From positions 1 to 50,281 of the forward strand of contig JAKAGV010000022.1 of the NCBI GenBank assembly GCA_021815405.1: a stretch of DNA of 50,281 nt. The letters are read 5' to 3'. A program made the translations under genes and the position numbers. This DNA is from Bacteroidota bacterium (GTDB lineage Bacteria > Bacteroidota > Ignavibacteria > Ignavibacteriales > Ignavibacteriaceae). The notes beneath the pieces were generated by a model, which was not told where the DNA came from, did no database searches, and saw only the letters and a program-made list of their open reading frames with translations. This document shows, in pieces, positions 1-50,281 of the stretch (position 1 is the first letter of the stretch; each line of letters opens with the position of its first letter).

Positions 1-2
1 GG

Positions 3-347
3 ATAATCGCCGGCGGTGTCTTCGGGTTTTTAGGTGTAGCTATCGGAGCTTTCGGCGCTCACGGCTTAAGTGATGTTCTTACAGCGGCGATGCTGGGGAT
101 ATACAAAACCGGAGTTCTGTACCAGTTAATCCATGCAGTGGTAATTCTGGCAATCGGTTTATCTGGTGAGCAGCGGTTCTTTACCGCGGCGATGTTTTTT
201 GCTGCAGGAATTATACTTTTCTCATTCTCCCTTTACATTTATTCTATTACCGGAATTACTGCCGCTGCAATGGTTACGCCTTTAGGTGGATTATGCTTTT
301 TAGCAGGCTGGCTGATGGTAATAATTAAAGGCGTAAGAAAGACATAA
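3..347 (+). CDS. DUF423 (YgdD/TMEM256-like) membrane protein, 5' end outside window
   Basis: The reading frame is open from the first bases of the window, so the gene is cut at its 5' end; the first ATG in the window (90) is internal. The visible N-terminal part contains the family signature GAFGAHGL followed by the Y..G..Y...HA segment typical of DUF423 proteins, then three further hydrophobic helices and a short basic end (KGVRKT). Members are small inner-membrane proteins of about 120 residues with four transmembrane segments and no settled function. The visible 114 codons would be almost the whole protein. No partner gene is visible; the next genes lie on the other strand. Confidence 0.85.
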   Translation: MIAGGVFGFLGVAIGAFGAHGLSDVLTAAMLGIYKTGVLYQLIHAVVILAIGLSGEQRFFTAAMFFAAGIILFSFSLYIYSITGITAAAMVTPLGGLCFLAGWLMVIIKGVRKT

Positions 348-391
348 AAGATGTTTTATTAGTGAATAAGAAGGGAAGAAGAAGCCTAGCA

Positions 392-435
392 GAACGTTTT
401 CAAGACGTTTTCAGAACGATTTCAGAGTGCTTTTA
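392..435 (+). repeat. Four tandem 11-bp imperfect direct repeats
   Basis: Four consecutive 11-mers read GAACGTTTTCA, AGACGTTTTCA, GAACGATTTCA and GAGTGCTTTTA, with no spacing between units. The 11-bp period equals one helical turn, as in direct-repeat operators (for example Pho boxes), but it could equally be a short minisatellite. It lies downstream of a plus-strand gene and not in front of an obvious promoter. Confidence 0.6.
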
Positions 436-556
436 GATTAGGAGAAGAAGAGTAATGCCTGTGAGTTAGTAAACAAACTGCATACATACCTAGAACAATA
501 AACAAAAATAAATAATATTGTGTATCCTTACAACCATAGATTGAGCTGATAAAAGA

Positions 557-583
557 CACTCAACGTTACCTAAACGTTGAGTG
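557..583. terminator. Hairpin, probable bidirectional terminator
   Basis: A perfect 11-bp stem, CACTCAACGTT with AACGTTGAGTG, encloses a 5-nt loop. On the minus strand it is followed by TCTTTT, on the plus strand by CCTGTGTTTT. It lies between converging genes and could end both the DUF423 gene and the minus-strand group. Confidence 0.6.
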
Positions 584-697
584 CCTGTGTTTTAAAATCT
601 AGCAAAGCGCGGACCATAATAGCCAAGCAAAAGTATAAATTATTGTGTTTGCCGAAGCTTGGATGTTTCGCCAAACTAAACTGAGTTAAAGCTAGGT

Positions 698-1393
698 CTA
701 ATGATTAAAAATATAAGTATAATTATAACCCAAAAGCCAACCTAAAATGCCTCCAGCTGCTATACCTATTCCTGAACCAATAACTACGCTTCCGGCAAGG
801 TCATAAGACTGTGTTTGCCCAGTGGTACCCATATTAGGTTGGCTTGTATAGGTAGGGTATAAACCCAAGAGACCGGTAATTAAACCTGATGTGAAACCAA
901 TTGGAATTCCAGGTATTAAACCCATCCAATGATTTTTATAACTCACTTCTTTTACCTTATCAAGAGAAATAAAACCTTTATATACATTTTTCATAACCGG
1001 ATATTCAATTGAGGAATCCGCAAGTATCTTTATATTCTTTTCTGTAAGTTCCTTTCCGTTTATCAGAATTACTCTAAGGAGAGGGTGAGAAAAATCTGTA
1101 TTATAATAATCACTTATTTTTTTAATTTTGTCGCGCCCTATCCTAATATTTTATTTTATGACTTTATCTATGAGCCTAAGGCTATCATTTGAAATTATCG
1201 CCCCGTTTGGAGAAGAAAAGGTACTATCGTTTACCAATCTTACGTTTACATTTCTATTCTTAGCGAAACTATTAAAATCTTTATAAAATTTTTCCTTAGA
1301 AGAGAAATCGGTAATTCGATATGTCGAGGAACAACCGAAAAAGAAAAACACACAAGATAATATAAATAATATCTTATAGGTGTTATTGTACAT
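698..1393 (-). pseudogene. Lipoprotein gene interrupted by an in-frame TAA
   Basis: From the ATG at 1393 the frame encodes a lipoprotein signal peptide: a hydrophobic stretch ILFILSCVFFFFG, then Cys-Ser-Ser. About 57 further residues follow, up to a TAA at 1151-1153. The same frame then stays open, without a good start codon, for another 50 codons, continues through KNVYKGFISLDKVKEV and a Gly-rich segment with two glycine-zipper-like hydrophobic helices, and ends at 698. The simplest reading is one lipoprotein of about 230 residues with a Gly-rich C-terminal membrane segment, broken by one nonsense codon. The downstream piece alone (98 aa from 994) could be made separately. No family was recognised. 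It lies directly behind a paralogue remnant and seems part of a decaying group. Confidence 0.55.
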
Positions 1394-1403
1394 TAAATAT
1401 TTA

Positions 1404-1610
1404 CTAATAAGGAGCATACTGTTGAACTTCCGTATAATAACTATCAAAAACATACCAGCTCCCTTTACCTTGTAGATAATTGCAATTAGTACATGGATCA
1501 TGGGAGCTACATTTCCAAACAATTACTAATTGTTTTTCTGATCTAAGTAACCAACCTTCATACCACGCAGCATAACAGAATTGCTGAATAGTGGTTAAGT
1601 CTTCCTTGAA
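1404..1610 (-). pseudogene. C-terminal remnant of a paralogue of the 350-aa secreted protein at 2293-3345
   Basis: In one minus-strand frame, ending with TAG at 1404-1406, the translation contains TIQQFCYAAWYEGWLLRSEK and then QLVIVWKCSS. This matches the C-terminus of the neighbouring 350-aa protein (LQQFSYAAWANAWLSRLEK, HLVIVYQCSG). Both then end in a YY...QQ motif just before the stop. No initiation codon or N-terminal two thirds is present; the frame opens only at the terminator hairpin near 1650. This is the tail of a duplicated gene whose front has been lost. Apparent ORFs starting at 1522 on this strand overlap it in another frame and are not real. Confidence 0.7.
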
Positions 1611-1625
1611 AAAATACTTTTTATT

Positions 1626-1657
1626 AAGAAGGCGGCAGCCATTCCGCCCTCTTTTTT
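1626..1657. terminator. Rho-independent terminator-like hairpin
   Basis: A 10-bp stem, AAGAAGGCGG with CCGCCCTCTT (one wobble pair), has an 8-nt loop and is followed on the plus strand by TTTT. On the minus strand, where the upstream gene ends at 1663, the tail is CTTCTTAAT. It probably terminates that gene and marks the border to the paralogue remnant. Confidence 0.6.
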
Positions 1658-1662
1658 AAGTT

Positions 1663-2244
1663 TTATTTACAATGAAATATGTCCAGGGTGAAGCCAAAGT
1701 TTATAGCTACTAAAGAATTGAGTTTCCACGGCTGCTTTAAAATTATCTTATTTATATAGTCATAAGAATCACTTTCACCTAATGATGGATTAGAAATTGG
1801 GACATATTTTAAAACATCGACGAAGACGTGATTTCCCAAACTTAACCCTATTCCAAACATAAACATGTATACATTTTTAACGTAAGCTACCCACGAGTTA
1901 CCATTATACCCTATGTTGGAATGCATGTTTATTCCTATACTAATATAAAATGGATTTTTTATTATATGTGACTTGAGTGCTAATGTTAAATCGCTTCCTG
2001 CCATATAGTCAGGAGAAAACGTTCTTCCAAATCTTATTTCTTCAGTAAGATCATTTAAAAGAGATATATTTTCCTCATGTAATCCGACTGTGATAAAAAT
2101 ATGAGACAAAGGCACAGACTCAGTATAAAACGCCGTTGTTTGATACCAGGTAGATTCCGATCTTAGGCCTAATTGAAAAGTTTGAGAATGTAAAATACCT
2201 GTGATAAAGCAAAACAAGATTAATATCTTTGTTATATTATTCAT
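1663..2244 (-). CDS. Secreted hypothetical protein, probable small outer-membrane barrel
   Basis: The 193-residue product starts with a signal peptide (MNNITKILILFCFITGILHS, cleavage near SQT). The rest is made of alternating hydrophobic/polar strands rich in aromatic and Gly residues (FYISIGINMH, MFGIGLSLG, LVAINFGFTLDIF). That pattern and the Phe close to the C-terminus suit a small outer-membrane beta-barrel or PorT-like protein. No conserved family was recognised. The ATG directly follows the TAA at 2245-2247 that closes the extended frame of the upstream gene, so the two were probably co-translated. The terminator at 1626-1657 follows. Confidence 0.6.
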   Translation of the reverse strand: MNNITKILILFCFITGILHSQTFQLGLRSESTWYQTTAFYTESVPLSHIFITVGLHEENISLLNDLTEEIRFGRTFSPDYMAGSDLTLALKSHIIKNPFYISIGINMHSNIGYNGNSWVAYVKNVYMFMFGIGLSLGNHVFVDVLKYVPISNPSLGESDSYDYINKIILKQPWKLNSLVAINFGFTLDIFHCK

Positions 2245-2292
2245 TTAATAATTTACCCATTGTTGGGCATCATAGTAAGCTGTATAAACGGT

Positions 2293-3345
2293 CTATGTTC
2301 CACCATCAGGCCAACTGCAGCCTAAGCCGGAACATTGGTACACAATTACAAGATGTTTTTCTAATCTAGATAGCCATGCGTTTGCCCATGCGGCATAGCT
2401 AAATTGTTGTAAATGATCCAAATTAGCACCCTCGTCTGCATACAACCATACATCAGTTATTCCAAGATTATTTATTGCACCAAACATTGTGCTGAAATCA
2501 GGATAACCGCTGTTAGAATAATTAGTATATAAGCTCATCCAATCAGAAATATTCCTTGAGCCAAAACTTTCTTTCCAATAAGTTAAATCACTGGTTACAT
2601 TCGTTTGATATTGATCGCACATTACGTAGGTATTACTTGAACTATTTAAAGTTTGAGACATATTCCAAAAAGAAGACTCCTTGAAGCTTGACATAAATAA
2701 ATTTGCAGAATGATTCTGTAAAAAGGCAACATATGAAAGTACATTATCTACGCTCCATTGAGGATTGTCGCCATTTTTGTTTTCACTGTCATAAGGTTCA
2801 TCAATATAACATCTAGTAATTGGTGTACTTGAAGTATTGACATCATCATATCTACTTTCATTATATTCTACATCATTTTTAACATTCATGAACATCATAT
2901 TTTGATAAGCAAATCCAGCATTATATGCTGCATCCCTGTCATTTGCATCATAAATATCAATTTCTCTAAAACCTAAATTATATAATGTAGTATCCGCTAT
3001 CCAGTTGTTTTGCCAGATACCCAAAGTTCTCCCGTTTGCTGGTTCATATTGATTCTCCAATTCCCAATAGGACTCGGTGTGTTGATAATATCCTGCGTAA
3101 GGAACTATCGTTGCAGGTTTATTTGAAATATTATGTTTTGAAAGATAATCGTCCAGCAAAGCAATTTTATCGGCAGGGTAACCTTTTTTAACAGCTATTG
3201 TTTTTTTACTTAAAGGTAAAGTAATAACAGTATCAATTGTACTAATTGGAGTCGTACTTACAGTTGTAGTCTTTCTCATAGTATTTAAATTATTTTTTGA
3301 CAATGATGGAGTAGTAACAAGATCCTCATTACTACAACTCTGCAA
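2293..3345 (-). CDS. Secreted lipoprotein-like protein of unknown function, with damaged ends
   Basis: The open frame encodes 350 residues, mostly polar and aromatic-rich, with motifs such as YIDEPYD, FMSSFKES, VMCDQYQ and DVWLYADEG. Their spacing suggests a TIM-barrel-like enzyme, perhaps a glycoside hydrolase, but no family is recognised. The front reads IIISLILQSCSNED, the end of a lipobox signal peptide, yet no ATG precedes it: the only start is a TTG at 3345 inside the signal peptide, and the frame is closed by a TGA at 3370-3372. At the back, a TAG at 2293-2295 is followed in frame by VYTAYYDAQQWVNY and a TAA at 2245, exactly before the next ATG. The paralogue remnant at 1404-1610 has the same ending, so the TAG is probably a recent nonsense change removing about 15 residues. 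Confidence 0.55.
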   Translation of the reverse strand: MQSCSNEDLVTTPSLSKNNLNTMRKTTTVSTTPISTIDTVITLPLSKKTIAVKKGYPADKIALLDDYLSKHNISNKPATIVPYAGYYQHTESYWELENQYEPANGRTLGIWQNNWIADTTLYNLGFREIDIYDANDRDAAYNAGFAYQNMMFMNVKNDVEYNESRYDDVNTSSTPITRCYIDEPYDSENKNGDNPQWSVDNVLSYVAFLQNHSANLFMSSFKESSFWNMSQTLNSSSNTYVMCDQYQTNVTSDLTYWKESFGSRNISDWMSLYTNYSNSGYPDFSTMFGAINNLGITDVWLYADEGANLDHLQQFSYAAWANAWLSRLEKHLVIVYQCSGLGCSWPDGGT

Positions 3346-3514
3346 AATTAGAGAGATAATTATTTCCGGTCAACTATTGGGGATACGTAATTTTTTTACG
3401 TACACTATTTGGTGGATGGAGGTTATCTGTAGGTCGTTGGGAATAAAATGCTGCTGTAATTATAGAAAATCTACAGAGAAATTTTCTTGTAAGCCCAGCT
3501 GCAATTGGAATTTG

Positions 3515-4084
3515 TTATTTGGAATTTACTCTCCAGAGTTTCTTATTAATCATTTGCCTATGTTTCTCTACGGTCCTTTGACTAATGAATAGCTGCTCGG
3601 CAATTTCATTACTGCTGTATCCCTTAACGACGTAAGAAAGCACCTCGTTTTCAATCTTACTTAATGCAGCATATTCAGTTGAAGCTTTACATAAGACTTT
3701 TTCTACTTCCTTGCAGCGATATATTTCTCCAGCAGAAACTTTTTTAATTGCTTCCTTAACAACTGACGGGTTTGCGCGCTGGCTTACTATTCCATCAATT
3801 CCAGCATAAATAAATTGGTTAAGGTAATCTTTATCTACGATTGAAGTATAAAGTATTCTGCGGGGCATATTATTGTCATGTACATTATTCATCAATACCA
3901 ACTCCTCATTTTTAGACAACGCATTATCATCATAAACAATAACGTTATATTTTTGAGTTTGTTTATTTAAATTCTCATAAGAATCAACGTCGGCAAGTAT
4001 AAACGGGTCGGCATTTAAGATGCTGATAATTGCAGCCAAAAGAGATGGCTGAACAGAACGAAATAGCACCCTGATATTTTTCAC
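3515..4084 (-). CDS. Orphan LuxR/NarL-type response regulator, C-terminus possibly truncated
   Basis: The 189-residue protein has an N-terminal receiver-like domain (residues 1-120; phospho-acceptor region VIVYDD) and a C-terminal LuxR helix-turn-helix, with YSSNEIAEQLFISQRTVEKH as the recognition segment. No histidine kinase lies nearby. The ORF stops with TAA right after KKLWRVNSK, where family members normally continue with one more helix. The same frame stays open past the stop (QIPIAAGLTRKFL), which resembles that missing helix, so the stop may be a TTA-to-TAA nonsense change. It sits upstream of the damaged secreted-protein genes on the same strand and could have controlled them. Confidence 0.75.
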   Translation of the reverse strand: MKNIRVLFRSVQPSLLAAIISILNADPFILADVDSYENLNKQTQKYNVIVYDDNALSKNEELVLMNNVHDNNMPRRILYTSIVDKDYLNQFIYAGIDGIVSQRANPSVVKEAIKKVSAGEIYRCKEVEKVLCKASTEYAALSKIENEVLSYVVKGYSSNEIAEQLFISQRTVEKHRQMINKKLWRVNSK

Positions 4085-4341
4085 CTAATTACCCCAAAAA
4101 TAAATGGCTCAACATAGAAAAACATGTAGGTAATGTCAAGCTCAAAAAATTAAAAATGAAATTGCAGAGATAGGATAAACTTATAGACGAGACTGACTAA
4201 AAAGTAATATTTTTAAAAAAAATGGAACGCGGATTGCGCTGATCAAGCTGATTTTCGCTGATTATTAAATAGAAAATTACCTTTCGAACAGTCTCCAATT
4301 CTATTGAATCTACTTAAGGTGAGTAAGGTAAGAAGCTCGAA

Positions 4342-4905
4342 TCATTTGATTTGCTTAACAACCCTCAGCTTAAAGTAAACCTCTTCCGGTGAGAAAATAC
4401 CGGCACAGAACCTTTCGTACATTACCGGTTCTAAGTTCAAAAAGAAGTCCATCCATTTAAGCGGGGCAAAGTGAGAGGTAATAAACCTCTTTTCCAGAAC
4501 TTCGAATTGGGCTTTGCCTTCATAATTAGTCCGGTGATTCAACTTCCACTTCTCGTAAAACTTCAGCTTTCGGTTACCAATATACTCGTAGTTGTCAAAG
4601 CTGCGGATAGAGAATGGAATCTTATGGTCCGGTTCACCAAAATATTTGGTATTTAAGAAGAACGGAACGTAAACGATGAGAAGACCGTCAGGCTTAATTA
4701 TCCGGTAAAGCTCCGTTACGGTTTTATGAAAACTGTCAAGGTGCTCAAGTACGTGGGAAGCGAATACTTCATCAAAGGTATTATCTTCAAAAGGATAAGG
4801 AAAGGAATTTATATCGTGAATCATATTTCCGCCGTAATCGACGATATCGAGGTTAACGTAGCTTTCTTTTAAGTCCTTGCCGCAGCCGAGGTTAAGTTTC
4901 TTCAT
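4342..4905 (-). CDS. Class I SAM-dependent methyltransferase (type 11)
   Basis: This 187-residue protein begins with the SAM-binding motif I LNLGCGKD at residues 4-11, followed by the acidic motif II (VNLDIVDYG). The post-motif FDEVFASHVLEHL and motif III IIKPDGLLIVYVPFF match Methyltransf_11 proteins. These usually methylate small metabolites, lipids or sugars; the substrate cannot be read from the sequence. Length and motif order are normal. A glycosyltransferase-type context is absent; the gene stands alone between two intergenic regions. Start is the ATG directly before KKLNLGCG. Confidence 0.85.
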   Translation of the reverse strand: MKKLNLGCGKDLKESYVNLDIVDYGGNMIHDINSFPYPFEDNTFDEVFASHVLEHLDSFHKTVTELYRIIKPDGLLIVYVPFFLNTKYFGEPDHKIPFSIRSFDNYEYIGNRKLKFYEKWKLNHRTNYEGKAQFEVLEKRFITSHFAPLKWMDFFLNLEPVMYERFCAGIFSPEEVYFKLRVVKQIK

Positions 4906-4935
4906 AAGATGTAATAAAATTAGTTTTGCAAATCT

Positions 4936-5038
4936 ATTCTTAATCTTACTCTTTCAGCCAATGGCTGATCCGCCTCAGGCGGAAATCCTAATCGGATTTT
5001 GTTCGAGCAAGAGTAAGATTCCGATTAAGATTAAGAAT
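4936..5038. repeat. Nested inverted repeat with short GC-rich hairpins
   Basis: ATTCTTAATCTTACTCT (4936-4952) is mirrored by AGAGTAAGATT and AAGATTAAGAAT on the right (5010-5038). Between the arms are the hairpins CAGCCAATGGCTG (4955-4967) and TCCGCCTCAGGCGGA (4969-4983), and the pair TAATCGG/CCGATTA. The motif AAGAGTAAGATTAAGAT recurs at 39716-39732 beside another palindrome. It looks like a small non-coding dispersed repeat. Confidence 0.6.
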
Positions 5039-5117
5039 ACCGAGCATCAATAGAAATAAAATCCAAAGCTAATTTAAGAATTTATATTGAAATTTCTTTA
5101 GGTGAAGTCATAATAAT

Positions 5118-5152
5118 AAAAAAATCCCGTCCCAAAATGATCGGGACGGGAT
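5118..5152 (-). terminator. Rho-independent terminator of rlpA
   Basis: On the minus strand a 10-bp perfect stem (ATCCCGTCCC pairing with GGGACGGGAT, 5124-5133 and 5143-5152) is followed by TTTTTTATTATTAT. It lies about 30 bp after the rlpA stop codon. Confidence 0.9.
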
Positions 5153-5181
5153 AAACATGGAGAGAATTTAGATTAATCTAT

Positions 5182-5688
5182 TTAATTCAAAGTAATTACC
5201 GGGAAATTTACTCCCTTCAGGCTGAGCTGCTGTACCTTTACCCTGACAACACCTCTTCTTTGCATATTGAGAGCCTGAGCAGCGGCTTTTGACAGATCCA
5301 ACTGTCGTCCGCTAATGTATGGACCCCTATCATTGATCCTTACTATAACCGACTTATCGTTTCTTAGGTTTGTTACCTTCAAGAGAGTACCGAACCTAAG
5401 ACTCTTGCTGGCTGCTGTAAAAGCCATCTGATTGAAAATCTCACCGTTTGCCGTAGTTTTACCATGGAAATGAGGACCATACCAGGAAGCTACCATATCT
5501 CCTTTGTCTATATAATTAACAATTGACGTTTGCGTATTGATAGAATTGACGTCATTATTAACAGAAGTAACTAGAGTTTTGCTTGCTGGTAATGTTTCTG
5601 TATTTGCCTCGTTTGTCGCAATGGTAAATCCAACCAGTAAGATCATTACTGATATTACCAGAACTTTTGTTAATGACTTCAAATGCAC
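5182..5688 (-). CDS. rlpA: RlpA-family septal ring lytic transglycosylase/lipoprotein-like protein
   Basis: The 168-residue product has an N-terminal hydrophobic signal (KVLVISVMILLVGFTIA) and a C-terminal double-psi beta-barrel domain. The RlpA motifs are present: ASWYGPHFHGKTTANGEIF, AASKSLRFGTLLKVTN and the catalytic-region motif INDRGPYISGRQLDLS. RlpA proteins cleave naked glycan strands at the division septum. There is no lipobox Cys, so it is probably exported or membrane-anchored by its signal, and no SPOR domain is present. The longest frame starts at GTG 5688, but the Shine-Dalgarno-like AGAGG overlaps that codon; a TTG at 5682 has AGAGG five bases upstream and fits better. A strong terminator follows. 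Confidence 0.9.
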   Translation of the reverse strand: MHLKSLTKVLVISVMILLVGFTIATNEANTETLPASKTLVTSVNNDVNSINTQTSIVNYIDKGDMVASWYGPHFHGKTTANGEIFNQMAFTAASKSLRFGTLLKVTNLRNDKSVIVRINDRGPYISGRQLDLSKAAAQALNMQRRGVVRVKVQQLSLKGVNFPVITLN

Positions 5689-5865
5689 CTCTTTGGTTAA
5701 TTAAACATAACATCGTTAATCCAAAATTAAGGCTCAGGCTAAGTGAGATCAATTAGCCGGAGCTCATTTGGGAGAAATCCGGGAAAATCCAACTATCCGA
5801 CCTTAAAGGTAAAATGGTCGATTTTTATGTGGGAAATTACTTTAGGTCCTAGTACTGCCCTTCTG

Positions 5866-5994
5866 ATAACTTACGTTACGCACAATTAAGGATCTAATTT
5901 ACTTTGTCATTCCGAACTTGATTCGGAATCTCAATTTTCAGCATTTTGGGGATGCTGAATCAAGTTCAGCATGACATGTGCGTAACGTGAGCTG
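5866..5994. repeat. MITE-like element, copy 1
   Basis: The terminal inverted repeats share a perfect 11-bp core, ACGTTACGCAC against GTGCGTAACGT, with partial matches outside it. Inside are two hairpins: ATTCCGAA-CTTGA-TTCGGAAT (5910-5929) and ATGCTGAA-TCAAG-TTCAGCAT (5952-5972). The loops plus flanks are complementary to each other (GAACTTGATTC against GAATCAAGTTC). Copy 2 lies at 28051-28189 and a half copy at 31240-31305. It has no coding capacity. Confidence 0.8.
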
Positions 5995-6293
5995 ATAATT
6001 TATCTATAACTAAAAAAGGGTATGAGGTTGATAGCAGGAGGTACTTCACAATGGAATGAGGAAGTTTGGGATTTTAAAATAACTAAATTAAGGCAGAGAT
6101 TGGGGATATCCGATTTATGAAGTTCTGAAGGGGGAGAAATTACTTTGGTAATCTTCAAAGTTCTCAAATAGTCAATCCTTATTTATAAATTGAAAGGTAA
6201 GCTTTGAAGTAAATGATATAAGGATTGGGGTTCATAGTTAAAATTCAACCTAGAATCTTGTCAAAAATATGATGTCGTATGAAATGGTAGTGT

Positions 6294-6340
6294 GAGAGTT
6301 TAACTCTCGCGCAGGCTCATGTTCCGGAGTTAAACTCTAG
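6294..6340. repeat. Palindrome pair GAGTTTAACTC
   Basis: GAGAGTTTAACTCTC (6294-6308) is a perfect 15-nt palindrome. It is followed about 20 bp later by GGAGTTAAACTCT, the reverse-complement type of the same motif, then AGAACAACC. A related set of palindromes lies at 24219-24310. Confidence 0.55.
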
Positions 6341-6513
6341 AACAACCTATTCAGCACTACAGATTTGACATGACAAAAGATTAAAGCTGAATGGATACCT
6401 TTCTTTAGGAATAACCTAAATTCGGGATGTTAGATGTAAGATTTGAATGTAGTTCACTTTCCGATAATTACAGAGAATTCAATTGAAAATTATACTAATT
6501 TACGGATGCAGAT

Positions 6514-9500
6514 TTGCAAACTCAATCTTCAAAAATGATTACGGGAAAATTTATGCGGGCAAAACATAAAATCATTAGCTTTAGCTTACTTTTATTACTT
6601 CCTTTCATTCTAGGCAGTTCAAGTCTAAAAGACAACCAGGTTGAAGAGAGATTTAATCTTTATAATTATACCGTCTTTGAGCCCGGCAGTTACGTTTCGG
6701 TTAATCTTTTTTCCGCATCGAATGAAGCAAAGGAATTTCACTTTAAGTTATTTCGGATTGAAGATCCGCTTAAATATATTTCGCTTGCAAACAGGAACAA
6801 CCTTCGCTACAATTTTGATATTTGGGGAAAAGACGGTGAAGCCCTTCTCCGCTACACGAAACTTATAAAACAGTGGGATACGGTTTTTAATAGGACAAAC
6901 ACAAACTATTCCAACCGAAGCGTAAGTATCGGTAAGATTGACGATCCCGGCACTTATATTCTGCAGGCAGCAACCGGCGGCATGGTTGCTTACTGCGGAA
7001 TTTCCGTTTCGAAGCTTGCGATGATCTACAAAGACGGAGGCAGTCAGATTTTAGCTTTGGTTGTCGATGCAAAATCAGGAGCTGCGAGTAGTCAGGCAAA
7101 GTTTAGTTTGTTTGATGATGGAAAACTTGTCGGCAGCAAATCTTCCGGCAAAGACGGATTGGTTTTATTTAATATTGATGATTCGTCTTCTATAAAAGAT
7201 AAGAACATTCTGCTGATGGCGGAATCCGGCGGAGAAACCATTTTCAGTAATCCTTACTTTTTCATAAACCGGGAAATGGAAAGCAGAATAGCTTACGTTT
7301 ATACAAACCAGCCTGTTTACCGTCCTGGTCAGCAGGTTTATTTTAAAGCAATTTTTAGAGATAGAACTGGCGGCAGACTTTCAAATATTCCGGGAGAAAA
7401 GTTCGAAACAAAAATAAAATCACCAAGGAACCAAGAAATTTATTCCGGCACTCTTATCACGGACGAGTTCGGTTCACTTTCCGGAAGCTTTCAACTTGAT
7501 AAGGAAGCAGAGCTTGGGATGTATTCAATCCAGCTTCGCAGCGTAAGCGGATTTTATTCCGGTTCATTCGAAGTTCAGGAATACAAAAAGCCCGAATACC
7601 TGGTAAAAGTTGAAACCGGTAAAAAGCATTATGCCGGAGGTGATACTGTCAATGCAGTTGTTTCGGCAGAATATTATTTTGGTGCGCCGGTTACTACCGG
7701 GAAAGTCGAAGTAAAAATCTTCAAGCAGAATATCTGGCGACCCTGGTGGTACTGGCAGGAATATTCATGGTTCTACAAACCTTTTGCACAGAATTATTAT
7801 GTTCCGTTTATGAACCGCCAGCTAATAAGCCAGCAATCCGGCGAGCTAAATAAGGATGGTAAATACAACTTCACCTATAAAATTGATGAAGACAAATCCG
7901 CTGATTACATTTACACCTTTGAGGCAGAAGTAACGGATAATTCAAGAAACACCGTTTCGGGCTCGGCTCAAATTAATGTTACACGAGGAAGCTTTACACT
8001 TTCAACTTCGCCGGACAAACGATTCTCAAACGGCGGTGCTTTTGATCTACGTGTCAATGCATCTGATTTTCAAAACAAGCCGGTGCAGACTAAATTCTCG
8101 GTTGCTGTAAATTATCCGGTTCAATATGAAGAAGGGAAATCTTATCTGCCGATGAGCGATACTTTGTACGGACAGACCGATAAGTTCGGACGTGCCGTTG
8201 TTACTTTTCTTCCCCGAAGATTTTATCCCGGCAATTACAATTATATCGTTACTGCTTTCGATGAAAAAGGCAGAAAGATAACAGCACAAAATTCTTTCTT
8301 TATCGGTGAAGGTAGTCAATATAATCAAGGCGGGAAGCAGTTAGAGATTGTGACAGACAAAGATACATACGAAGCCGGCGACAGTCTTACTGCGTACATT
8401 TTTATTCCTCAGGATAACGCGGATGTCCTTCTTACATACGAAGCCAATTCTTTTTTAGGATACGAAGTAAAGCATGTTGAAGGAGGCAAAGCGACAATTA
8501 AGCTGAAGCTTACCGGGAAATATTCGCCAAGCTTCAACATCTCAGCAGCATATATAAAAGACAGGCAGTTGTTTACAACAACAAAGATGGTAGGAGTTTT
8601 AGATAAGAATAAGTTTCTTAACATTGCCATGAGACCTTCAAAAGAAAACTACAAGCCGGGAGAAGAAGCGAGCTACAAAATTTTTGTTACCGATAACGAA
8701 GGAAAGCCGGTAAAGAATACGGAGCTGTCCGTCGGTGTTGTTGATGAAAGCATTTACGCAATTAAGCCGGACGAAACACCTGACATCAAATCATTTTTCT
8801 ATGCACCGGTATATTCAAATATTCAGACTTACAGCTCGCTCAATAATATTTATTACAGCGGCTCAAGCAGGATTAAAACTTTAGCAGACGAGAAACTAAG
8901 CTTAAAAGATGTAAGCCCGGAAGGAAAAGGTTCTCTTTCCGGCAAGCTGGAAACCATAAAAGGGAAAGTAAAGTTTGATAACATTTATGTTTTGCTTAGC
9001 AGCGATTCTTTCTTTTATAAATCTCCGGTAGATACCGGCGGCAATTTCTCATTCAATAATATTAAAGAAGGTCAATACGAATTACTTGCACTCCTTGATA
9101 ACGGAGATATAATTTCTGCCGGTAAAATTTCTGTCGAAAGTAATTCTAGACAGAATATAAATCTCGGTAATTATGAAAACATTATTACCGAACCGCCAAG
9201 ATTCGATATTCAGCCGGGAATTCTTCGAAGAGCAGGAGTCGTTGATTTTTCTGCTGCTGCGGTTCAAGGCGTGCAGTTGAAAACTTCAAATGAATCACTG
9301 CTGCAGTTCGTTCAGCCGCAGGTAAGAAAGGATTTTGCCGATGCAGCTTTCTGGAAAGCTGACGTTGTTACGGATGAGAATGGTGAAGCCGAAATCAGCT
9401 TTAAGATGCCGGATAATCTTACCACCTGGAGAACGACTGTAAGAGGAATTACGAAGAATTCCGAAGTCGGGCAGAATACGGGAACGGTAATTACAAAGAA

Positions 9501-11532
9501 AAATTTGTTAGTAAGACTTGAAGCGCCGCGCTTCTTTAGAGAAGATGATGAGATAACAGTCTCAACTATCGTTCATAATTATTTAAGCGAAGAGAAGCTG
9601 GTGAAGGTAACCTTTTCGCCGGGAAATCTAAAGGTAACAGGCTCAAGAATTTCTTCCGGTGAAAATAATTCTGACTTAAACTTGAATAACGGCAGTAAGC
9701 GCTCATACGAAATCAAAGTCGCAAAGGATTCAGAAGTAAGAATTGATTGGAAAGTTAAAGTTGACGAGCCGATCGGTGAAGCAAAATTAAAAGCCGAAGC
9801 CTTGACGAATGAGGAGTCAGACGCAGTCGAGATAAAAGTTCCAATCCTTCCAAATGGAATTAAGAAGATTGAGTCTGTCGTTTCGGATTATTCCGAAGAC
9901 GGGACAAAGACATTAACATTCAATATTCCTTCCGATGTTGATTTAAGGACTGCGAAGCTTTCTTTTTCTGCCGCGCCTTCACTTGCCGGCACAATATTAA
10001 AATCGCTTGATGATTTGGCAGGCTATCCATACGGCTGTGTTGAGCAAACGATGAGCAGGTTCTTACCGACGATTATAGTTGCGAAAACCTTCAAAGAAAT
10101 CGGTGCTCCTCTGAATTCAAAAACAATAGAGGAACTGCCGAAGATGGCTGCGGCGGGTTTAAACAAGCTTTACAACTTCCAGCACGGCGACGGCGGCTGG
10201 GGATGGTGGACCAATGATGAGACTAATCCTTACATGACTGCTTACGTTATTTACGGGATGAGTCTTGCCAGGGAAGCCGGTTATAAAGTCGATACCCCTT
10301 CTTTCAAAAGAGGCATAGATAATCTGATTTATCAGATAGAGAATTTCGGAAACCTAAACTTCACGACACGCGCGTACATGCTTTACTCGCTATCAACAGC
10401 AATGGAATTAGAGAAAGAGAATTCCGGTAAGTTTAAACAGATTGCTAATGAACTTCTTAAAGAAGAATTAAATCCTTACGCATTATCCCTGCTTGCACTA
10501 ACTTTCAATAACTTTGACGAGCCGGCTTTGGTTAGCAGAGTGTTGAACCGAATTAAAGAATCTGTTGTCGATGAAAACGGATTAACTTACTGGGGCGGGA
10601 AGACCTGGCATTACTCATGGCAGAATGATAAAGTGCAGACAACTGCTTTTGCAGTAAAAGCATTGATGCTGGATAAAGATAATCTTCCGCTTGCTGCAAA
10701 GGCAGTGCGATGGCTGCTGCTGCAGAAGCAGGGTTTCTCATGGAGGTCGACGCAGGAAACTGCAAGCGTAATCTTCGGAATTACGGATTACCTGAAGTCA
10801 ACGCAGGAACTGAATCCTGATTTCAATGTTGAAGTCTTTGTAAATAATAAAAAAGAATTTGAGAAGAAGTTCACGAAGGCTGATGTTTTTGAAAACAGTC
10901 CGACAATTACCGTCAGCGGTATAGATACAAAGCTGTTTACTAACGGCGATAACAAAATCAAAATTATTAAAACCGGTGAAGGCAAGGTTTATTTTTCCGG
11001 TACAAATGAATATTACTCACCCGATGTGCAGCCTAAACCGGATAAGGATAAATTTTTAGTAACCCGAAATTATTTTATCCTTAAGCCGGTGAACAGAGGC
11101 GATAGAATTGTTTATGTAAAACATAAATTAGACGGTAAAGTTGAATCAGGGCAAAACATTTTAGTGCAGACTCATGTTGAATGCAGCGAAAACGATCTTA
11201 AATATTTTATACTTGAAGACATGCTTCCGTCCGGCTTTGAAGCGGTAAAGGATGAAAACAATTTCGAGATTGAAAATCAAAATGAAGATCCTCAGAGCAG
11301 AGCAAATATTATCATACCTTTTCCGAGATACTATGCAGACAGAGAATACCATGACAACAAAGTATCTTTCTTTGTAACGAACGTTAGAAAGGAAATGAAT
11401 TTTTCGTATATCATCCAAGCGCAGATGCCGGGCAGCTTTAATATAACTCCGGCGCAGGCTTATTTAATGTATTACCCGGAGGTGAATGGGAACAGCAAGC
11501 CGGAGAAGATTGAGGTGAAGGGAGTAAAATAA
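6514..11532 (+). CDS. Bacterial alpha-2-macroglobulin with thioester
   Basis: The 1672-codon frame encodes a bacterial alpha-2-macroglobulin, a periplasmic protease trap. An N-terminal signal (residues 14-37, KIISFSLLLLLPFILGSS) is followed by repeated macroglobulin beta domains, including the MG2 signature VYTNQPVYRPGQQVYFKA near residue 260. Next come the A2M core motif DENGEAEISFKMPDNLTTWR near 950 and an alpha-helical thioester domain with YPYGCVEQTMS, where Cys1175 and Gln1178 form the thioester. A C-terminal receptor-like domain (LEDMLPSGFEAV) lies near 1570. The longest start is TTG 6514; the in-frame ATG at 6553 directly before the basic and hydrophobic signal is more likely. In many proteobacteria the gene sits beside pbpC; here it does not. 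The frame is intact over 5 kb. Confidence 0.93.
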   Translation: MQTQSSKMITGKFMRAKHKIISFSLLLLLPFILGSSSLKDNQVEERFNLYNYTVFEPGSYVSVNLFSASNEAKEFHFKLFRIEDPLKYISLANRNNLRYNFDIWGKDGEALLRYTKLIKQWDTVFNRTNTNYSNRSVSIGKIDDPGTYILQAATGGMVAYCGISVSKLAMIYKDGGSQILALVVDAKSGAASSQAKFSLFDDGKLVGSKSSGKDGLVLFNIDDSSSIKDKNILLMAESGGETIFSNPYFFINREMESRIAYVYTNQPVYRPGQQVYFKAIFRDRTGGRLSNIPGEKFETKIKSPRNQEIYSGTLITDEFGSLSGSFQLDKEAELGMYSIQLRSVSGFYSGSFEVQEYKKPEYLVKVETGKKHYAGGDTVNAVVSAEYYFGAPVTTGKVEVKIFKQNIWRPWWYWQEYSWFYKPFAQNYYVPFMNRQLISQQSGELNKDGKYNFTYKIDEDKSADYIYTFEAEVTDNSRNTVSGSAQINVTRGSFTLSTSPDKRFSNGGAFDLRVNASDFQNKPVQTKFSVAVNYPVQYEEGKSYLPMSDTLYGQTDKFGRAVVTFLPRRFYPGNYNYIVTAFDEKGRKITAQNSFFIGEGSQYNQGGKQLEIVTDKDTYEAGDSLTAYIFIPQDNADVLLTYEANSFLGYEVKHVEGGKATIKLKLTGKYSPSFNISAAYIKDRQLFTTTKMVGVLDKNKFLNIAMRPSKENYKPGEEASYKIFVTDNEGKPVKNTELSVGVVDESIYAIKPDETPDIKSFFYAPVYSNIQTYSSLNNIYYSGSSRIKTLADEKLSLKDVSPEGKGSLSGKLETIKGKVKFDNIYVLLSSDSFFYKSPVDTGGNFSFNNIKEGQYELLALLDNGDIISAGKISVESNSRQNINLGNYENIITEPPRFDIQPGILRRAGVVDFSAAAVQGVQLKTSNESLLQFVQPQVRKDFADAAFWKADVVTDENGEAEISFKMPDNLTTWRTTVRGITKNSEVGQNTGTVITKKNLLVRLEAPRFFREDDEITVSTIVHNYLSEEKLVKVTFSPGNLKVTGSRISSGENNSDLNLNNGSKRSYEIKVAKDSEVRIDWKVKVDEPIGEAKLKAEALTNEESDAVEIKVPILPNGIKKIESVVSDYSEDGTKTLTFNIPSDVDLRTAKLSFSAAPSLAGTILKSLDDLAGYPYGCVEQTMSRFLPTIIVAKTFKEIGAPLNSKTIEELPKMAAAGLNKLYNFQHGDGGWGWWTNDETNPYMTAYVIYGMSLAREAGYKVDTPSFKRGIDNLIYQIENFGNLNFTTRAYMLYSLSTAMELEKENSGKFKQIANELLKEELNPYALSLLALTFNNFDEPALVSRVLNRIKESVVDENGLTYWGGKTWHYSWQNDKVQTTAFAVKALMLDKDNLPLAAKAVRWLLLQKQGFSWRSTQETASVIFGITDYLKSTQELNPDFNVEVFVNNKKEFEKKFTKADVFENSPTITVSGIDTKLFTNGDNKIKIIKTGEGKVYFSGTNEYYSPDVQPKPDKDKFLVTRNYFILKPVNRGDRIVYVKHKLDGKVESGQNILVQTHVECSENDLKYFILEDMLPSGFEAVKDENNFEIENQNEDPQSRANIIIPFPRYYADREYHDNKVSFFVTNVRKEMNFSYIIQAQMPGSFNITPAQAYLMYYPEVNGNSKPEKIEVKGVK

Positions 11533-11552
11533 CAGTTTAACATCAACTGAAG

Positions 11553-11600
11553 TAATGAAGTATTGGAACAATGGGAAAAATGGAGTATTTTTATTTTAGT
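11553..11600 (+). repeat. Short dispersed repeat (TATTGGAACAATGGGAAAA type)
   Basis: GTATTGGAACAATGGGAAAA here resembles GTGTTGGAATAATGGGAAAA at 24052-24071, where a second partial unit (TTGGAATAACGGAGTG) precedes it. The stretch lies between the alpha-2-macroglobulin stop and the next gene. It is probably minisatellite-like intergenic DNA. Confidence 0.45.
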
Positions 11601-11617
11601 TTTATAAGGGAATGCTC

Positions 11618-13234
11618 ATGGGAGAAATTTCGCAGATTGCTTTGTACACAATATCGGGGAATAATTTATTTCGTCAGGGGATAAAAAATATTCTGACAGA
11701 AGAAATTGGAACTTCTGTCAAGGGATGTTTCAAAGATTGTGATTCCGCGTTAAATTATTTTTGCCATGATTCCTCTTTCCAAAAAAATAATAATGTTGTA
11801 TTCATAGAAGATCTTTCTTTCTGCAAAAAACAAACCCTTAAGCTCAAAAATAATTTGCATTCCTGTTTTAGACTTAGCAACATTAAAACGATAGTTTACA
11901 CTAACAGCCATGATGGGGAATATTTGGCTAAACTTAAACAATTAGAAGTTAATGCCATACTTCATGATGAAGAAACGCCGTTGAGGGAAGCTTTGCAAGC
12001 TGGTGGCAGGTCGTCGGTTGTTGTAGATGGGAAGCGGGAGGGTGGAAAGCAGAAGTCTCCGCCGAAGGCGGATGCGCCTCTGGCGCAAGTAGTCAGTAGT
12101 CAGAAGTCAGTGCTCGGATCACCGATAAGCCGGGGCAGACAAGACTTCGACAAGCTCAACCTCACAGCTCAGCAACAAGGCAAGAGATCAGAAATCAGTG
12201 AGCTATCATCTTTAAATTCTGAAAACTTTTTAAATTTCAGTCTGCCGGAACGTAAATGGAATACTGAGGAAGAAAAAGCGGGCAACTCCGCACTATGTGT
12301 ATATAAAAAGCTTTTAGATATTTTAAGCTTAGTAATCATCGAGAAAACATATTGTGCCGAAAAGGTAAACGCATTAATAAGCGGACACATTTGGGCAAGA
12401 AGTGAAAATGAAAGACTAATCATTCCTCTCGAGAATGAACTAAAAATAAATAATGCTGGAATTGATCGACATGCATTAGGTACAGTTAAGCAGAAGATTC
12501 GTGGACTAATTGTATCTGCAATGCCTTTGATAGCATCTGCAATAATGATGCTTTTCCCGGATGATGCTATTAGCTTTGATAAAAAAGAATTTTTAGATAT
12601 AAACGCAGAGAATCCATATGGGTTGCTTTGCGAAAACTCCGGTATTGATAATTATGATTTGATAATCCTGGATGATAACGATGATAAAGTTATTGGAGAG
12701 TCTTTGTTGAACATAGCGACGAGGAATCTGAATTTGCCAACAAAAAATGAGAGCAAAAAGGTAGTTAATAAGAATTTCGGGAGTAAGGTCATACTTTACA
12801 CAAGAAGCAAAGATATTCTTTACCTTAGACGCTTAAGAGACAAGTCAGTATTGGGATTGCTGCATGAAGAATCTTTAGCTGGAGCCGTTAAGCCATTGTT
12901 TGAGGGAAATAATTATGTCGATCCATCAATAGAAAATAAAATTAGGGAATATAATAAATACCTCATTGCTCATCCTTTAAGTAGGCTTACCTATTGTCAG
13001 TTGAAAGTTTTAAAAGAAATTGCGGAGGGATGGAAGAATCGCAGTATTACAGAGAAACTTTATATGACGATAGATGCCGTTGAGAAAGCTAAAGGCAGGA
13101 TTGAACATGCACTTAATATCTATTCTGATGAACTTACTCATTTCGCAATTGAGAACAGGGATGAAATAAAATATCTCCTAGAGTTTCCGCTAAAAGAAGA
13201 CACGTCGCTGGAAAAGAGGAATAGAAAGATATAG
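11618..13234 (+). CDS. Degenerate double-receiver LuxR-type regulator
   Basis: Start chosen at ATG 11618, seven bases after AAGGG; the ATG at 11612 is too close to it. The protein (about 538 aa) has a receiver-like N-terminus (GNNLFRQGIKNILTEE, then NVVFIEDLSF at the acidic strand). A low-complexity linker follows at roughly residues 135-190, then a helical region, a second receiver-like module (YDLIILDDNDDKVIGESLLN, then KVILYTRSKD) and a C-terminal LuxR helix-turn-helix (LTYCQLKVLKEIAEGWKNRS, then DAVEKAKGRIEHAL). The receivers lack a clear acidic-pocket layout and may be unphosphorylated. The linker is encoded by DNA of the same kind as nearby intergenic repeats. It lies directly upstream of the peptide locus and is a candidate regulator of it. 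Confidence 0.7.
   Translation: MGEISQIALYTISGNNLFRQGIKNILTEEIGTSVKGCFKDCDSALNYFCHDSSFQKNNNVVFIEDLSFCKKQTLKLKNNLHSCFRLSNIKTIVYTNSHDGEYLAKLKQLEVNAILHDEETPLREALQAGGRSSVVVDGKREGGKQKSPPKADAPLAQVVSSQKSVLGSPISRGRQDFDKLNLTAQQQGKRSEISELSSLNSENFLNFSLPERKWNTEEEKAGNSALCVYKKLLDILSLVIIEKTYCAEKVNALISGHIWARSENERLIIPLENELKINNAGIDRHALGTVKQKIRGLIVSAMPLIASAIMMLFPDDAISFDKKEFLDINAENPYGLLCENSGIDNYDLIILDDNDDKVIGESLLNIATRNLNLPTKNESKKVVNKNFGSKVILYTRSKDILYLRRLRDKSVLGLLHEESLAGAVKPLFEGNNYVDPSIENKIREYNKYLIAHPLSRLTYCQLKVLKEIAEGWKNRSITEKLYMTIDAVEKAKGRIEHALNIYSDELTHFAIENRDEIKYLLEFPLKEDTSLEKRNRKI
12031..12200 (+). repeat. Intergenic-type repeat inserted in frame in a coding region
   Basis: This stretch of the regulator gene contains CAGAAGTC twice, CCGCCgaaGGCGG and GCGCCtctGGCGC mini-hairpins and AGTAGTCAGTAGTCAGAAGTCAG-like units. 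The same TCAGAAGTC units are found in non-coding repeats at 22029-22118 and 23637-23718. The frame stays open across it. Confidence 0.6.
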
Positions 13235-13321
13235 AAACTAATATCTTTTATGAACCACCATAAAAATAACAAGCAGCAAATACTTATCTGAATAATGATT
13301 TTACTAAATGGTAATTCAATT

Positions 13322-13344
13322 GTCCGGAAAACCGGACTTTTTTA
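13322..13344 (+). terminator. Rho-independent terminator, with a mirrored copy downstream
   Basis: GTCCGG-AAAA-CCGGAC is followed by seven T residues, a strong terminator for the regulator gene. About 22 bp on, GTCCGGTTTTCCG (13358-13370) repeats the motif in partly inverted form, so the two could also pair with each other ahead of the peptide locus. Confidence 0.85.
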
Positions 13345-13435
13345 ATTTTCTTTATTTGTCCGGTTTTCCGTATTGCTGAAAAAGACCTGAATGGATAAGT
13401 TCACGATCAGATTCTAAAAAACAAAGAGATATTAT

Positions 13436-13831
13436 ATGAAAACAAAAAATTCTAAAACGCTTATTTCACCTTTAAATTTTTCTGATGAGGAAGAATTTAT
13501 TAAAGTTGTTGGACATTTATTACCACCATCATGCTCTGAAGGCACCTTTACGACAACAGGTGGAAACGGAGGAGGAAGTGGGTCGACTTGTTCGCCAAGC
13601 GTTTTGTTTCAATACCCAGGCGGACCTTGCTTAGCCGTTTGTTCTGCTAATGGAGATTGTTCAAATTATCAAAATGCAGGTTATTACTGCACTGATTGTA
13701 CAGTGGGAATTGGAGCGGGCTGTAATATGGGAGGATGTGTTACTCAAACAAATGTTTGTTCATCTTGTAGTATTGATTCAGCAGAATCTGGATGTCTTTA
13801 CAATATGCAAATATTGGATCCAGGATTATAA
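13436..13831 (+). CDS. Cys-rich RiPP-like precursor peptide (131 aa)
   Basis: The 131-residue peptide has a charged N-terminal part (residues 1-30: MKTKNSKTLISPLNFSDEEE and on) and then a region rich in Gly, Ser and Cys with 12 cysteines, including pairs such as CTDC and CSSC and the motif CNMGGC. The last residues are LDPGL. It has no signal peptide. The leader motif KNS..L.SPLNF is shared with the 73-aa peptide at 15451. A radical SAM/SPASM gene follows after 84 bp, and proteases and an exporter lie downstream. Inference: a leader-core precursor whose cysteines are cross-linked (thioether-type) by the maturase. It could instead be a small Cys-rich structural subunit like QhpC. A second frame at 13650-13877 is a shadow. 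Confidence 0.65.
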   Translation: MKTKNSKTLISPLNFSDEEEFIKVVGHLLPPSCSEGTFTTTGGNGGGSGSTCSPSVLFQYPGGPCLAVCSANGDCSNYQNAGYYCTDCTVGIGAGCNMGGCVTQTNVCSSCSIDSAESGCLYNMQILDPGL

Positions 13832-13915
13832 ATATATTTCTATTTTAGCAATTTTAACGTACAAAGGAATTAGCTAGCAGATCTATATTAGGACTAACCC
13901 ACCCAAGAAGGAAGA

Positions 13916-15362
13916 ATGTACTATTATAACGAAAATGAAATTCATGTTTTTGAAATAAATAAACAGTATTTTCTAATTAATTCTAGAAACTTGAATTGCT
14001 GTGAAGTTTCTAATGTTATATTTAGGATTTTAAACTATGCTAACACTATAAATCCGAATAAAATTAAAATTGAACTAAAAAATGAATTTTCATCTGAAGA
14101 TATTGATGAATCAATTAAAGTTTTGATACAATGGAAAATACTCAAAGAAACATCCTCTGAGGTTATTAGAATTTATGATGAATATCAGAATCCTTATGAC
14201 GGAAACAATATATGGTTAAGCGGACTAAATTTGGTAATATAACAAGAATGTAATCTTAGATGTAAGTATTGTTCTGCCGAATATGGACATTTTGGAAATA
14301 AAAATAATTCTTATATGATGACAAGAGAAACAGCAAAAAAAGCTGTCGAGTTTTTAAAAAATAAACTTCCTCAAACAATAAGAGACCCAATGATTTTATT
14401 TGTAGGAGGCGAGCCATTATTAAACTTCAAAATAATAAAATATGTGGTTGAATATATAAAGAATGAAACTGATTTAAAACCTAAGTATTCTTTAAATACA
14501 AACGGAACATTAATGAGTGAGGAGATTGCAGAATGGTTTGTAAAAAATAATATCCATGTCCGATTTAGTATTGATGGAAGTAGGAAAATACACAATCAAA
14601 AATAGAGTATTTAAAAATGGGTATGGCTCTTACGAACGTGTAATAAACGGATTACAAAAGTACAAAAAATACTCAAGTTGGATATCTATTCAAGCGTCTA
14701 TACCATACGGAAAACAATTAAAAAGAGAAGTAAGAGAATTATGGAAAATAGGAGCGGAAGAAGTTTTGGCAAACCATACCGGAGAGAGTGCTTTTTTGAA
14801 TACAAAGAAATTTAAGATGACAAAAGAAAATCATGAAAATTATATGAAAGAGTGGAAAGAAATAAGTAATGAAATGATAGATAATATTATTAAATATGGG
14901 CATACGCCGACAATATATACTACAATAAGTTTATTAGAAAGGATACATAATAGAAATCTACGTTCAAAGGGGTGCGGAGCGGGGAGAGCTATAAGTGTTT
15001 TATCTAATGAAGAAATTTCTCTTTGCCAGGGTTTTGTTGGCTTGGATGGATATGTAATTGGAAATCTTGATGAAGGTATAGATAAAATTAAATTGGAAAA
15101 GTTTGGTGAATTATTTGTAAAGCATTTAAAAAAGTGTGAAAATTGCTGGGCAAAAAATATTTGTACTACTGGCTGTATTGCCCAGTCGGCAATGTACAAT
15201 GAATTAGACGATGAATTTGAACCATCCCGAACTTGTAATAAAGCGAAAGAGATGGTTGAATTTGTAATTTATCTTTATAATAAACTTAGAAAAGCTAAAA
15301 CTGTCAATTTAGATAAGTTGTTTCCGCAAAAAACTTTATATCAGCAGCCTATTACTCTTTAG
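13916..15362 (+). pseudogene. Radical SAM/SPASM peptide maturase, broken by a TAA and a frameshift
   Basis: Read through its lesions, this is one 482-codon gene in three pieces. Residues 1-108 form an N-terminal domain that may bind the leader. A TAA at 14240-14242 follows WLSGLNLVI, directly before QECNLRCKYC, the CX3CX2C cluster motif. The radical SAM core follows (FVGGEPLLN, SLNTNGTL, FSIDGSRKIHNQK). A run of five A residues at 14598-14602 leads into TAG; one more A would restore the frame into RVFKNGYGSYERV. The last piece holds a SPASM domain with seven cysteines (KGCGAGRA, SLCQGF, CENCWAKNICTTGC, SRTC), enough for two auxiliary clusters. The family makes Cys-based cross-links in peptides such as ranthipeptides and QhpC. 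With these lesions no active enzyme is expected unless both are recoded or are sequence errors. Confidence 0.85.
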
Positions 15363-15450
15363 CAAAATTGAATAATATTAAAGTAAAGCTCAATATTATT
15401 AAGACAAGCATAAATTATAATCATATTAACAAAATTGTTAGGAAAAAATT

Positions 15451-15672
15451 ATGAAAAATTCCAATCCTGTTTTAGTTCCATTAAATTTTAAAACAATTAA
15501 TGATTTTCAAATTCAAAATGAATTTGTAGGTGGGCCAACTTGTGATTGCTTTATTATGAACGCTACGACTTCAAATAATTCAGAAGCAGTTGATACTTTT
15601 TTAATTGGAAAGCTTTTAAACCCTGACCTAAAGCCTGAGTGTGCTAATGGTACCATCTTTCCAATTTACTAA
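15451..15672 (+). CDS. Second Cys-containing RiPP-like precursor (73 aa)
   Basis: The 73-residue peptide begins MKNSNPVLVPLNF, matching the leader of the 131-aa peptide (KNS..L[IV].PLNF). It then runs through NDFQIQNEFVGG, a GG-type leader end, into PTCDCFIMNATTSNN. Three cysteines (CDC and PEC) remain in the presumed core of about 41 residues, together with acidic residues that could be thioether partners. There is no signal peptide. It lies 88 bp after the maturase gene and ahead of the protease and exporter genes. The size, GG site and shared leader make a precursor role likely; the modification itself is inferred. Confidence 0.65.
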   Translation: MKNSNPVLVPLNFKTINDFQIQNEFVGGPTCDCFIMNATTSNNSEAVDTFLIGKLLNPDLKPECANGTIFPIY

Positions 15673-15934
15673 TAAACTCATAAGTAAAAGAGATTCATGA
15701 TAAACAAAAGATATCCAAAGAATGAAAAGCTAAATTGTGAACTTAGCATATGTTGAGTTTAATTAATAAATTATACTTTCCCCAAAATAAAAGGTCTAAC
15801 TATAACTAAAAGCTAATAATAAGTTGCAGCTAAAAGATTTATTTAGAATTTAAAATAAATTATTACTTATTGATTAGTAATCTTTCATTTTAATAGTTAA
15901 ATCAGACTTTGATTTTTTTACGAATTTAATTTCC

Positions 15935-17479
15935 ATGAAAGTAATTGCGATGAAGTCAAAAAATAATCCACATTCAATTTTAGAAAATTCACCTTTTTTA
16001 GAGCGTATAACAATTCTTCCAAAGAAGAATAAAGGAATAAAAGTTCTTTTGATAATAATTATTTCTCTTCTTTTCACAAATTGTTATCATAGCAAGCAAA
16101 AGTTTTATACAAAACCTAACTCTTATATTATTGATCAACTTGCAAATAAAAGAATAGCTATGCTTGGCGATTTTATGCATAGTTCTCCTGCTTCATATGA
16201 AAGCTTGATGTCATTACTTGATGAGTGGCTTGTAAAAATTAAGAATGGCGAATCGAAGAATTACAATGTTGTCTTAATCTTAGAAGCAGATACACAGGAG
16301 GTATCTGTTCTTAAAAGATTTATATCCAGTGGAGACTGGGAGCCATTTCTTAAATATTGGCTGCCTTATAATTCCTTAGAGTGGCTTGAATTCTGTTCGA
16401 ATTTAAGGTCGTTTGAGAATGAAATAAAGCAATTTAATGAAGATAAAGATAACGCTAAAATTAACTTCGACATATTTGGCGGAGAAGACGGTAATATTTT
16501 TGATCAGCCTAAAATGTTGAGTTATTCTGAGTTAGAAGGTTCAAAACTTTTTGTCGATAAAAGGGATAGTATTTCAGCTAAAAACATCATTAATTTTTTA
16601 ATTCAACATAAGAGTGCTAAAGCTATAATATTTTATGGAAACCTTCATCTTATCAAAAACTACGTCAATAAAAATTTGTATGATATATTACCTAATAATG
16701 AAGCATATGGATATTATTTGGCTCATTATCTTAAACAAGAATTTGGTGATGGGCAAGTTTTGTCAATAAATCAATATGAAGTTGCACAACAGACGATATT
16801 TAATGCACCGTTTTTTGCAACAAATGCCTGTGACATTTTTGTTTATAGCCGGTATATTCCCTGGAAGAACCTTCAACCTGAGAATTATGATGCATTTATT
16901 TTAAGACACGATAGTAGTGAAATACGAGGTCATAGCCTTGGAAATTTTTTTAGCATTAATGTAATTAATGCCGACATTAAAAAGATGCAGTTTCTAAAAA
17001 AATATTTTCCAGGGTATTTAGCTGAAGGCTATTATAACATAGCACAGCAATCATTAAGACTTATCACAGGCAAAAATTTTAATACTGTAAGTCAGTGGCA
17101 AAATTGGATAAATAATAATGTATATAATGGAGCAGTAAGGCTAGATTCTAAAAAGTTTGAAGATGATATGTATGATCTTTATTATCAGAATTTTGACAAC
17201 AATCAAATAAAGTCAGAATTATATTTAATGGGAATCGGATCAAAGATAGCAAACCGACAAGTACTTAGTAAATCTCAATGGGATATTCTTTGGAAAGAGT
17301 CATTACCTAAAATAAAATTTCTTAATGAAGTCGGAATTTATTGGATTGGTACAAAAGAAGAAAAGCGAATTGCACAAAAATATCTTGAAGAAAATATAGA
17401 TCGAATAAAATATGGGGAATTAAAAGAACCAGAAGATTATCTTAATTTATATAGGAAGATATACGAAAATGTAAAATGA
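15935..17479 (+). CDS. Lipoprotein with ChaN/erythromycin-esterase-like fold, in the peptide locus
   Basis: The 514-residue frame has an unusually long N-terminus (about 50 residues, partly basic) ahead of a hydrophobic segment VLLIIIISLLFTNC, which looks like a lipobox. Then follow RIAMLGDFMHSSPASYESL and, later, AIIFYGNLHLIKNYV, the paired motifs seen in ChaN/EreA-like (Tiki superfamily) proteins, where His and acidic residues form the active site. Its C-terminal 200 residues match nothing known to me. The stop TGA overlaps the ATG of the next protease gene (ATGA), so it is translationally coupled to the peptide locus. Possible roles are hydrolysis or heme/metal binding at the envelope; its substrate is unknown. 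An internal start nearer the lipobox could not be found. Confidence 0.5.
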   Translation: MKVIAMKSKNNPHSILENSPFLERITILPKKNKGIKVLLIIIISLLFTNCYHSKQKFYTKPNSYIIDQLANKRIAMLGDFMHSSPASYESLMSLLDEWLVKIKNGESKNYNVVLILEADTQEVSVLKRFISSGDWEPFLKYWLPYNSLEWLEFCSNLRSFENEIKQFNEDKDNAKINFDIFGGEDGNIFDQPKMLSYSELEGSKLFVDKRDSISAKNIINFLIQHKSAKAIIFYGNLHLIKNYVNKNLYDILPNNEAYGYYLAHYLKQEFGDGQVLSINQYEVAQQTIFNAPFFATNACDIFVYSRYIPWKNLQPENYDAFILRHDSSEIRGHSLGNFFSINVINADIKKMQFLKKYFPGYLAEGYYNIAQQSLRLITGKNFNTVSQWQNWINNNVYNGAVRLDSKKFEDDMYDLYYQNFDNNQIKSELYLMGIGSKIANRQVLSKSQWDILWKESLPKIKFLNEVGIYWIGTKEEKRIAQKYLEENIDRIKYGELKEPEDYLNLYRKIYENVK

Positions 17480-18204
17480 ATTCGAAATATTCACTAGATT
17501 TTGCTAAATATAATGGTAAAGGAATAAAGGTAGCTATAATTGATAGTGGATTAGATAAATGTCACTATCTTCCAAATATTGTTTCCAGCAAGGATTTTAC
17601 TATTACTTCCATAACATATAAGGCTGATGAAATTTGTAAAGATAAAATAGGACATGGCACTGCATGTGCTGGTATTATTAGCGAGAAGGCTCCGGAATCC
17701 GAATTATTGATTATCAAAATTTTTGATCTTGAATTAATTGCCAGCTATAAATTGTTATTGAATTCATTGAATTATGCTATTGAAGAAGGTGTTCATATAA
17801 TAAATTTAAGTTTAGGAGTTTATGAGGATTTTAATAAAGTTAAAAAGCTATATGACATTTGCCAGTATGCTTATGACAAAAATATTATTATAGTTTCAGC
17901 TGCAACAAATTTAGAAGGGAAATATTCTTATCCTGCAAATTTTGACAATGTCTTAGGGGTGACATCAGGTAAAATCGATTGTAAGTATGGATATAATTTC
18001 AGGCAAAACAATTCTGTAGAGTTAATTGCAAAAGGTGATTGGCAAAGAGTTAATTGGTTAATGGGAAAATCGGTCTTTAGATCCGGAAGCAGTTTAGCAG
18101 CTTCGCATATTACCGGTATTATATCATTAGTTTTACAAGCATTCCCAAATTCTGATCCTGAAAAAGTCAAAAAAATATTATTGTCAAATTTTAATTCAAT
18201 TTGA
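17476..18204 (+). CDS. Compact cytoplasmic subtilase (S8), candidate leader peptidase
   Basis: The 242-residue protein is a minimal S8 domain without signal peptide or propeptide. The catalytic motifs are complete: VAIIDSGLD (Asp), GHGTACAGII (His), an oxyanion Asn in AATNLEGKYSYPANF, and GSSLAASHITGI (Ser, equivalent to GTSMA.PH). It starts at the ATG overlapping the TGA of the preceding gene and ends one base before the ATG of the ABC exporter, so the three form a tight unit. A cytoplasmic subtilase beside a radical SAM maturase and an exporter without its own C39 protease fits leader removal, as proposed for QhpE in quinohemoprotein amine dehydrogenase maturation. Confidence 0.85.
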   Translation: MNSKYSLDFAKYNGKGIKVAIIDSGLDKCHYLPNIVSSKDFTITSITYKADEICKDKIGHGTACAGIISEKAPESELLIIKIFDLELIASYKLLLNSLNYAIEEGVHIINLSLGVYEDFNKVKKLYDICQYAYDKNIIIVSAATNLEGKYSYPANFDNVLGVTSGKIDCKYGYNFRQNNSVELIAKGDWQRVNWLMGKSVFRSGSSLAASHITGIISLVLQAFPNSDPEKVKKILLSNFNSI

Positions 18205-18205
18205 A

Positions 18206-20002
18206 ATGTATAATGAAATACCAAAACTTAAGGAGTCGTTTCAGCAGTTTAAAAGACTATTTCTTTTAGTAAGGTCCTATTGGGGGAAATTAATTAAGGG
18301 TATGTTACTTGGGGTAATAATCGGAATCATCGGGATGATTATGCAGTATTTTAGCAAATTACTGATTGACAAAGTATATCCAACACAAGATGCCACATTA
18401 ATGCAAGTTATAGTTGCAGGTATACTTGCCACTAGTATTGCTTCAACAATAATTGGAACTATACAGGGATATTTTAATCTTTATATAAACTCAAGGTTGA
18501 GCAATTCTGTTAGCCTTTTATTCTTTAACTACCTTCAACATCTCAAAGTTAGATTCTTTGATGAGCACCGTGTGGGAGAAATAATGAGCCGCTTTAGCGA
18601 TGTTAGTAAATCGCTTGGCTCTGTAAATAAGGTAATGCAGACAATTTTTGTAAACGGTATTTATCTGATTTTGGTCCCTCCCTTTTTATTTGTATTACAG
18701 TGGAAGTTAGCGATAGCGGCTCTAATAAGTCTACCAATTACCTTAACTATAATTGCCTTAACCGGAAAATTTTTGAGAAAATACTGGAAAAAATCTGCAG
18801 AGGCTTACGCCGAACTAAACGCATTCCAATTTGAAATGTTGACACACATACGTGCGCTTAAAGCGATGGTTCTTGAGCATCATGTATATTCCGAATCAAA
18901 AAGGCAAATGGAAAATGCCTTGCAGATTCAGCTAAAGGCAGGCGGAATGGGCCAGGTACTGGGTCTATCAAACGGAATATTAAGTGCTCTTAATACTGCT
19001 TTGTTTACCTGGCTCGGTTGGACGTTTATACTCTCACACCAAATGACATTAGGCGATTATATAGCATTTACAGCATATATAGGTTATTTATATAACCCTT
19101 TATCTCAGTTCATAGGGTTGTTTTCAGACTTTCAGCAATCAGCAATTAGTTTAAACCGCATGTTCGAGTATTTAGATTCTCCTGTTGAAATTACACCGAA
19201 CAATTCAATTAAGGAGAATAGAGAAGTAGAATTTTTATTAACAGGAAATATTGAAGTAAGGGAATTAACTTTTGGATACAATAAAGATATAAAAATACTA
19301 CGAAACTTAAACTTAAGCATTGAACACAAGTCAATAGTATCAATTGTCGGGGCAAGCGGATCCGGGAAGACATCACTAATACGCTTGCTGATTGGAATGG
19401 AAACTCCGGATAATGGAGTAATTTTATATGATGGAAAACCGATTTCGCAAATTCCGCTTTCCGATTTACGGAAACAGGTTACTGTTATCTGGCAGGAGTT
19501 CAGCATGTTTAGAGGTTCTATACTAGATAACCTTAATATCGGTCTCGAATATGTTGACAATGCTAAGATTATGAGGGCAATTGAAATATCAAGAGTAGAT
19601 GGACTTATTAATGATTTGCCGCAAGGGCTTAACACACCAATAGCTGAATGGGGTGCCAGTCTTTCAGGCGGTCAGCGGCAAAGGCTTGCAATTGCAAGGG
19701 CAATAATAAGAGATACACCAATAATTATTCTTGACGAAGCAACATCGAATATCGATCTGAAAACCGAAGCAGAAATTTTAAGAGATTTGTTCCATGAGGA
19801 AAGAAATAAAACGATAATCTTTGTTACCCATAGACTAACATCTGCTGCGCTTGCGGATAAAATTTGTCTGCTTGAAAATGGAACTGTACTGGATTACGGC
19901 TCACATAATGAATTGGTAGAGCGATGTGAATATTACAGGAAAATATATTTCGACAGTAGTAATAGAAATGAATCTTTGCTAAATATTAGTGAATATGAAT
20001 AG
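18206..20002 (+). CDS. ABC exporter (fused membrane and ATPase domains), peptide export
   Basis: The 598-residue half-transporter has six predicted membrane helices (residues about 30-300, type 1 exporter, with the RFFDEHRVGEIMSRF coupling region). The nucleotide-binding domain has a Walker A GASGSGKTS at residues 382-390, signature LSGGQRQRLAIARA, Walker B IIILDEATSNID and the H-loop VTHRL. There is no N-terminal C39 peptidase domain, unlike bacteriocin exporters of the PCAT type, so leader cleavage must come from elsewhere, presumably the adjacent subtilases. The stop overlaps the start of the HlyD gene. It probably exports the matured peptide; QhpF is the closest functional analogue by context. 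Confidence 0.9.
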   Translation: MYNEIPKLKESFQQFKRLFLLVRSYWGKLIKGMLLGVIIGIIGMIMQYFSKLLIDKVYPTQDATLMQVIVAGILATSIASTIIGTIQGYFNLYINSRLSNSVSLLFFNYLQHLKVRFFDEHRVGEIMSRFSDVSKSLGSVNKVMQTIFVNGIYLILVPPFLFVLQWKLAIAALISLPITLTIIALTGKFLRKYWKKSAEAYAELNAFQFEMLTHIRALKAMVLEHHVYSESKRQMENALQIQLKAGGMGQVLGLSNGILSALNTALFTWLGWTFILSHQMTLGDYIAFTAYIGYLYNPLSQFIGLFSDFQQSAISLNRMFEYLDSPVEITPNNSIKENREVEFLLTGNIEVRELTFGYNKDIKILRNLNLSIEHKSIVSIVGASGSGKTSLIRLLIGMETPDNGVILYDGKPISQIPLSDLRKQVTVIWQEFSMFRGSILDNLNIGLEYVDNAKIMRAIEISRVDGLINDLPQGLNTPIAEWGASLSGGQRQRLAIARAIIRDTPIIILDEATSNIDLKTEAEILRDLFHEERNKTIIFVTHRLTSAALADKICLLENGTVLDYGSHNELVERCEYYRKIYFDSSNRNESLLNISEYE

Positions 20003-21152
20003 CAATAAAATTAATGAAGAAAATATTTTTTCACTTCCTGAAATAGAAATAAAGCGAACGCTTCCTATCCGCCTCGTAAATAAATCTGTCAGCATTACAT
20101 TTCTAATAATAATTTCTTTTGTAATAGCAGCCACGATTATTTTATTCACTATTAAAACCAATCTATCTATAAGCGCCGACGGTATTTTATCTCCTTCAAA
20201 AATAATTCATTTACGTTCGCCGGAAAGCGGATTGATAAATAAAATCTTAGTTAAAAGCGGAGACACAGTAAAGGTTAATGAGGTATTAGTTATACTTGAT
20301 TCATTAGAATTAAAGAAAAGCCTTTTTGACATTCAGTCCCAAATATCTTCCGATGAAAATGCCTTCAACCAGAAGATTAAAAATGCAGCATTTAGTAAAA
20401 CACAGAATGAGCTCGAATTGAAAAGCGCTGAAGAGGGGCTGATTAAATCTAAAGCTTCTTTCAGAGACAGGATTTCGAGCTTCTTTCCAAAGGCAAATAC
20501 AGACTCTTTAATAAATAATTATAACCCGGGTGAAAATATTACTCTGGACTATGCGATGGCAGATGTGCATTCCGCAGAGACGGCTATACAACTTAGTAAG
20601 TTAAACATAAAAAAAGAATCATTAGTTAATTACGATCTTACTCAACTTCAAATTGAATTGAAGGGATTATTACAGCAGGAAAGAATAATTAAAGAAAAAT
20701 TAAAACATTTAATAATTAAGTCACCCGCTGCCGGTATTATATTAACAGAGGGTATAGAAGGTCTTTCAAACAGCTACTTTCAGCAAGGGGCAAAGCTAAT
20801 GGATATAGCAGAGACAAAGAATTGGGACGCTGTTTTATTCGTTAAAGAAGACGACATAAACAAAGTTAAAATTAATGATAAGGTAAAAATAAAACTTACC
20901 GCTTTACAATCTGAAGACGATTATAGACTTTTTAATGCCTCAATAATTTCAATTGGCGCTGAGAAGATCAATAATAACGGGAACTTCCAAAGCTACGCTG
21001 GTTTGTACAGAGTAACTGTCAAGGTTAATTTTAATAATGACAAATCTGATTTATCAAAACTAAAAAATGAATATAAAGTAAACGGGGAAATCATAACAGA
21101 TTCGGGAAAAATTGTTGATTTGCTGATTCGTTATTTTAGAAAGATAATTTAA
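19995..21152 (+). CDS. HlyD-type membrane fusion protein of the peptide exporter
   Basis: Start taken at ATG 19995, within the end of the ABC gene; a GTG at 19989 is also possible. The 385-residue protein has a short cytoplasmic tail, one membrane helix (SITFLIIISFVIAATIILF), a lipoyl-like segment (RSPESGLINKILVKSGDTVK), a long alpha-helical hairpin (about residues 100-240), the second lipoyl half (IKSPAAGIIL) and a beta-barrel domain. HlyD adaptors connect an inner-membrane exporter to the outer membrane. No TolC-type gene is in the window. Overlap with the exporter gene indicates coupled synthesis. Confidence 0.85.
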   Translation: MNSNKINEENIFSLPEIEIKRTLPIRLVNKSVSITFLIIISFVIAATIILFTIKTNLSISADGILSPSKIIHLRSPESGLINKILVKSGDTVKVNEVLVILDSLELKKSLFDIQSQISSDENAFNQKIKNAAFSKTQNELELKSAEEGLIKSKASFRDRISSFFPKANTDSLINNYNPGENITLDYAMADVHSAETAIQLSKLNIKKESLVNYDLTQLQIELKGLLQQERIIKEKLKHLIIKSPAAGIILTEGIEGLSNSYFQQGAKLMDIAETKNWDAVLFVKEDDINKVKINDKVKIKLTALQSEDDYRLFNASIISIGAEKINNNGNFQSYAGLYRVTVKVNFNNDKSDLSKLKNEYKVNGEIITDSGKIVDLLIRYFRKII

Positions 21153-21166
21153 TCTGATTATAATAT

Positions 21167-21931
21167 ATGATTAACAAACCATTGTATTTTGAAGGAAGTT
21201 TTTGCGAAATTCGAACTAAAAATATGCTTGAAAGAATCAGAACAGCAACAGGAATAGGCGTTAAGATTGGTGTTATAGACAGCGGATGGGATCGAAGTCT
21301 AATTGACAATCGAGTTCGTAAAGGTATTGGATTTGTAAATCCTCAAGATGAATTATTGCTTAAAGTTTCTTCAGATGACAATGATTTAAATGGTCATGGA
21401 ACGGCTTGCACGGATACTATCTTGCGTATTGCACCTGACTCTTTTATCTATCCAATCAAAGTCTTTGGAAAGAATATTGAGACCTCACCAAATATTTTAT
21501 TAGAAGGAATAAATTGGGCAATTAAGAAAGAATTGAAAATAATAAATATCAGCTTAGGCACATTACGTAAGGAAGCCTTAACTCCATTATACAAAATATG
21601 TGAAATTGCTAGAAGAAGAAGGATGATACTTGTGGCTGCTAAATCTAATGTTGACACTTCAAGCTTCCCTGCTATATTTGAAAATGTTATTGGAGTAGAG
21701 TCTGGAAACTTTGAAAGTATATTTAACTATGAATTCTAAAAAGATGAAGGCATTGAATGTAAAGCAAAAGGGGAATTTAATGACGTTTGCACTTTATCCG
21801 GCAAAAGAGTTAAATTATCAGGTAATAGCTTTGCCTGCGCTGTTATTACTAGTATTATTGCATTGCATTTACAAATTTCACCCAATGCAAATTTAAATGA
21901 AGTTAGAAAATTATTACAACAAGAATTGTAA
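21167..21931 (+). pseudogene. Second compact subtilase, split by an in-frame TAA
   Basis: Residues 1-190 carry the Asp motif (IGVIDSGWD) and His motif (NGHGTACTD), and SSFPAIFENVIGVES in the oxyanion region. The frame then meets TAA at 21737-21739. The same frame stays open for 63 codons (KDEGIECKAKGEFNDV and on) to a TAA at 21929, and holds LSGNSFACAVITSII, the expected position and pattern of the catalytic Ser. Read through, it would be a 254-residue paralogue of the subtilase at 17476. Without readthrough the product lacks its nucleophile and should be inactive. ORFs starting at 21711 are out of frame and not real. Confidence 0.8.
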
Positions 21932-22324
21932 GCATTAGGTTTAGCACAGACTAGTAAAACCATACGAAATAGGGTAGGTTTCAGCCCGATTTATGCGCTA
22001 CAAGGTGTTAAAATTTGCTTAGGCGATATGGAAGAGCAGGGGGCAAAGGGGGCATAGAGCGTAGGGCAGAGAGCAGAGAGTGTAGAACAAAGAGCAAAGG
22101 TTAGAAATCAGAAGTCGGTATAGTTAAGTTATGCGAAAAATGGGTAAGAGATTTTGGAGTAAGTCGCAAAGAGCAAAGCGTTATTATGCTTTATGCAGAA
22201 GTTGTAATTTTCGGTTCGGGCTGATTACAATAGAGAAAATAAAGTAAAAAGAATTGGTTGATTGAGACTTAGGTTTTGAAGTTTTATCTGCTTTAGAAAA
22301 GAAATAAGTAAATAAGTCTAACAT
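21932..22324. other. Intergenic repeat-rich DNA
   Basis: No gene is seen. The middle (22029-22118) is purine-rich, with GCAAAG, GAGCAGAGAG and TCAGAAGTC units like those at 23637-23718 and inside the regulator gene. TCAGCCCGA (21981-21989) and TCGGGCTGA (22216-22224) form a widely spaced inverted pair around it, of unknown meaning. Confidence 0.5.
22029..22118. repeat. Purine-rich degenerate repeat (GAGCAAAG/TCAGAAGTC family)
   Basis: Repeated short units such as GGGCAAAGGGGGC, GAGCAGAGAG, AAGAGCAAAGG and AATCAGAAGTC follow each other. The same vocabulary is found at 23637-23718 and, in frame, at 12031-12200. It is probably non-coding. Confidence 0.55.
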
Positions 22325-22675
22325 ATGCCAAGAAAGCAATACTATTTATTGTTGCAAAAACTAAAGACCCGGCATATTTTTCCAAGCGAAATGATAGATG
22401 ATTTTGACAATATTGAGGAACTGTTATCGGATCCATTTTTCTTAGAACTCAAAGACTATGGATTGATAGATGAACTTGCATTACGAAACTTAATGATAAA
22501 GAGAGAGTATAGGATTCTTCGGAATAATTTATGTGTAGGAGATTCAGTATATCAGTTATCGTTAAAATTCTTTCTTTCAGAATCTGCGATTAACTCAATT
22601 TTATTCCGCAAGAGAAATAAAAAGGCGATCAACTTTCCTAATCCCAACCATTCTCTTGATTTATTTCCTTATTAG
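22325..22675 (+). CDS. Small hypothetical protein with possible helix-turn-helix
   Basis: The 116-residue protein is charged and helical. Its second half, NNLCVGDSVYQLSLKFFLSE followed by SAINSILFRKRNKK, has the spacing of a helix-turn-helix (Y.LS.KF.LSE..I..I) with a basic end. No family was recognised. It stands alone downstream of the peptide locus after repeat-rich DNA, on the same strand, and has no clear Shine-Dalgarno sequence (ACAT before ATG). It could be a DNA-binding accessory protein, but this rests only on the weak motif. Confidence 0.4.
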   Translation: MPRKQYYLLLQKLKTRHIFPSEMIDDFDNIEELLSDPFFLELKDYGLIDELALRNLMIKREYRILRNNLCVGDSVYQLSLKFFLSESAINSILFRKRNKKAINFPNPNHSLDLFPY

Positions 22676-22765
22676 ACATTTTCACAGGGATTAATTCCGA
22701 TGCTAATAATAAATGAATGATAACATAAAAAGGATAGTTATTTTATTATAAATGAGATCGGGATA

Positions 22766-23173
22766 TTATAACTCAACGTTATAATGCTGCATTATAAATT
22801 TTAGGATCTCGGTCTGGAAAAATTCGGCATTGTCTATTTGTTCCTTTGCCTCTTCTTTTCCGGCGACGTAAAAGTCTTCGTAATCGCTGTCCAGTCTCAT
22901 TTCAAAAGCACCAGATAATATTTCGTTCATCGTCTCCGGAAGAAGCTTTGTTTTAATAAAATGAAGATTGAACAAATGTGATACACCCTTATGTGTTTTG
23001 CTGTCGATGCCTTCTAGCGCAAAAAGCATTCTTACGGAATGAAATATTGAATAATAGGAGCTACCCAGAGAAACACTAAGAAGCTTGTTATCATAGGATT
23101 GTCTTGCACTTTTGAGTTCTTCCCTAGCTTTTTCAAGTCTGTATTTAGCAAGACTAATCTTTTGTTCATCCAT
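22766..23173 (-). CDS. HEPN-domain protein of a HEPN/MNT pair
   Basis: The 135-residue all-helical protein matches COG1895-type HEPN domains: KYRLEKAREELKSARQSYDN, SSYYSIFHSVRMLFALEG with its conserved Ser-Tyr-Tyr and Phe-His pattern, then KTHKGVSHLFNLHFI and an acidic C-terminal helix. The R-X4-H-X-Y motif of active HepT ribonucleases is not evident, so activity as a toxin is uncertain. It overlaps the upstream nucleotidyltransferase gene by 8 bp, the standard HEPN/MNT arrangement, commonly a toxin-antitoxin pair. Confidence 0.85.
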   Translation of the reverse strand: MDEQKISLAKYRLEKAREELKSARQSYDNKLLSVSLGSSYYSIFHSVRMLFALEGIDSKTHKGVSHLFNLHFIKTKLLPETMNEILSGAFEMRLDSDYEDFYVAGKEEAKEQIDNAEFFQTEILKFIMQHYNVEL

Positions 23174-23513
23174 ACAAACTTATTCCTTCATGCAGGACGT
23201 TCTGATAGAAAGGTACAAAATCTTTATACTTATTAAATACAGTTGTGTTAATTATTCTAATAGAGAGTAATATCTCGTGTGATATCAAAAATTCACTGAT
23301 AATTTTAACACGCAACTTCCTGTATTTTCTTAAATCATCGTCATTAATCAAAACAAATATGTCAACATCGGATTCATTATGGTAATCTCCCCGTGCATAA
23401 GAGCCGAAGAGCATAATCTTTAATACGTTATCACCAAATAATTCTCTTATTCTTTTTTCTATTTCAGGTAAGAGCGAATTTAATTTTTTATTATTTGTTA
23501 ATTTTGCATACAT
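23166..23513 (-). CDS. MNT-type minimal nucleotidyltransferase, partner of HEPN
   Basis: The 115-residue protein has the minimal nucleotidyltransferase signature GS-X10-D-X-D (GSYARGDYHNESDVDI) near residues 37-52 and a third acidic strand region downstream. Known MntA antitoxins transfer AMP to Tyr residues of HepT. It is first in the operon, with HEPN downstream and overlapping. The start is the ATG at 23513, followed by a Lys/Asn-rich helix. No sign of damage is seen in either gene. Confidence 0.88.
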   Translation of the reverse strand: MYAKLTNNKKLNSLLPEIEKRIRELFGDNVLKIMLFGSYARGDYHNESDVDIFVLINDDDLRKYRKLRVKIISEFLISHEILLSIRIINTTVFNKYKDFVPFYQNVLHEGISLYG

Positions 23514-23636
23514 AGATTAATCTTAATTAATATATACCTTTTTTGTTAGTATTCAACTATAATGAATCGTTTACACGTTAAATATAATAAATTTATTTTG
23601 AAATTGGACTAAGTGTTTGTTAAAAAGACAGGTTTG

Positions 23637-23718
23637 AAATTTAGAGACAAAGGCAAAGCGCAGAGCGCAAAGAGTGGAGGCAAAGATCAGAAGTCATAGA
23701 TTGGGAGTCGAAGGTCAG
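23637..23718. repeat. Purine-rich degenerate repeat
   Basis: The unit vocabulary (GACAAAGGCAAAG, GCGCAAAGAG, GATCAGAAGTC, GGGAGTCGAAGGTCAG) is that of 22029-22118. Confidence 0.5.
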
Positions 23719-24110
23719 TCTGCTTATTTTAAATAAGTTAAAGCGCGAGCATCCGGCTTCACCTTTGTCTACACCTGACATGAAGTGGTTAGTTTGAAAG
23801 CGATTTAATTTTGTTTTTGCAAAGAATAGGCTTTTTGTATTGAACCTCTTCGAGGTTCTGCTTCATTCCGGCTTTTAAATAATGCCATATTTAATACGAG
23901 GCTATTGGTGATGCACCACATCGTGGTATGTTTAATCGAAAGGCAAGTTTTCATTTCATGCATTATTTTTATTGCAACACCTTGTGGTAAAATGGAATCA
24001 ATATCAGCTTTACCAACTGCTCATCTTATGCAGACGATTTGGAATAACGGAGTGTTGGAATAATGGGAAAATCAAGTTTTGTCAAAAAGATTTTTTCAGG
24101 AAGAATAAAT

Positions 24111-24130
24111 TAATTACTGAAGCAACGCAA
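24111..24130. repeat. Possible solo end of the MITE-like element
   Basis: TAATTACTGAAGCAACGCAA matches the reverse complement of the 3' end of the half copy near 31287-31306 (TAATTACTGAAGTTGCTCAA) at 17 of 20 positions. No internal hairpins of the element are seen next to it. Confidence 0.4.
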
Positions 24131-24218
24131 AGGAATGGTGTTGGTTGATAGTTATGCTGTCAGACGCAAATTTGCATGCTGTTATTCAGCAATTTCAATT
24201 GTAAATATGGCGTTTGCA

Positions 24219-24310
24219 GAGTACAACTCTTAACAGATTTATGTTTGACAGTACAACTGTCGAACAACTGCCTTAGAGCTGTAAAACAATTGTCGTAGAA
24301 CCGTCGAACA
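24219..24310. repeat. Cluster of ACAA-centred palindromes
   Basis: AGAGT-ACA-ACTCT and GACAGT-ACAA-CTGTC, followed by two GTCGAACAAC units and an imperfect AGCTGTAAAACAATTGTCGT hairpin, lie in series. CTCTAGAACAACC at 6335-6347 beside GAGTTTAACTC palindromes looks related. Stem sequences differ while the centre and flank stay similar. Confidence 0.5.
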
Positions 24311-24664
24311 ACTTCTTAATTTCAGCTAGTTAATTCTTTATCCATTATTTCGTTTAGCTTGCCGAGGCGGAGTAAACCATAACTCTTTTCAAAGCAATCT
24401 ACATTAAAAAGGTAGATGATAAGAAGAATTCCGTTAAATTTAGATTGGAGAGTGCGATGGCTTAAAATGTTTATAAATTTAACAATTTTTAAGCTTTCCA
24501 ACTATCAATCAATTCTCTGAAATAGAAGAAAATCTTTAGATGCCTTCTTAAATCTGACAAGCTAAGTCAGCTAATCTCTTGTTTAAGTGAATTTTTAGTG
24601 CATGGCATATAACTTGCCTTAAGTTAAGGCATTGAATAATTAAATAAATAATCGAATAAAAATT

Positions 24665-24901
24665 ATGATTAGAGGGACTGTTGTCATTGAACGCGACATT
24701 TGCAAAGGATGCGAGCTTTGCATAGCCGCATGCCCGCAGGAAAGCCTCGGTTTATCGAGCAGCATAAATATTAACGGTTATAGATTTGCAGAACTCATTC
24801 AAGATAACTGCACGGGCTGTGTAAACTGCGCGCTGGTTTGCCCTGATGTTGCAATTACGGTTTACAGGCAGCCAAAGTCAGCAATCAAGAAAGCAGTATA
24901 A
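24665..24901 (+). CDS. korD: 2-oxoacid:ferredoxin oxidoreductase, ferredoxin (delta) subunit
   Basis: The 78-residue protein carries two complete [4Fe-4S] motifs, CKGCELCIAACP and CTGCVNCALVCP, as in the delta subunits of KorD/VorD type. It passes electrons from the TPP site to ferredoxin. It opens a four-gene operon with alpha, beta and gamma subunits; the alpha gene starts 25 bp downstream. Whether the enzyme uses 2-oxoglutarate (Kor) or branched-chain 2-oxoacids (Vor) cannot be decided from the sequence. Confidence 0.88.
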   Translation: MIRGTVVIERDICKGCELCIAACPQESLGLSSSININGYRFAELIQDNCTGCVNCALVCPDVAITVYRQPKSAIKKAV

Positions 24902-24926
24902 CTGAATCATAAATCGGATTTTAATA

Positions 24927-26042
24927 ATGGAACAAACAAAAGAGAAAACCGGAACAAGCAAAAGCAATAACCAGGCGCTGTTGATGAAAGGCAATGAAGC
25001 ATTAGCTGAAGCTGCAATCCGCGCCGGCATTGATGCTTACTTCGGTTACCCGATTACTCCGCAGTCAGAGATATTAGAGTATTTTACAGCAGAAATGCCA
25101 AAGCGCCATGGAATTGTTCTTCAAGCAGAAAGTGAATTAGCTGCGATTAACATGATATACGGCGCGGCGGGTGCCGGCGGAAGAGTGATGACCTCATCTT
25201 CGAGTCCTGGTATTAGTTTAATGCAGGAAGGAATTTCATATATAGCCTCCGCACAATTACCCTGTTTAATAGTAAACGTAAACAGAGGCGGTCCAGGGCT
25301 TGGAACTATTCAACCTTCGCAGGGAGATTATTTCCAGGCAACCAAGGGCGGCGGTCACGGGGATTATCATCTTATCGTACTTGCGCCTGCATCTGTTCAG
25401 GAAATGGCGGATTTCGTATTCGATGCTTTCCGCCTGGCTGAAAAATACAGATGCCCGGCAATGATATTAGCCGACGGTGCACTCGGTCAGATGATGGAAA
25501 AGGTAGTTCTTCCGGAAGAGGGTTCGCTCCCAAAGACGGAAAAACCATGGGCGACCGTAGGAAAACCGGCAACTCGTGAGAGAAACATTATTACATCTCT
25601 CTTTATAGATCCGGAAAAAATGGAGGGGATTAATAAGCAACTTCAGGGTAAATATAAACTAATAGAGGATGAAGTTAGATTTGAGGAGATTGCCTTAGAC
25701 GATGCTGAAATTGCCCTTGTAGCATTTGGTCTTTCTGCTCGCGTCTGTCAAAAGGCAGTCGATATTTCTAGAGAAAAGGGATTTCGGGTCGGATTGCTGC
25801 GTCCAATAACGCTTTACCCATTCCCGAAACAGGCAATCTCCAATCTAGCTGATAAAGTAAATTTCTTTTTAGTTGTTGAAATGAATGCCGGACAAATGGT
25901 AGAAGATGTTGAGCTTGCAGTTAAAGGAAAGCGCCCTGTCTACTTTACCGGAAGAATGGGCGGAATGATTCCGACACCTGAAGATGTTGCTGCTGAAATT
26001 GAAAAATTGGTTCACTCTTTAAGTCTAAGTGAAGTGAAATAA
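24927..26042 (+). CDS. korA: 2-oxoacid:ferredoxin oxidoreductase alpha subunit
   Basis: The 371-residue protein has the alpha-subunit signature GYPITPQSEILEYF near residue 41, followed by AESELAAINMIYGAAGAGGR and SSSSPGISLMQEGISY, and ends in the transketolase C-terminal domain (RPITLYPFP). Alpha and beta subunits together bind thiamine diphosphate and CoA and oxidatively decarboxylate a 2-oxoacid, or carboxylate in reverse during the reductive TCA cycle. Length suits KorA/VorB of the four-subunit type with a separate gamma chain. Confidence 0.9.
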   Translation: MEQTKEKTGTSKSNNQALLMKGNEALAEAAIRAGIDAYFGYPITPQSEILEYFTAEMPKRHGIVLQAESELAAINMIYGAAGAGGRVMTSSSSPGISLMQEGISYIASAQLPCLIVNVNRGGPGLGTIQPSQGDYFQATKGGGHGDYHLIVLAPASVQEMADFVFDAFRLAEKYRCPAMILADGALGQMMEKVVLPEEGSLPKTEKPWATVGKPATRERNIITSLFIDPEKMEGINKQLQGKYKLIEDEVRFEEIALDDAEIALVAFGLSARVCQKAVDISREKGFRVGLLRPITLYPFPKQAISNLADKVNFFLVVEMNAGQMVEDVELAVKGKRPVYFTGRMGGMIPTPEDVAAEIEKLVHSLSLSEVK

Positions 26043-26051
26043 GGATAAGTC

Positions 26052-26822
26052 ATGCAGGAAGAAGTTCTAACTAACGGATATGAACTGGTATATAAAAAGC
26101 CTTCTACCTTAACTTCGAAGCCGTTTCATTATTGCCCCGGATGCGGACACAGTGTTGTTCACCGACTGCTAATGGAAGTTGTTGAAGAGAAGGGAATACA
26201 AGAATCTACAATCGGAGTCGCCCCGGTTGGCTGCTCTGTCTTTGCGTACGATTATATGGATATCGATATGCAGGAAGCTGCCCACGGGAGAGCAAGCGCT
26301 GTTGCTACCGGTGTAAAAAGAATTCATCCCGATAAATATGTATTCTCTTATCAAGGCGACGGCGACTTAGCCGCTATCGGAACAGCGGAAACAATTCACA
26401 CTGTTAACCGCGGAGAAAATATTCTGGTTGTCTTCATCAACAATGCAATTTACGGAATGACCGGCGGACAGATGGCACCGACTACATTACTCAAGCAGGT
26501 TACTTCAACAACTCCGTACGGAAGAACGCATGAGCAGATGGGATATCCATTAAGGATTACCGAACTTTTAGCACAGCTTCCGGGAGCTTATTATGTTTCC
26601 CGTCATGCAGTGCACACGGTAAATGCGGTTAGAAAATTGAAAAAGGCAATTGAAAAATCATTCGATTATCAGAAGCTGAACCGCGGCACTTGCTTTATTG
26701 AAGTCGTATCCAACTGTCCTTCGGGATGGAAGATGACTCCGCTGGAAAGCAACAAGTGGCTTGAAGAAAATATGTTCCCTTCTTATCCGCTTGGAGATAT
26801 CAAAGTCCCTAAAGATAAATAA
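26052..26822 (+). CDS. korB: 2-oxoacid:ferredoxin oxidoreductase beta subunit (TPP-binding)
   Basis: The 256-residue protein shows the beta-subunit N-terminus HYCPGCGHSVVHRLL, then PVGCSVFAYDYMD, and the thiamine diphosphate/Mg site GDGDLAAIGTAETIH with NNAIYGMTGGQMAPTT. It starts 9 bp after the alpha gene and ends 24 bp before the gamma gene. CPGCGH cysteines in this family often bind an additional cluster or metal. No damage is seen. Confidence 0.9.
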   Translation: MQEEVLTNGYELVYKKPSTLTSKPFHYCPGCGHSVVHRLLMEVVEEKGIQESTIGVAPVGCSVFAYDYMDIDMQEAAHGRASAVATGVKRIHPDKYVFSYQGDGDLAAIGTAETIHTVNRGENILVVFINNAIYGMTGGQMAPTTLLKQVTSTTPYGRTHEQMGYPLRITELLAQLPGAYYVSRHAVHTVNAVRKLKKAIEKSFDYQKLNRGTCFIEVVSNCPSGWKMTPLESNKWLEENMFPSYPLGDIKVPKDK

Positions 26823-26846
26823 GAATGAAGCCAAAGGAATTTTAAA

Positions 26847-27428
26847 ATGCAGAAACCACATGAAATAATTTTTGCCGGGTTCGGAGGGCAGGGAGTCCTT
26901 TCGATGGGACAGATTATCGCTTACTCGGCAATGATTGAAGAAAAGGAAATTAGCTGGATGCCTTCGTACGGACCGGAGATGCGCGGCGGTACTGCAAACT
27001 GTATCGTAATCGTTTCGCCGGATAGAATCAGTTCTCCAATTATATCAAGATTTGATTCGGTAATTGCTCTTAACCAACCGTCGCTTGACAAGTTTGAACA
27101 TTCTGTTAAGCCAGGCGGACTTTTAATGTTTGAGCAGTCAACAATTATTAATATGCCGACAAGAACAGATATAGAAGTTATCGGCGTACCTGCAAATGAA
27201 GAAGCACAGAGACTCGGTAAGAAGCAGGTAGCAAATATGATTTTAGTCGGAGCTTTTCTTGAGATGCGTCCGATAGTAAAAATAGAAAATATTATTAAAG
27301 CTTTAAAGAAAGTATTACCCGAAAGACATCATCATTTAATTCCGCTAAATGAACAAGCACTTTCTTTAGGAAGTAAGTTTGTAAAAGAATCAAGCAAATA
27401 CAGAAAGCAGGTTGAGCAGACAATATAA
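26847..27428 (+). CDS. korC: 2-oxoacid:ferredoxin oxidoreductase gamma subunit
   Basis: The 193-residue protein contains the gamma motifs FAGFGGQGVLSMGQIIA and SWMPSYGPEMRGGTANC, then EEAQRLGKKQVANMILVGAF and the closing helix region. It completes the four-subunit enzyme: all four chains (delta, alpha, beta, gamma) lie in one transcription unit in the common order. A small helical protein gene follows after 32 bp and may belong to the same operon. Confidence 0.9.
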   Translation: MQKPHEIIFAGFGGQGVLSMGQIIAYSAMIEEKEISWMPSYGPEMRGGTANCIVIVSPDRISSPIISRFDSVIALNQPSLDKFEHSVKPGGLLMFEQSTIINMPTRTDIEVIGVPANEEAQRLGKKQVANMILVGAFLEMRPIVKIENIIKALKKVLPERHHHLIPLNEQALSLGSKFVKESSKYRKQVEQTI

Positions 27429-27460
27429 ATAATTTGTTCGCAATGTAGACGAGGTTTAAT

Positions 27461-27730
27461 ATGAAAGATAATGAAGTAAAATGTGTACACGCATGCAAAA
27501 ATACATGCGCAATGTTAAATGAAGCCTTAAGGAAGGAAGCGGCAATTGTTCGCTTTTATGAAGGCATGCTTGATGACTGCAACCTGCCTGAAGTTAGAAG
27601 CTTTATTACGGAGACAGTAGAAGAAAAGAGAAAAGGAATACTTCGGATCATTCAAAAGCTGAATGAAATTCATGCTCGTTCTCAGGTAATTGACGGAATG
27701 ATTTCAAGTTTTAATAATATTGACGGATAA
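27461..27730 (+). CDS. Small helical protein, ferritin/rubrerythrin-like half
   Basis: The 89-residue protein has a Cys-containing start (VHACKNTCAMLNEALRKEAA) and two long helices with evenly placed Glu residues (EAAIVRFYEGMLDDC; ITETVEEKRKGILRIIQKLNEIH). This resembles one helix pair of a ferritin-like domain. As it follows the kor operon closely, it may protect or serve the oxygen-sensitive Fe-S enzyme, but that is inferred only from position. The single helix pair would have to dimerise to form a diiron site, and the EXXH motif is not present in standard form. Confidence 0.55.
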   Translation: MKDNEVKCVHACKNTCAMLNEALRKEAAIVRFYEGMLDDCNLPEVRSFITETVEEKRKGILRIIQKLNEIHARSQVIDGMISSFNNIDG

Positions 27731-27845
27731 AGCTCACAAATAGAACTGAAATACCCCATCAAAAATTTTATCTTCCTTGAATTACGCTTAAAAATTTGAC
27801 TCCCGAACGCTTAATAACTATATTTGCATCTCAAATTTTAAACAC

Positions 27846-27918
<73 letters not shown>

Positions 27919-28019
27919 CTAAGAAAAGCCTGGTTATTATCTAATCGGGTTTTTTGTTTTAAATAGCACAGTTGAAAGTTAAATCCTTTGAGGCAGACTA
28001 CTTTCACTACAAAAAAAAG

Positions 28020-28045
28020 ATCCGGCATCAGCCGGATTCTTCTTT
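28020..28045. terminator. Bidirectional terminator after the tRNA
   Basis: ATCCGGC-ATCA-GCCGGAT (28020-28037) is followed by TCTTCTTTTT on the plus strand and TCTTTTTTTT on the minus strand. It can end both the tRNA transcript and the minus-strand transporter transcript. Confidence 0.85.
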
Positions 28046-28050
28046 TTAAA

Positions 28051-28189
28051 ATTAAATAACTGAAGTTACGCAAAATGAATAAAATGATCCATTTGTCATT
28101 CCGAACTTGATTCGGAATCTTTATTTTTAAGCTGTTTTTAGATGCTAAAACAAGTTCAGCATGACAATTGCGTAACTTCAGTTAAATAA
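28051..28189. repeat. MITE-like element, copy 2 (best preserved)
   Basis: The terminal repeats AACTGAAGTTACGCAA and TTGCGTAACTTCAGTT are perfect over 16 bp, with flanking near-matches. The same two internal hairpins as in copy 1 are present: ATTCCGAA-CTTGA-TTCGGAAT and ATGCT.AA-ACAAG-TTCAGCAT. It lies between a terminator and the transporter stop codon and has no ORF. Confidence 0.85.
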
Positions 28190-28224
28190 ATAATCCTGAT
28201 GAATGTCGGAATTTTGGATTAATA

Positions 28225-29559
28225 TTAATTCTGACCTCCAGTTTCAACAGCAAGTTTTAATTTTTCAGCTTCGACTCTGCTCAGTTCAAGACCATGTCCT
28301 TGGGCACCGGTTTCCGATTTCCGTAATAAATAGGAAAAGATCAATCCTAATATTCCGAGAATAGAAAATATCCACATACCGAGGTCATATCCACCAGGAT
28401 TTACTGCACTTGCGCTTTCATAATCGTTTGCCACGCCAATAACTACCGGGAGTATCATCATCCCGATTTGCTGAATCAATGTCATAAGTGCATAAGCAGA
28501 ACCAAGACGCTTTTCTTCAACTATATAAGCAACCGAGGGCCACATCACTGCCGGGATTAAAGAGAATGCAACACCCATCATGATATCCGGAACATAAAGT
28601 GAAATGTGGCTGTATGCCATCAGCAAATAAACAGGCAGCAGCAAAATGGATCCTATTGTCATCAACAATGCCCGCCTGCCGATATAATCTACAAGTAATC
28701 CGATAAGGGGAGTAGCAAACATTGCAGCCAGAGGTATGTTCGATATCATCCAGCCTGCAGTTTCCCGCGGTAAATGATGAGTTTCCATAAAGAACTTAAC
28801 TGCAAATGCCCTGAAAGGAAATATTGCCGAATAAAACGTGACGCATAATAACGTTATGTACCAGAACGATTTGTTGAATTTAAAAATTGTTTTCAGATTT
28901 AATTTATCGGTCTCACCGCCTCCTCCAAGGACGAATTTCTTTTCGCCGGAAGATTCAATTATATAATAAATCAAAATACCGACAAGAGATAATACACCAA
29001 TTAAAGCAGCTACATATAATGGATTTGCGAAACCTTTGCTGTATAAACCCGGGAAAATTGCAGCCGAATTATCAACAGCAACAGTGCCGCTTCTAGCAAA
29101 GAATAAATTTAATCCCATTGCAAAGCTTAGCACTTTTGCTTTATACCACTTTGCAATTGCAACGGTAATGGCTACAATTAAAGGTTCGGATCCAATCCCC
29201 AACAGAAATCTTCCAGCAAGCATTATATATAAGTTTGATGAAAACGCGACCATAAAACCCGAGATAGTACATATTGAGGCAAATATAACTGCCGATTTTT
29301 TTGTTCCCCATTTATCAACTAAGATGCCTCCAAATATCAGAACGATTATAGCGGCAAGACTGTATGCTGAGTAAAGCTGACCGATATCAAGGTCGGTAAA
29401 ATGAAGTCCGGCTTTTAGCTGATCTGCGACCAGAGAAATAGAATCGTACACATAGTAATTGCCGAACATTGCTATGCTTAAGAAAAGAAGAACCGACCAT
29501 CTGTAAAACGAAGTAGGTTCTGTCTTAACAATTTTGCTTGAAGAATTTGTTAATGCCAT
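28225..29559 (-). CDS. MFS transporter
   Basis: The 444-residue protein has 12 predicted helices with the MFS motif GGILVDKWGTKKSAV between helices 2 and 3 and its repeat GLLVDYIGRRALLM in the second half, plus a central loop (EKKFVLGGGGETDKL). The layout resembles MFSD1-type or general sugar/peptide facilitators, but the substrate is not clear. Start ATG 29559; the first 20 residues form a cytoplasmic tail. The gene is single and ends before MITE copy 2. Confidence 0.88.
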   Translation of the reverse strand: MALTNSSSKIVKTEPTSFYRWSVLLFLSIAMFGNYYVYDSISLVADQLKAGLHFTDLDIGQLYSAYSLAAIIVLIFGGILVDKWGTKKSAVIFASICTISGFMVAFSSNLYIMLAGRFLLGIGSEPLIVAITVAIAKWYKAKVLSFAMGLNLFFARSGTVAVDNSAAIFPGLYSKGFANPLYVAALIGVLSLVGILIYYIIESSGEKKFVLGGGGETDKLNLKTIFKFNKSFWYITLLCVTFYSAIFPFRAFAVKFFMETHHLPRETAGWMISNIPLAAMFATPLIGLLVDYIGRRALLMTIGSILLLPVYLLMAYSHISLYVPDIMMGVAFSLIPAVMWPSVAYIVEEKRLGSAYALMTLIQQIGMMILPVVIGVANDYESASAVNPGGYDLGMWIFSILGILGLIFSYLLRKSETGAQGHGLELSRVEAEKLKLAVETGGQN

Positions 29560-29918
29560 TATGAATCCATTAAAATTTTAAAATTGAATTTATCAATTTT
29601 ATTCGAAATATCTTGCAAAGTTTGTCATATAGATCATATCCTTTTTTACAATTGGATGGAAATCTTGTTCAATTCGACTTCCGGCTTTCTCATCTATTTA
29701 AGGATATGGACGCTATTGTCAAGAGCTCGCCGACTGGCGAGGTAAATCATTCATACTTTGATATCTCGTTAATTTATCATATGTTTGACAGTCAATTATG
29801 GAAAGTTTGCTTCAGAAAATTCTTGCAGATTGCCCATCTAAAATATATTCAATAAACCGACCGTTGTTTTAAAAACCTAAGAAACTTTTACCATCCGGTC
29901 TAAAGCAGGACTTATTTA
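29560..29918. other. Divergent intergenic region with a GC-rich mini-hairpin
   Basis: The region lies between the divergent transporter and helicase genes and must hold both promoters. CTCGCC-GACT-GGCGAG (about 29726-29741) is one of several short GC-rich hairpins scattered over intergenic DNA in this window. An 80-codon frame (29613-29855) has an implausible composition and no Shine-Dalgarno sequence and is not accepted. Confidence 0.55.
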
Positions 29919-31232
29919 ATGTCGTTCGAAAATTTAAATCTTATTAAGCCTATTCAGAGAGCTATTGCCGAGAAGGGATATGAACAGCCAACCGATATTC
30001 AAACCCGGGCGATTCCGGTTATACTAGAAAGAAAAGATATTCTCGGCTGTGCACAAACCGGAACTGGCAAGACCGCAGCTTTTGCGTTGCCAATTCTTCA
30101 AATACTTCATTCGGAAAGGCATGATAACAGATCTAAAAAGATTCTCAATTCTTTAATTCTTACTCCGACTAGAGAACTTGCGCTGCAGATAAAAGAGAAC
30201 TTTACTTTATACGGAAAGTATACTGGGCTTAAAAGCGCTGTTGTTTTCGGCGGCGTTTCGCAGAGAAAGCAGACAGATATTTTAAAGAAGGGCGTGGATA
30301 TCCTTATTGCAACTCCAGGCAGGCTGCTTGATCTTATGAACCAGAATTTTATTTCGTTGAAGGATATCGAAGTATTTGTTCTTGATGAAGCCGACAGAAT
30401 GCTTGACATGGGATTTATTGTTGACATCAAAAAAATAATTTCAAAGCTGCCGACTGAAAGACAGACATTATTTTTCTCCGCAACTCTACCGCCGGAAATT
30501 AAAAAGCTTTCAAACTCTATTTTAACAAACCCGGTTAAAATTGAAGTAACACCGGACCAGCCCGCAGTGGAAGCAATTAAGCAGGGGGTCTATTTTGTTG
30601 CAAAGCCAAATAAGAAAGCGCTTCTTGTTCACTTATTGAAAGACGAGTCGATAGACTCCGCATTAGTTTTTACGCGCACAAAACACGGCGCCGACCAGGT
30701 AACAAAAGTTTTGAACAATGCAAAGATTATTGCCGAGGCTATCCACGGAAATAAATCGCAGAACGCAAGACAAAAAGCCCTGGATAATTTTAAGTCTAAA
30801 AAAACAAGAGTGCTCGTAGCTACGGATATTGCCTCACGCGGCATTGATGTATCTAAGCTTTCTCACGTAATTAATTTTGAAATGCCTGAAGAATCCGGTA
30901 CTTACATTCATCGTATTGGCAGAACCGGAAGAGCAGGTCTTAGCGGTGTTGCACTTTCATTCTGCGACAATGAAGAGAAGCATTTATTAAAAAGCATAAA
31001 TAAGCTTATTAATATTCCTATACCTGTAATTAAGGAACATCCGTTTAATCAGCCGGATAATAAGGGTGAAATCAGTAATCATACATCAGATAATCCCCGC
31101 ATCTTTAGAATTAATTCAGGCAAGGGTTCTTCACCTGAGGATGTTTCGAAGAATAAGAAAAGAAAGCGTAGAGACTTCAGCCGCAAAAAGAAAAGCAGGA
31201 ACACCTGGAGAAAGAATCGGGTAAGTAACTAA
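29919..31232 (+). CDS. rhlE: DEAD-box ATP-dependent RNA helicase, RhlE type
   Basis: The 437-residue protein shows all helicase motifs in order: Q motif (GYEQPTDIQTRAIP), Walker A AQTGTGKTAAF, PTRELALQI, TPGRLLD, DEAD (VLDEADRMLDMGF), SAT, and the C-terminal motifs TRTKHGADQV, ATDIASRGIDV and HRIGRTGRAG. A basic tail rich in Lys/Arg (about 30 residues) ends it, as in RhlE-type enzymes that act on rRNA or cold-structured mRNA. It is a single gene, with the half MITE copy immediately downstream. Confidence 0.92.
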   Translation: MSFENLNLIKPIQRAIAEKGYEQPTDIQTRAIPVILERKDILGCAQTGTGKTAAFALPILQILHSERHDNRSKKILNSLILTPTRELALQIKENFTLYGKYTGLKSAVVFGGVSQRKQTDILKKGVDILIATPGRLLDLMNQNFISLKDIEVFVLDEADRMLDMGFIVDIKKIISKLPTERQTLFFSATLPPEIKKLSNSILTNPVKIEVTPDQPAVEAIKQGVYFVAKPNKKALLVHLLKDESIDSALVFTRTKHGADQVTKVLNNAKIIAEAIHGNKSQNARQKALDNFKSKKTRVLVATDIASRGIDVSKLSHVINFEMPEESGTYIHRIGRTGRAGLSGVALSFCDNEEKHLLKSINKLINIPIPVIKEHPFNQPDNKGEISNHTSDNPRIFRINSGKGSSPEDVSKNKKRKRRDFSRKKKSRNTWRKNRVSN

Positions 31233-31239
31233 AAAAGAA

Positions 31240-31305
31240 TTTTAATCTTTTTATTTTTAGATGCTGAAACAAGTTCAGCATGACGATTGAGCAACTTCAG
31301 TAATT
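31240..31305. repeat. MITE-like element, 3' half copy
   Basis: GATGCTGAAACAAGTTCAGCATGAC, the second hairpin, is present (about 31260-31284), and the right terminal repeat follows as TTGAGCAACTTCAGTAATTA. The left half with the TTCCGAA hairpin is absent; the element begins a few bases after the rhlE stop. Confidence 0.75.
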
Positions 31306-31544
31306 AATATTTATTTTTCACAAGGGGCTTATTAAATATCTCTCTCGCAAGCTTTTCACCTTTTTCGGAAAGTACAACGGACTTGGCTTTGCTTTTAGGA
31401 TCGCTTATGAAACCTTTTTCATGCAGTCTGTTTAGTGCATCTCAATCATGTCCTTTCCAGGCGCGGGTAAATAAATGGTCATCAAAGCTTGTCAGATGAA
31501 GAAGCGCGAGTACTGCATCGAATCTTTTCATTATCTATTTCCAT
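31304..31544 (-). pseudogene. DUF6429-family small protein, pseudogene
   Basis: Read with one correction, the minus strand encodes MEIDNEKI, then DAVLALLHLTSFDDHLFTRA, then WKGHD-stop-DALNRLHEKGF and SDPKSKAKSVVLSEKGEK, the pattern of DUF6429 proteins (about 80 aa). Two lesions are present. One extra C after the EKI codons shifts the frame near 31523. A TGA near 31440 stands where family members have Trp (WKG.DWDAL). Both lesions together make loss of function near certain. The end overlaps the half MITE copy, so insertion of that element may be linked to the decay. Confidence 0.75.
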
Positions 31545-31573
31545 ATTACACACCTTTAATTTGCTTTGTTATC

Positions 31574-32035
31574 CTAATTCTTTTTCCAGTTCTGGATTTC
31601 AATAAAATTACCTTCCGGATCTTTTGCGTAAACGACAGTCAGCAATCCGACACCTTTCATATCTTTTTTAACAATCTCTCCAAGCTGTTCTCCGCCATGC
31701 ACAATTAGTTTAGCTAAAATAGTTTCAACAGAGTCAACATGAAACGCAATATGCCCAAAGCCTTGTCTGTTAATTTTATTCTCTTCAATTCTAAGATTTT
31801 CAGGCTCATATTCAAATATCTCAAGAGTCGGTCCGTCTTCATATCCGGGCAGAGCAAGATGAATGCCTCGGATTTTAACATTATTTATGCTGGTTAATTT
31901 ATCAATCCATTCGCCTGATAAATTTCTTCCTGGATAAACAGGCTTGCAGTCAAAAACATTTATATAGAACTTCGAAAGTTTTTTCCAGTCTTTTGCGATA
32001 AGATTTGTGTGGGAATATTTTATGTTGTGGTTCAT
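31574..32035 (-). CDS. VOC (glyoxalase/bleomycin-resistance-like) protein
   Basis: The 153-residue protein has the paired beta-alpha-beta-beta-beta modules of the vicinal oxygen chelate fold. The first is YSHTNLIAKDWKKLSKFYINVF with its early His; then come TLEIFEYEP, GFGHIAFHVDSVE and a closing VVYAKDPEGNFIEIQNW. His, Glu, His and Glu at the equivalent positions could form a metal site. The reaction cannot be told from the sequence. It may be transcribed with the small membrane-protein gene, which ends 8 bp upstream. Confidence 0.85.
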   Translation of the reverse strand: MNHNIKYSHTNLIAKDWKKLSKFYINVFDCKPVYPGRNLSGEWIDKLTSINNVKIRGIHLALPGYEDGPTLEIFEYEPENLRIEENKINRQGFGHIAFHVDSVETILAKLIVHGGEQLGEIVKKDMKGVGLLTVVYAKDPEGNFIEIQNWKKN

Positions 32036-32043
32036 ATTTTCAT

Positions 32044-32346
32044 TCAGAGGAAATATTTAAAAATAGAATAATAAATGTTGAATAAGGTTGTTAATATTAT
32101 AATTGATGTAACAAATATCGAGATTGGATGTGCGAAGTTGTATGTTAATCCCAGTCTGTTTTTCTTAGGCAGCACAATTCTTTTATCGTACGGGTTGTAG
32201 TAAAATATTCCTCTGATCCATAAATCCGCATCATTTATTTTACGGCTGCGCCATTCTTTTGTCTTAATGATGTTTAAGATTTCCAGGATGATATTTAGAG
32301 CGGCTAATAAAATTATCCACCAGGTTAAATAATAAATAGTTTTCAT
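32044..32346 (-). CDS. Small membrane protein, DUF5808-like
   Basis: The 100-residue protein has an N-terminal membrane helix (YLTWWIILLAALNIILEIL), a soluble middle with GIFYYNPYDKRIVLPKKNRLG, and LTYNFAHPISIFVTSIIILT opening a second helix. The middle motif (YYNP.D.R..V.K..G.G...NFA.P) is that of DUF5808, found in bacterial membrane proteins of unknown function. It sits 8 bp upstream of the VOC gene on the same strand. Confidence 0.65.
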   Translation of the reverse strand: MKTIYYLTWWIILLAALNIILEILNIIKTKEWRSRKINDADLWIRGIFYYNPYDKRIVLPKKNRLGLTYNFAHPISIFVTSIIILTTLFNIYYSIFKYFL

Positions 32347-32411
32347 TTTTGATTTATTTCTTACATAGTCTATTTTTTTTGTAACTCTAATAAATCATGT
32401 AAAGGAAAATT

Positions 32412-32894
32412 TTAAAACCTGGTTTGAGTTTTATCAAATACAATAATTTTATTATTTTCTTCTTCATCAGATATAAGCTCGATATTAAACCAGCCGCTCA
32501 CGTTTGTACTTATATTTAATCTGTAGTTATATATAATATTTTGTTGCATATCAGCTATGTTTTGGTTTATCAAAATAAATTGAGATTCTTCATTCGGATT
32601 TATTAACCTTACTTTCAATGGTAATTGATTACGCTGTCCTTTATCTCTTATAATAAATGATATATTAAATTCATATTCAAGAAATTTATATATCGTAACA
32701 ACCGGCAATGATATGAATGTTCCTGGAATAATTTGTGAATTAGACTGTGAAACTACAGTATCAATAAAAAATGCATTTGCAGATATAATTGATATTTTAG
32801 GATATCTTGTACTATCTAAAACTTGAGCATAGTTATATCTTGAAGTAGTGCTTACAAAAATTAAGAAAAGAAATATTTCCAATTTAGATTTCAT
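32412..32894 (-). CDS. Secreted hypothetical protein
   Basis: The 160-residue product has a signal peptide (LEIFLFLIFVSTTSRYNYAQ) and a beta-rich mature part with YEFNISFIIRDKGQ, PLKVRLINPNEE and GWFNIELISDEEENN, suggesting a single immunoglobulin-like domain. No family recognised. It is a single gene with weak context; neighbours on both sides are small unrelated proteins. Confidence 0.55.
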   Translation of the reverse strand: MKSKLEIFLFLIFVSTTSRYNYAQVLDSTRYPKISIISANAFFIDTVVSQSNSQIIPGTFISLPVVTIYKFLEYEFNISFIIRDKGQRNQLPLKVRLINPNEESQFILINQNIADMQQNIIYNYRLNISTNVSGWFNIELISDEEENNKIIVFDKTQTRF

Positions 32895-33131
32895 TTTTAT
32901 TGCCCTTAGCAGTATATCCGCTTTTTAAATCCCTAATCCTATCGTTGTCTTCTCCTTACATATACGTATCATAAGAATCTCTTACACAACTTAAGTATTT
33001 CCAAAATTAAAAGCATAAAAAATATTTAAACTATCAGAGCGACCTTCGAGGTAGCTAAAAAGACTTTATAGTAATTCTAAATTCAGATTTTATTTTTGCG
33101 ACTTTGAAGGTCACCTGCATTTACTTAAATA

Positions 33132-33161
33132 AAAAAAGGCATACCGCTTATAGTGTGCCTT
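33132..33161 (-). terminator. Rho-independent terminator of the receiver-like remnant
   Basis: On the minus strand a 9-bp stem (AAGGCACAC with GTATGCCTT, one wobble) is followed by TTTTTATTTAAG. It starts only a few bases after the TAA at 33164, showing that the short frame upstream belonged to a transcribed gene. Confidence 0.8.
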
Positions 33162-33163
33162 CT

Positions 33164-33406
33164 TTAGGAAAGCAGAACAAGGCGGGTGTTGTATTTTATT
33201 TTAGAAAAAATTTTTATAACGCTTTGAAAATCATCTTCGTTAATTAATGAGTCCTCTATTAAAACGATGTTGCGGTCTTCGCTAAGAGAAGATTGGAAGC
33301 CGTCAATCTTTGTGCATTTCAAAGCTGTAAAGCAAATGCTTTCTTCATTGCAGAAAATATTCTGCATTGCAAGTATGGACAAAGGCTCAGGACATAAAAA
33401 AAACAT
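33164..33406 (-). pseudogene. Truncated receiver-like (response-regulator) gene
   Basis: The 80-codon frame resembles the first two thirds of a receiver domain: LSILAMQNIF helix, RNIVLIEDSLINEDDF at the acidic strand and NTRLVLLS at the next strand. It then stops at 33164. The stop is followed directly by a terminator, so the output domain is missing. The start ATG lies inside a run of eight T residues preceded in another frame by MEKMNVFF, suggesting an old frameshift. It resembles the receivers of the LuxR regulators at 3515 and 11618. It could be a stand-alone short receiver, but truncation is more likely. Confidence 0.5.
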
Positions 33407-33567
33407 TCATTTTTTCCATTCAGAACCCCACATATTATTTTACCCTACTAAAACATAAATAAGATGAATATTAATTACAAGCAATTCGTCATGATTTTAA
33501 AAACATTGGGCGTCTGTAAAATTTAAATTATAAATTTATATTTTAGAATCATTAACAGAATTTTATT

Positions 33568-35415
33568 ATGACGGATCCAAAAATAAACGGAAGCTTTCAA
33601 GACCGGAGAGATTATCTTTCAAGATTAATTGAAAAATTAAATTCCAGGAACATTTACTTGCAAAGAATCAGCAGGAAATATTCTAACTCCCGGCTGGCAA
33701 TTTTTGTATTTGAAATTATAATCTTTTTCGTTCTCTTCTATGCGGTTTGGGACAAGGCAGCGATAATTTCGATTGCAGTTTTCATAATTATCTTTTCAGT
33801 TACTGCACATAACCATAATAAACTTGAAAGAGGAATTAAAAAATTAGAGCTGTGGATAAAAATTAAATCAGCTCATATTGCCCGCTTAAACCTTGACTGG
33901 AAAGGCATTCCATCTTTAAATAATTTCCCTCAAAAAACTGAAACGAATGAAATTGATTTAGACATTACCGGAAATGAATCGCTGCTGCAATTAATTAATA
34001 CGGGGACATCGCTGCAGTCTAAATCAATGCTTAGGGAATGGCTTAATTCAAAACCTCATAATGCAAATGAAATTATTGAAAGGCAGGAATTGATTAAAGA
34101 ATTAATTCCGATGACTTTATTCAGAGACAAGCTTGCATTGAATTCAATCCTTTCATCCAAGCTTGAGTTTGATGGAGAGATGCTGAATATGCTGTTAAGT
34201 AAAAAAGATGTTTTTTCGAAAAAGCTAAAAATTAATTTTGCAACTTTAACGGTTTTAGCTCCTCTTAATGTATTACTGTTGGTTTTATTCCTTTTGAATT
34301 TATTGCCGGCTTACTGGGGCATAACAACTTTGGTTTACATTTCTATTTTCCGTTATTCAAATAAAGAGAAAGATAAAATTCTTGATGAAGCTGAAGCTAT
34401 TTCAGACGAGCTAAGGAAAATTGAAGGTGTTTTTAGATTCCTTGAGAGATACAAGTATAAAGTAGGTTCTAAGTTATCCGTTTTGTGCAATCCATTTAAG
34501 ATGAGCAGACAGCAGCCTTCATTCTTAATAAACAAATTAAAGAGTTCGGTAGAAATATTGAGAATGAGAAAAGGAAATCCTTTTGTTTGGAATATGATAA
34601 GAGCAATTTTCCCGGTAGATATTTTTTACAAGCTAAGATTAAACAAGTATATTCATCTTATCGAAGATGAATTCAATAGCTGGATTGGTGCCTGGTATAG
34701 ACTTGAAGCGCTTTGTTCGCTGGCAAACCTTGCTTTTCTAAATCCGGATTACACTTTTCCAAGGATAATTGAAAATGAAGATGAAAAAATTATTTTCAAG
34801 GTAAGGCAGATTGGTCATCCATTAATCAAAAATGAAAATAAAGTCTGCAATGATTTTTCTTTTAAATCGGATGGCGGAATAGCTTTAATTACTGGATCCA
34901 ATATGTCGGGTAAAAGTACTTTTATTAGAACGCTGGGGATAAATCTTGCGCTTGCATACGCCGGCAGTATTGTAAATGCAGATGAGATGGAAATTTCTCT
35001 TTTCAATTTATTTACGTGCATTAGAGTTAATGATTCATTAACCGACGGAATTTCTTTTTTCTATGCCGAAGTCAAAAGATTAAAAGCATTACTTGATGAA
35101 ATTGAGAAATCGGAATGTCCGGTTTTCTTTTTGATCGATGAGATATTCAGAGGAACAAACAATATTGAGCGGCTGAAAGGAAGTTCTACCTTAATTAAGA
35201 AACTAGCCGAAACAAATGCGGTAGGTATAGTTGCAACTCATGATCTTGAACTTGTAAAATTATCGGAGAAGAATTCGAGGTTAAAGAATTATCATTTTAA
35301 AGAAGATATAAAAGATGGTAAAATGATTTTTAATTATAAGTTGAATGAAGGTCCTTGTCCGACAACCAACGCATTAAAGATAATGAAGCTTGAAGGCTTG
35401 CCGGTTGAAGAATGA
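33568..35415 (+). CDS. Membrane-anchored MutS-family ATPase
   Basis: The 615-residue protein lacks the MutS mismatch-recognition N-terminus. It begins with two predicted helices (about residues 43-82: FVFEIIIFFVLFYAVW, IISIAVFIIIFSV), a helical lever region, a second hydrophobic pair near 225-260, and ends in the MutS ATPase domain. That domain has TGSNMSGKSTFIRT (residues 442-455), SLTDGISFFYAEV, Walker B VFFLIDEIFRGTNN and ATHDLELV. Such MutS-like membrane proteins are seen in Bacteroidota and relatives; their function is not known and a classic repair role is doubtful. The frame is intact. Confidence 0.85.
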   Translation: MTDPKINGSFQDRRDYLSRLIEKLNSRNIYLQRISRKYSNSRLAIFVFEIIIFFVLFYAVWDKAAIISIAVFIIIFSVTAHNHNKLERGIKKLELWIKIKSAHIARLNLDWKGIPSLNNFPQKTETNEIDLDITGNESLLQLINTGTSLQSKSMLREWLNSKPHNANEIIERQELIKELIPMTLFRDKLALNSILSSKLEFDGEMLNMLLSKKDVFSKKLKINFATLTVLAPLNVLLLVLFLLNLLPAYWGITTLVYISIFRYSNKEKDKILDEAEAISDELRKIEGVFRFLERYKYKVGSKLSVLCNPFKMSRQQPSFLINKLKSSVEILRMRKGNPFVWNMIRAIFPVDIFYKLRLNKYIHLIEDEFNSWIGAWYRLEALCSLANLAFLNPDYTFPRIIENEDEKIIFKVRQIGHPLIKNENKVCNDFSFKSDGGIALITGSNMSGKSTFIRTLGINLALAYAGSIVNADEMEISLFNLFTCIRVNDSLTDGISFFYAEVKRLKALLDEIEKSECPVFFLIDEIFRGTNNIERLKGSSTLIKKLAETNAVGIVATHDLELVKLSEKNSRLKNYHFKEDIKDGKMIFNYKLNEGPCPTTNALKIMKLEGLPVEE

Positions 35416-35432
35416 TGAATCGCAAAAATTAA

Positions 35433-35461
35433 ACACCCGATGTTTTGGAAACATCGGGTGT
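35433..35461 (-). terminator. Strong hairpin between convergent genes
   Basis: A 13-bp perfect stem ACACCCGATGTTT/AAACATCGGGTGT has a 3-nt loop and is followed on the minus strand by TTAATTTTTGC. It ends the peptidase transcript and may also slow readthrough from the MutS-like gene. Confidence 0.85.
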
Positions 35462-35497
35462 CAAAAAACTTATACCTAAATAAAATTTCTCTTATTA

Positions 35498-36634
35498 TTA
35501 TAATCCAAGTTTCTCTCTAATGTCTTTCGGTATAGCATCCTTATGAACAAGAATTGCAATTGTTCTCAATCTTACAAAAGGCTCTGACATATACCAATAG
35601 CCGCCGTATCTTTTATCCTTAGTTCCCCATGAATTTTTTGTGTAATAGAATATGGTTCCGGCTTGGTCTTTTGCCATGCCTGTAATGTGCATTAAATGGT
35701 CGTCTGTTGTTGCATAATCATCGTAAGCTTTCTGCCGCATTTCCTGGGTAACAACTTTTTCTTTTTCAGGACCGGTGGTGGAAGTATCCCCATCAACCGG
35801 GACAACTGCATAATCTCTTTTCCTATAGAAATTTTGTTTGCCGACTGCACCGTCCCATGCAATTGAATATCCGGTAGAAAGAGCGTTGTGCATTATCTTA
35901 ATTAAATCATCTAAAGGAACGTTATAATATTCTCCGTTATCCCAGTTGTCCGGTACCTGGAGAATAAATTTTTTGTAAAAAGGATGATCCGTGAAAGAAG
36001 TAATTTCAACATAATCCTTTGTATTTATTCCAAGACTGGCGGCAAAAGTTTTCGGAGTATATTCCTTGCCATTGTATTCAAACTTCTGCGGAACCTTTCC
36101 GAGATAAATATCGCAGATTGCATTTACAACGTCTTTATAATGGTTGGATATCCTATTTCTTTTAACGATAGTTTCTAAAACAGATTTTAAAACTGCATCT
36201 AATTCTGTGTTATCGTAGAGGCTGTCGCCCGGTTCCAAGCCTGAATAAACAGAATTGGGGACTGCGCCGTAAGTATCGAAAACTTTTAACACGTCATGGG
36301 CTTGTCCTCCCGGTCCGAATTGATAAAGTCCGTGGTGCCTAACATAAGCTTCGGCTTTAAGAGGATAAGTATATCGCACGTTAAACATTTCAGAAAGGTC
36401 ATAATGACCTTTCCCCATTCTAAGCAGCTCACTTTCTAAAAAGGATTGAGTAGCAAAGTCCCAGCAAGTACCGGTTTTTGCCTGGTTCTTTACCGATGTT
36501 GCATCGACATCATAAATCATTGTAAAAGTGTGGCGGTCTTTCTTTTCCTCTTTCTTATCTTTATCCTGTGGCTTGATTGAAGCGGCAAAGAATAAAAGTA
36601 AAAACAGCGAAAAAATTGCAGTACTGAATTTCAT
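35498..36634 (-). CDS. Secreted papain-like peptidase, C1B (bleomycin hydrolase type)
   Basis: The 378-residue protein has a signal peptide (FSLFLLLFFAASIKPQ) and a C1B peptidase domain. The catalytic Cys is in KTGTCWDFA (Cys57), His in DDHLMHITG and Asn in YTKNSWGTKD. The insert typical of bleomycin hydrolase/PepC enzymes (residues about 120-250) is present. Most members are cytoplasmic; here the signal peptide sends it outside. It is a single gene, with a terminator after it. Confidence 0.88.
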   Translation of the reverse strand: MKFSTAIFSLFLLLFFAASIKPQDKDKKEEKKDRHTFTMIYDVDATSVKNQAKTGTCWDFATQSFLESELLRMGKGHYDLSEMFNVRYTYPLKAEAYVRHHGLYQFGPGGQAHDVLKVFDTYGAVPNSVYSGLEPGDSLYDNTELDAVLKSVLETIVKRNRISNHYKDVVNAICDIYLGKVPQKFEYNGKEYTPKTFAASLGINTKDYVEITSFTDHPFYKKFILQVPDNWDNGEYYNVPLDDLIKIMHNALSTGYSIAWDGAVGKQNFYRKRDYAVVPVDGDTSTTGPEKEKVVTQEMRQKAYDDYATTDDHLMHITGMAKDQAGTIFYYTKNSWGTKDKRYGGYWYMSEPFVRLRTIAILVHKDAIPKDIREKLGL

Positions 36635-36987
36635 TTTAACTCCGACTAAAAACTTAAAAATTAAAACGGCGCTAATTTATGAATATTCGAATTAAGAAAT
36701 GAAAGAATTTTGATAAAAGGTTTTTGGCTGAGAATTCCATCATGATAAAGTCGGAGAAGAATCGGTGAGAGCGATATTACCCGTTATGATTATTAAATTA
36801 CTTGATCAAATTGCGAAACGGCTTAAGGTAAAATTCAAAATCAAGTATTTAGAATCAAGTTTCCTGTCATCTTTTATGGGGAATGAAATATAAAAGTACT
36901 TTTGAAAGAATGAATGACTTCATCTCCTCACCACTCTCATTTTTTCCGTATATTTGGTCTTCAAAATATGAAATTATTGAGAAACCG
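36635..36987. other. Divergent intergenic region before valS
   Basis: This AT-rich stretch between the peptidase and valS genes must hold promoters for both. No T-box, riboswitch or repeat is recognised. A frame extension of valS runs back to 36883 but looks like a chance ORF. Confidence 0.45.
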
Positions 36988-39648
36988 ATGACCGAAAAAA
37001 ACATAACAGAAATTCCTAAAGCATACGATCCGTCTGCCGTCGAAGATAAATGGTATAAGTACTGGCTTGATCAAAATATATTTCATTCCGAAGTAGATAA
37101 AAGCAAGAAGCCTTACACAATTGTAATTCCGCCGCCTAATGTTACCGGTATGCTGACGATGGGACATATTTTGAATAACACAATTCAGGATATTCTTATC
37201 AGAATGAAAAGGATGCAGGGCTTTAATTCCTGCTGGGTACCGGGAACTGACCACGCCTCAATTGCTACCGAAGCAAAAGTTGTGAACTATCTAAAAGAAA
37301 AAGGAATCGATAAGTTTGAAATCGGTCGGGAAGAATTTTTAAAACACTGCTGGGAATGGAAAGAGAAATACGGCGGAATTATTATCCAGCAGTTGAAGAA
37401 GCTTGGTGTAAGCTGCGACTGGCAGCGCGAACGCTTTACAATGGATGATGATTATTATAAAAAAGTAATCGAGACGTTTGTTAAACTTTATAACGAAGGC
37501 AAGATTTACCGCGGTTACAGAATGGTAAACTGGTGTCCAGCTTCTAAATCTGCAATCTCCGATGAAGAAGTAATTTATAAAACAGTTAATGGGAAGCTTT
37601 GGTATTTAAAATATCCGGTAATAGGAAGCGAGAAGCATATTATAGTTGCAACTACTCGTCCGGAAACAATGCTCGGCGATACCGGTGTCGCGGTAAATCC
37701 GAATGACGAAAGATATAAAGACTTAATCGGAAAGAAGATTTTGCTTCCGATTGCGCAGAGGGAAATTCCAATCTTTGCAGATGAATACGTTGATATGGCA
37801 TTTGGTACCGGCGCAGTAAAAGTAACTCCCGCCCATGATGTAAACGATTATGAAATGGGAAAGAGGCACAACCTTGAGTTCATAAATATTTTTAATGATG
37901 ATGCTTCGCTAAACCATAACGTGCCGGAAGAATTTAAAGGCTTGGATAGATATGAAGCCCGCAAAAAAGTTGTAGAAAGATTTGAAGATCTTGAGCTGCT
38001 GGAAAAAGTTGAAGACTATCAGAATAAAGTCGGCTACTCAGAGAGAGGCGGAGTTCCGATTGAGCCTTATCTTTCCGAACAATGGTTTATGAAGATGGAT
38101 GAGCTTGCCGCTCCGGCAATCGACGTAGTGAAAGACGAAAAGATAAAATTCTATCCGGGGCACTGGATAAAAACTTATGACAACTGGATGAGCAACATTA
38201 AAGACTGGTGCATATCACGTCAGCTTTGGTGGGGGCATAGAATCCCAGTCTGGTATTGCGTAGGCGACGACCATTGCAAAATCGAATGCAAGCAGCCGAT
38301 AGTTTCTGTTACTAAGCCGGAAAAATGCCCTCACTGCGGATCAGCAAACTTGAAGCAGGATGAGGATGTTTTAGATACCTGGGCATCAAGCTGGCTCTGG
38401 GCTTATGATGTTTTCAAAACAGATGAAGAGCAAAATTATTATTATCCGACTGATGCACTTGTAACCGCGCCGGATATAATCTTCTTCTGGGTTGCAAGAA
38501 TGATTATGGCGGGACTTCATTTTAAGAAAGACATTCCTTTCCGCCATGTTTATTTTACAAGTGTTATCCGGGATGTTCAGGGAAGAAAGATGAGCAAGTC
38601 TCTCGGCAACTCTCCCGATCCGCTTGATGTAATTAAAGAATACGGCGCCGATGCTTTGCGGTTTACAATTATTTATCTGGCTCCGCTCGGTCAGGATGTT
38701 TTATTCAGTACTGACAAATGCGAAATAGGAAGAAACTTTGCCAACAAAATCTGGAATGCCGGAAGATTTCTTTTAATGAATGCACAAAATATTCCCGTGG
38801 TCGAGGAATTGAAAGACAGTTACATTGATTTTTCGGATAAATGGATTTACTCGCGGCTGCATAAAACCTTATCCGATTTAAATAACGCGATGGAAAAATT
38901 CGAGATAAACAATGCATCAAAAATAATTTACTCGTTTGTGTGGAATGATTTCTGCGACTGGTTTATCGAGATGGCAAAGAACAGACTATATTCCGATAAC
39001 GAAGAAGTCAAGTCGGCAGTCCTTTCAAGAGCATTGGGAATATTTGAAAATCTTTTGAAGATAGTACATCCATTCATGCCGTTTATTTCTGAAGAACTAT
39101 GGCATGCCTTGAAAGAAAGAAAAGATGGTGAAAGCATTTCGACTTCCGAATATCCTAAAGCAGATGAAGCTTTAATAAACCCGGAAGCAGAAAGAGAGAT
39201 GGAATTTATTCAGGAAATTATAACTGCGATTAGGAACATCCGCGGCGAGATGAACATTCCGCCGTCTAAGTATATTACTGCGATGATTAAATCATCTCAG
39301 GTGAAAGAACATCAGATTGAATATATAAAGAAACTCGCCAGAGTTGAAGAAATAAAAGTTGATGAACATATCGAGAAGCCGAAGGCAGGCGCTTCGGCAG
39401 TTCTTAAAGGATGCGAGATATTTGTTCCGCTAAAAGGATTGATTGATCTTGATGTCGAGAGGAACAGGCTTCAAAAAGAAATTACAAGACTTGAAGGCTC
39501 TCTTGCCGGAATAAATAAAAAACTTTCGAATGAAAAGTTTATTCAGAATGCTAATCCTGATGTCGTTGAGAAAGAAAGAATAAAACAAAAAGACTGGGAA
39601 AACAATCTTAGCAAGTTAAAAGATTTACTTGAAGGATTAAATAACTGA
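36988..39648 (+). CDS. valS: Valyl-tRNA synthetase
   Basis: The class I enzyme shows PPPNVTGMLTMGHILNNT (HIGH motif), the editing domain around ATTRPETMLGDTGVAV, GRKMSKSLGNSPDP (KMSKS) and a C-terminal coiled-coil arm (DVERNRLQKEITRLEGSLAG) that grips the tRNA. It charges tRNA-Val and edits Thr. The start is set at ATG 36988 because MTEKNITEIPKAYDPSAVED is the usual N-terminus; the longer frame from 36883 adds 35 atypical residues. Length (886 aa) is normal. A zinc-binding segment (CPHCGS) is present in the catalytic insertion. It is single and intact. Confidence 0.95.
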   Translation: MTEKNITEIPKAYDPSAVEDKWYKYWLDQNIFHSEVDKSKKPYTIVIPPPNVTGMLTMGHILNNTIQDILIRMKRMQGFNSCWVPGTDHASIATEAKVVNYLKEKGIDKFEIGREEFLKHCWEWKEKYGGIIIQQLKKLGVSCDWQRERFTMDDDYYKKVIETFVKLYNEGKIYRGYRMVNWCPASKSAISDEEVIYKTVNGKLWYLKYPVIGSEKHIIVATTRPETMLGDTGVAVNPNDERYKDLIGKKILLPIAQREIPIFADEYVDMAFGTGAVKVTPAHDVNDYEMGKRHNLEFINIFNDDASLNHNVPEEFKGLDRYEARKKVVERFEDLELLEKVEDYQNKVGYSERGGVPIEPYLSEQWFMKMDELAAPAIDVVKDEKIKFYPGHWIKTYDNWMSNIKDWCISRQLWWGHRIPVWYCVGDDHCKIECKQPIVSVTKPEKCPHCGSANLKQDEDVLDTWASSWLWAYDVFKTDEEQNYYYPTDALVTAPDIIFFWVARMIMAGLHFKKDIPFRHVYFTSVIRDVQGRKMSKSLGNSPDPLDVIKEYGADALRFTIIYLAPLGQDVLFSTDKCEIGRNFANKIWNAGRFLLMNAQNIPVVEELKDSYIDFSDKWIYSRLHKTLSDLNNAMEKFEINNASKIIYSFVWNDFCDWFIEMAKNRLYSDNEEVKSAVLSRALGIFENLLKIVHPFMPFISEELWHALKERKDGESISTSEYPKADEALINPEAEREMEFIQEIITAIRNIRGEMNIPPSKYITAMIKSSQVKEHQIEYIKKLARVEEIKVDEHIEKPKAGASAVLKGCEIFVPLKGLIDLDVERNRLQKEITRLEGSLAGINKKLSNEKFIQNANPDVVEKERIKQKDWENNLSKLKDLLEGLNN

Positions 39649-39691
39649 GTTAAATGGCATTTTTGATATTCATCTTGATTGTACATTTACC

Positions 39692-39732
39692 CGGATTTTA
39701 AATCCGATTACGATCAAGAGTAAGATTAAGAT
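39692..39732. repeat. Small dispersed repeat with palindrome
   Basis: CGGATTTTAAATCCG (39692-39706) is a palindrome, followed by AAGAGTAAGATTAAGAT (39716-39732), the same motif as in the inverted repeat at 4936-5038. Confidence 0.5.
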
Positions 39733-39769
39733 AGATGCATAATTTAATAATCTTATAACTGGAGGAAAC

Positions 39770-40270
39770 ATGTACTACAAAATAGAAGACTTCAAAAACG
39801 ATTGGGCTTACGAATCGGATTCTACGCTGAAACTTTTTAATAACCTTACCGACGAATCATTAAATCAAAAATTTAATGATAACGTAAGAACACTCGGCAG
39901 GCTTGCATGGCATATTACGGGTTCTATTCCGGAAATGATGAATCGTGCTGACTTAAAGATTGAAGGATTCGATGAGAATTCTTCTGTACCTAAAAGTTCT
40001 CAGATGATTTCATCAACGTATGAGAAAATTTCTGTTTCACTCCTCAACGAAGTTTCTAAAAAATGGAAAGATGAAAATCTTTCGGAAAAAGTAAACATGT
40101 ACGGCGAAGAATGGGAGAAGGGGAAAATTTTGTCGGTTCTTCTTGTGCATCAAATTCATCATCGTGCTCAGATGACAGTCCTTATGCGTCTGGCAGGACT
40201 AAAGGTGAATGGTATTTACGGTCCATCTCGCGAAGAATGGGCGGACATGAAAATGCCTGCACAGGAATAA
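39770..40270 (+). CDS. DinB-family protein
   Basis: The 166-residue protein has the DinB/YfiT four-helix layout with metal-binding His residues in GRLAWHITG and LLVHQIHHRAQM. The ATG follows a good ribosome binding site (CTGGAGGAAAC). Family members include thiol transferases (bacillithiol and mycothiol S-transferases); the substrate is not known here. The gene is single. A frame at 40111-40320 overlaps it and is a shadow. Confidence 0.88.
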   Translation: MYYKIEDFKNDWAYESDSTLKLFNNLTDESLNQKFNDNVRTLGRLAWHITGSIPEMMNRADLKIEGFDENSSVPKSSQMISSTYEKISVSLLNEVSKKWKDENLSEKVNMYGEEWEKGKILSVLLVHQIHHRAQMTVLMRLAGLKVNGIYGPSREEWADMKMPAQE

Positions 40271-40457
40271 GGGATACAAATATTTGGGGGTATGCTGGTT
40301 CTTTTTTACACAAGCAATAAGAATAATTATAGAAATATTTTTCCCACTATATTCATTGTGATAAGAATAATACAAGAAAAATTTTTTTATAAGCATATTG
40401 CTTGTGGTCTTGAGGGATGTAAAGTAAACGATGATTTAGTAATAAATTAGGAGAAAA

Positions 40458-40958
40458 ATGATGAGAAAGTTATTTGTTTTTGCTGCTGCAATATTTCTTT
40501 TGGTAAACACTTCAAACATTTTTGCACAGTCACCTCAAGGCAAAAAGTTTGGATTTGGAATAATGTTAGGTGATCCGACAGGTGCCACTTTAAAAATTTG
40601 GACTCAAAATGAAAATGCATTTGTATTTGACATCGGTTCATCTTATTTCGGAAGTCCGCGAATAGATGGTGATTATCTTTGGCATTTTAATGCATTCCAT
40701 TCCGACATTGCCCAACTTTATGCAGGCCCCGGTGTTGCTATTGGCTTTGGTAATGGGCATGGATTCTGGTACAATGATAATGGTTTTTATGTTAGAAACA
40801 ACGGTGCTGGTCTAGGTGTAAGAGGAGTATTCGGCGTTAACGTTATTCCTCAAAATGAACCACTTGAATTTTTCTTTGAAGTAGGTGTTCTCGTCGGATT
40901 AGCTCCCGACTTTGGCTCTGCAGTCGATGCTGCTTTAGGATTAAGATTTTATCCTTAA
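40458..40958 (+). CDS. Secreted outer-membrane-like protein
   Basis: The 166-residue product has a signal peptide (LFVFAAAIFLLVNTSNIFAQ) and a beta-rich mature part with Gly/aromatic strands: GFGIMLGDPTGATLKIW, FVFDIGSSYFG, GVAIGFGNGHGF, GLGVRGVFGVN, and a C-terminal LGLRFYP with aromatic ending. This is typical of small outer-membrane barrels in Bacteroidota/Ignavibacteria. A good Shine-Dalgarno sequence (TTAGGAGAAAA) precedes the ATG and a strong terminator follows. Function unknown. Confidence 0.7.
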   Translation: MMRKLFVFAAAIFLLVNTSNIFAQSPQGKKFGFGIMLGDPTGATLKIWTQNENAFVFDIGSSYFGSPRIDGDYLWHFNAFHSDIAQLYAGPGVAIGFGNGHGFWYNDNGFYVRNNGAGLGVRGVFGVNVIPQNEPLEFFFEVGVLVGLAPDFGSAVDAALGLRFYP

Positions 40959-40975
40959 TAAATATATTTTCACTT

Positions 40976-41011
40976 AAAAAAGGAGTGCAGCCAGCTCTGT
41001 ACTCCTTTTTT
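40976..41011. terminator. Bidirectional terminator between convergent genes
   Basis: A 15-bp stem AAAAAAGGAGTGCAG/CTGTACTCCTTTTTT (one wobble) with loop CCAGCT ends both the barrel gene (plus) and the lipocalin gene (minus). Confidence 0.92.
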
Positions 41012-41015
41012 ATAC

Positions 41016-41567
41016 TCACAATTCTTGTTTGGTCATTTCAAAATCTTTAGGATTGTAGCCTTGTTTTTTTAAGATAGAAAATACTTCCTGCATTTCTTCA
41101 CCGGAGAGTTTTGGCGTACGACTTAATATCCATCCGTATTTTCTCGAAGGCGTACCGACGACGGCGTATTTATAATCTTTGTCCAAGCCAATTATCCAGT
41201 AGTCTCCCCAGAAAAGATTAATTCCAAGTATTCTTACAAAGCTAACTTCAAGCTTTGCGTTAGATGTTGTATCAACAACCTTTGCAATTCCTTTAGCTTC
41301 ATTAACTTTGCCGTCTGTTTCAATACATCGATTGATAACATCTATTTTGCCATCGCTGCGGAGTTTATAAGTTGCAGTAGTATTCCGGGCGCATTTCTTC
41401 TGAAAGCTATTTGGAATTTTAGCAATTTCATACCAAACACCAACGTACTTTTTTAGAACAACAGAATTAACGACAGTCGGTTCTGTTTTCTCTTTATCTT
41501 GAGCTTTTAATTGAACAGACATTACAAACGATAATGCAATTATGATTGAATAGATACTGATATTCAT
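41016..41567 (-). CDS. blc: Bacterial lipocalin (Blc-like), secreted
   Basis: The 183-residue protein has a signal peptide (YSIIIALSFVMSVQLKAQ), then the lipocalin signature YVGVWYEIAKIPNSFQKKC, the central YKLRSDGKIDVINRC, FWGDYWIIGLDKDYKYAVVG, and SRKYGWILSRTP as the closing motif with Arg. Bacterial lipocalins bind lipids or hydrophobic ligands in the periplasm or at the outer membrane. It has no lipobox Cys, unlike E. coli Blc. A FecR-like gene lies upstream on the same strand after about 130 bp. Confidence 0.9.
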   Translation of the reverse strand: MNISIYSIIIALSFVMSVQLKAQDKEKTEPTVVNSVVLKKYVGVWYEIAKIPNSFQKKCARNTTATYKLRSDGKIDVINRCIETDGKVNEAKGIAKVVDTTSNAKLEVSFVRILGINLFWGDYWIIGLDKDYKYAVVGTPSRKYGWILSRTPKLSGEEMQEVFSILKKQGYNPKDFEMTKQEL

Positions 41568-41698
41568 TTTTCTTTTCCTTTTTTATAAGAAAGATAAAAA
41601 TAATATCCAATATATATTTTGAAATTGCGAAAAGAAAGTTCTTTAAGATACGTTTCCTCCGTCCTAGTTTCCCCTGAAATAAAATTAATTGATCAATT

Positions 41699-42382
41699 TT
41701 ATTTCTTCAATAATTTCATAGCAAGCTCATCCATTTTATTTTGAACTTCCTGTTTTTGGCTGTCTGTCAGTTTAAGAGATTGGATTTGCTTATACTCATC
41801 GTAAGCGTCTTCGTTAAGACCTAAACCCGAAAGAATATTTGCAAAATAAATTCTGAATGAAGCAATGTTTTTTGTCGCCGGATATTTTCTGTATGTGTCT
41901 TTAGCATCAACAACAGCAGATTCCTTTAATCCGCTTTCTGCCAACTGGACTGCACCGTTTAATCTTTTTACTCCAAAATCGTTAGTCTCAACAATTGGAG
42001 ATTTTATCCCGTTGATTTGAGCCCCATAAACAGCGGTGTTTTTGGAGTTGGCTTCCTGTTTTTTCTTTGGCGCATTTAGCATATCTTCCATTGCAAGAGC
42101 AAGAATCAAATCATTAAGAGACATTTCTTTTAAATCGGTTAGAGGAAGTACCGACGAACCTTTCAATATGAAATTAATATTCCCGTTATCAATCTGGACT
42201 GAAGAATTTTTGCCGGTTTCAATTATTGAATTGACCGGAAGCGATTCGTTCACCGATATGGCAGTCCAATTTTCATTTGTACCGATTTGTGCAGAAACTT
42301 TACCGGCTGTCTTTTTCACGGTAAAATTTTGAGCAGATACAAAGCCTGCCGTTAACATGGTAAATAAAATTATTGTTTTCAT
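41699..42382 (-). CDS. Secreted FecR-like protein
   Basis: The 227-residue protein has a signal peptide (TIILFTMLTAGFVSAQ). A FecR-type beta domain at about residues 20-85 (TAGKVSAQIGTNENWTAIS, LPVNSIIETGKNSSVQI) is followed by a C-terminal helical region resembling two TPR units (VDAKDTYRKYPATKNIASFR, NEDAYDEYKQIQSLKLT). FecR domains here are probably structural and not sigma regulators, as no sigma factor lies nearby. It follows the barrel/transglutaminase-like gene by 18 bp, so both are likely co-transcribed. Confidence 0.65.
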   Translation of the reverse strand: MKTIILFTMLTAGFVSAQNFTVKKTAGKVSAQIGTNENWTAISVNESLPVNSIIETGKNSSVQIDNGNINFILKGSSVLPLTDLKEMSLNDLILALAMEDMLNAPKKKQEANSKNTAVYGAQINGIKSPIVETNDFGVKRLNGAVQLAESGLKESAVVDAKDTYRKYPATKNIASFRIYFANILSGLGLNEDAYDEYKQIQSLKLTDSQKQEVQNKMDELAMKLLKK

Positions 42383-42400
42383 TTTTAACCTTTGTGAATT

Positions 42401-44392
42401 TTAATATACATCAACAATCTGAACATTTCCTTTAGCCAATCCTAGATTATCTAAAGCATCGTCATCAAACTTTTGTGCGCCTAAATCCCAAGCTTTGCCA
42501 AAGTTTGTCAGGGAAGTAGTTTCAACAGGTATCCAGATTTCGTCAATTCCTTCTTCGTTTTTACGAATAAAATATTTACTATCGTTCTTTGTAATCAGCC
42601 TTGCCTGTTCCGGAGAAAGCTGTGTATTTACAAGAACATTAACATGACCTATTCCATTTACAGGTTTGTAATCAACAAGTGCAGTCTGGATACCCACACT
42701 TTCCAGAAGTGAACTGTAACAAACGCTCAAGTCGTCGCAATTGCCGCCTTTAAGTTTCATTGTCTCATGTGGGAACTGCACGTAGTCAGCTTCAGCGCTT
42801 GGATTGGCGGCATAAACAAGATTCGATACAAAATTATTGAACAATATTTTCGCTTTGTAAAAAATCGAAAGCGCATAAGACATTGTATCCAGTTCGCTTT
42901 TATATCTGCTTAACACATTCTTTGCATAGTCCATCGAGTATTCATAATCCTTCTTAATAAAATAACGAAGGTTAACAACTTTACCGTCCCAGGCGTTTAT
43001 TCCATTAATTAGAATTGGTTTTTGCGATTGGTCGTCAGGACTCTGATTTGTAGTCGACAGGTAAAAATCGACATAAGAAATTCCAGCTTTCTTCTTTTCG
43101 TATGATGACGGGATAATAGTAAAAAATGGAACTTCAGCCGTATCATGCGGCAGAATAGTCACAACAGGCGATTCAATTTTTCCGTTGTCTAAACCCTCAA
43201 TTTTGCTTGATGGCTTTGCATTTACTACGTGGCTGGTTAAATTGATCACTTTTGCAATTGCGAAAGGTTTATCAAGATAATGATCGCTTAATATAGGAAA
43301 TATTTCATTTAAAATATTTACATCTAAAAATTCTACCGAGCGTTCCGGTATTGTATTGAGTGTAAAAGTCAAAGTAAGTACAGCTTTGTCGAAGCTGTAG
43401 CGGTTGTTGATTATGTTATCTATGCCCGTATTTTGAAATCCGGAAAAAGTATGGACAATGTTTCTATTCGAAAAATATTTTACACCGGATAAAGAGATTC
43501 CGAAAAGTTTTGTGGAATAAGTTATAGCAGGAATAATTCCAGCGATGTAAGGTGACTGATATTTATCGTGAAAAGCCGTAACTCCGATTCCGAAATTTCC
43601 GTTAAAAGCCTCAAAGAAATTGTTAAATCCAATCTGCCAGTCGCGGTTCGTTTCATAAAGAAGATTGAGACCTAAATATTTGCTTGGGCTTATAGAAACC
43701 CCGGCTAAAACTCCTTTATCACTTTTCAATTCATATTGTGAAATTTGAGGATCAACTGCATTGGCATTTGCTGTTAAAAGGTTTTGTGTTGAAAGAGAAA
43801 GAGAGATAAAATCTGATGGTGAATAATTTAATCCAATATCTCCGCGCCAGAAGTCCGCTTTCTCATCATTGCTTTCGCGTACCAAATAAAGAGTATCGGA
43901 AAAAATAGGGTAGACGGATTCTTGATTGAAATCCTGTGTAAAATATCTAACTGTAAAACCTGCGCTGAATTTATCCGAGAACTTATGGGAAAATCCTAAT
44001 CCAAAAAGTTCTTTGTAGCTGAATTTAGAATCGAGAGATTGAGTTGTTGAATCATGCAGTATAATTGATTGACCGTTATTAAAAACAAAATCCTTTTGAT
44101 ATCCGGGAGTATATCTTGCAGTAATAAAATTGTTGCCGAGTCTTTTCGAAAGAGAAATTAGATATAAGTTTGAAGTAACACTACTGGAAAAATCACTTCC
44201 GTACAACATAGTAAGTCCCCAGTCCTTCAGCATAGAAAAGCTTGAAGGGTTGCTCTCGAAGCTGTTCAGCAGAGTGGTGCTGGAATTTCCGGGAAGCCAA
44301 TAGCCCGAAAGTTCGAATGAACTTTGAGCCTTAATATTAGCTGCGGATAACATGATTAATACCGTAATAATTTTTACAATATTTTTCGTCAA
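42401..44392 (-). CDS. Outer-membrane barrel fused to a transglutaminase-like domain
   Basis: The 663-residue protein starts at a TTG that overlaps the stop of the upstream gene (TTGA), with a signal peptide (IITVLIMLSAANIKAQ). Residues about 25-350 are barrel strands of PorV/UPF0164 type (GWGLTMLYGSDFSSSV-like opening, LSLSTQNLLTANA, FGIGVTAFHDKYQSP). Then comes a linker with a beta domain. From about 520 there is a transglutaminase-like cysteine peptidase fold with GGNCDDLSVCYSSLLESVGI (Cys552), GHVNVLVN (His) and EIWIPVETT. The Cys and His suit a catalytic site; whether it cross-links or cleaves is unknown. The barrel-plus-enzyme fusion is unusual. Confidence 0.75.
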   Translation of the reverse strand: MTKNIVKIITVLIMLSAANIKAQSSFELSGYWLPGNSSTTLLNSFESNPSSFSMLKDWGLTMLYGSDFSSSVTSNLYLISLSKRLGNNFITARYTPGYQKDFVFNNGQSIILHDSTTQSLDSKFSYKELFGLGFSHKFSDKFSAGFTVRYFTQDFNQESVYPIFSDTLYLVRESNDEKADFWRGDIGLNYSPSDFISLSLSTQNLLTANANAVDPQISQYELKSDKGVLAGVSISPSKYLGLNLLYETNRDWQIGFNNFFEAFNGNFGIGVTAFHDKYQSPYIAGIIPAITYSTKLFGISLSGVKYFSNRNIVHTFSGFQNTGIDNIINNRYSFDKAVLTLTFTLNTIPERSVEFLDVNILNEIFPILSDHYLDKPFAIAKVINLTSHVVNAKPSSKIEGLDNGKIESPVVTILPHDTAEVPFFTIIPSSYEKKKAGISYVDFYLSTTNQSPDDQSQKPILINGINAWDGKVVNLRYFIKKDYEYSMDYAKNVLSRYKSELDTMSYALSIFYKAKILFNNFVSNLVYAANPSAEADYVQFPHETMKLKGGNCDDLSVCYSSLLESVGIQTALVDYKPVNGIGHVNVLVNTQLSPEQARLITKNDSKYFIRKNEEGIDEIWIPVETTSLTNFGKAWDLGAQKFDDDALDNLGLAKGNVQIVDVY

Positions 44393-45315
44393 GGAATATC
44401 TATAATTATACTATGAATACTTTGTGAAAAAACAAACAACGCTTGACCATGCGGATTGTTGCGAATAATCCGGATTCTTCTTACAAAGGTGAATACAAAC
44501 TTATTAAATTGTGCTGCGGGAATATCATTTAAAAGTTTCGGCGGAATAATCAGCTTTCCTTTATCGAGAGTTCTAATTTTAAATAACGGAAAAGTTGATC
44601 CTTGTTTGGTTGCAACACCTAAGATCAAATCAACACTGTCTGCAGGATTCCAATTATTCCATTCAACCTCACCTGTCAGCGATTTATTAGCCAGGTGCCC
44701 TGTTATTCTTACACTGCCATTAATTTCTTTTGGAGTAGGTACATAAAAATCAATTGGAGAACCGATTGGATTACCATGCATTCCGCGTTCACTGTAATAT
44801 TGGATATGGACTTGTGAACCATAATTAAAGTTAAATTGATTATTTAGAATAAACATATTTCCTAAAAGGCTGTCCAGAACATTCCCGTTATAACTAAATT
44901 TTATTCTGTATGGAGTAGAATCTGCGGTTATACCGTTAAACCTTAATACGCCAGGAGCAGAGGTTCCGTAACCGACAATCCTTCCGCCCATTCCCATTAT
45001 CGGATGAGATTTGTCTGTAAAAATTGCCTGTGCAAAAGAAAATTTTCTGGTAGAATTGTTCTCACTAACTTTGGTTCCACTTATGTTGATGAAATAAACA
45101 TTAGGTGGAATAACGGTTGTAACGCCGGTAGTATCAAATCCGTTGCTGTAAGCTGCGTCTGTCGGATCTTTCGTAATTACTTCATATTGAACTTGATTCT
45201 GTGTTGAAGAATTATCCTGAACAAGCTCGGTAGGAGCAGGATTATTGCAGCTGCTCAAGATAAATCCAGCCGCAAACAAAATTAAGGCATTTAAATAGAA
45301 AATTAACTTTTTCAT
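44389..45315 (-). CDS. Lipoprotein with immunoglobulin-like domains
   Basis: Start set at ATG 45315 (MKKLIFYLNALILFAAGFIL then SSCNN), because the longer frame to 45420 adds 35 atypical residues. Residues 1-24 are a lipobox signal with Cys at SSC. The mature part is Asn/Gly-rich beta structure (TPYRIKFSYNGNVLDSL, INGSVRITGHLANKSLTGEV) with a strongly basic Arg-rich end region (FVRRIRIIRNN). It lies directly upstream of, and overlaps, the barrel/transglutaminase-like gene, suggesting a joint envelope function. No family recognised. Confidence 0.7.
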   Translation of the reverse strand: MKKLIFYLNALILFAAGFILSSCNNPAPTELVQDNSSTQNQVQYEVITKDPTDAAYSNGFDTTGVTTVIPPNVYFINISGTKVSENNSTRKFSFAQAIFTDKSHPIMGMGGRIVGYGTSAPGVLRFNGITADSTPYRIKFSYNGNVLDSLLGNMFILNNQFNFNYGSQVHIQYYSERGMHGNPIGSPIDFYVPTPKEINGSVRITGHLANKSLTGEVEWNNWNPADSVDLILGVATKQGSTFPLFKIRTLDKGKLIIPPKLLNDIPAAQFNKFVFTFVRRIRIIRNNPHGQALFVFSQSIHSIIIDIP

Positions 45316-45412
45316 TTGAACCAACATAATATTGAATCGAATTATTTTCAATCTATTTTTTGCGGCTATACCGCCCGCTGATTTCCAAAATACATTGTAT
45401 TTAAAAACATTT

Positions 45413-45440
45413 CTCCTCACCCGCCAATCCGGGTGAGGAG
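45413..45440 (-). terminator. Hairpin after the Met/His-rich lipoprotein gene
   Basis: An 11-bp stem CTCCTCACCCG/CGGGTGAGGAG has a 6-nt loop. On the minus strand it is followed by AAATGTTTTTAAAT, a weak T-tract. It lies 45 bp after the upstream gene, whose readthrough could still reach the next one. Confidence 0.6.
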
Positions 45441-45484
45441 TATGTGCCCTCCGAAATATATTTTATTGGACCTGCGCTGTTCAA

Positions 45485-46462
45485 TTACCGCTCAATAAAA
45501 TATGGAACTCCCCAGGTATCCACTTCAACCGGAGTTGAATCATCATAAATTACCTGTTTGGGGAATGCGTTGATAACTGCCGTTGAAAATCCCGGGAAAG
45601 ATCGGGTAACAAATGTCTTCTCGTAGACTTTCACGTAACCGCTTCCCTCAGGAGTTGAAGACACAAGATTCAATTTTAATTTTTCTCTGTGCATTCCATC
45701 CAAATCAGCACCATGCGTCAAAGTTACAAAATCTGTATCGGCATATGCGCTCGAAATAGTGACCTGGATAGTTACATTCTGACCGTGCATAAAATCCGGC
45801 ATTCCTCCCCAACCGTTGTGAGCATGCATTCTGCCGCCCATTTGTCCGCGCATTAAATAATAATCATTAGGATCGTTAATTATCACTACGCTCCCGTCAG
45901 GCATATACAATGTCAGTTTTGTTATTTGAATATTTGAGTTTAACGTTCCTCCGGAAGGAAGAGAAATGGCTAGCACTCGCCAGTCGAAATTAGTTGAATC
46001 ATAGTTGCTATTGTTTAATTTTAGTAACACAACTTTTCTTGTAATTATAGTTGTGAAAGGTTTCTGGATAACAGTATCTTGAGTATTAGTTGAAGAATCA
46101 TAGGAAGCCGCAACATAAAGTACGCCTTCAAAAGTAGCAGTATATGTTCCAAATGCAGTATCGCCAACCATTGTATAATTAAAGTCTTTAGATACCAGCC
46201 TCATCTTCTGTCCAACCCGAAACGGGTAAATAGCCACTGAAGTTTTGCCGATAATGTTCATTGCGCTTTCTTCATCATAATTTGGTGTAAAAGAAGCTAC
46301 TGCTGAATCTGATTCAATAACTTTTAACATAGCCTGCTCATTCGCGGTGGATTGAGCTTGCTGAGGTCCTGTCGGTGAATTGTTGCATCCGGTTAAAATC
46401 ATTATTGTTAAGGCAACAAAAAATGCAAAGAGACTTTTTGTATTTAACATCTTGCGCTTCAT
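45485..46462 (-). CDS. Lipoprotein with Met/His/Gly-rich segment
   Basis: The 325-residue protein has a lipobox signal (FFVALTIMILTGC, then NNSPTGP), beta-rich middle domains (YTATFEGVLYVAASYDSS) and, near residues 205-230, the segment YLMRGQMGGRMHAHNGWGGM followed by PDFMHGQ, rich in Met and His, which could bind copper or another soft metal. A shorter Met/Gly patch (PIMGMGGR) also occurs in the next lipoprotein downstream. Metal binding is inferred only from composition. Start ATG 46462. Confidence 0.65.
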   Translation of the reverse strand: MKRKMLNTKSLFAFFVALTIMILTGCNNSPTGPQQAQSTANEQAMLKVIESDSAVASFTPNYDEESAMNIIGKTSVAIYPFRVGQKMRLVSKDFNYTMVGDTAFGTYTATFEGVLYVAASYDSSTNTQDTVIQKPFTTIITRKVVLLKLNNSNYDSTNFDWRVLAISLPSGGTLNSNIQITKLTLYMPDGSVVIINDPNDYYLMRGQMGGRMHAHNGWGGMPDFMHGQNVTIQVTISSAYADTDFVTLTHGADLDGMHREKLKLNLVSSTPEGSGYVKVYEKTFVTRSFPGFSTAVINAFPKQVIYDDSTPVEVDTWGVPYFIER

Positions 46463-46773
46463 AGTTCAATCCTTTCTACAGTTTATTGAAATCTTATTTA
46501 TTATTAAAATCATTTCCAATTTTCCAGTCTTTGAAAACGAAAAAGTGTGCCATGTAGATTATTAAAAGCTAAATGATTATTTTACACCGAGTTATTATTT
46601 CTTTTTAACATTTTGAAGTACCTGGATTTTCATAAGAAATGCCTGGAAGAATTCAGTCAGGCATATTAAAATCGAATGGACCAATGGTAAATAAGTTTGA
46701 AAAATTTGATAAGTTAAAATATTTCGGTTGTACTAGTTTAATTAACAATCTTTCAAAATAACGGAGGTGCTTT
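46463..46773. other. Divergent intergenic region before mscL
   Basis: AT-rich DNA between the lipoprotein and mscL genes must hold both promoters. The strong ribosome binding site AACGGAGGTGC precedes the mscL ATG. No repeats are recognised. Confidence 0.5.
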
Positions 46774-47217
46774 ATGTTAAAAGAATTCAAAGAATTCGCA
46801 TTAAAAGGGAATGTTCTTGACATGGCTGTCGGTATAATTATAGGTGCTGCATTTGGGACAATAGTCAGCTCGTTGGTAAAAGATGTTATAATGCCCCCAA
46901 TCGGTTTGCTTCTCGGTAACGTTGATTTCTCCGAACTATTTATTCTACTTAAGTCAGGTTCTAAAATCCCCGGACCTTATGCAACATTGAAAGATGCGGC
47001 AGCAGCAGGCGCTGTTACCCTTAACTATGGATTATTCATAAATAGCGTTGTCAGCTTTGTAATAGTTTCTTTTAGTATTTTCATGGTAATTAAAGGATTT
47101 CAACAGTTTAAGAAAAAAGAAGCTCCGGCAGCAGTAACAACAAAAGAGTGCCCTTATTGTGCTTCGAAGATATCAATAAAGGCAACCAGATGCCCAAATT
47201 GTACTTCGCAGTTGTAA
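46774..47217 (+). CDS. mscL: Large-conductance mechanosensitive channel with C-terminal zinc ribbon
   Basis: The 147-residue protein has the MscL N-terminus ([20 protein letters not shown] followed by GAAFG), TM1, the periplasmic loop ([20 protein letters not shown]), TM2 ([20 protein letters not shown]) and then [11 protein letters not shown]. The usual C-terminal helix bundle is followed or replaced by a zinc-ribbon motif [18 protein letters not shown]. MscL opens under membrane tension to release solutes. The zinc ribbon is an addition seen in some lineages. A good GGAGG site lies 7 bp before the ATG. Confidence 0.92.
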
Positions 47218-47251
47218 ATTCTAAACACCAACTCTTAGACTTGGAGTAATA

Positions 47252-48016
47252 ATGAAATCAACCAGTTTCGCAAAAATATTTTTACTACTTTTCTTATTTT
47301 CTGCAGTAATTTTTCCTCAAGTAAAAAATGATCATACCTTATTTCAATCGTCTCCTATTGCGGCTTTATTGAATGGAGTAATGAATGACAATTTTACTGT
47401 CGGGGAAATTACTAAACATGGTGATTTCGGTCTAGGCACATTTAACGGCGTTGATGGAGAAATGATTGTTCTTAACGGTAAGGTTTATAGGGTAGACAAT
47501 ACCGGAAAAGTTTCACAACCGCCTAAATCTGAAAAAACTCCATTTATCTCGGTAATATATTTTCATGCTGATACAGTAATTCAATTAAATAAAAATTTGG
47601 ATTTCAATGAATTTGATAAATATCTTGACGGCAAACTTCAATCAAAGAATTTGATTTATGCCGTCAAGATTACCGGGGAGTTCAAATCTGTAAAAACAAG
47701 GAGCGAGGCAAAACAAACTGTTCCTTATTCAAATTTAGCCGAAGTATTAAAAAATCAATCTGTTTTTAATTTTAAGGAGATCAAAGGGACCATGGTTGGA
47801 TTTAGATTTCCAGCATACATGAATGGAGTTAACATTCCTGGTTACCATTTTCATTTTCTATCTGATAATAAAAAATCAGGCGGTCATACTCTGGATTTTG
47901 TAACGGATAATGTTAAAGTCGAAATTGAAACAGTTAATAAGATTGAAATGAATTTACCTGAAAGCAAGGATTTTCTTGAAACGAATTTTGAAAAACAACC
48001 TGTACCGGGATTGTAA
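47252..48016 (+). CDS. budA: Exported alpha-acetolactate decarboxylase
   Basis: The 254-residue protein has a signal peptide (FAKIFLLLFLFSAVIFPQ) and an acetolactate decarboxylase domain. LFQSSPIAALLNGVMNDNFT, GDFGLGTFNGVDGEMIVLNG and the metal site region GYHFHFLSDNKKSGGH with its three His residues are the family marks. It turns 2-acetolactate into acetoin. In most bacteria the enzyme is cytoplasmic; secreted forms exist in some Firmicutes. No acetolactate synthase gene is nearby. Confidence 0.9.
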   Translation: MKSTSFAKIFLLLFLFSAVIFPQVKNDHTLFQSSPIAALLNGVMNDNFTVGEITKHGDFGLGTFNGVDGEMIVLNGKVYRVDNTGKVSQPPKSEKTPFISVIYFHADTVIQLNKNLDFNEFDKYLDGKLQSKNLIYAVKITGEFKSVKTRSEAKQTVPYSNLAEVLKNQSVFNFKEIKGTMVGFRFPAYMNGVNIPGYHFHFLSDNKKSGGHTLDFVTDNVKVEIETVNKIEMNLPESKDFLETNFEKQPVPGL

Positions 48017-48063
48017 ACCATGCCAGTTTTATAATATGTAGATGAAAAAATAAATTATTAAAA

Positions 48064-48642
48064 CTATTTTTTTAATTTTTCTACTTCGGAAATGTTTAGT
48101 TCTCTAACATCTCCCGGCTTAAGATTTTTCAATGTTACTTCCTTTATTCTTACTCTAACCAAACGCAATGTGGGAAAGCCGATGGCTGCTGTCATGCGTC
48201 TTACTTGCCGGTTTTTACCTTCTACCAGCGATAAACTAATCCATGATGTCGGAATATTTTTCCTTTCTCTTATCGGAGGAATTCTCGGTGGAAAATCAGG
48301 TTCATCAATCATTTTTACTTTTGCAGGAAGAGTTTTCTCTCTGCTGATAATTAAACCTCCGCGCAGTTTTTCCAGGTCATTTTCAGAGGGAATACCTTCA
48401 ACCTGAACATAATATTCTCTTTCATGTTTATTCAGCGGATTAAGAAGAAAGTCTGTTAAAGGTTTATCATTTGTTAAAAGCAGCAGACCTTCGCTATCGG
48501 CATCAAGCCTGCCAACCGGATAAACATCTTTTGGAAAATTAAAAAAGTCTCTTAAAGTATTTCTTCCTTCGTTATCCGTAAATTTAGAAAGTACTCCGTA
48601 AGGTTTATTGATGATGAAATAGTTAAATCTTTTATTTCGCAT
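48064..48642 (-). CDS. rluE: rRNA pseudouridine synthase, RluE/RsuA family
   Basis: Start set at ATG 48642 (MRNKRFNYFIINKPYGVLS); the longer frame to 48699 overlaps the glycosyltransferase. The 192-residue protein shows KPYGVL, the catalytic GRLDADSEGLLLLTND with Asp, REYYVQVEG and SLVEGKNRQVRRMTAAIGFP. It lacks an N-terminal S4 domain, which fits RluE-type enzymes acting on 23S rRNA. The gene overlaps the end of the glycosyltransferase gene by 11 bp. Confidence 0.9.
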   Translation of the reverse strand: MRNKRFNYFIINKPYGVLSKFTDNEGRNTLRDFFNFPKDVYPVGRLDADSEGLLLLTNDKPLTDFLLNPLNKHEREYYVQVEGIPSENDLEKLRGGLIISREKTLPAKVKMIDEPDFPPRIPPIRERKNIPTSWISLSLVEGKNRQVRRMTAAIGFPTLRLVRVRIKEVTLKNLKPGDVRELNISEVEKLKK

Positions 48643-49270
48643 AGGTGTTAGTAATACTGTCCGGTGCATCGCGATGATATTTATAAGTTTTAAATTCAAC
48701 TTTTTTTACGTTGAATTTTTTTTCTGCCCTTTCAAGAAATTCTGAATCTTCGCTGTATTCCAGATTCTTAAAGCCGTCAAGTTTCAGAAATACTTCCCGC
48801 TTTCCAAAAAACGTTGCGCCGATTGCACATTCTGAAAGGTGAATGAAATGTTCAGGATCGTTTTTATCTCTAACAAATTCATTACCGATAATTTCTACTC
48901 CGCCATGAAGTAAATCTATTTCCGGATATTTTTCAAGAAATTCTATCCTCTGCTGAAGATGATTTTTTTCATACTCGTCGTCGCTGTCTAAAAATGTTAT
49001 ATATTTACAGGAAGCAGCCTTGATGCCTCTGTTGCGGCTTAATGGCAGTTTCATGTTTTTCTGCTTAAAGATTTTTATATGTTCATTTTGTAACGAGTAT
49101 TCCTGAAGAATCTCATATGACTTATCTTCGCTTCCATCATCAATTGCAATAAGTTCCCAATTTGTAAACGATTGATGAATAAGCGAATCGATACTCCGTC
49201 TTAGGTAATTTTCCCTGTTATAAACTGTTAGGATTACAGAAACAAGCGGCATATTATCTTTATTATTCAA
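48632..49270 (-). CDS. Glycosyltransferase family 2
   Basis: The 212-residue GT-A protein has PLVSVILTVYNRENYLRRSI, the nucleotide-sugar site AIDDGSEDKS, RNRGIKAASCKYITFLDSDD with the DXD-type motif, and a C-terminal helix region (EYSEDSEFLERAEKKF). The shorter length suggests a compact enzyme; acceptor and sugar are unknown. It is upstream of and overlaps rluE, probably by genome compaction more than by function. Confidence 0.88.
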   Translation of the reverse strand: MNNKDNMPLVSVILTVYNRENYLRRSIDSLIHQSFTNWELIAIDDGSEDKSYEILQEYSLQNEHIKIFKQKNMKLPLSRNRGIKAASCKYITFLDSDDEYEKNHLQQRIEFLEKYPEIDLLHGGVEIIGNEFVRDKNDPEHFIHLSECAIGATFFGKREVFLKLDGFKNLEYSEDSEFLERAEKKFNVKKVEFKTYKYHRDAPDSITNTYAK

Positions 49271-49511
49271 CTAAACCTACCTAAATATTTTTCATCTTGA
49301 ATTTTGCTATTAAAAATTATAGTAAATTAGAGAGAATTGAAATTCATTTTCTGAAAAGACTTATCCGGCGCACACGCAACGGTGTACACTTTTATCGAAA
49401 GTTTTTTTATCTTTGAGAAGTTAAATATCGTAGATAGATTTTAGATCTTAAGCGACATGAACGGCAGATAATTAAAATTTTATACGTATAAATTAACTGA
49501 CGGAGTTTAAT

Positions 49512-49739
49512 ATGTCTTACAGAGATCAGCAAAAATATTTGGAAGAGCTTCGAAAGTACGAAAAGAAATTCGATCACAGAGAGCTTGATGATTACAAGAT
49601 GTACGTTAAAATGCATAAAGATGAAGAAGAATTCGATTCCGTGACCCTGCAGCGGCTGGTTGAACTTTATGAAAAATATTACGAGCCAGTGGACAGGCAT
49701 AAGTACGATTCATTTTTCAAGAGAAAAGATAATCTGTAA
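49512..49739 (+). CDS. Small highly charged helical protein
   Basis: The 75-residue protein is almost entirely charged helix (YLEELRKYEKKFDHRELDDY, LVELYEKYYEPVDRH) with no hydrophobic core segments. The frame has a suitable upstream GACGGAGTTTAAT and clear codon bias toward acidic and Lys residues. No family recognised; similar small conserved charged proteins occur in this lineage. It is single and followed by IS debris. Confidence 0.55.
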   Translation: MSYRDQQKYLEELRKYEKKFDHRELDDYKMYVKMHKDEEEFDSVTLQRLVELYEKYYEPVDRHKYDSFFKRKDNL

Positions 49740-49876
49740 ATTCTCCACAATGAGATTGTTACGATAAATATTTAGTCTGGAATTTTGTTTTTTCTTGCTG
49801 CTTAAAATTTTCGAATGGGACAGTAATGGCATAAATTCAAGTTTAATTGAAAATTAATTTAGAGACTCCAAGTTTT

Positions 49877-50134
49877 TTAAGCTACATTTTGTTGTTTAAG
49901 TTTTAATTCAGATTTAATTGCCTGCCTTAACAAGTTAAGTTTTTCGTAATTATTTATTCGTCTCATCTTCTTTTCAATTTCAAGCAGTGCCGTAGCAACC
50001 CATCTAGCTTTCATTTCCGGGTCTACCCAACGTTTTATCCTGCCTAAATATTTCCCTAACTGTGAGTTCAAGTTCTCAATTGTATTTGTTGTAGTCAGCG
50101 ATCTTCCCAACTGCTCTACTAATAAGCTCTCTCA
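49877..50134 (-). mobile_element. IS256/mutator-type transposase, C-terminal fragment
   Basis: The frame encodes LGRSLTTTNTIENLNSQLGK and GRIKRWVDPEMKARWVATAL, then EIEKKMRRINNY, the C-terminus of mutator-type (IS256 family) transposases (pattern TTN.IE.LNSQ...RVKRW...RW.A.ALL.IE...R). Upstream, the frame is closed by a TGA at 50132-50134 and gives way to an IS110-type sequence, so the N-terminal catalytic part is absent. It is a remnant. Confidence 0.8.
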
Positions 50135-50143
50135 CTATTTTGG

Positions 50144-50281
50144 GTAGCAATATAATGGCTTCTATTTTTTTATAATGGTCAAAGTAAGATAAGTCTCTGA
50201 GTTCGGCAATAAATCTGGCAACAGTAATATCGGAGATACCTTTCAAGGAAGTAATTATGCCGAAGTAAGGAGTTTGTTCGG
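50144..50281 (-). mobile_element. IS110-type transposase fragment, cut by the window end
   Basis: The minus-strand frame from the window end reads YFGIITSLKGISDITVARF and IAELRDLSYFDHYKKIEA, the Transposase_20 (IS110/IS116/IS902) domain pattern (PGIG..TA..LIAE..D...F). Homology fades after KKIEA, about 50160, where the IS256-type remnant begins in another frame. The rest of the element is outside the window. Confidence 0.7.

Follow-up and report, generated by a model that had tools for sequence, protein, structure and literature searches.

The window, a stretch of 50,281 nucleotides, carries what is probably a horizontally acquired RiPP operon that joins genes from two sources and has decayed in this genome (G000). 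One source would be a peptide–maturase–lipoprotein–subtilase block related to CLI_3235/CcpM systems, the other an ABC–HlyD–subtilase block of the type found in pinensin-type lanthipeptide loci. The operon sits on an island of approximately 13 kb (11533..24664, ends approximate, no strand assigned). In loci L198 (G413) and L199 (G406), the macroglobulin-like gene of the left flank (window 6514-11532) is directly followed by the ferredoxin/oxidoreductase genes of the right flank (window 24665 onward), and the island has no counterpart. The site is thus empty in the two congeners where the left flank is preserved; a third congener, G410, has no match to that flank. Neither the maturase (E 1e-20) nor the compact subtilase (E 1e-30) finds a match in any of the 12 congeners listed. 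A search for flanking repeats marking the island ends gave none that was convincing.

All genes of the locus lie on the forward strand. Precursor peptide A (13436..13831; 131 aa, 12 Cys) is followed by a broken radical SAM/SPASM maturase (13916..15362) and a short, precursor-like peptide B (15451..15672; 73 aa, 3 Cys). The lipoprotein-like protein (15935..17479), in which LLFTNC is seen by eye after a hydrophobic stretch, precedes subtilase 1 (17476..18204; 242 aa), which has its D/H/S motifs and no signal or propeptide visible by eye. An ABC exporter without C39 peptidase (18206..20002), an HlyD-type adaptor (19989..21152) and a truncated subtilase 2 (21167..21739) complete the set. From the lipoprotein to subtilase 2, successive genes are separated by a 4-nt overlap, a 1-nt gap, a 14-nt overlap and a 14-nt gap. 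A sequence-only reading of this DNA had described two small Cys-containing peptides with a common leader, two compact subtilases, HlyD and a lipoprotein, mostly overlapping or a few bases apart, with an ABC protein devoid of C39. Each of these is where that reading placed it, and C39 is missing from the Pfam matches of the ABC protein. The leader of the Cys-rich precursors is a short 'PLNF/Y', and the likeness of the first 30 residues of A and B is beyond chance (reached by 0 of 2000 shuffles).

The maturase proposed earlier is present as a region, but not as one open gene. An in-frame TAA (14240-14242) sits just before CxxxCxxC, and a frameshift follows near 14600 in a short run of A. The CxxxCxxC motif and seven SPASM-type Cys are still recognisable. 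Subtilase 2 ends at a TAA (21737-21739) that precedes its GNSFA serine motif, which lies in the remainder beyond the stop (21740..21931; next stop 21929-21931). The sequence-only reading looked for 'intact' relatives, but named no broken gene in the window itself. Could these lesions be assembly or sequencing errors in a locus that works? A short A-run is a place where a sequencing error is possible, the remaining operon genes are open, and the read-through maturase is still 42% identical to an intact protein (P0001) of G074, a genome of the same order. Against this, two separate in-frame stops and one frameshift fall within 8 kb. Assembly error behind all three is unlikely because, among the 28 radical SAM matches of the genome, the window maturase is the single one with internal stops. 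A working window locus is accordingly judged improbable, and decay is the preferred reading: with the maturase broken and the presumably redundant subtilase 2 truncated, no cross-linked product is expected.

Among RiPP loci, the cluster belongs to the thioether or Cys-rich-peptide kind, and the models and the gene set support the earlier proposal of a locus that matures and exports a thioether-type peptide by qhp-like logic. The window maturase matches the SPASM model TIGR04085 at 42.3 bits (cut-off 27), and comparison with radical SAM subfamilies places it among the PapB, CcpM, SCIFF, nif11 and QhpD models. The intact G074 maturase scores 193 bits with PapB, 178 with nif11, 175 with SCIFF, 159 with CcpM and 142 with QhpD. 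The PapB model NF047865 is its best NCBIfam match, at 192.9 bits under a cut-off of 340. The TIGR04068 cut-off of 500 bits is likewise unreached by the G074 maturase (159) and by the window pieces (112 and 35). Peptides and maturases of the window and G074 exceed no curated family cut-off. Likeness to PapB-type ranthipeptide maturases lies in that best model; L070 and L125, whose maturases pass the PapB cut-off, differ in having no match to the subtilase, the lipoprotein or the TIGR04066-like domain.

A different assignment would make the window a remnant of a quinohemoprotein amine dehydrogenase (QHNDH, qhp) locus, with a QhpC-like peptide and dehydrogenase genes lost or located elsewhere. 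The two share a radical SAM maturase, a compact subtilase and an ABC exporter beside a Cys-rich polypeptide. According to the cited part of PMC7876137, the leader of QhpC is cut off by QhpE while still in the cytoplasm, and QhpC then leaves through an ABC protein. For the C-terminal piece of the window maturase QhpD ranks second among the models, and the QhpE model NF049966 is the best for both subtilases (127.9 bits for subtilase 1, 101.2 for subtilase 2). These scores, and the 122.4 bits of the G074 subtilase, stay under the NF049966 cut-off of 165, which none of 395 genomes of the phylum passes. The G074 maturase is nearer PapB, nif11, SCIFF and CcpM than QhpD, the neighbouring genes are TIGR04066-like and acyl carrier protein (ACP) genes, and HlyD and a lipoprotein are present in both the window and G074. 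The alpha-subunit model QH_alpha (TIGR03908) is unmatched in all three genomes (G000, G074 and G498), in agreement with the earlier statement that there is no dehydrogenase; as none of 14 control genomes exceeds its cut-off, this result has no strong positive control. Thus qhp-like logic is supported and membership of a QHNDH system is not, and a QHNDH remnant appears very improbable.

The RiPP reading is best illustrated by G074, where a search for intact homologues finds a complete locus: a peptide gene, a maturase of 478 aa, a lipoprotein, a subtilase, ABC and HlyD. The window and G074 share the order peptide–maturase–lipoprotein–subtilase, and in G074 the ABC and HlyD genes stand upstream of this block. 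The conserved block rests on this one intact locus and on a second in G498, which is cut by the contig and comprises the end of the maturase and what follows it. The sequence-only reading had named loci with the maturase but never the peptides as evidence against it; G074, the sole relative with a readable upstream side, has a related Cys-rich peptide beside its maturase. Peptide A aligns with the G074 peptide at a score of 65, against 37.6 +/- 7.1 for shuffles, of which 3 in 2000 score as high. The likeness rests much on Cys: with Cys masked, 82 of 2000 shuffles reach the score. Compared over its full length, peptide B is no more like the G074 peptide than chance would give (878 of 2000).

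The sequence-only reading recognised no described class in this gene set. Published clusters, as described in the cited parts of PMC10731318 and PMC4573289, do combine TIGR04068, TIGR04066 and TIGR04069 with a subtilase and an ABC protein. Examples are SacP23 of Paenibacillus polymyxa and a cluster of Roseburia intestinalis L1-82, which the authors label sactipeptide or sactipeptide-like. By its models, the G074 gene set appears to resemble this CLI_3235/CcpM (TIGR04068) cassette more closely than a QHNDH locus. Common to both, as far as those parts describe the cassette, are a Cys-rich precursor (present in SacP23, not obvious in Roseburia), a SPASM maturase, a subtilase and an ABC exporter; G074 also has a TIGR04066-like domain (89.6 bits, cut-off 200) and an ACP (PP-binding, 43.4 bits), with TIGR04069 not among its 12 NCBIfam matches. 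By the same descriptions, the window and G074 differ in their HlyD adaptor and lipoprotein, and the TIGR04066-like domain is fused to the subtilase in G074 and G498 and missing from the window. There, the 242-aa subtilase 1 has no such domain, the locus has neither TIGR04066 nor ACP genes, and TIGR04069 matches none of the ten pieces scanned. The name 'Clo7bot' was considered for this closest system and rejected, TIGR04334 being a separate Clo7bot model.

By sequence similarity the window operon is a mosaic, with maturase and subtilase 1 apparently of the G074/G498 type and ABC, HlyD and subtilase 2 of the pinensin type. Subtilase 1 shares 54% identity with the subtilase domains of G074/G498, although in the subtilase tree win1 falls in no strongly supported set with them. 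The ABC protein is 62-68% identical to those of three lanthipeptide loci (G385, G031 and G493) against 31% to G074; corresponding values are 41-46% against 25% for HlyD and 55-58% against 32-34% for subtilase 2. These three are all the other loci carrying the block, each in a lanthipeptide context. Five of their precursors were scanned, and three, one in each locus, score above the cut-off of the pinensin leader model NF038180. The earlier export assignment thus holds for ABC and HlyD, while their lanthipeptide-locus type went unnoticed. The three genes might instead be left over from a separate lanthipeptide locus adjoining the maturase block, a reading favoured by their far better match to pinensin-type loci than to the G074 locus and by the decay of subtilase 2. 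It is nevertheless unlikely: a gap of only 1 nt separates subtilase 1 from the ABC gene on the same strand, and the G074 maturase block likewise has ABC and HlyD next to it. The dehydratase, the cyclase and the five precursors of those loci find no match among 435 window ORFs (>=25 aa; E 1e-3), and the Pfam/NCBIfam scan of the window locus has no LanB dehydratase, LanC cyclase or pinensin-type precursor match. A single joined operon, with a radical SAM maturase in place of these lanthipeptide genes, is preferred.

The lipoprotein has no Pfam or NCBIfam match and belongs to an unnamed family that seems very weakly Ere/ChaN-like. In hhalign comparisons with family alignments, E is 4e-4 (Ere), 0.007 (ChaN) and 0.058 (TraB), at probabilities of only 0.4-51%; with single sequences it is 1.6e-4 to 0.17, against 0.14-0.86 for eight single unrelated controls. 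Pfam matches of 15 family members are four unrelated singletons (E 0.014-0.08), with PF05139, PF04187 and PF01963 absent. A PDB sequence search with the profile gave two chance-level, ribosome-related matches, and a structure predicted for the protein alone (mean pLDDT 35) was set aside. The idea that the lipoprotein marks this RiPP system was rejected, since the family occurs in 24 of 391 genomes of the class. In 18 neighbourhoods, from 17 of 21 further genomes and some cut by contig ends, the maturase, HlyD and compact subtilase have no match at 1e-4. One ABC protein (45-72 bits) and one 957-aa subtilase (22-28 bits) were seen there. The copy in the window and those in G074/G498 belong to different deep clades; either the slot has been filled on two occasions, or its gene has been replaced.

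A working form of the system may be proposed. (i) The radical SAM/SPASM maturase would cross-link the Cys-rich precursors in the cytoplasm, most likely through Cys thioethers of the ranthipeptide or sactipeptide kind. (ii) The compact, apparently signal-less QhpE-like subtilase would remove the leader. (iii) The peptidase-less ABC exporter and HlyD adaptor would carry the peptide out. (iv) The surface lipoprotein may serve self-protection or a late processing step. A broader idea is offered tentatively, as possible but doubtful: a Gram-negative RiPP family would pair a radical SAM half with an ABC/HlyD/QhpE-like subtilase half interchangeable with pinensin-type lanthipeptides, and an Ere/ChaN-like surface lipoprotein would have entered the same slot twice independently as a dedicated peptide-protecting or peptide-processing hydrolase. 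By way of one compact subtilase family, the operon connects CcpM-type Cys-rich peptides, QhpE-type proteases and pinensin-type lanthipeptides, so far treated apart, and an export cassette is seen to change partners between cross-linking chemistries. The lipoprotein that recurs in the operon is a candidate, open to experiment, for a part in immunity or in late maturation; the G074 locus, being intact, offers a target ready for expression.

A maturase profile matches 9 of 395 genomes of the phylum at 1e-30; G074 leads with 972 bits, two pieces from the window genome follow, and the next best reaches 133 bits. Scanning of genome contigs, which used two peptide patterns and misses relatives without them, gave 313 stretches and 148 relatives. 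The best 80 of the 148, many of them short, are each <=30% identical and have no subtilase, lipoprotein, TIGR04066-like or ACP match at 1e-5. In viral contigs, 94 stretches contain no relative. In plasmids, neither the G074 peptide nor its TIGR04066-like domain finds a match; maturase matches occur in 163 plasmid records, the ten listed being 23-28% identical, and one of two such loci inspected encodes a SCIFF maturase (723 bits). Subtilase 1 matches 343 plasmid records; the ten listed show 34-35% identity and carry no annotation beyond S8 peptidase.

The locus at 13436-21931 is a real RiPP locus that is decayed in this genome, mosaic and acquired. Its mosaic gene set is a variant of a known RiPP kind. 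Every ORF proposed in the sequence-only reading is recovered, all on the plus strand: peptide A (13436-13831; 131 aa, 12 Cys), the radical SAM/SPASM maturase region (13916-15362), peptide B (15451-15672; 73 aa, 3 Cys), lipoprotein P0004 (15935-17479), subtilase 1 (17476-18204), an ABC exporter (18206-20002), an HlyD adaptor (19989-21152) and subtilase 2 (21167-21931). The Pfam matches of the exporter cover membrane and ATPase domains and, as proposed, include no C39 peptidase. The leader thought to be common to both peptides (KNS..PLNF) is borne out: no shuffled sequence of 2000 reaches the score of the first 30 residues, and eight of 2000 reach that of the full-length alignment.

The window copy reads as decayed. 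In the maturase, the N-terminal domain is followed by a TAA (14240-14242), the CxxxCxxC motif and a frameshift near 14600; no start codon lies between the TAA and the motif. The frameshift sits in an A-run, where sequencing error is possible. Among the 28 radical SAM matches of the genome, this maturase alone has internal stops. In subtilase 2 a stop (21737-21739) cuts off the last segment, up to 21931, which carries the GNSFA serine motif.

All maturase pieces score under the cut-offs of specific maturase models, the best being CcpM (112 bits) and PapB (110 bits) for the core and PapB (81 bits) and QhpD (67 bits) for the C-terminal piece. The SPASM domain model matches at 42.3 bits, above its cut-off of 27. 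Read through, the maturase retains CxxxCxxC and seven SPASM-type Cys. It is 42% identical to that of G074, a relative in the same order with an intact locus. This locus (L032, minus strand) encodes, in order, ABC, HlyD, a Cys-rich peptide (127 aa), maturase (478 aa), lipoprotein, subtilase (651 aa, with a second domain), ACP and nucleotidyltransferase. A second relative, G498 (L043), has matching genes from the maturase end through the nucleotidyltransferase, where its contig ends; its maturase fragment is 65% identical to the G074 enzyme. With the G074 maturase as query, 7/164 genomes of the order match at 1e-20. Apart from the window genome, G074 and the G498 fragment, this search gives five more matches, 27-31% identical. 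Their five neighbourhoods, of which two are short or begin where the contig does, contain no match at 1e-4 to a subtilase, lipoprotein, TIGR04066-like protein, ACP or HlyD. Peptide A aligns with the G074 peptide at a score of 65 (shuffles 37.6 +/- 7.1; 3/2000 reach it), or 82/2000 with Cys masked and 60/2000 for the leaders; for peptide B the count is 878/2000. By eye, a second bacteriocin-like cluster adjoins both relatives' loci (L032 2055-6147; L043 1034-4007); in it an ABC exporter accompanies thioredoxin-like and MauE-like proteins and short peptides with GG leaders. The top-ranked genome-contig match, Aminicenantes contig L049 (30% identical), has two adjacent maturase-like ORFs at 3527-6592.

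The closest known kind is the cluster combining TIGR04068, TIGR04066, TIGR04069, a subtilase and an ABC protein. According to the available text of each source, this set occurs in Paenibacillus polymyxa as the SacP23 cluster (PMC10731318, whose title reports that the heterologously expressed peptide is active on MRSA), and in a Roseburia cluster whose precursor was not obvious to the authors (PMC4573289); both are termed sactipeptide or sactipeptide-like there. G074 itself has a TIGR04066-like domain, the second domain of its subtilase ('peptide maturation system protein', 89.6 bits, below the cut-off of 200; also DUF1611), and an adjoining ACP that the TIGR04069 model does not match. The other comparison is the quinohemoprotein amine dehydrogenase system, with QhpD, QhpE and QhpF roles as in the available text of PMC7876137. 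QH_alpha has no match in the window genome, G074 or G498, and control genomes also never exceed that model's cut-off.

QhpE is the best model of both subtilases (127.9 bits for subtilase 1, 101.2 for the truncated part of subtilase 2; cut-off 165). Across 395 genomes of the phylum it matches in 312, and exceeds 120 bits at five places in four genomes only (G385, the window genome twice, G074 and G031); the next best reaches 90 bits. A dedicated compact-subtilase profile adds G498 and G493, giving 6/164 genomes of the order and 7/391 of the class. The seventh, G593, has a longer protein: 574 aa with an N-terminal QhpE-like domain (117 bits), beside an ABC-exporter-like ORF seen by eye (L184 400-3602). 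This pair is perhaps another peptide locus.

All three remaining compact-subtilase loci are of the class I lanthipeptide type. In G385 (L031) Pfam identifies a dehydratase and a cyclase, G493 (L174) has homologues of both, and G031 (L033) has a cyclase homologue on a contig that begins at the precursor and would miss any dehydratase beyond it. Of the five precursors scanned, three (one in each locus) pass the cut-off of the pinensin leader model, another falls under it and the last has no match. The window ABC exporter is 68/63/62% identical to those of G385/G031/G493 and 31% to that of G074, and HlyD 46/41/42% and 25%. The part of subtilase 2 ahead of the stop is 55-58% identical to the lanthipeptide-locus enzymes versus 32-34% to G074/G498; subtilase 1 has the reverse pattern (34-38% and 54%). 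In the subtilase tree, subtilase 2 groups with two lanthipeptide-locus enzymes (97/94), and no strongly supported set contains subtilase 1. None of 435 window ORFs matches the lanthipeptide-locus dehydratase, cyclase or precursors. The window thus combines a maturase block with a lanthipeptide-type export block. We infer that subtilase 2 was redundant and lost for that reason. Neither the mixed gene set nor the shared subtilase is reported among the open-licence literature matches listed, or named in the available text of a leader-protease review (PMC10885120). The G031 locus also holds a 661-aa ORF (L033 2736-4721), S41 peptidase-like by eye.

Lipoprotein P0004 matches nothing in Pfam or NCBIfam. 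Its family profile finds copies in 24/391 class genomes; 18 neighbourhoods of such further copies were retrieved, and none contains a maturase, HlyD or compact subtilase. A 22-row tree places the window copy in one deep clade and those of G074/G498 in another (100/100). A constraint that keeps these copies together, tested with the tree already known, is rejected at p-AU 2e-126, or at 1.5e-9 once fragments are left out. Identity to G074 is 23-28%, beside 42% for the maturase and 54% for subtilase 1. From the separate clades and low identity it follows that a lipoprotein was recruited to this slot twice, or its gene replaced. Most members retain the motifs GD..H, E and FYG..H. The Ere, ChaN and TraB Pfam models match none of 15 members; hhalign against family alignments gives 4e-4, 0.007 and 0.058, respectively, and single sequences 1.6e-4 to 0.17, with eight single controls at 0.14-0.86 and no probability above 51%. 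Motifs and hhalign only hint at a possible kinship to the Ere/ChaN group. Some graspetide loci reportedly carry a distant erythromycin-esterase homologue, for which the available text of PMC8939145 offers modification or resistance as a guess.

Maturase and compact-subtilase matches are absent from all 12 congeners listed (completeness 79-99%). The left-flank gene is found in two of three congeners asked, and in both the right-flank genes are directly next to it, so about 13 kb reads as an insertion; this stretch holds the locus together with a 540-aa ORF and a HEPN/nucleotidyltransferase pair. The ORFs listed include no recognised mobile gene, and no flanking repeats are convincing. G+C is 29-31% in the maturase, peptide B, lipoprotein and subtilase 1, 32-33% in HlyD and subtilase 2, 36% in ABC and 37-38% in the 540-aa ORF and peptide A; the flanks have 40.5 and 44.3%. 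The 540-aa ORF (11612-13234), just upstream of the peptide locus, is missing from both congeners' site and matches nothing in Pfam or PADLOC; its C-terminal part has a LuxR-type helix-turn-helix look by eye. The HEPN/nucleotidyltransferase pair (22766-23513, opposite strand) is toxin-antitoxin-like, and its nucleotidyltransferase scores 82.9 bits with the PADLOC candidate family PDC-S09. Nucleotidyltransferase-like genes also occur in the G074 locus (L032 7277-8125; PF04439, 184.9 bits) and, by eye, in two lanthipeptide loci (L031 7768-8487; L174 4940-5647).
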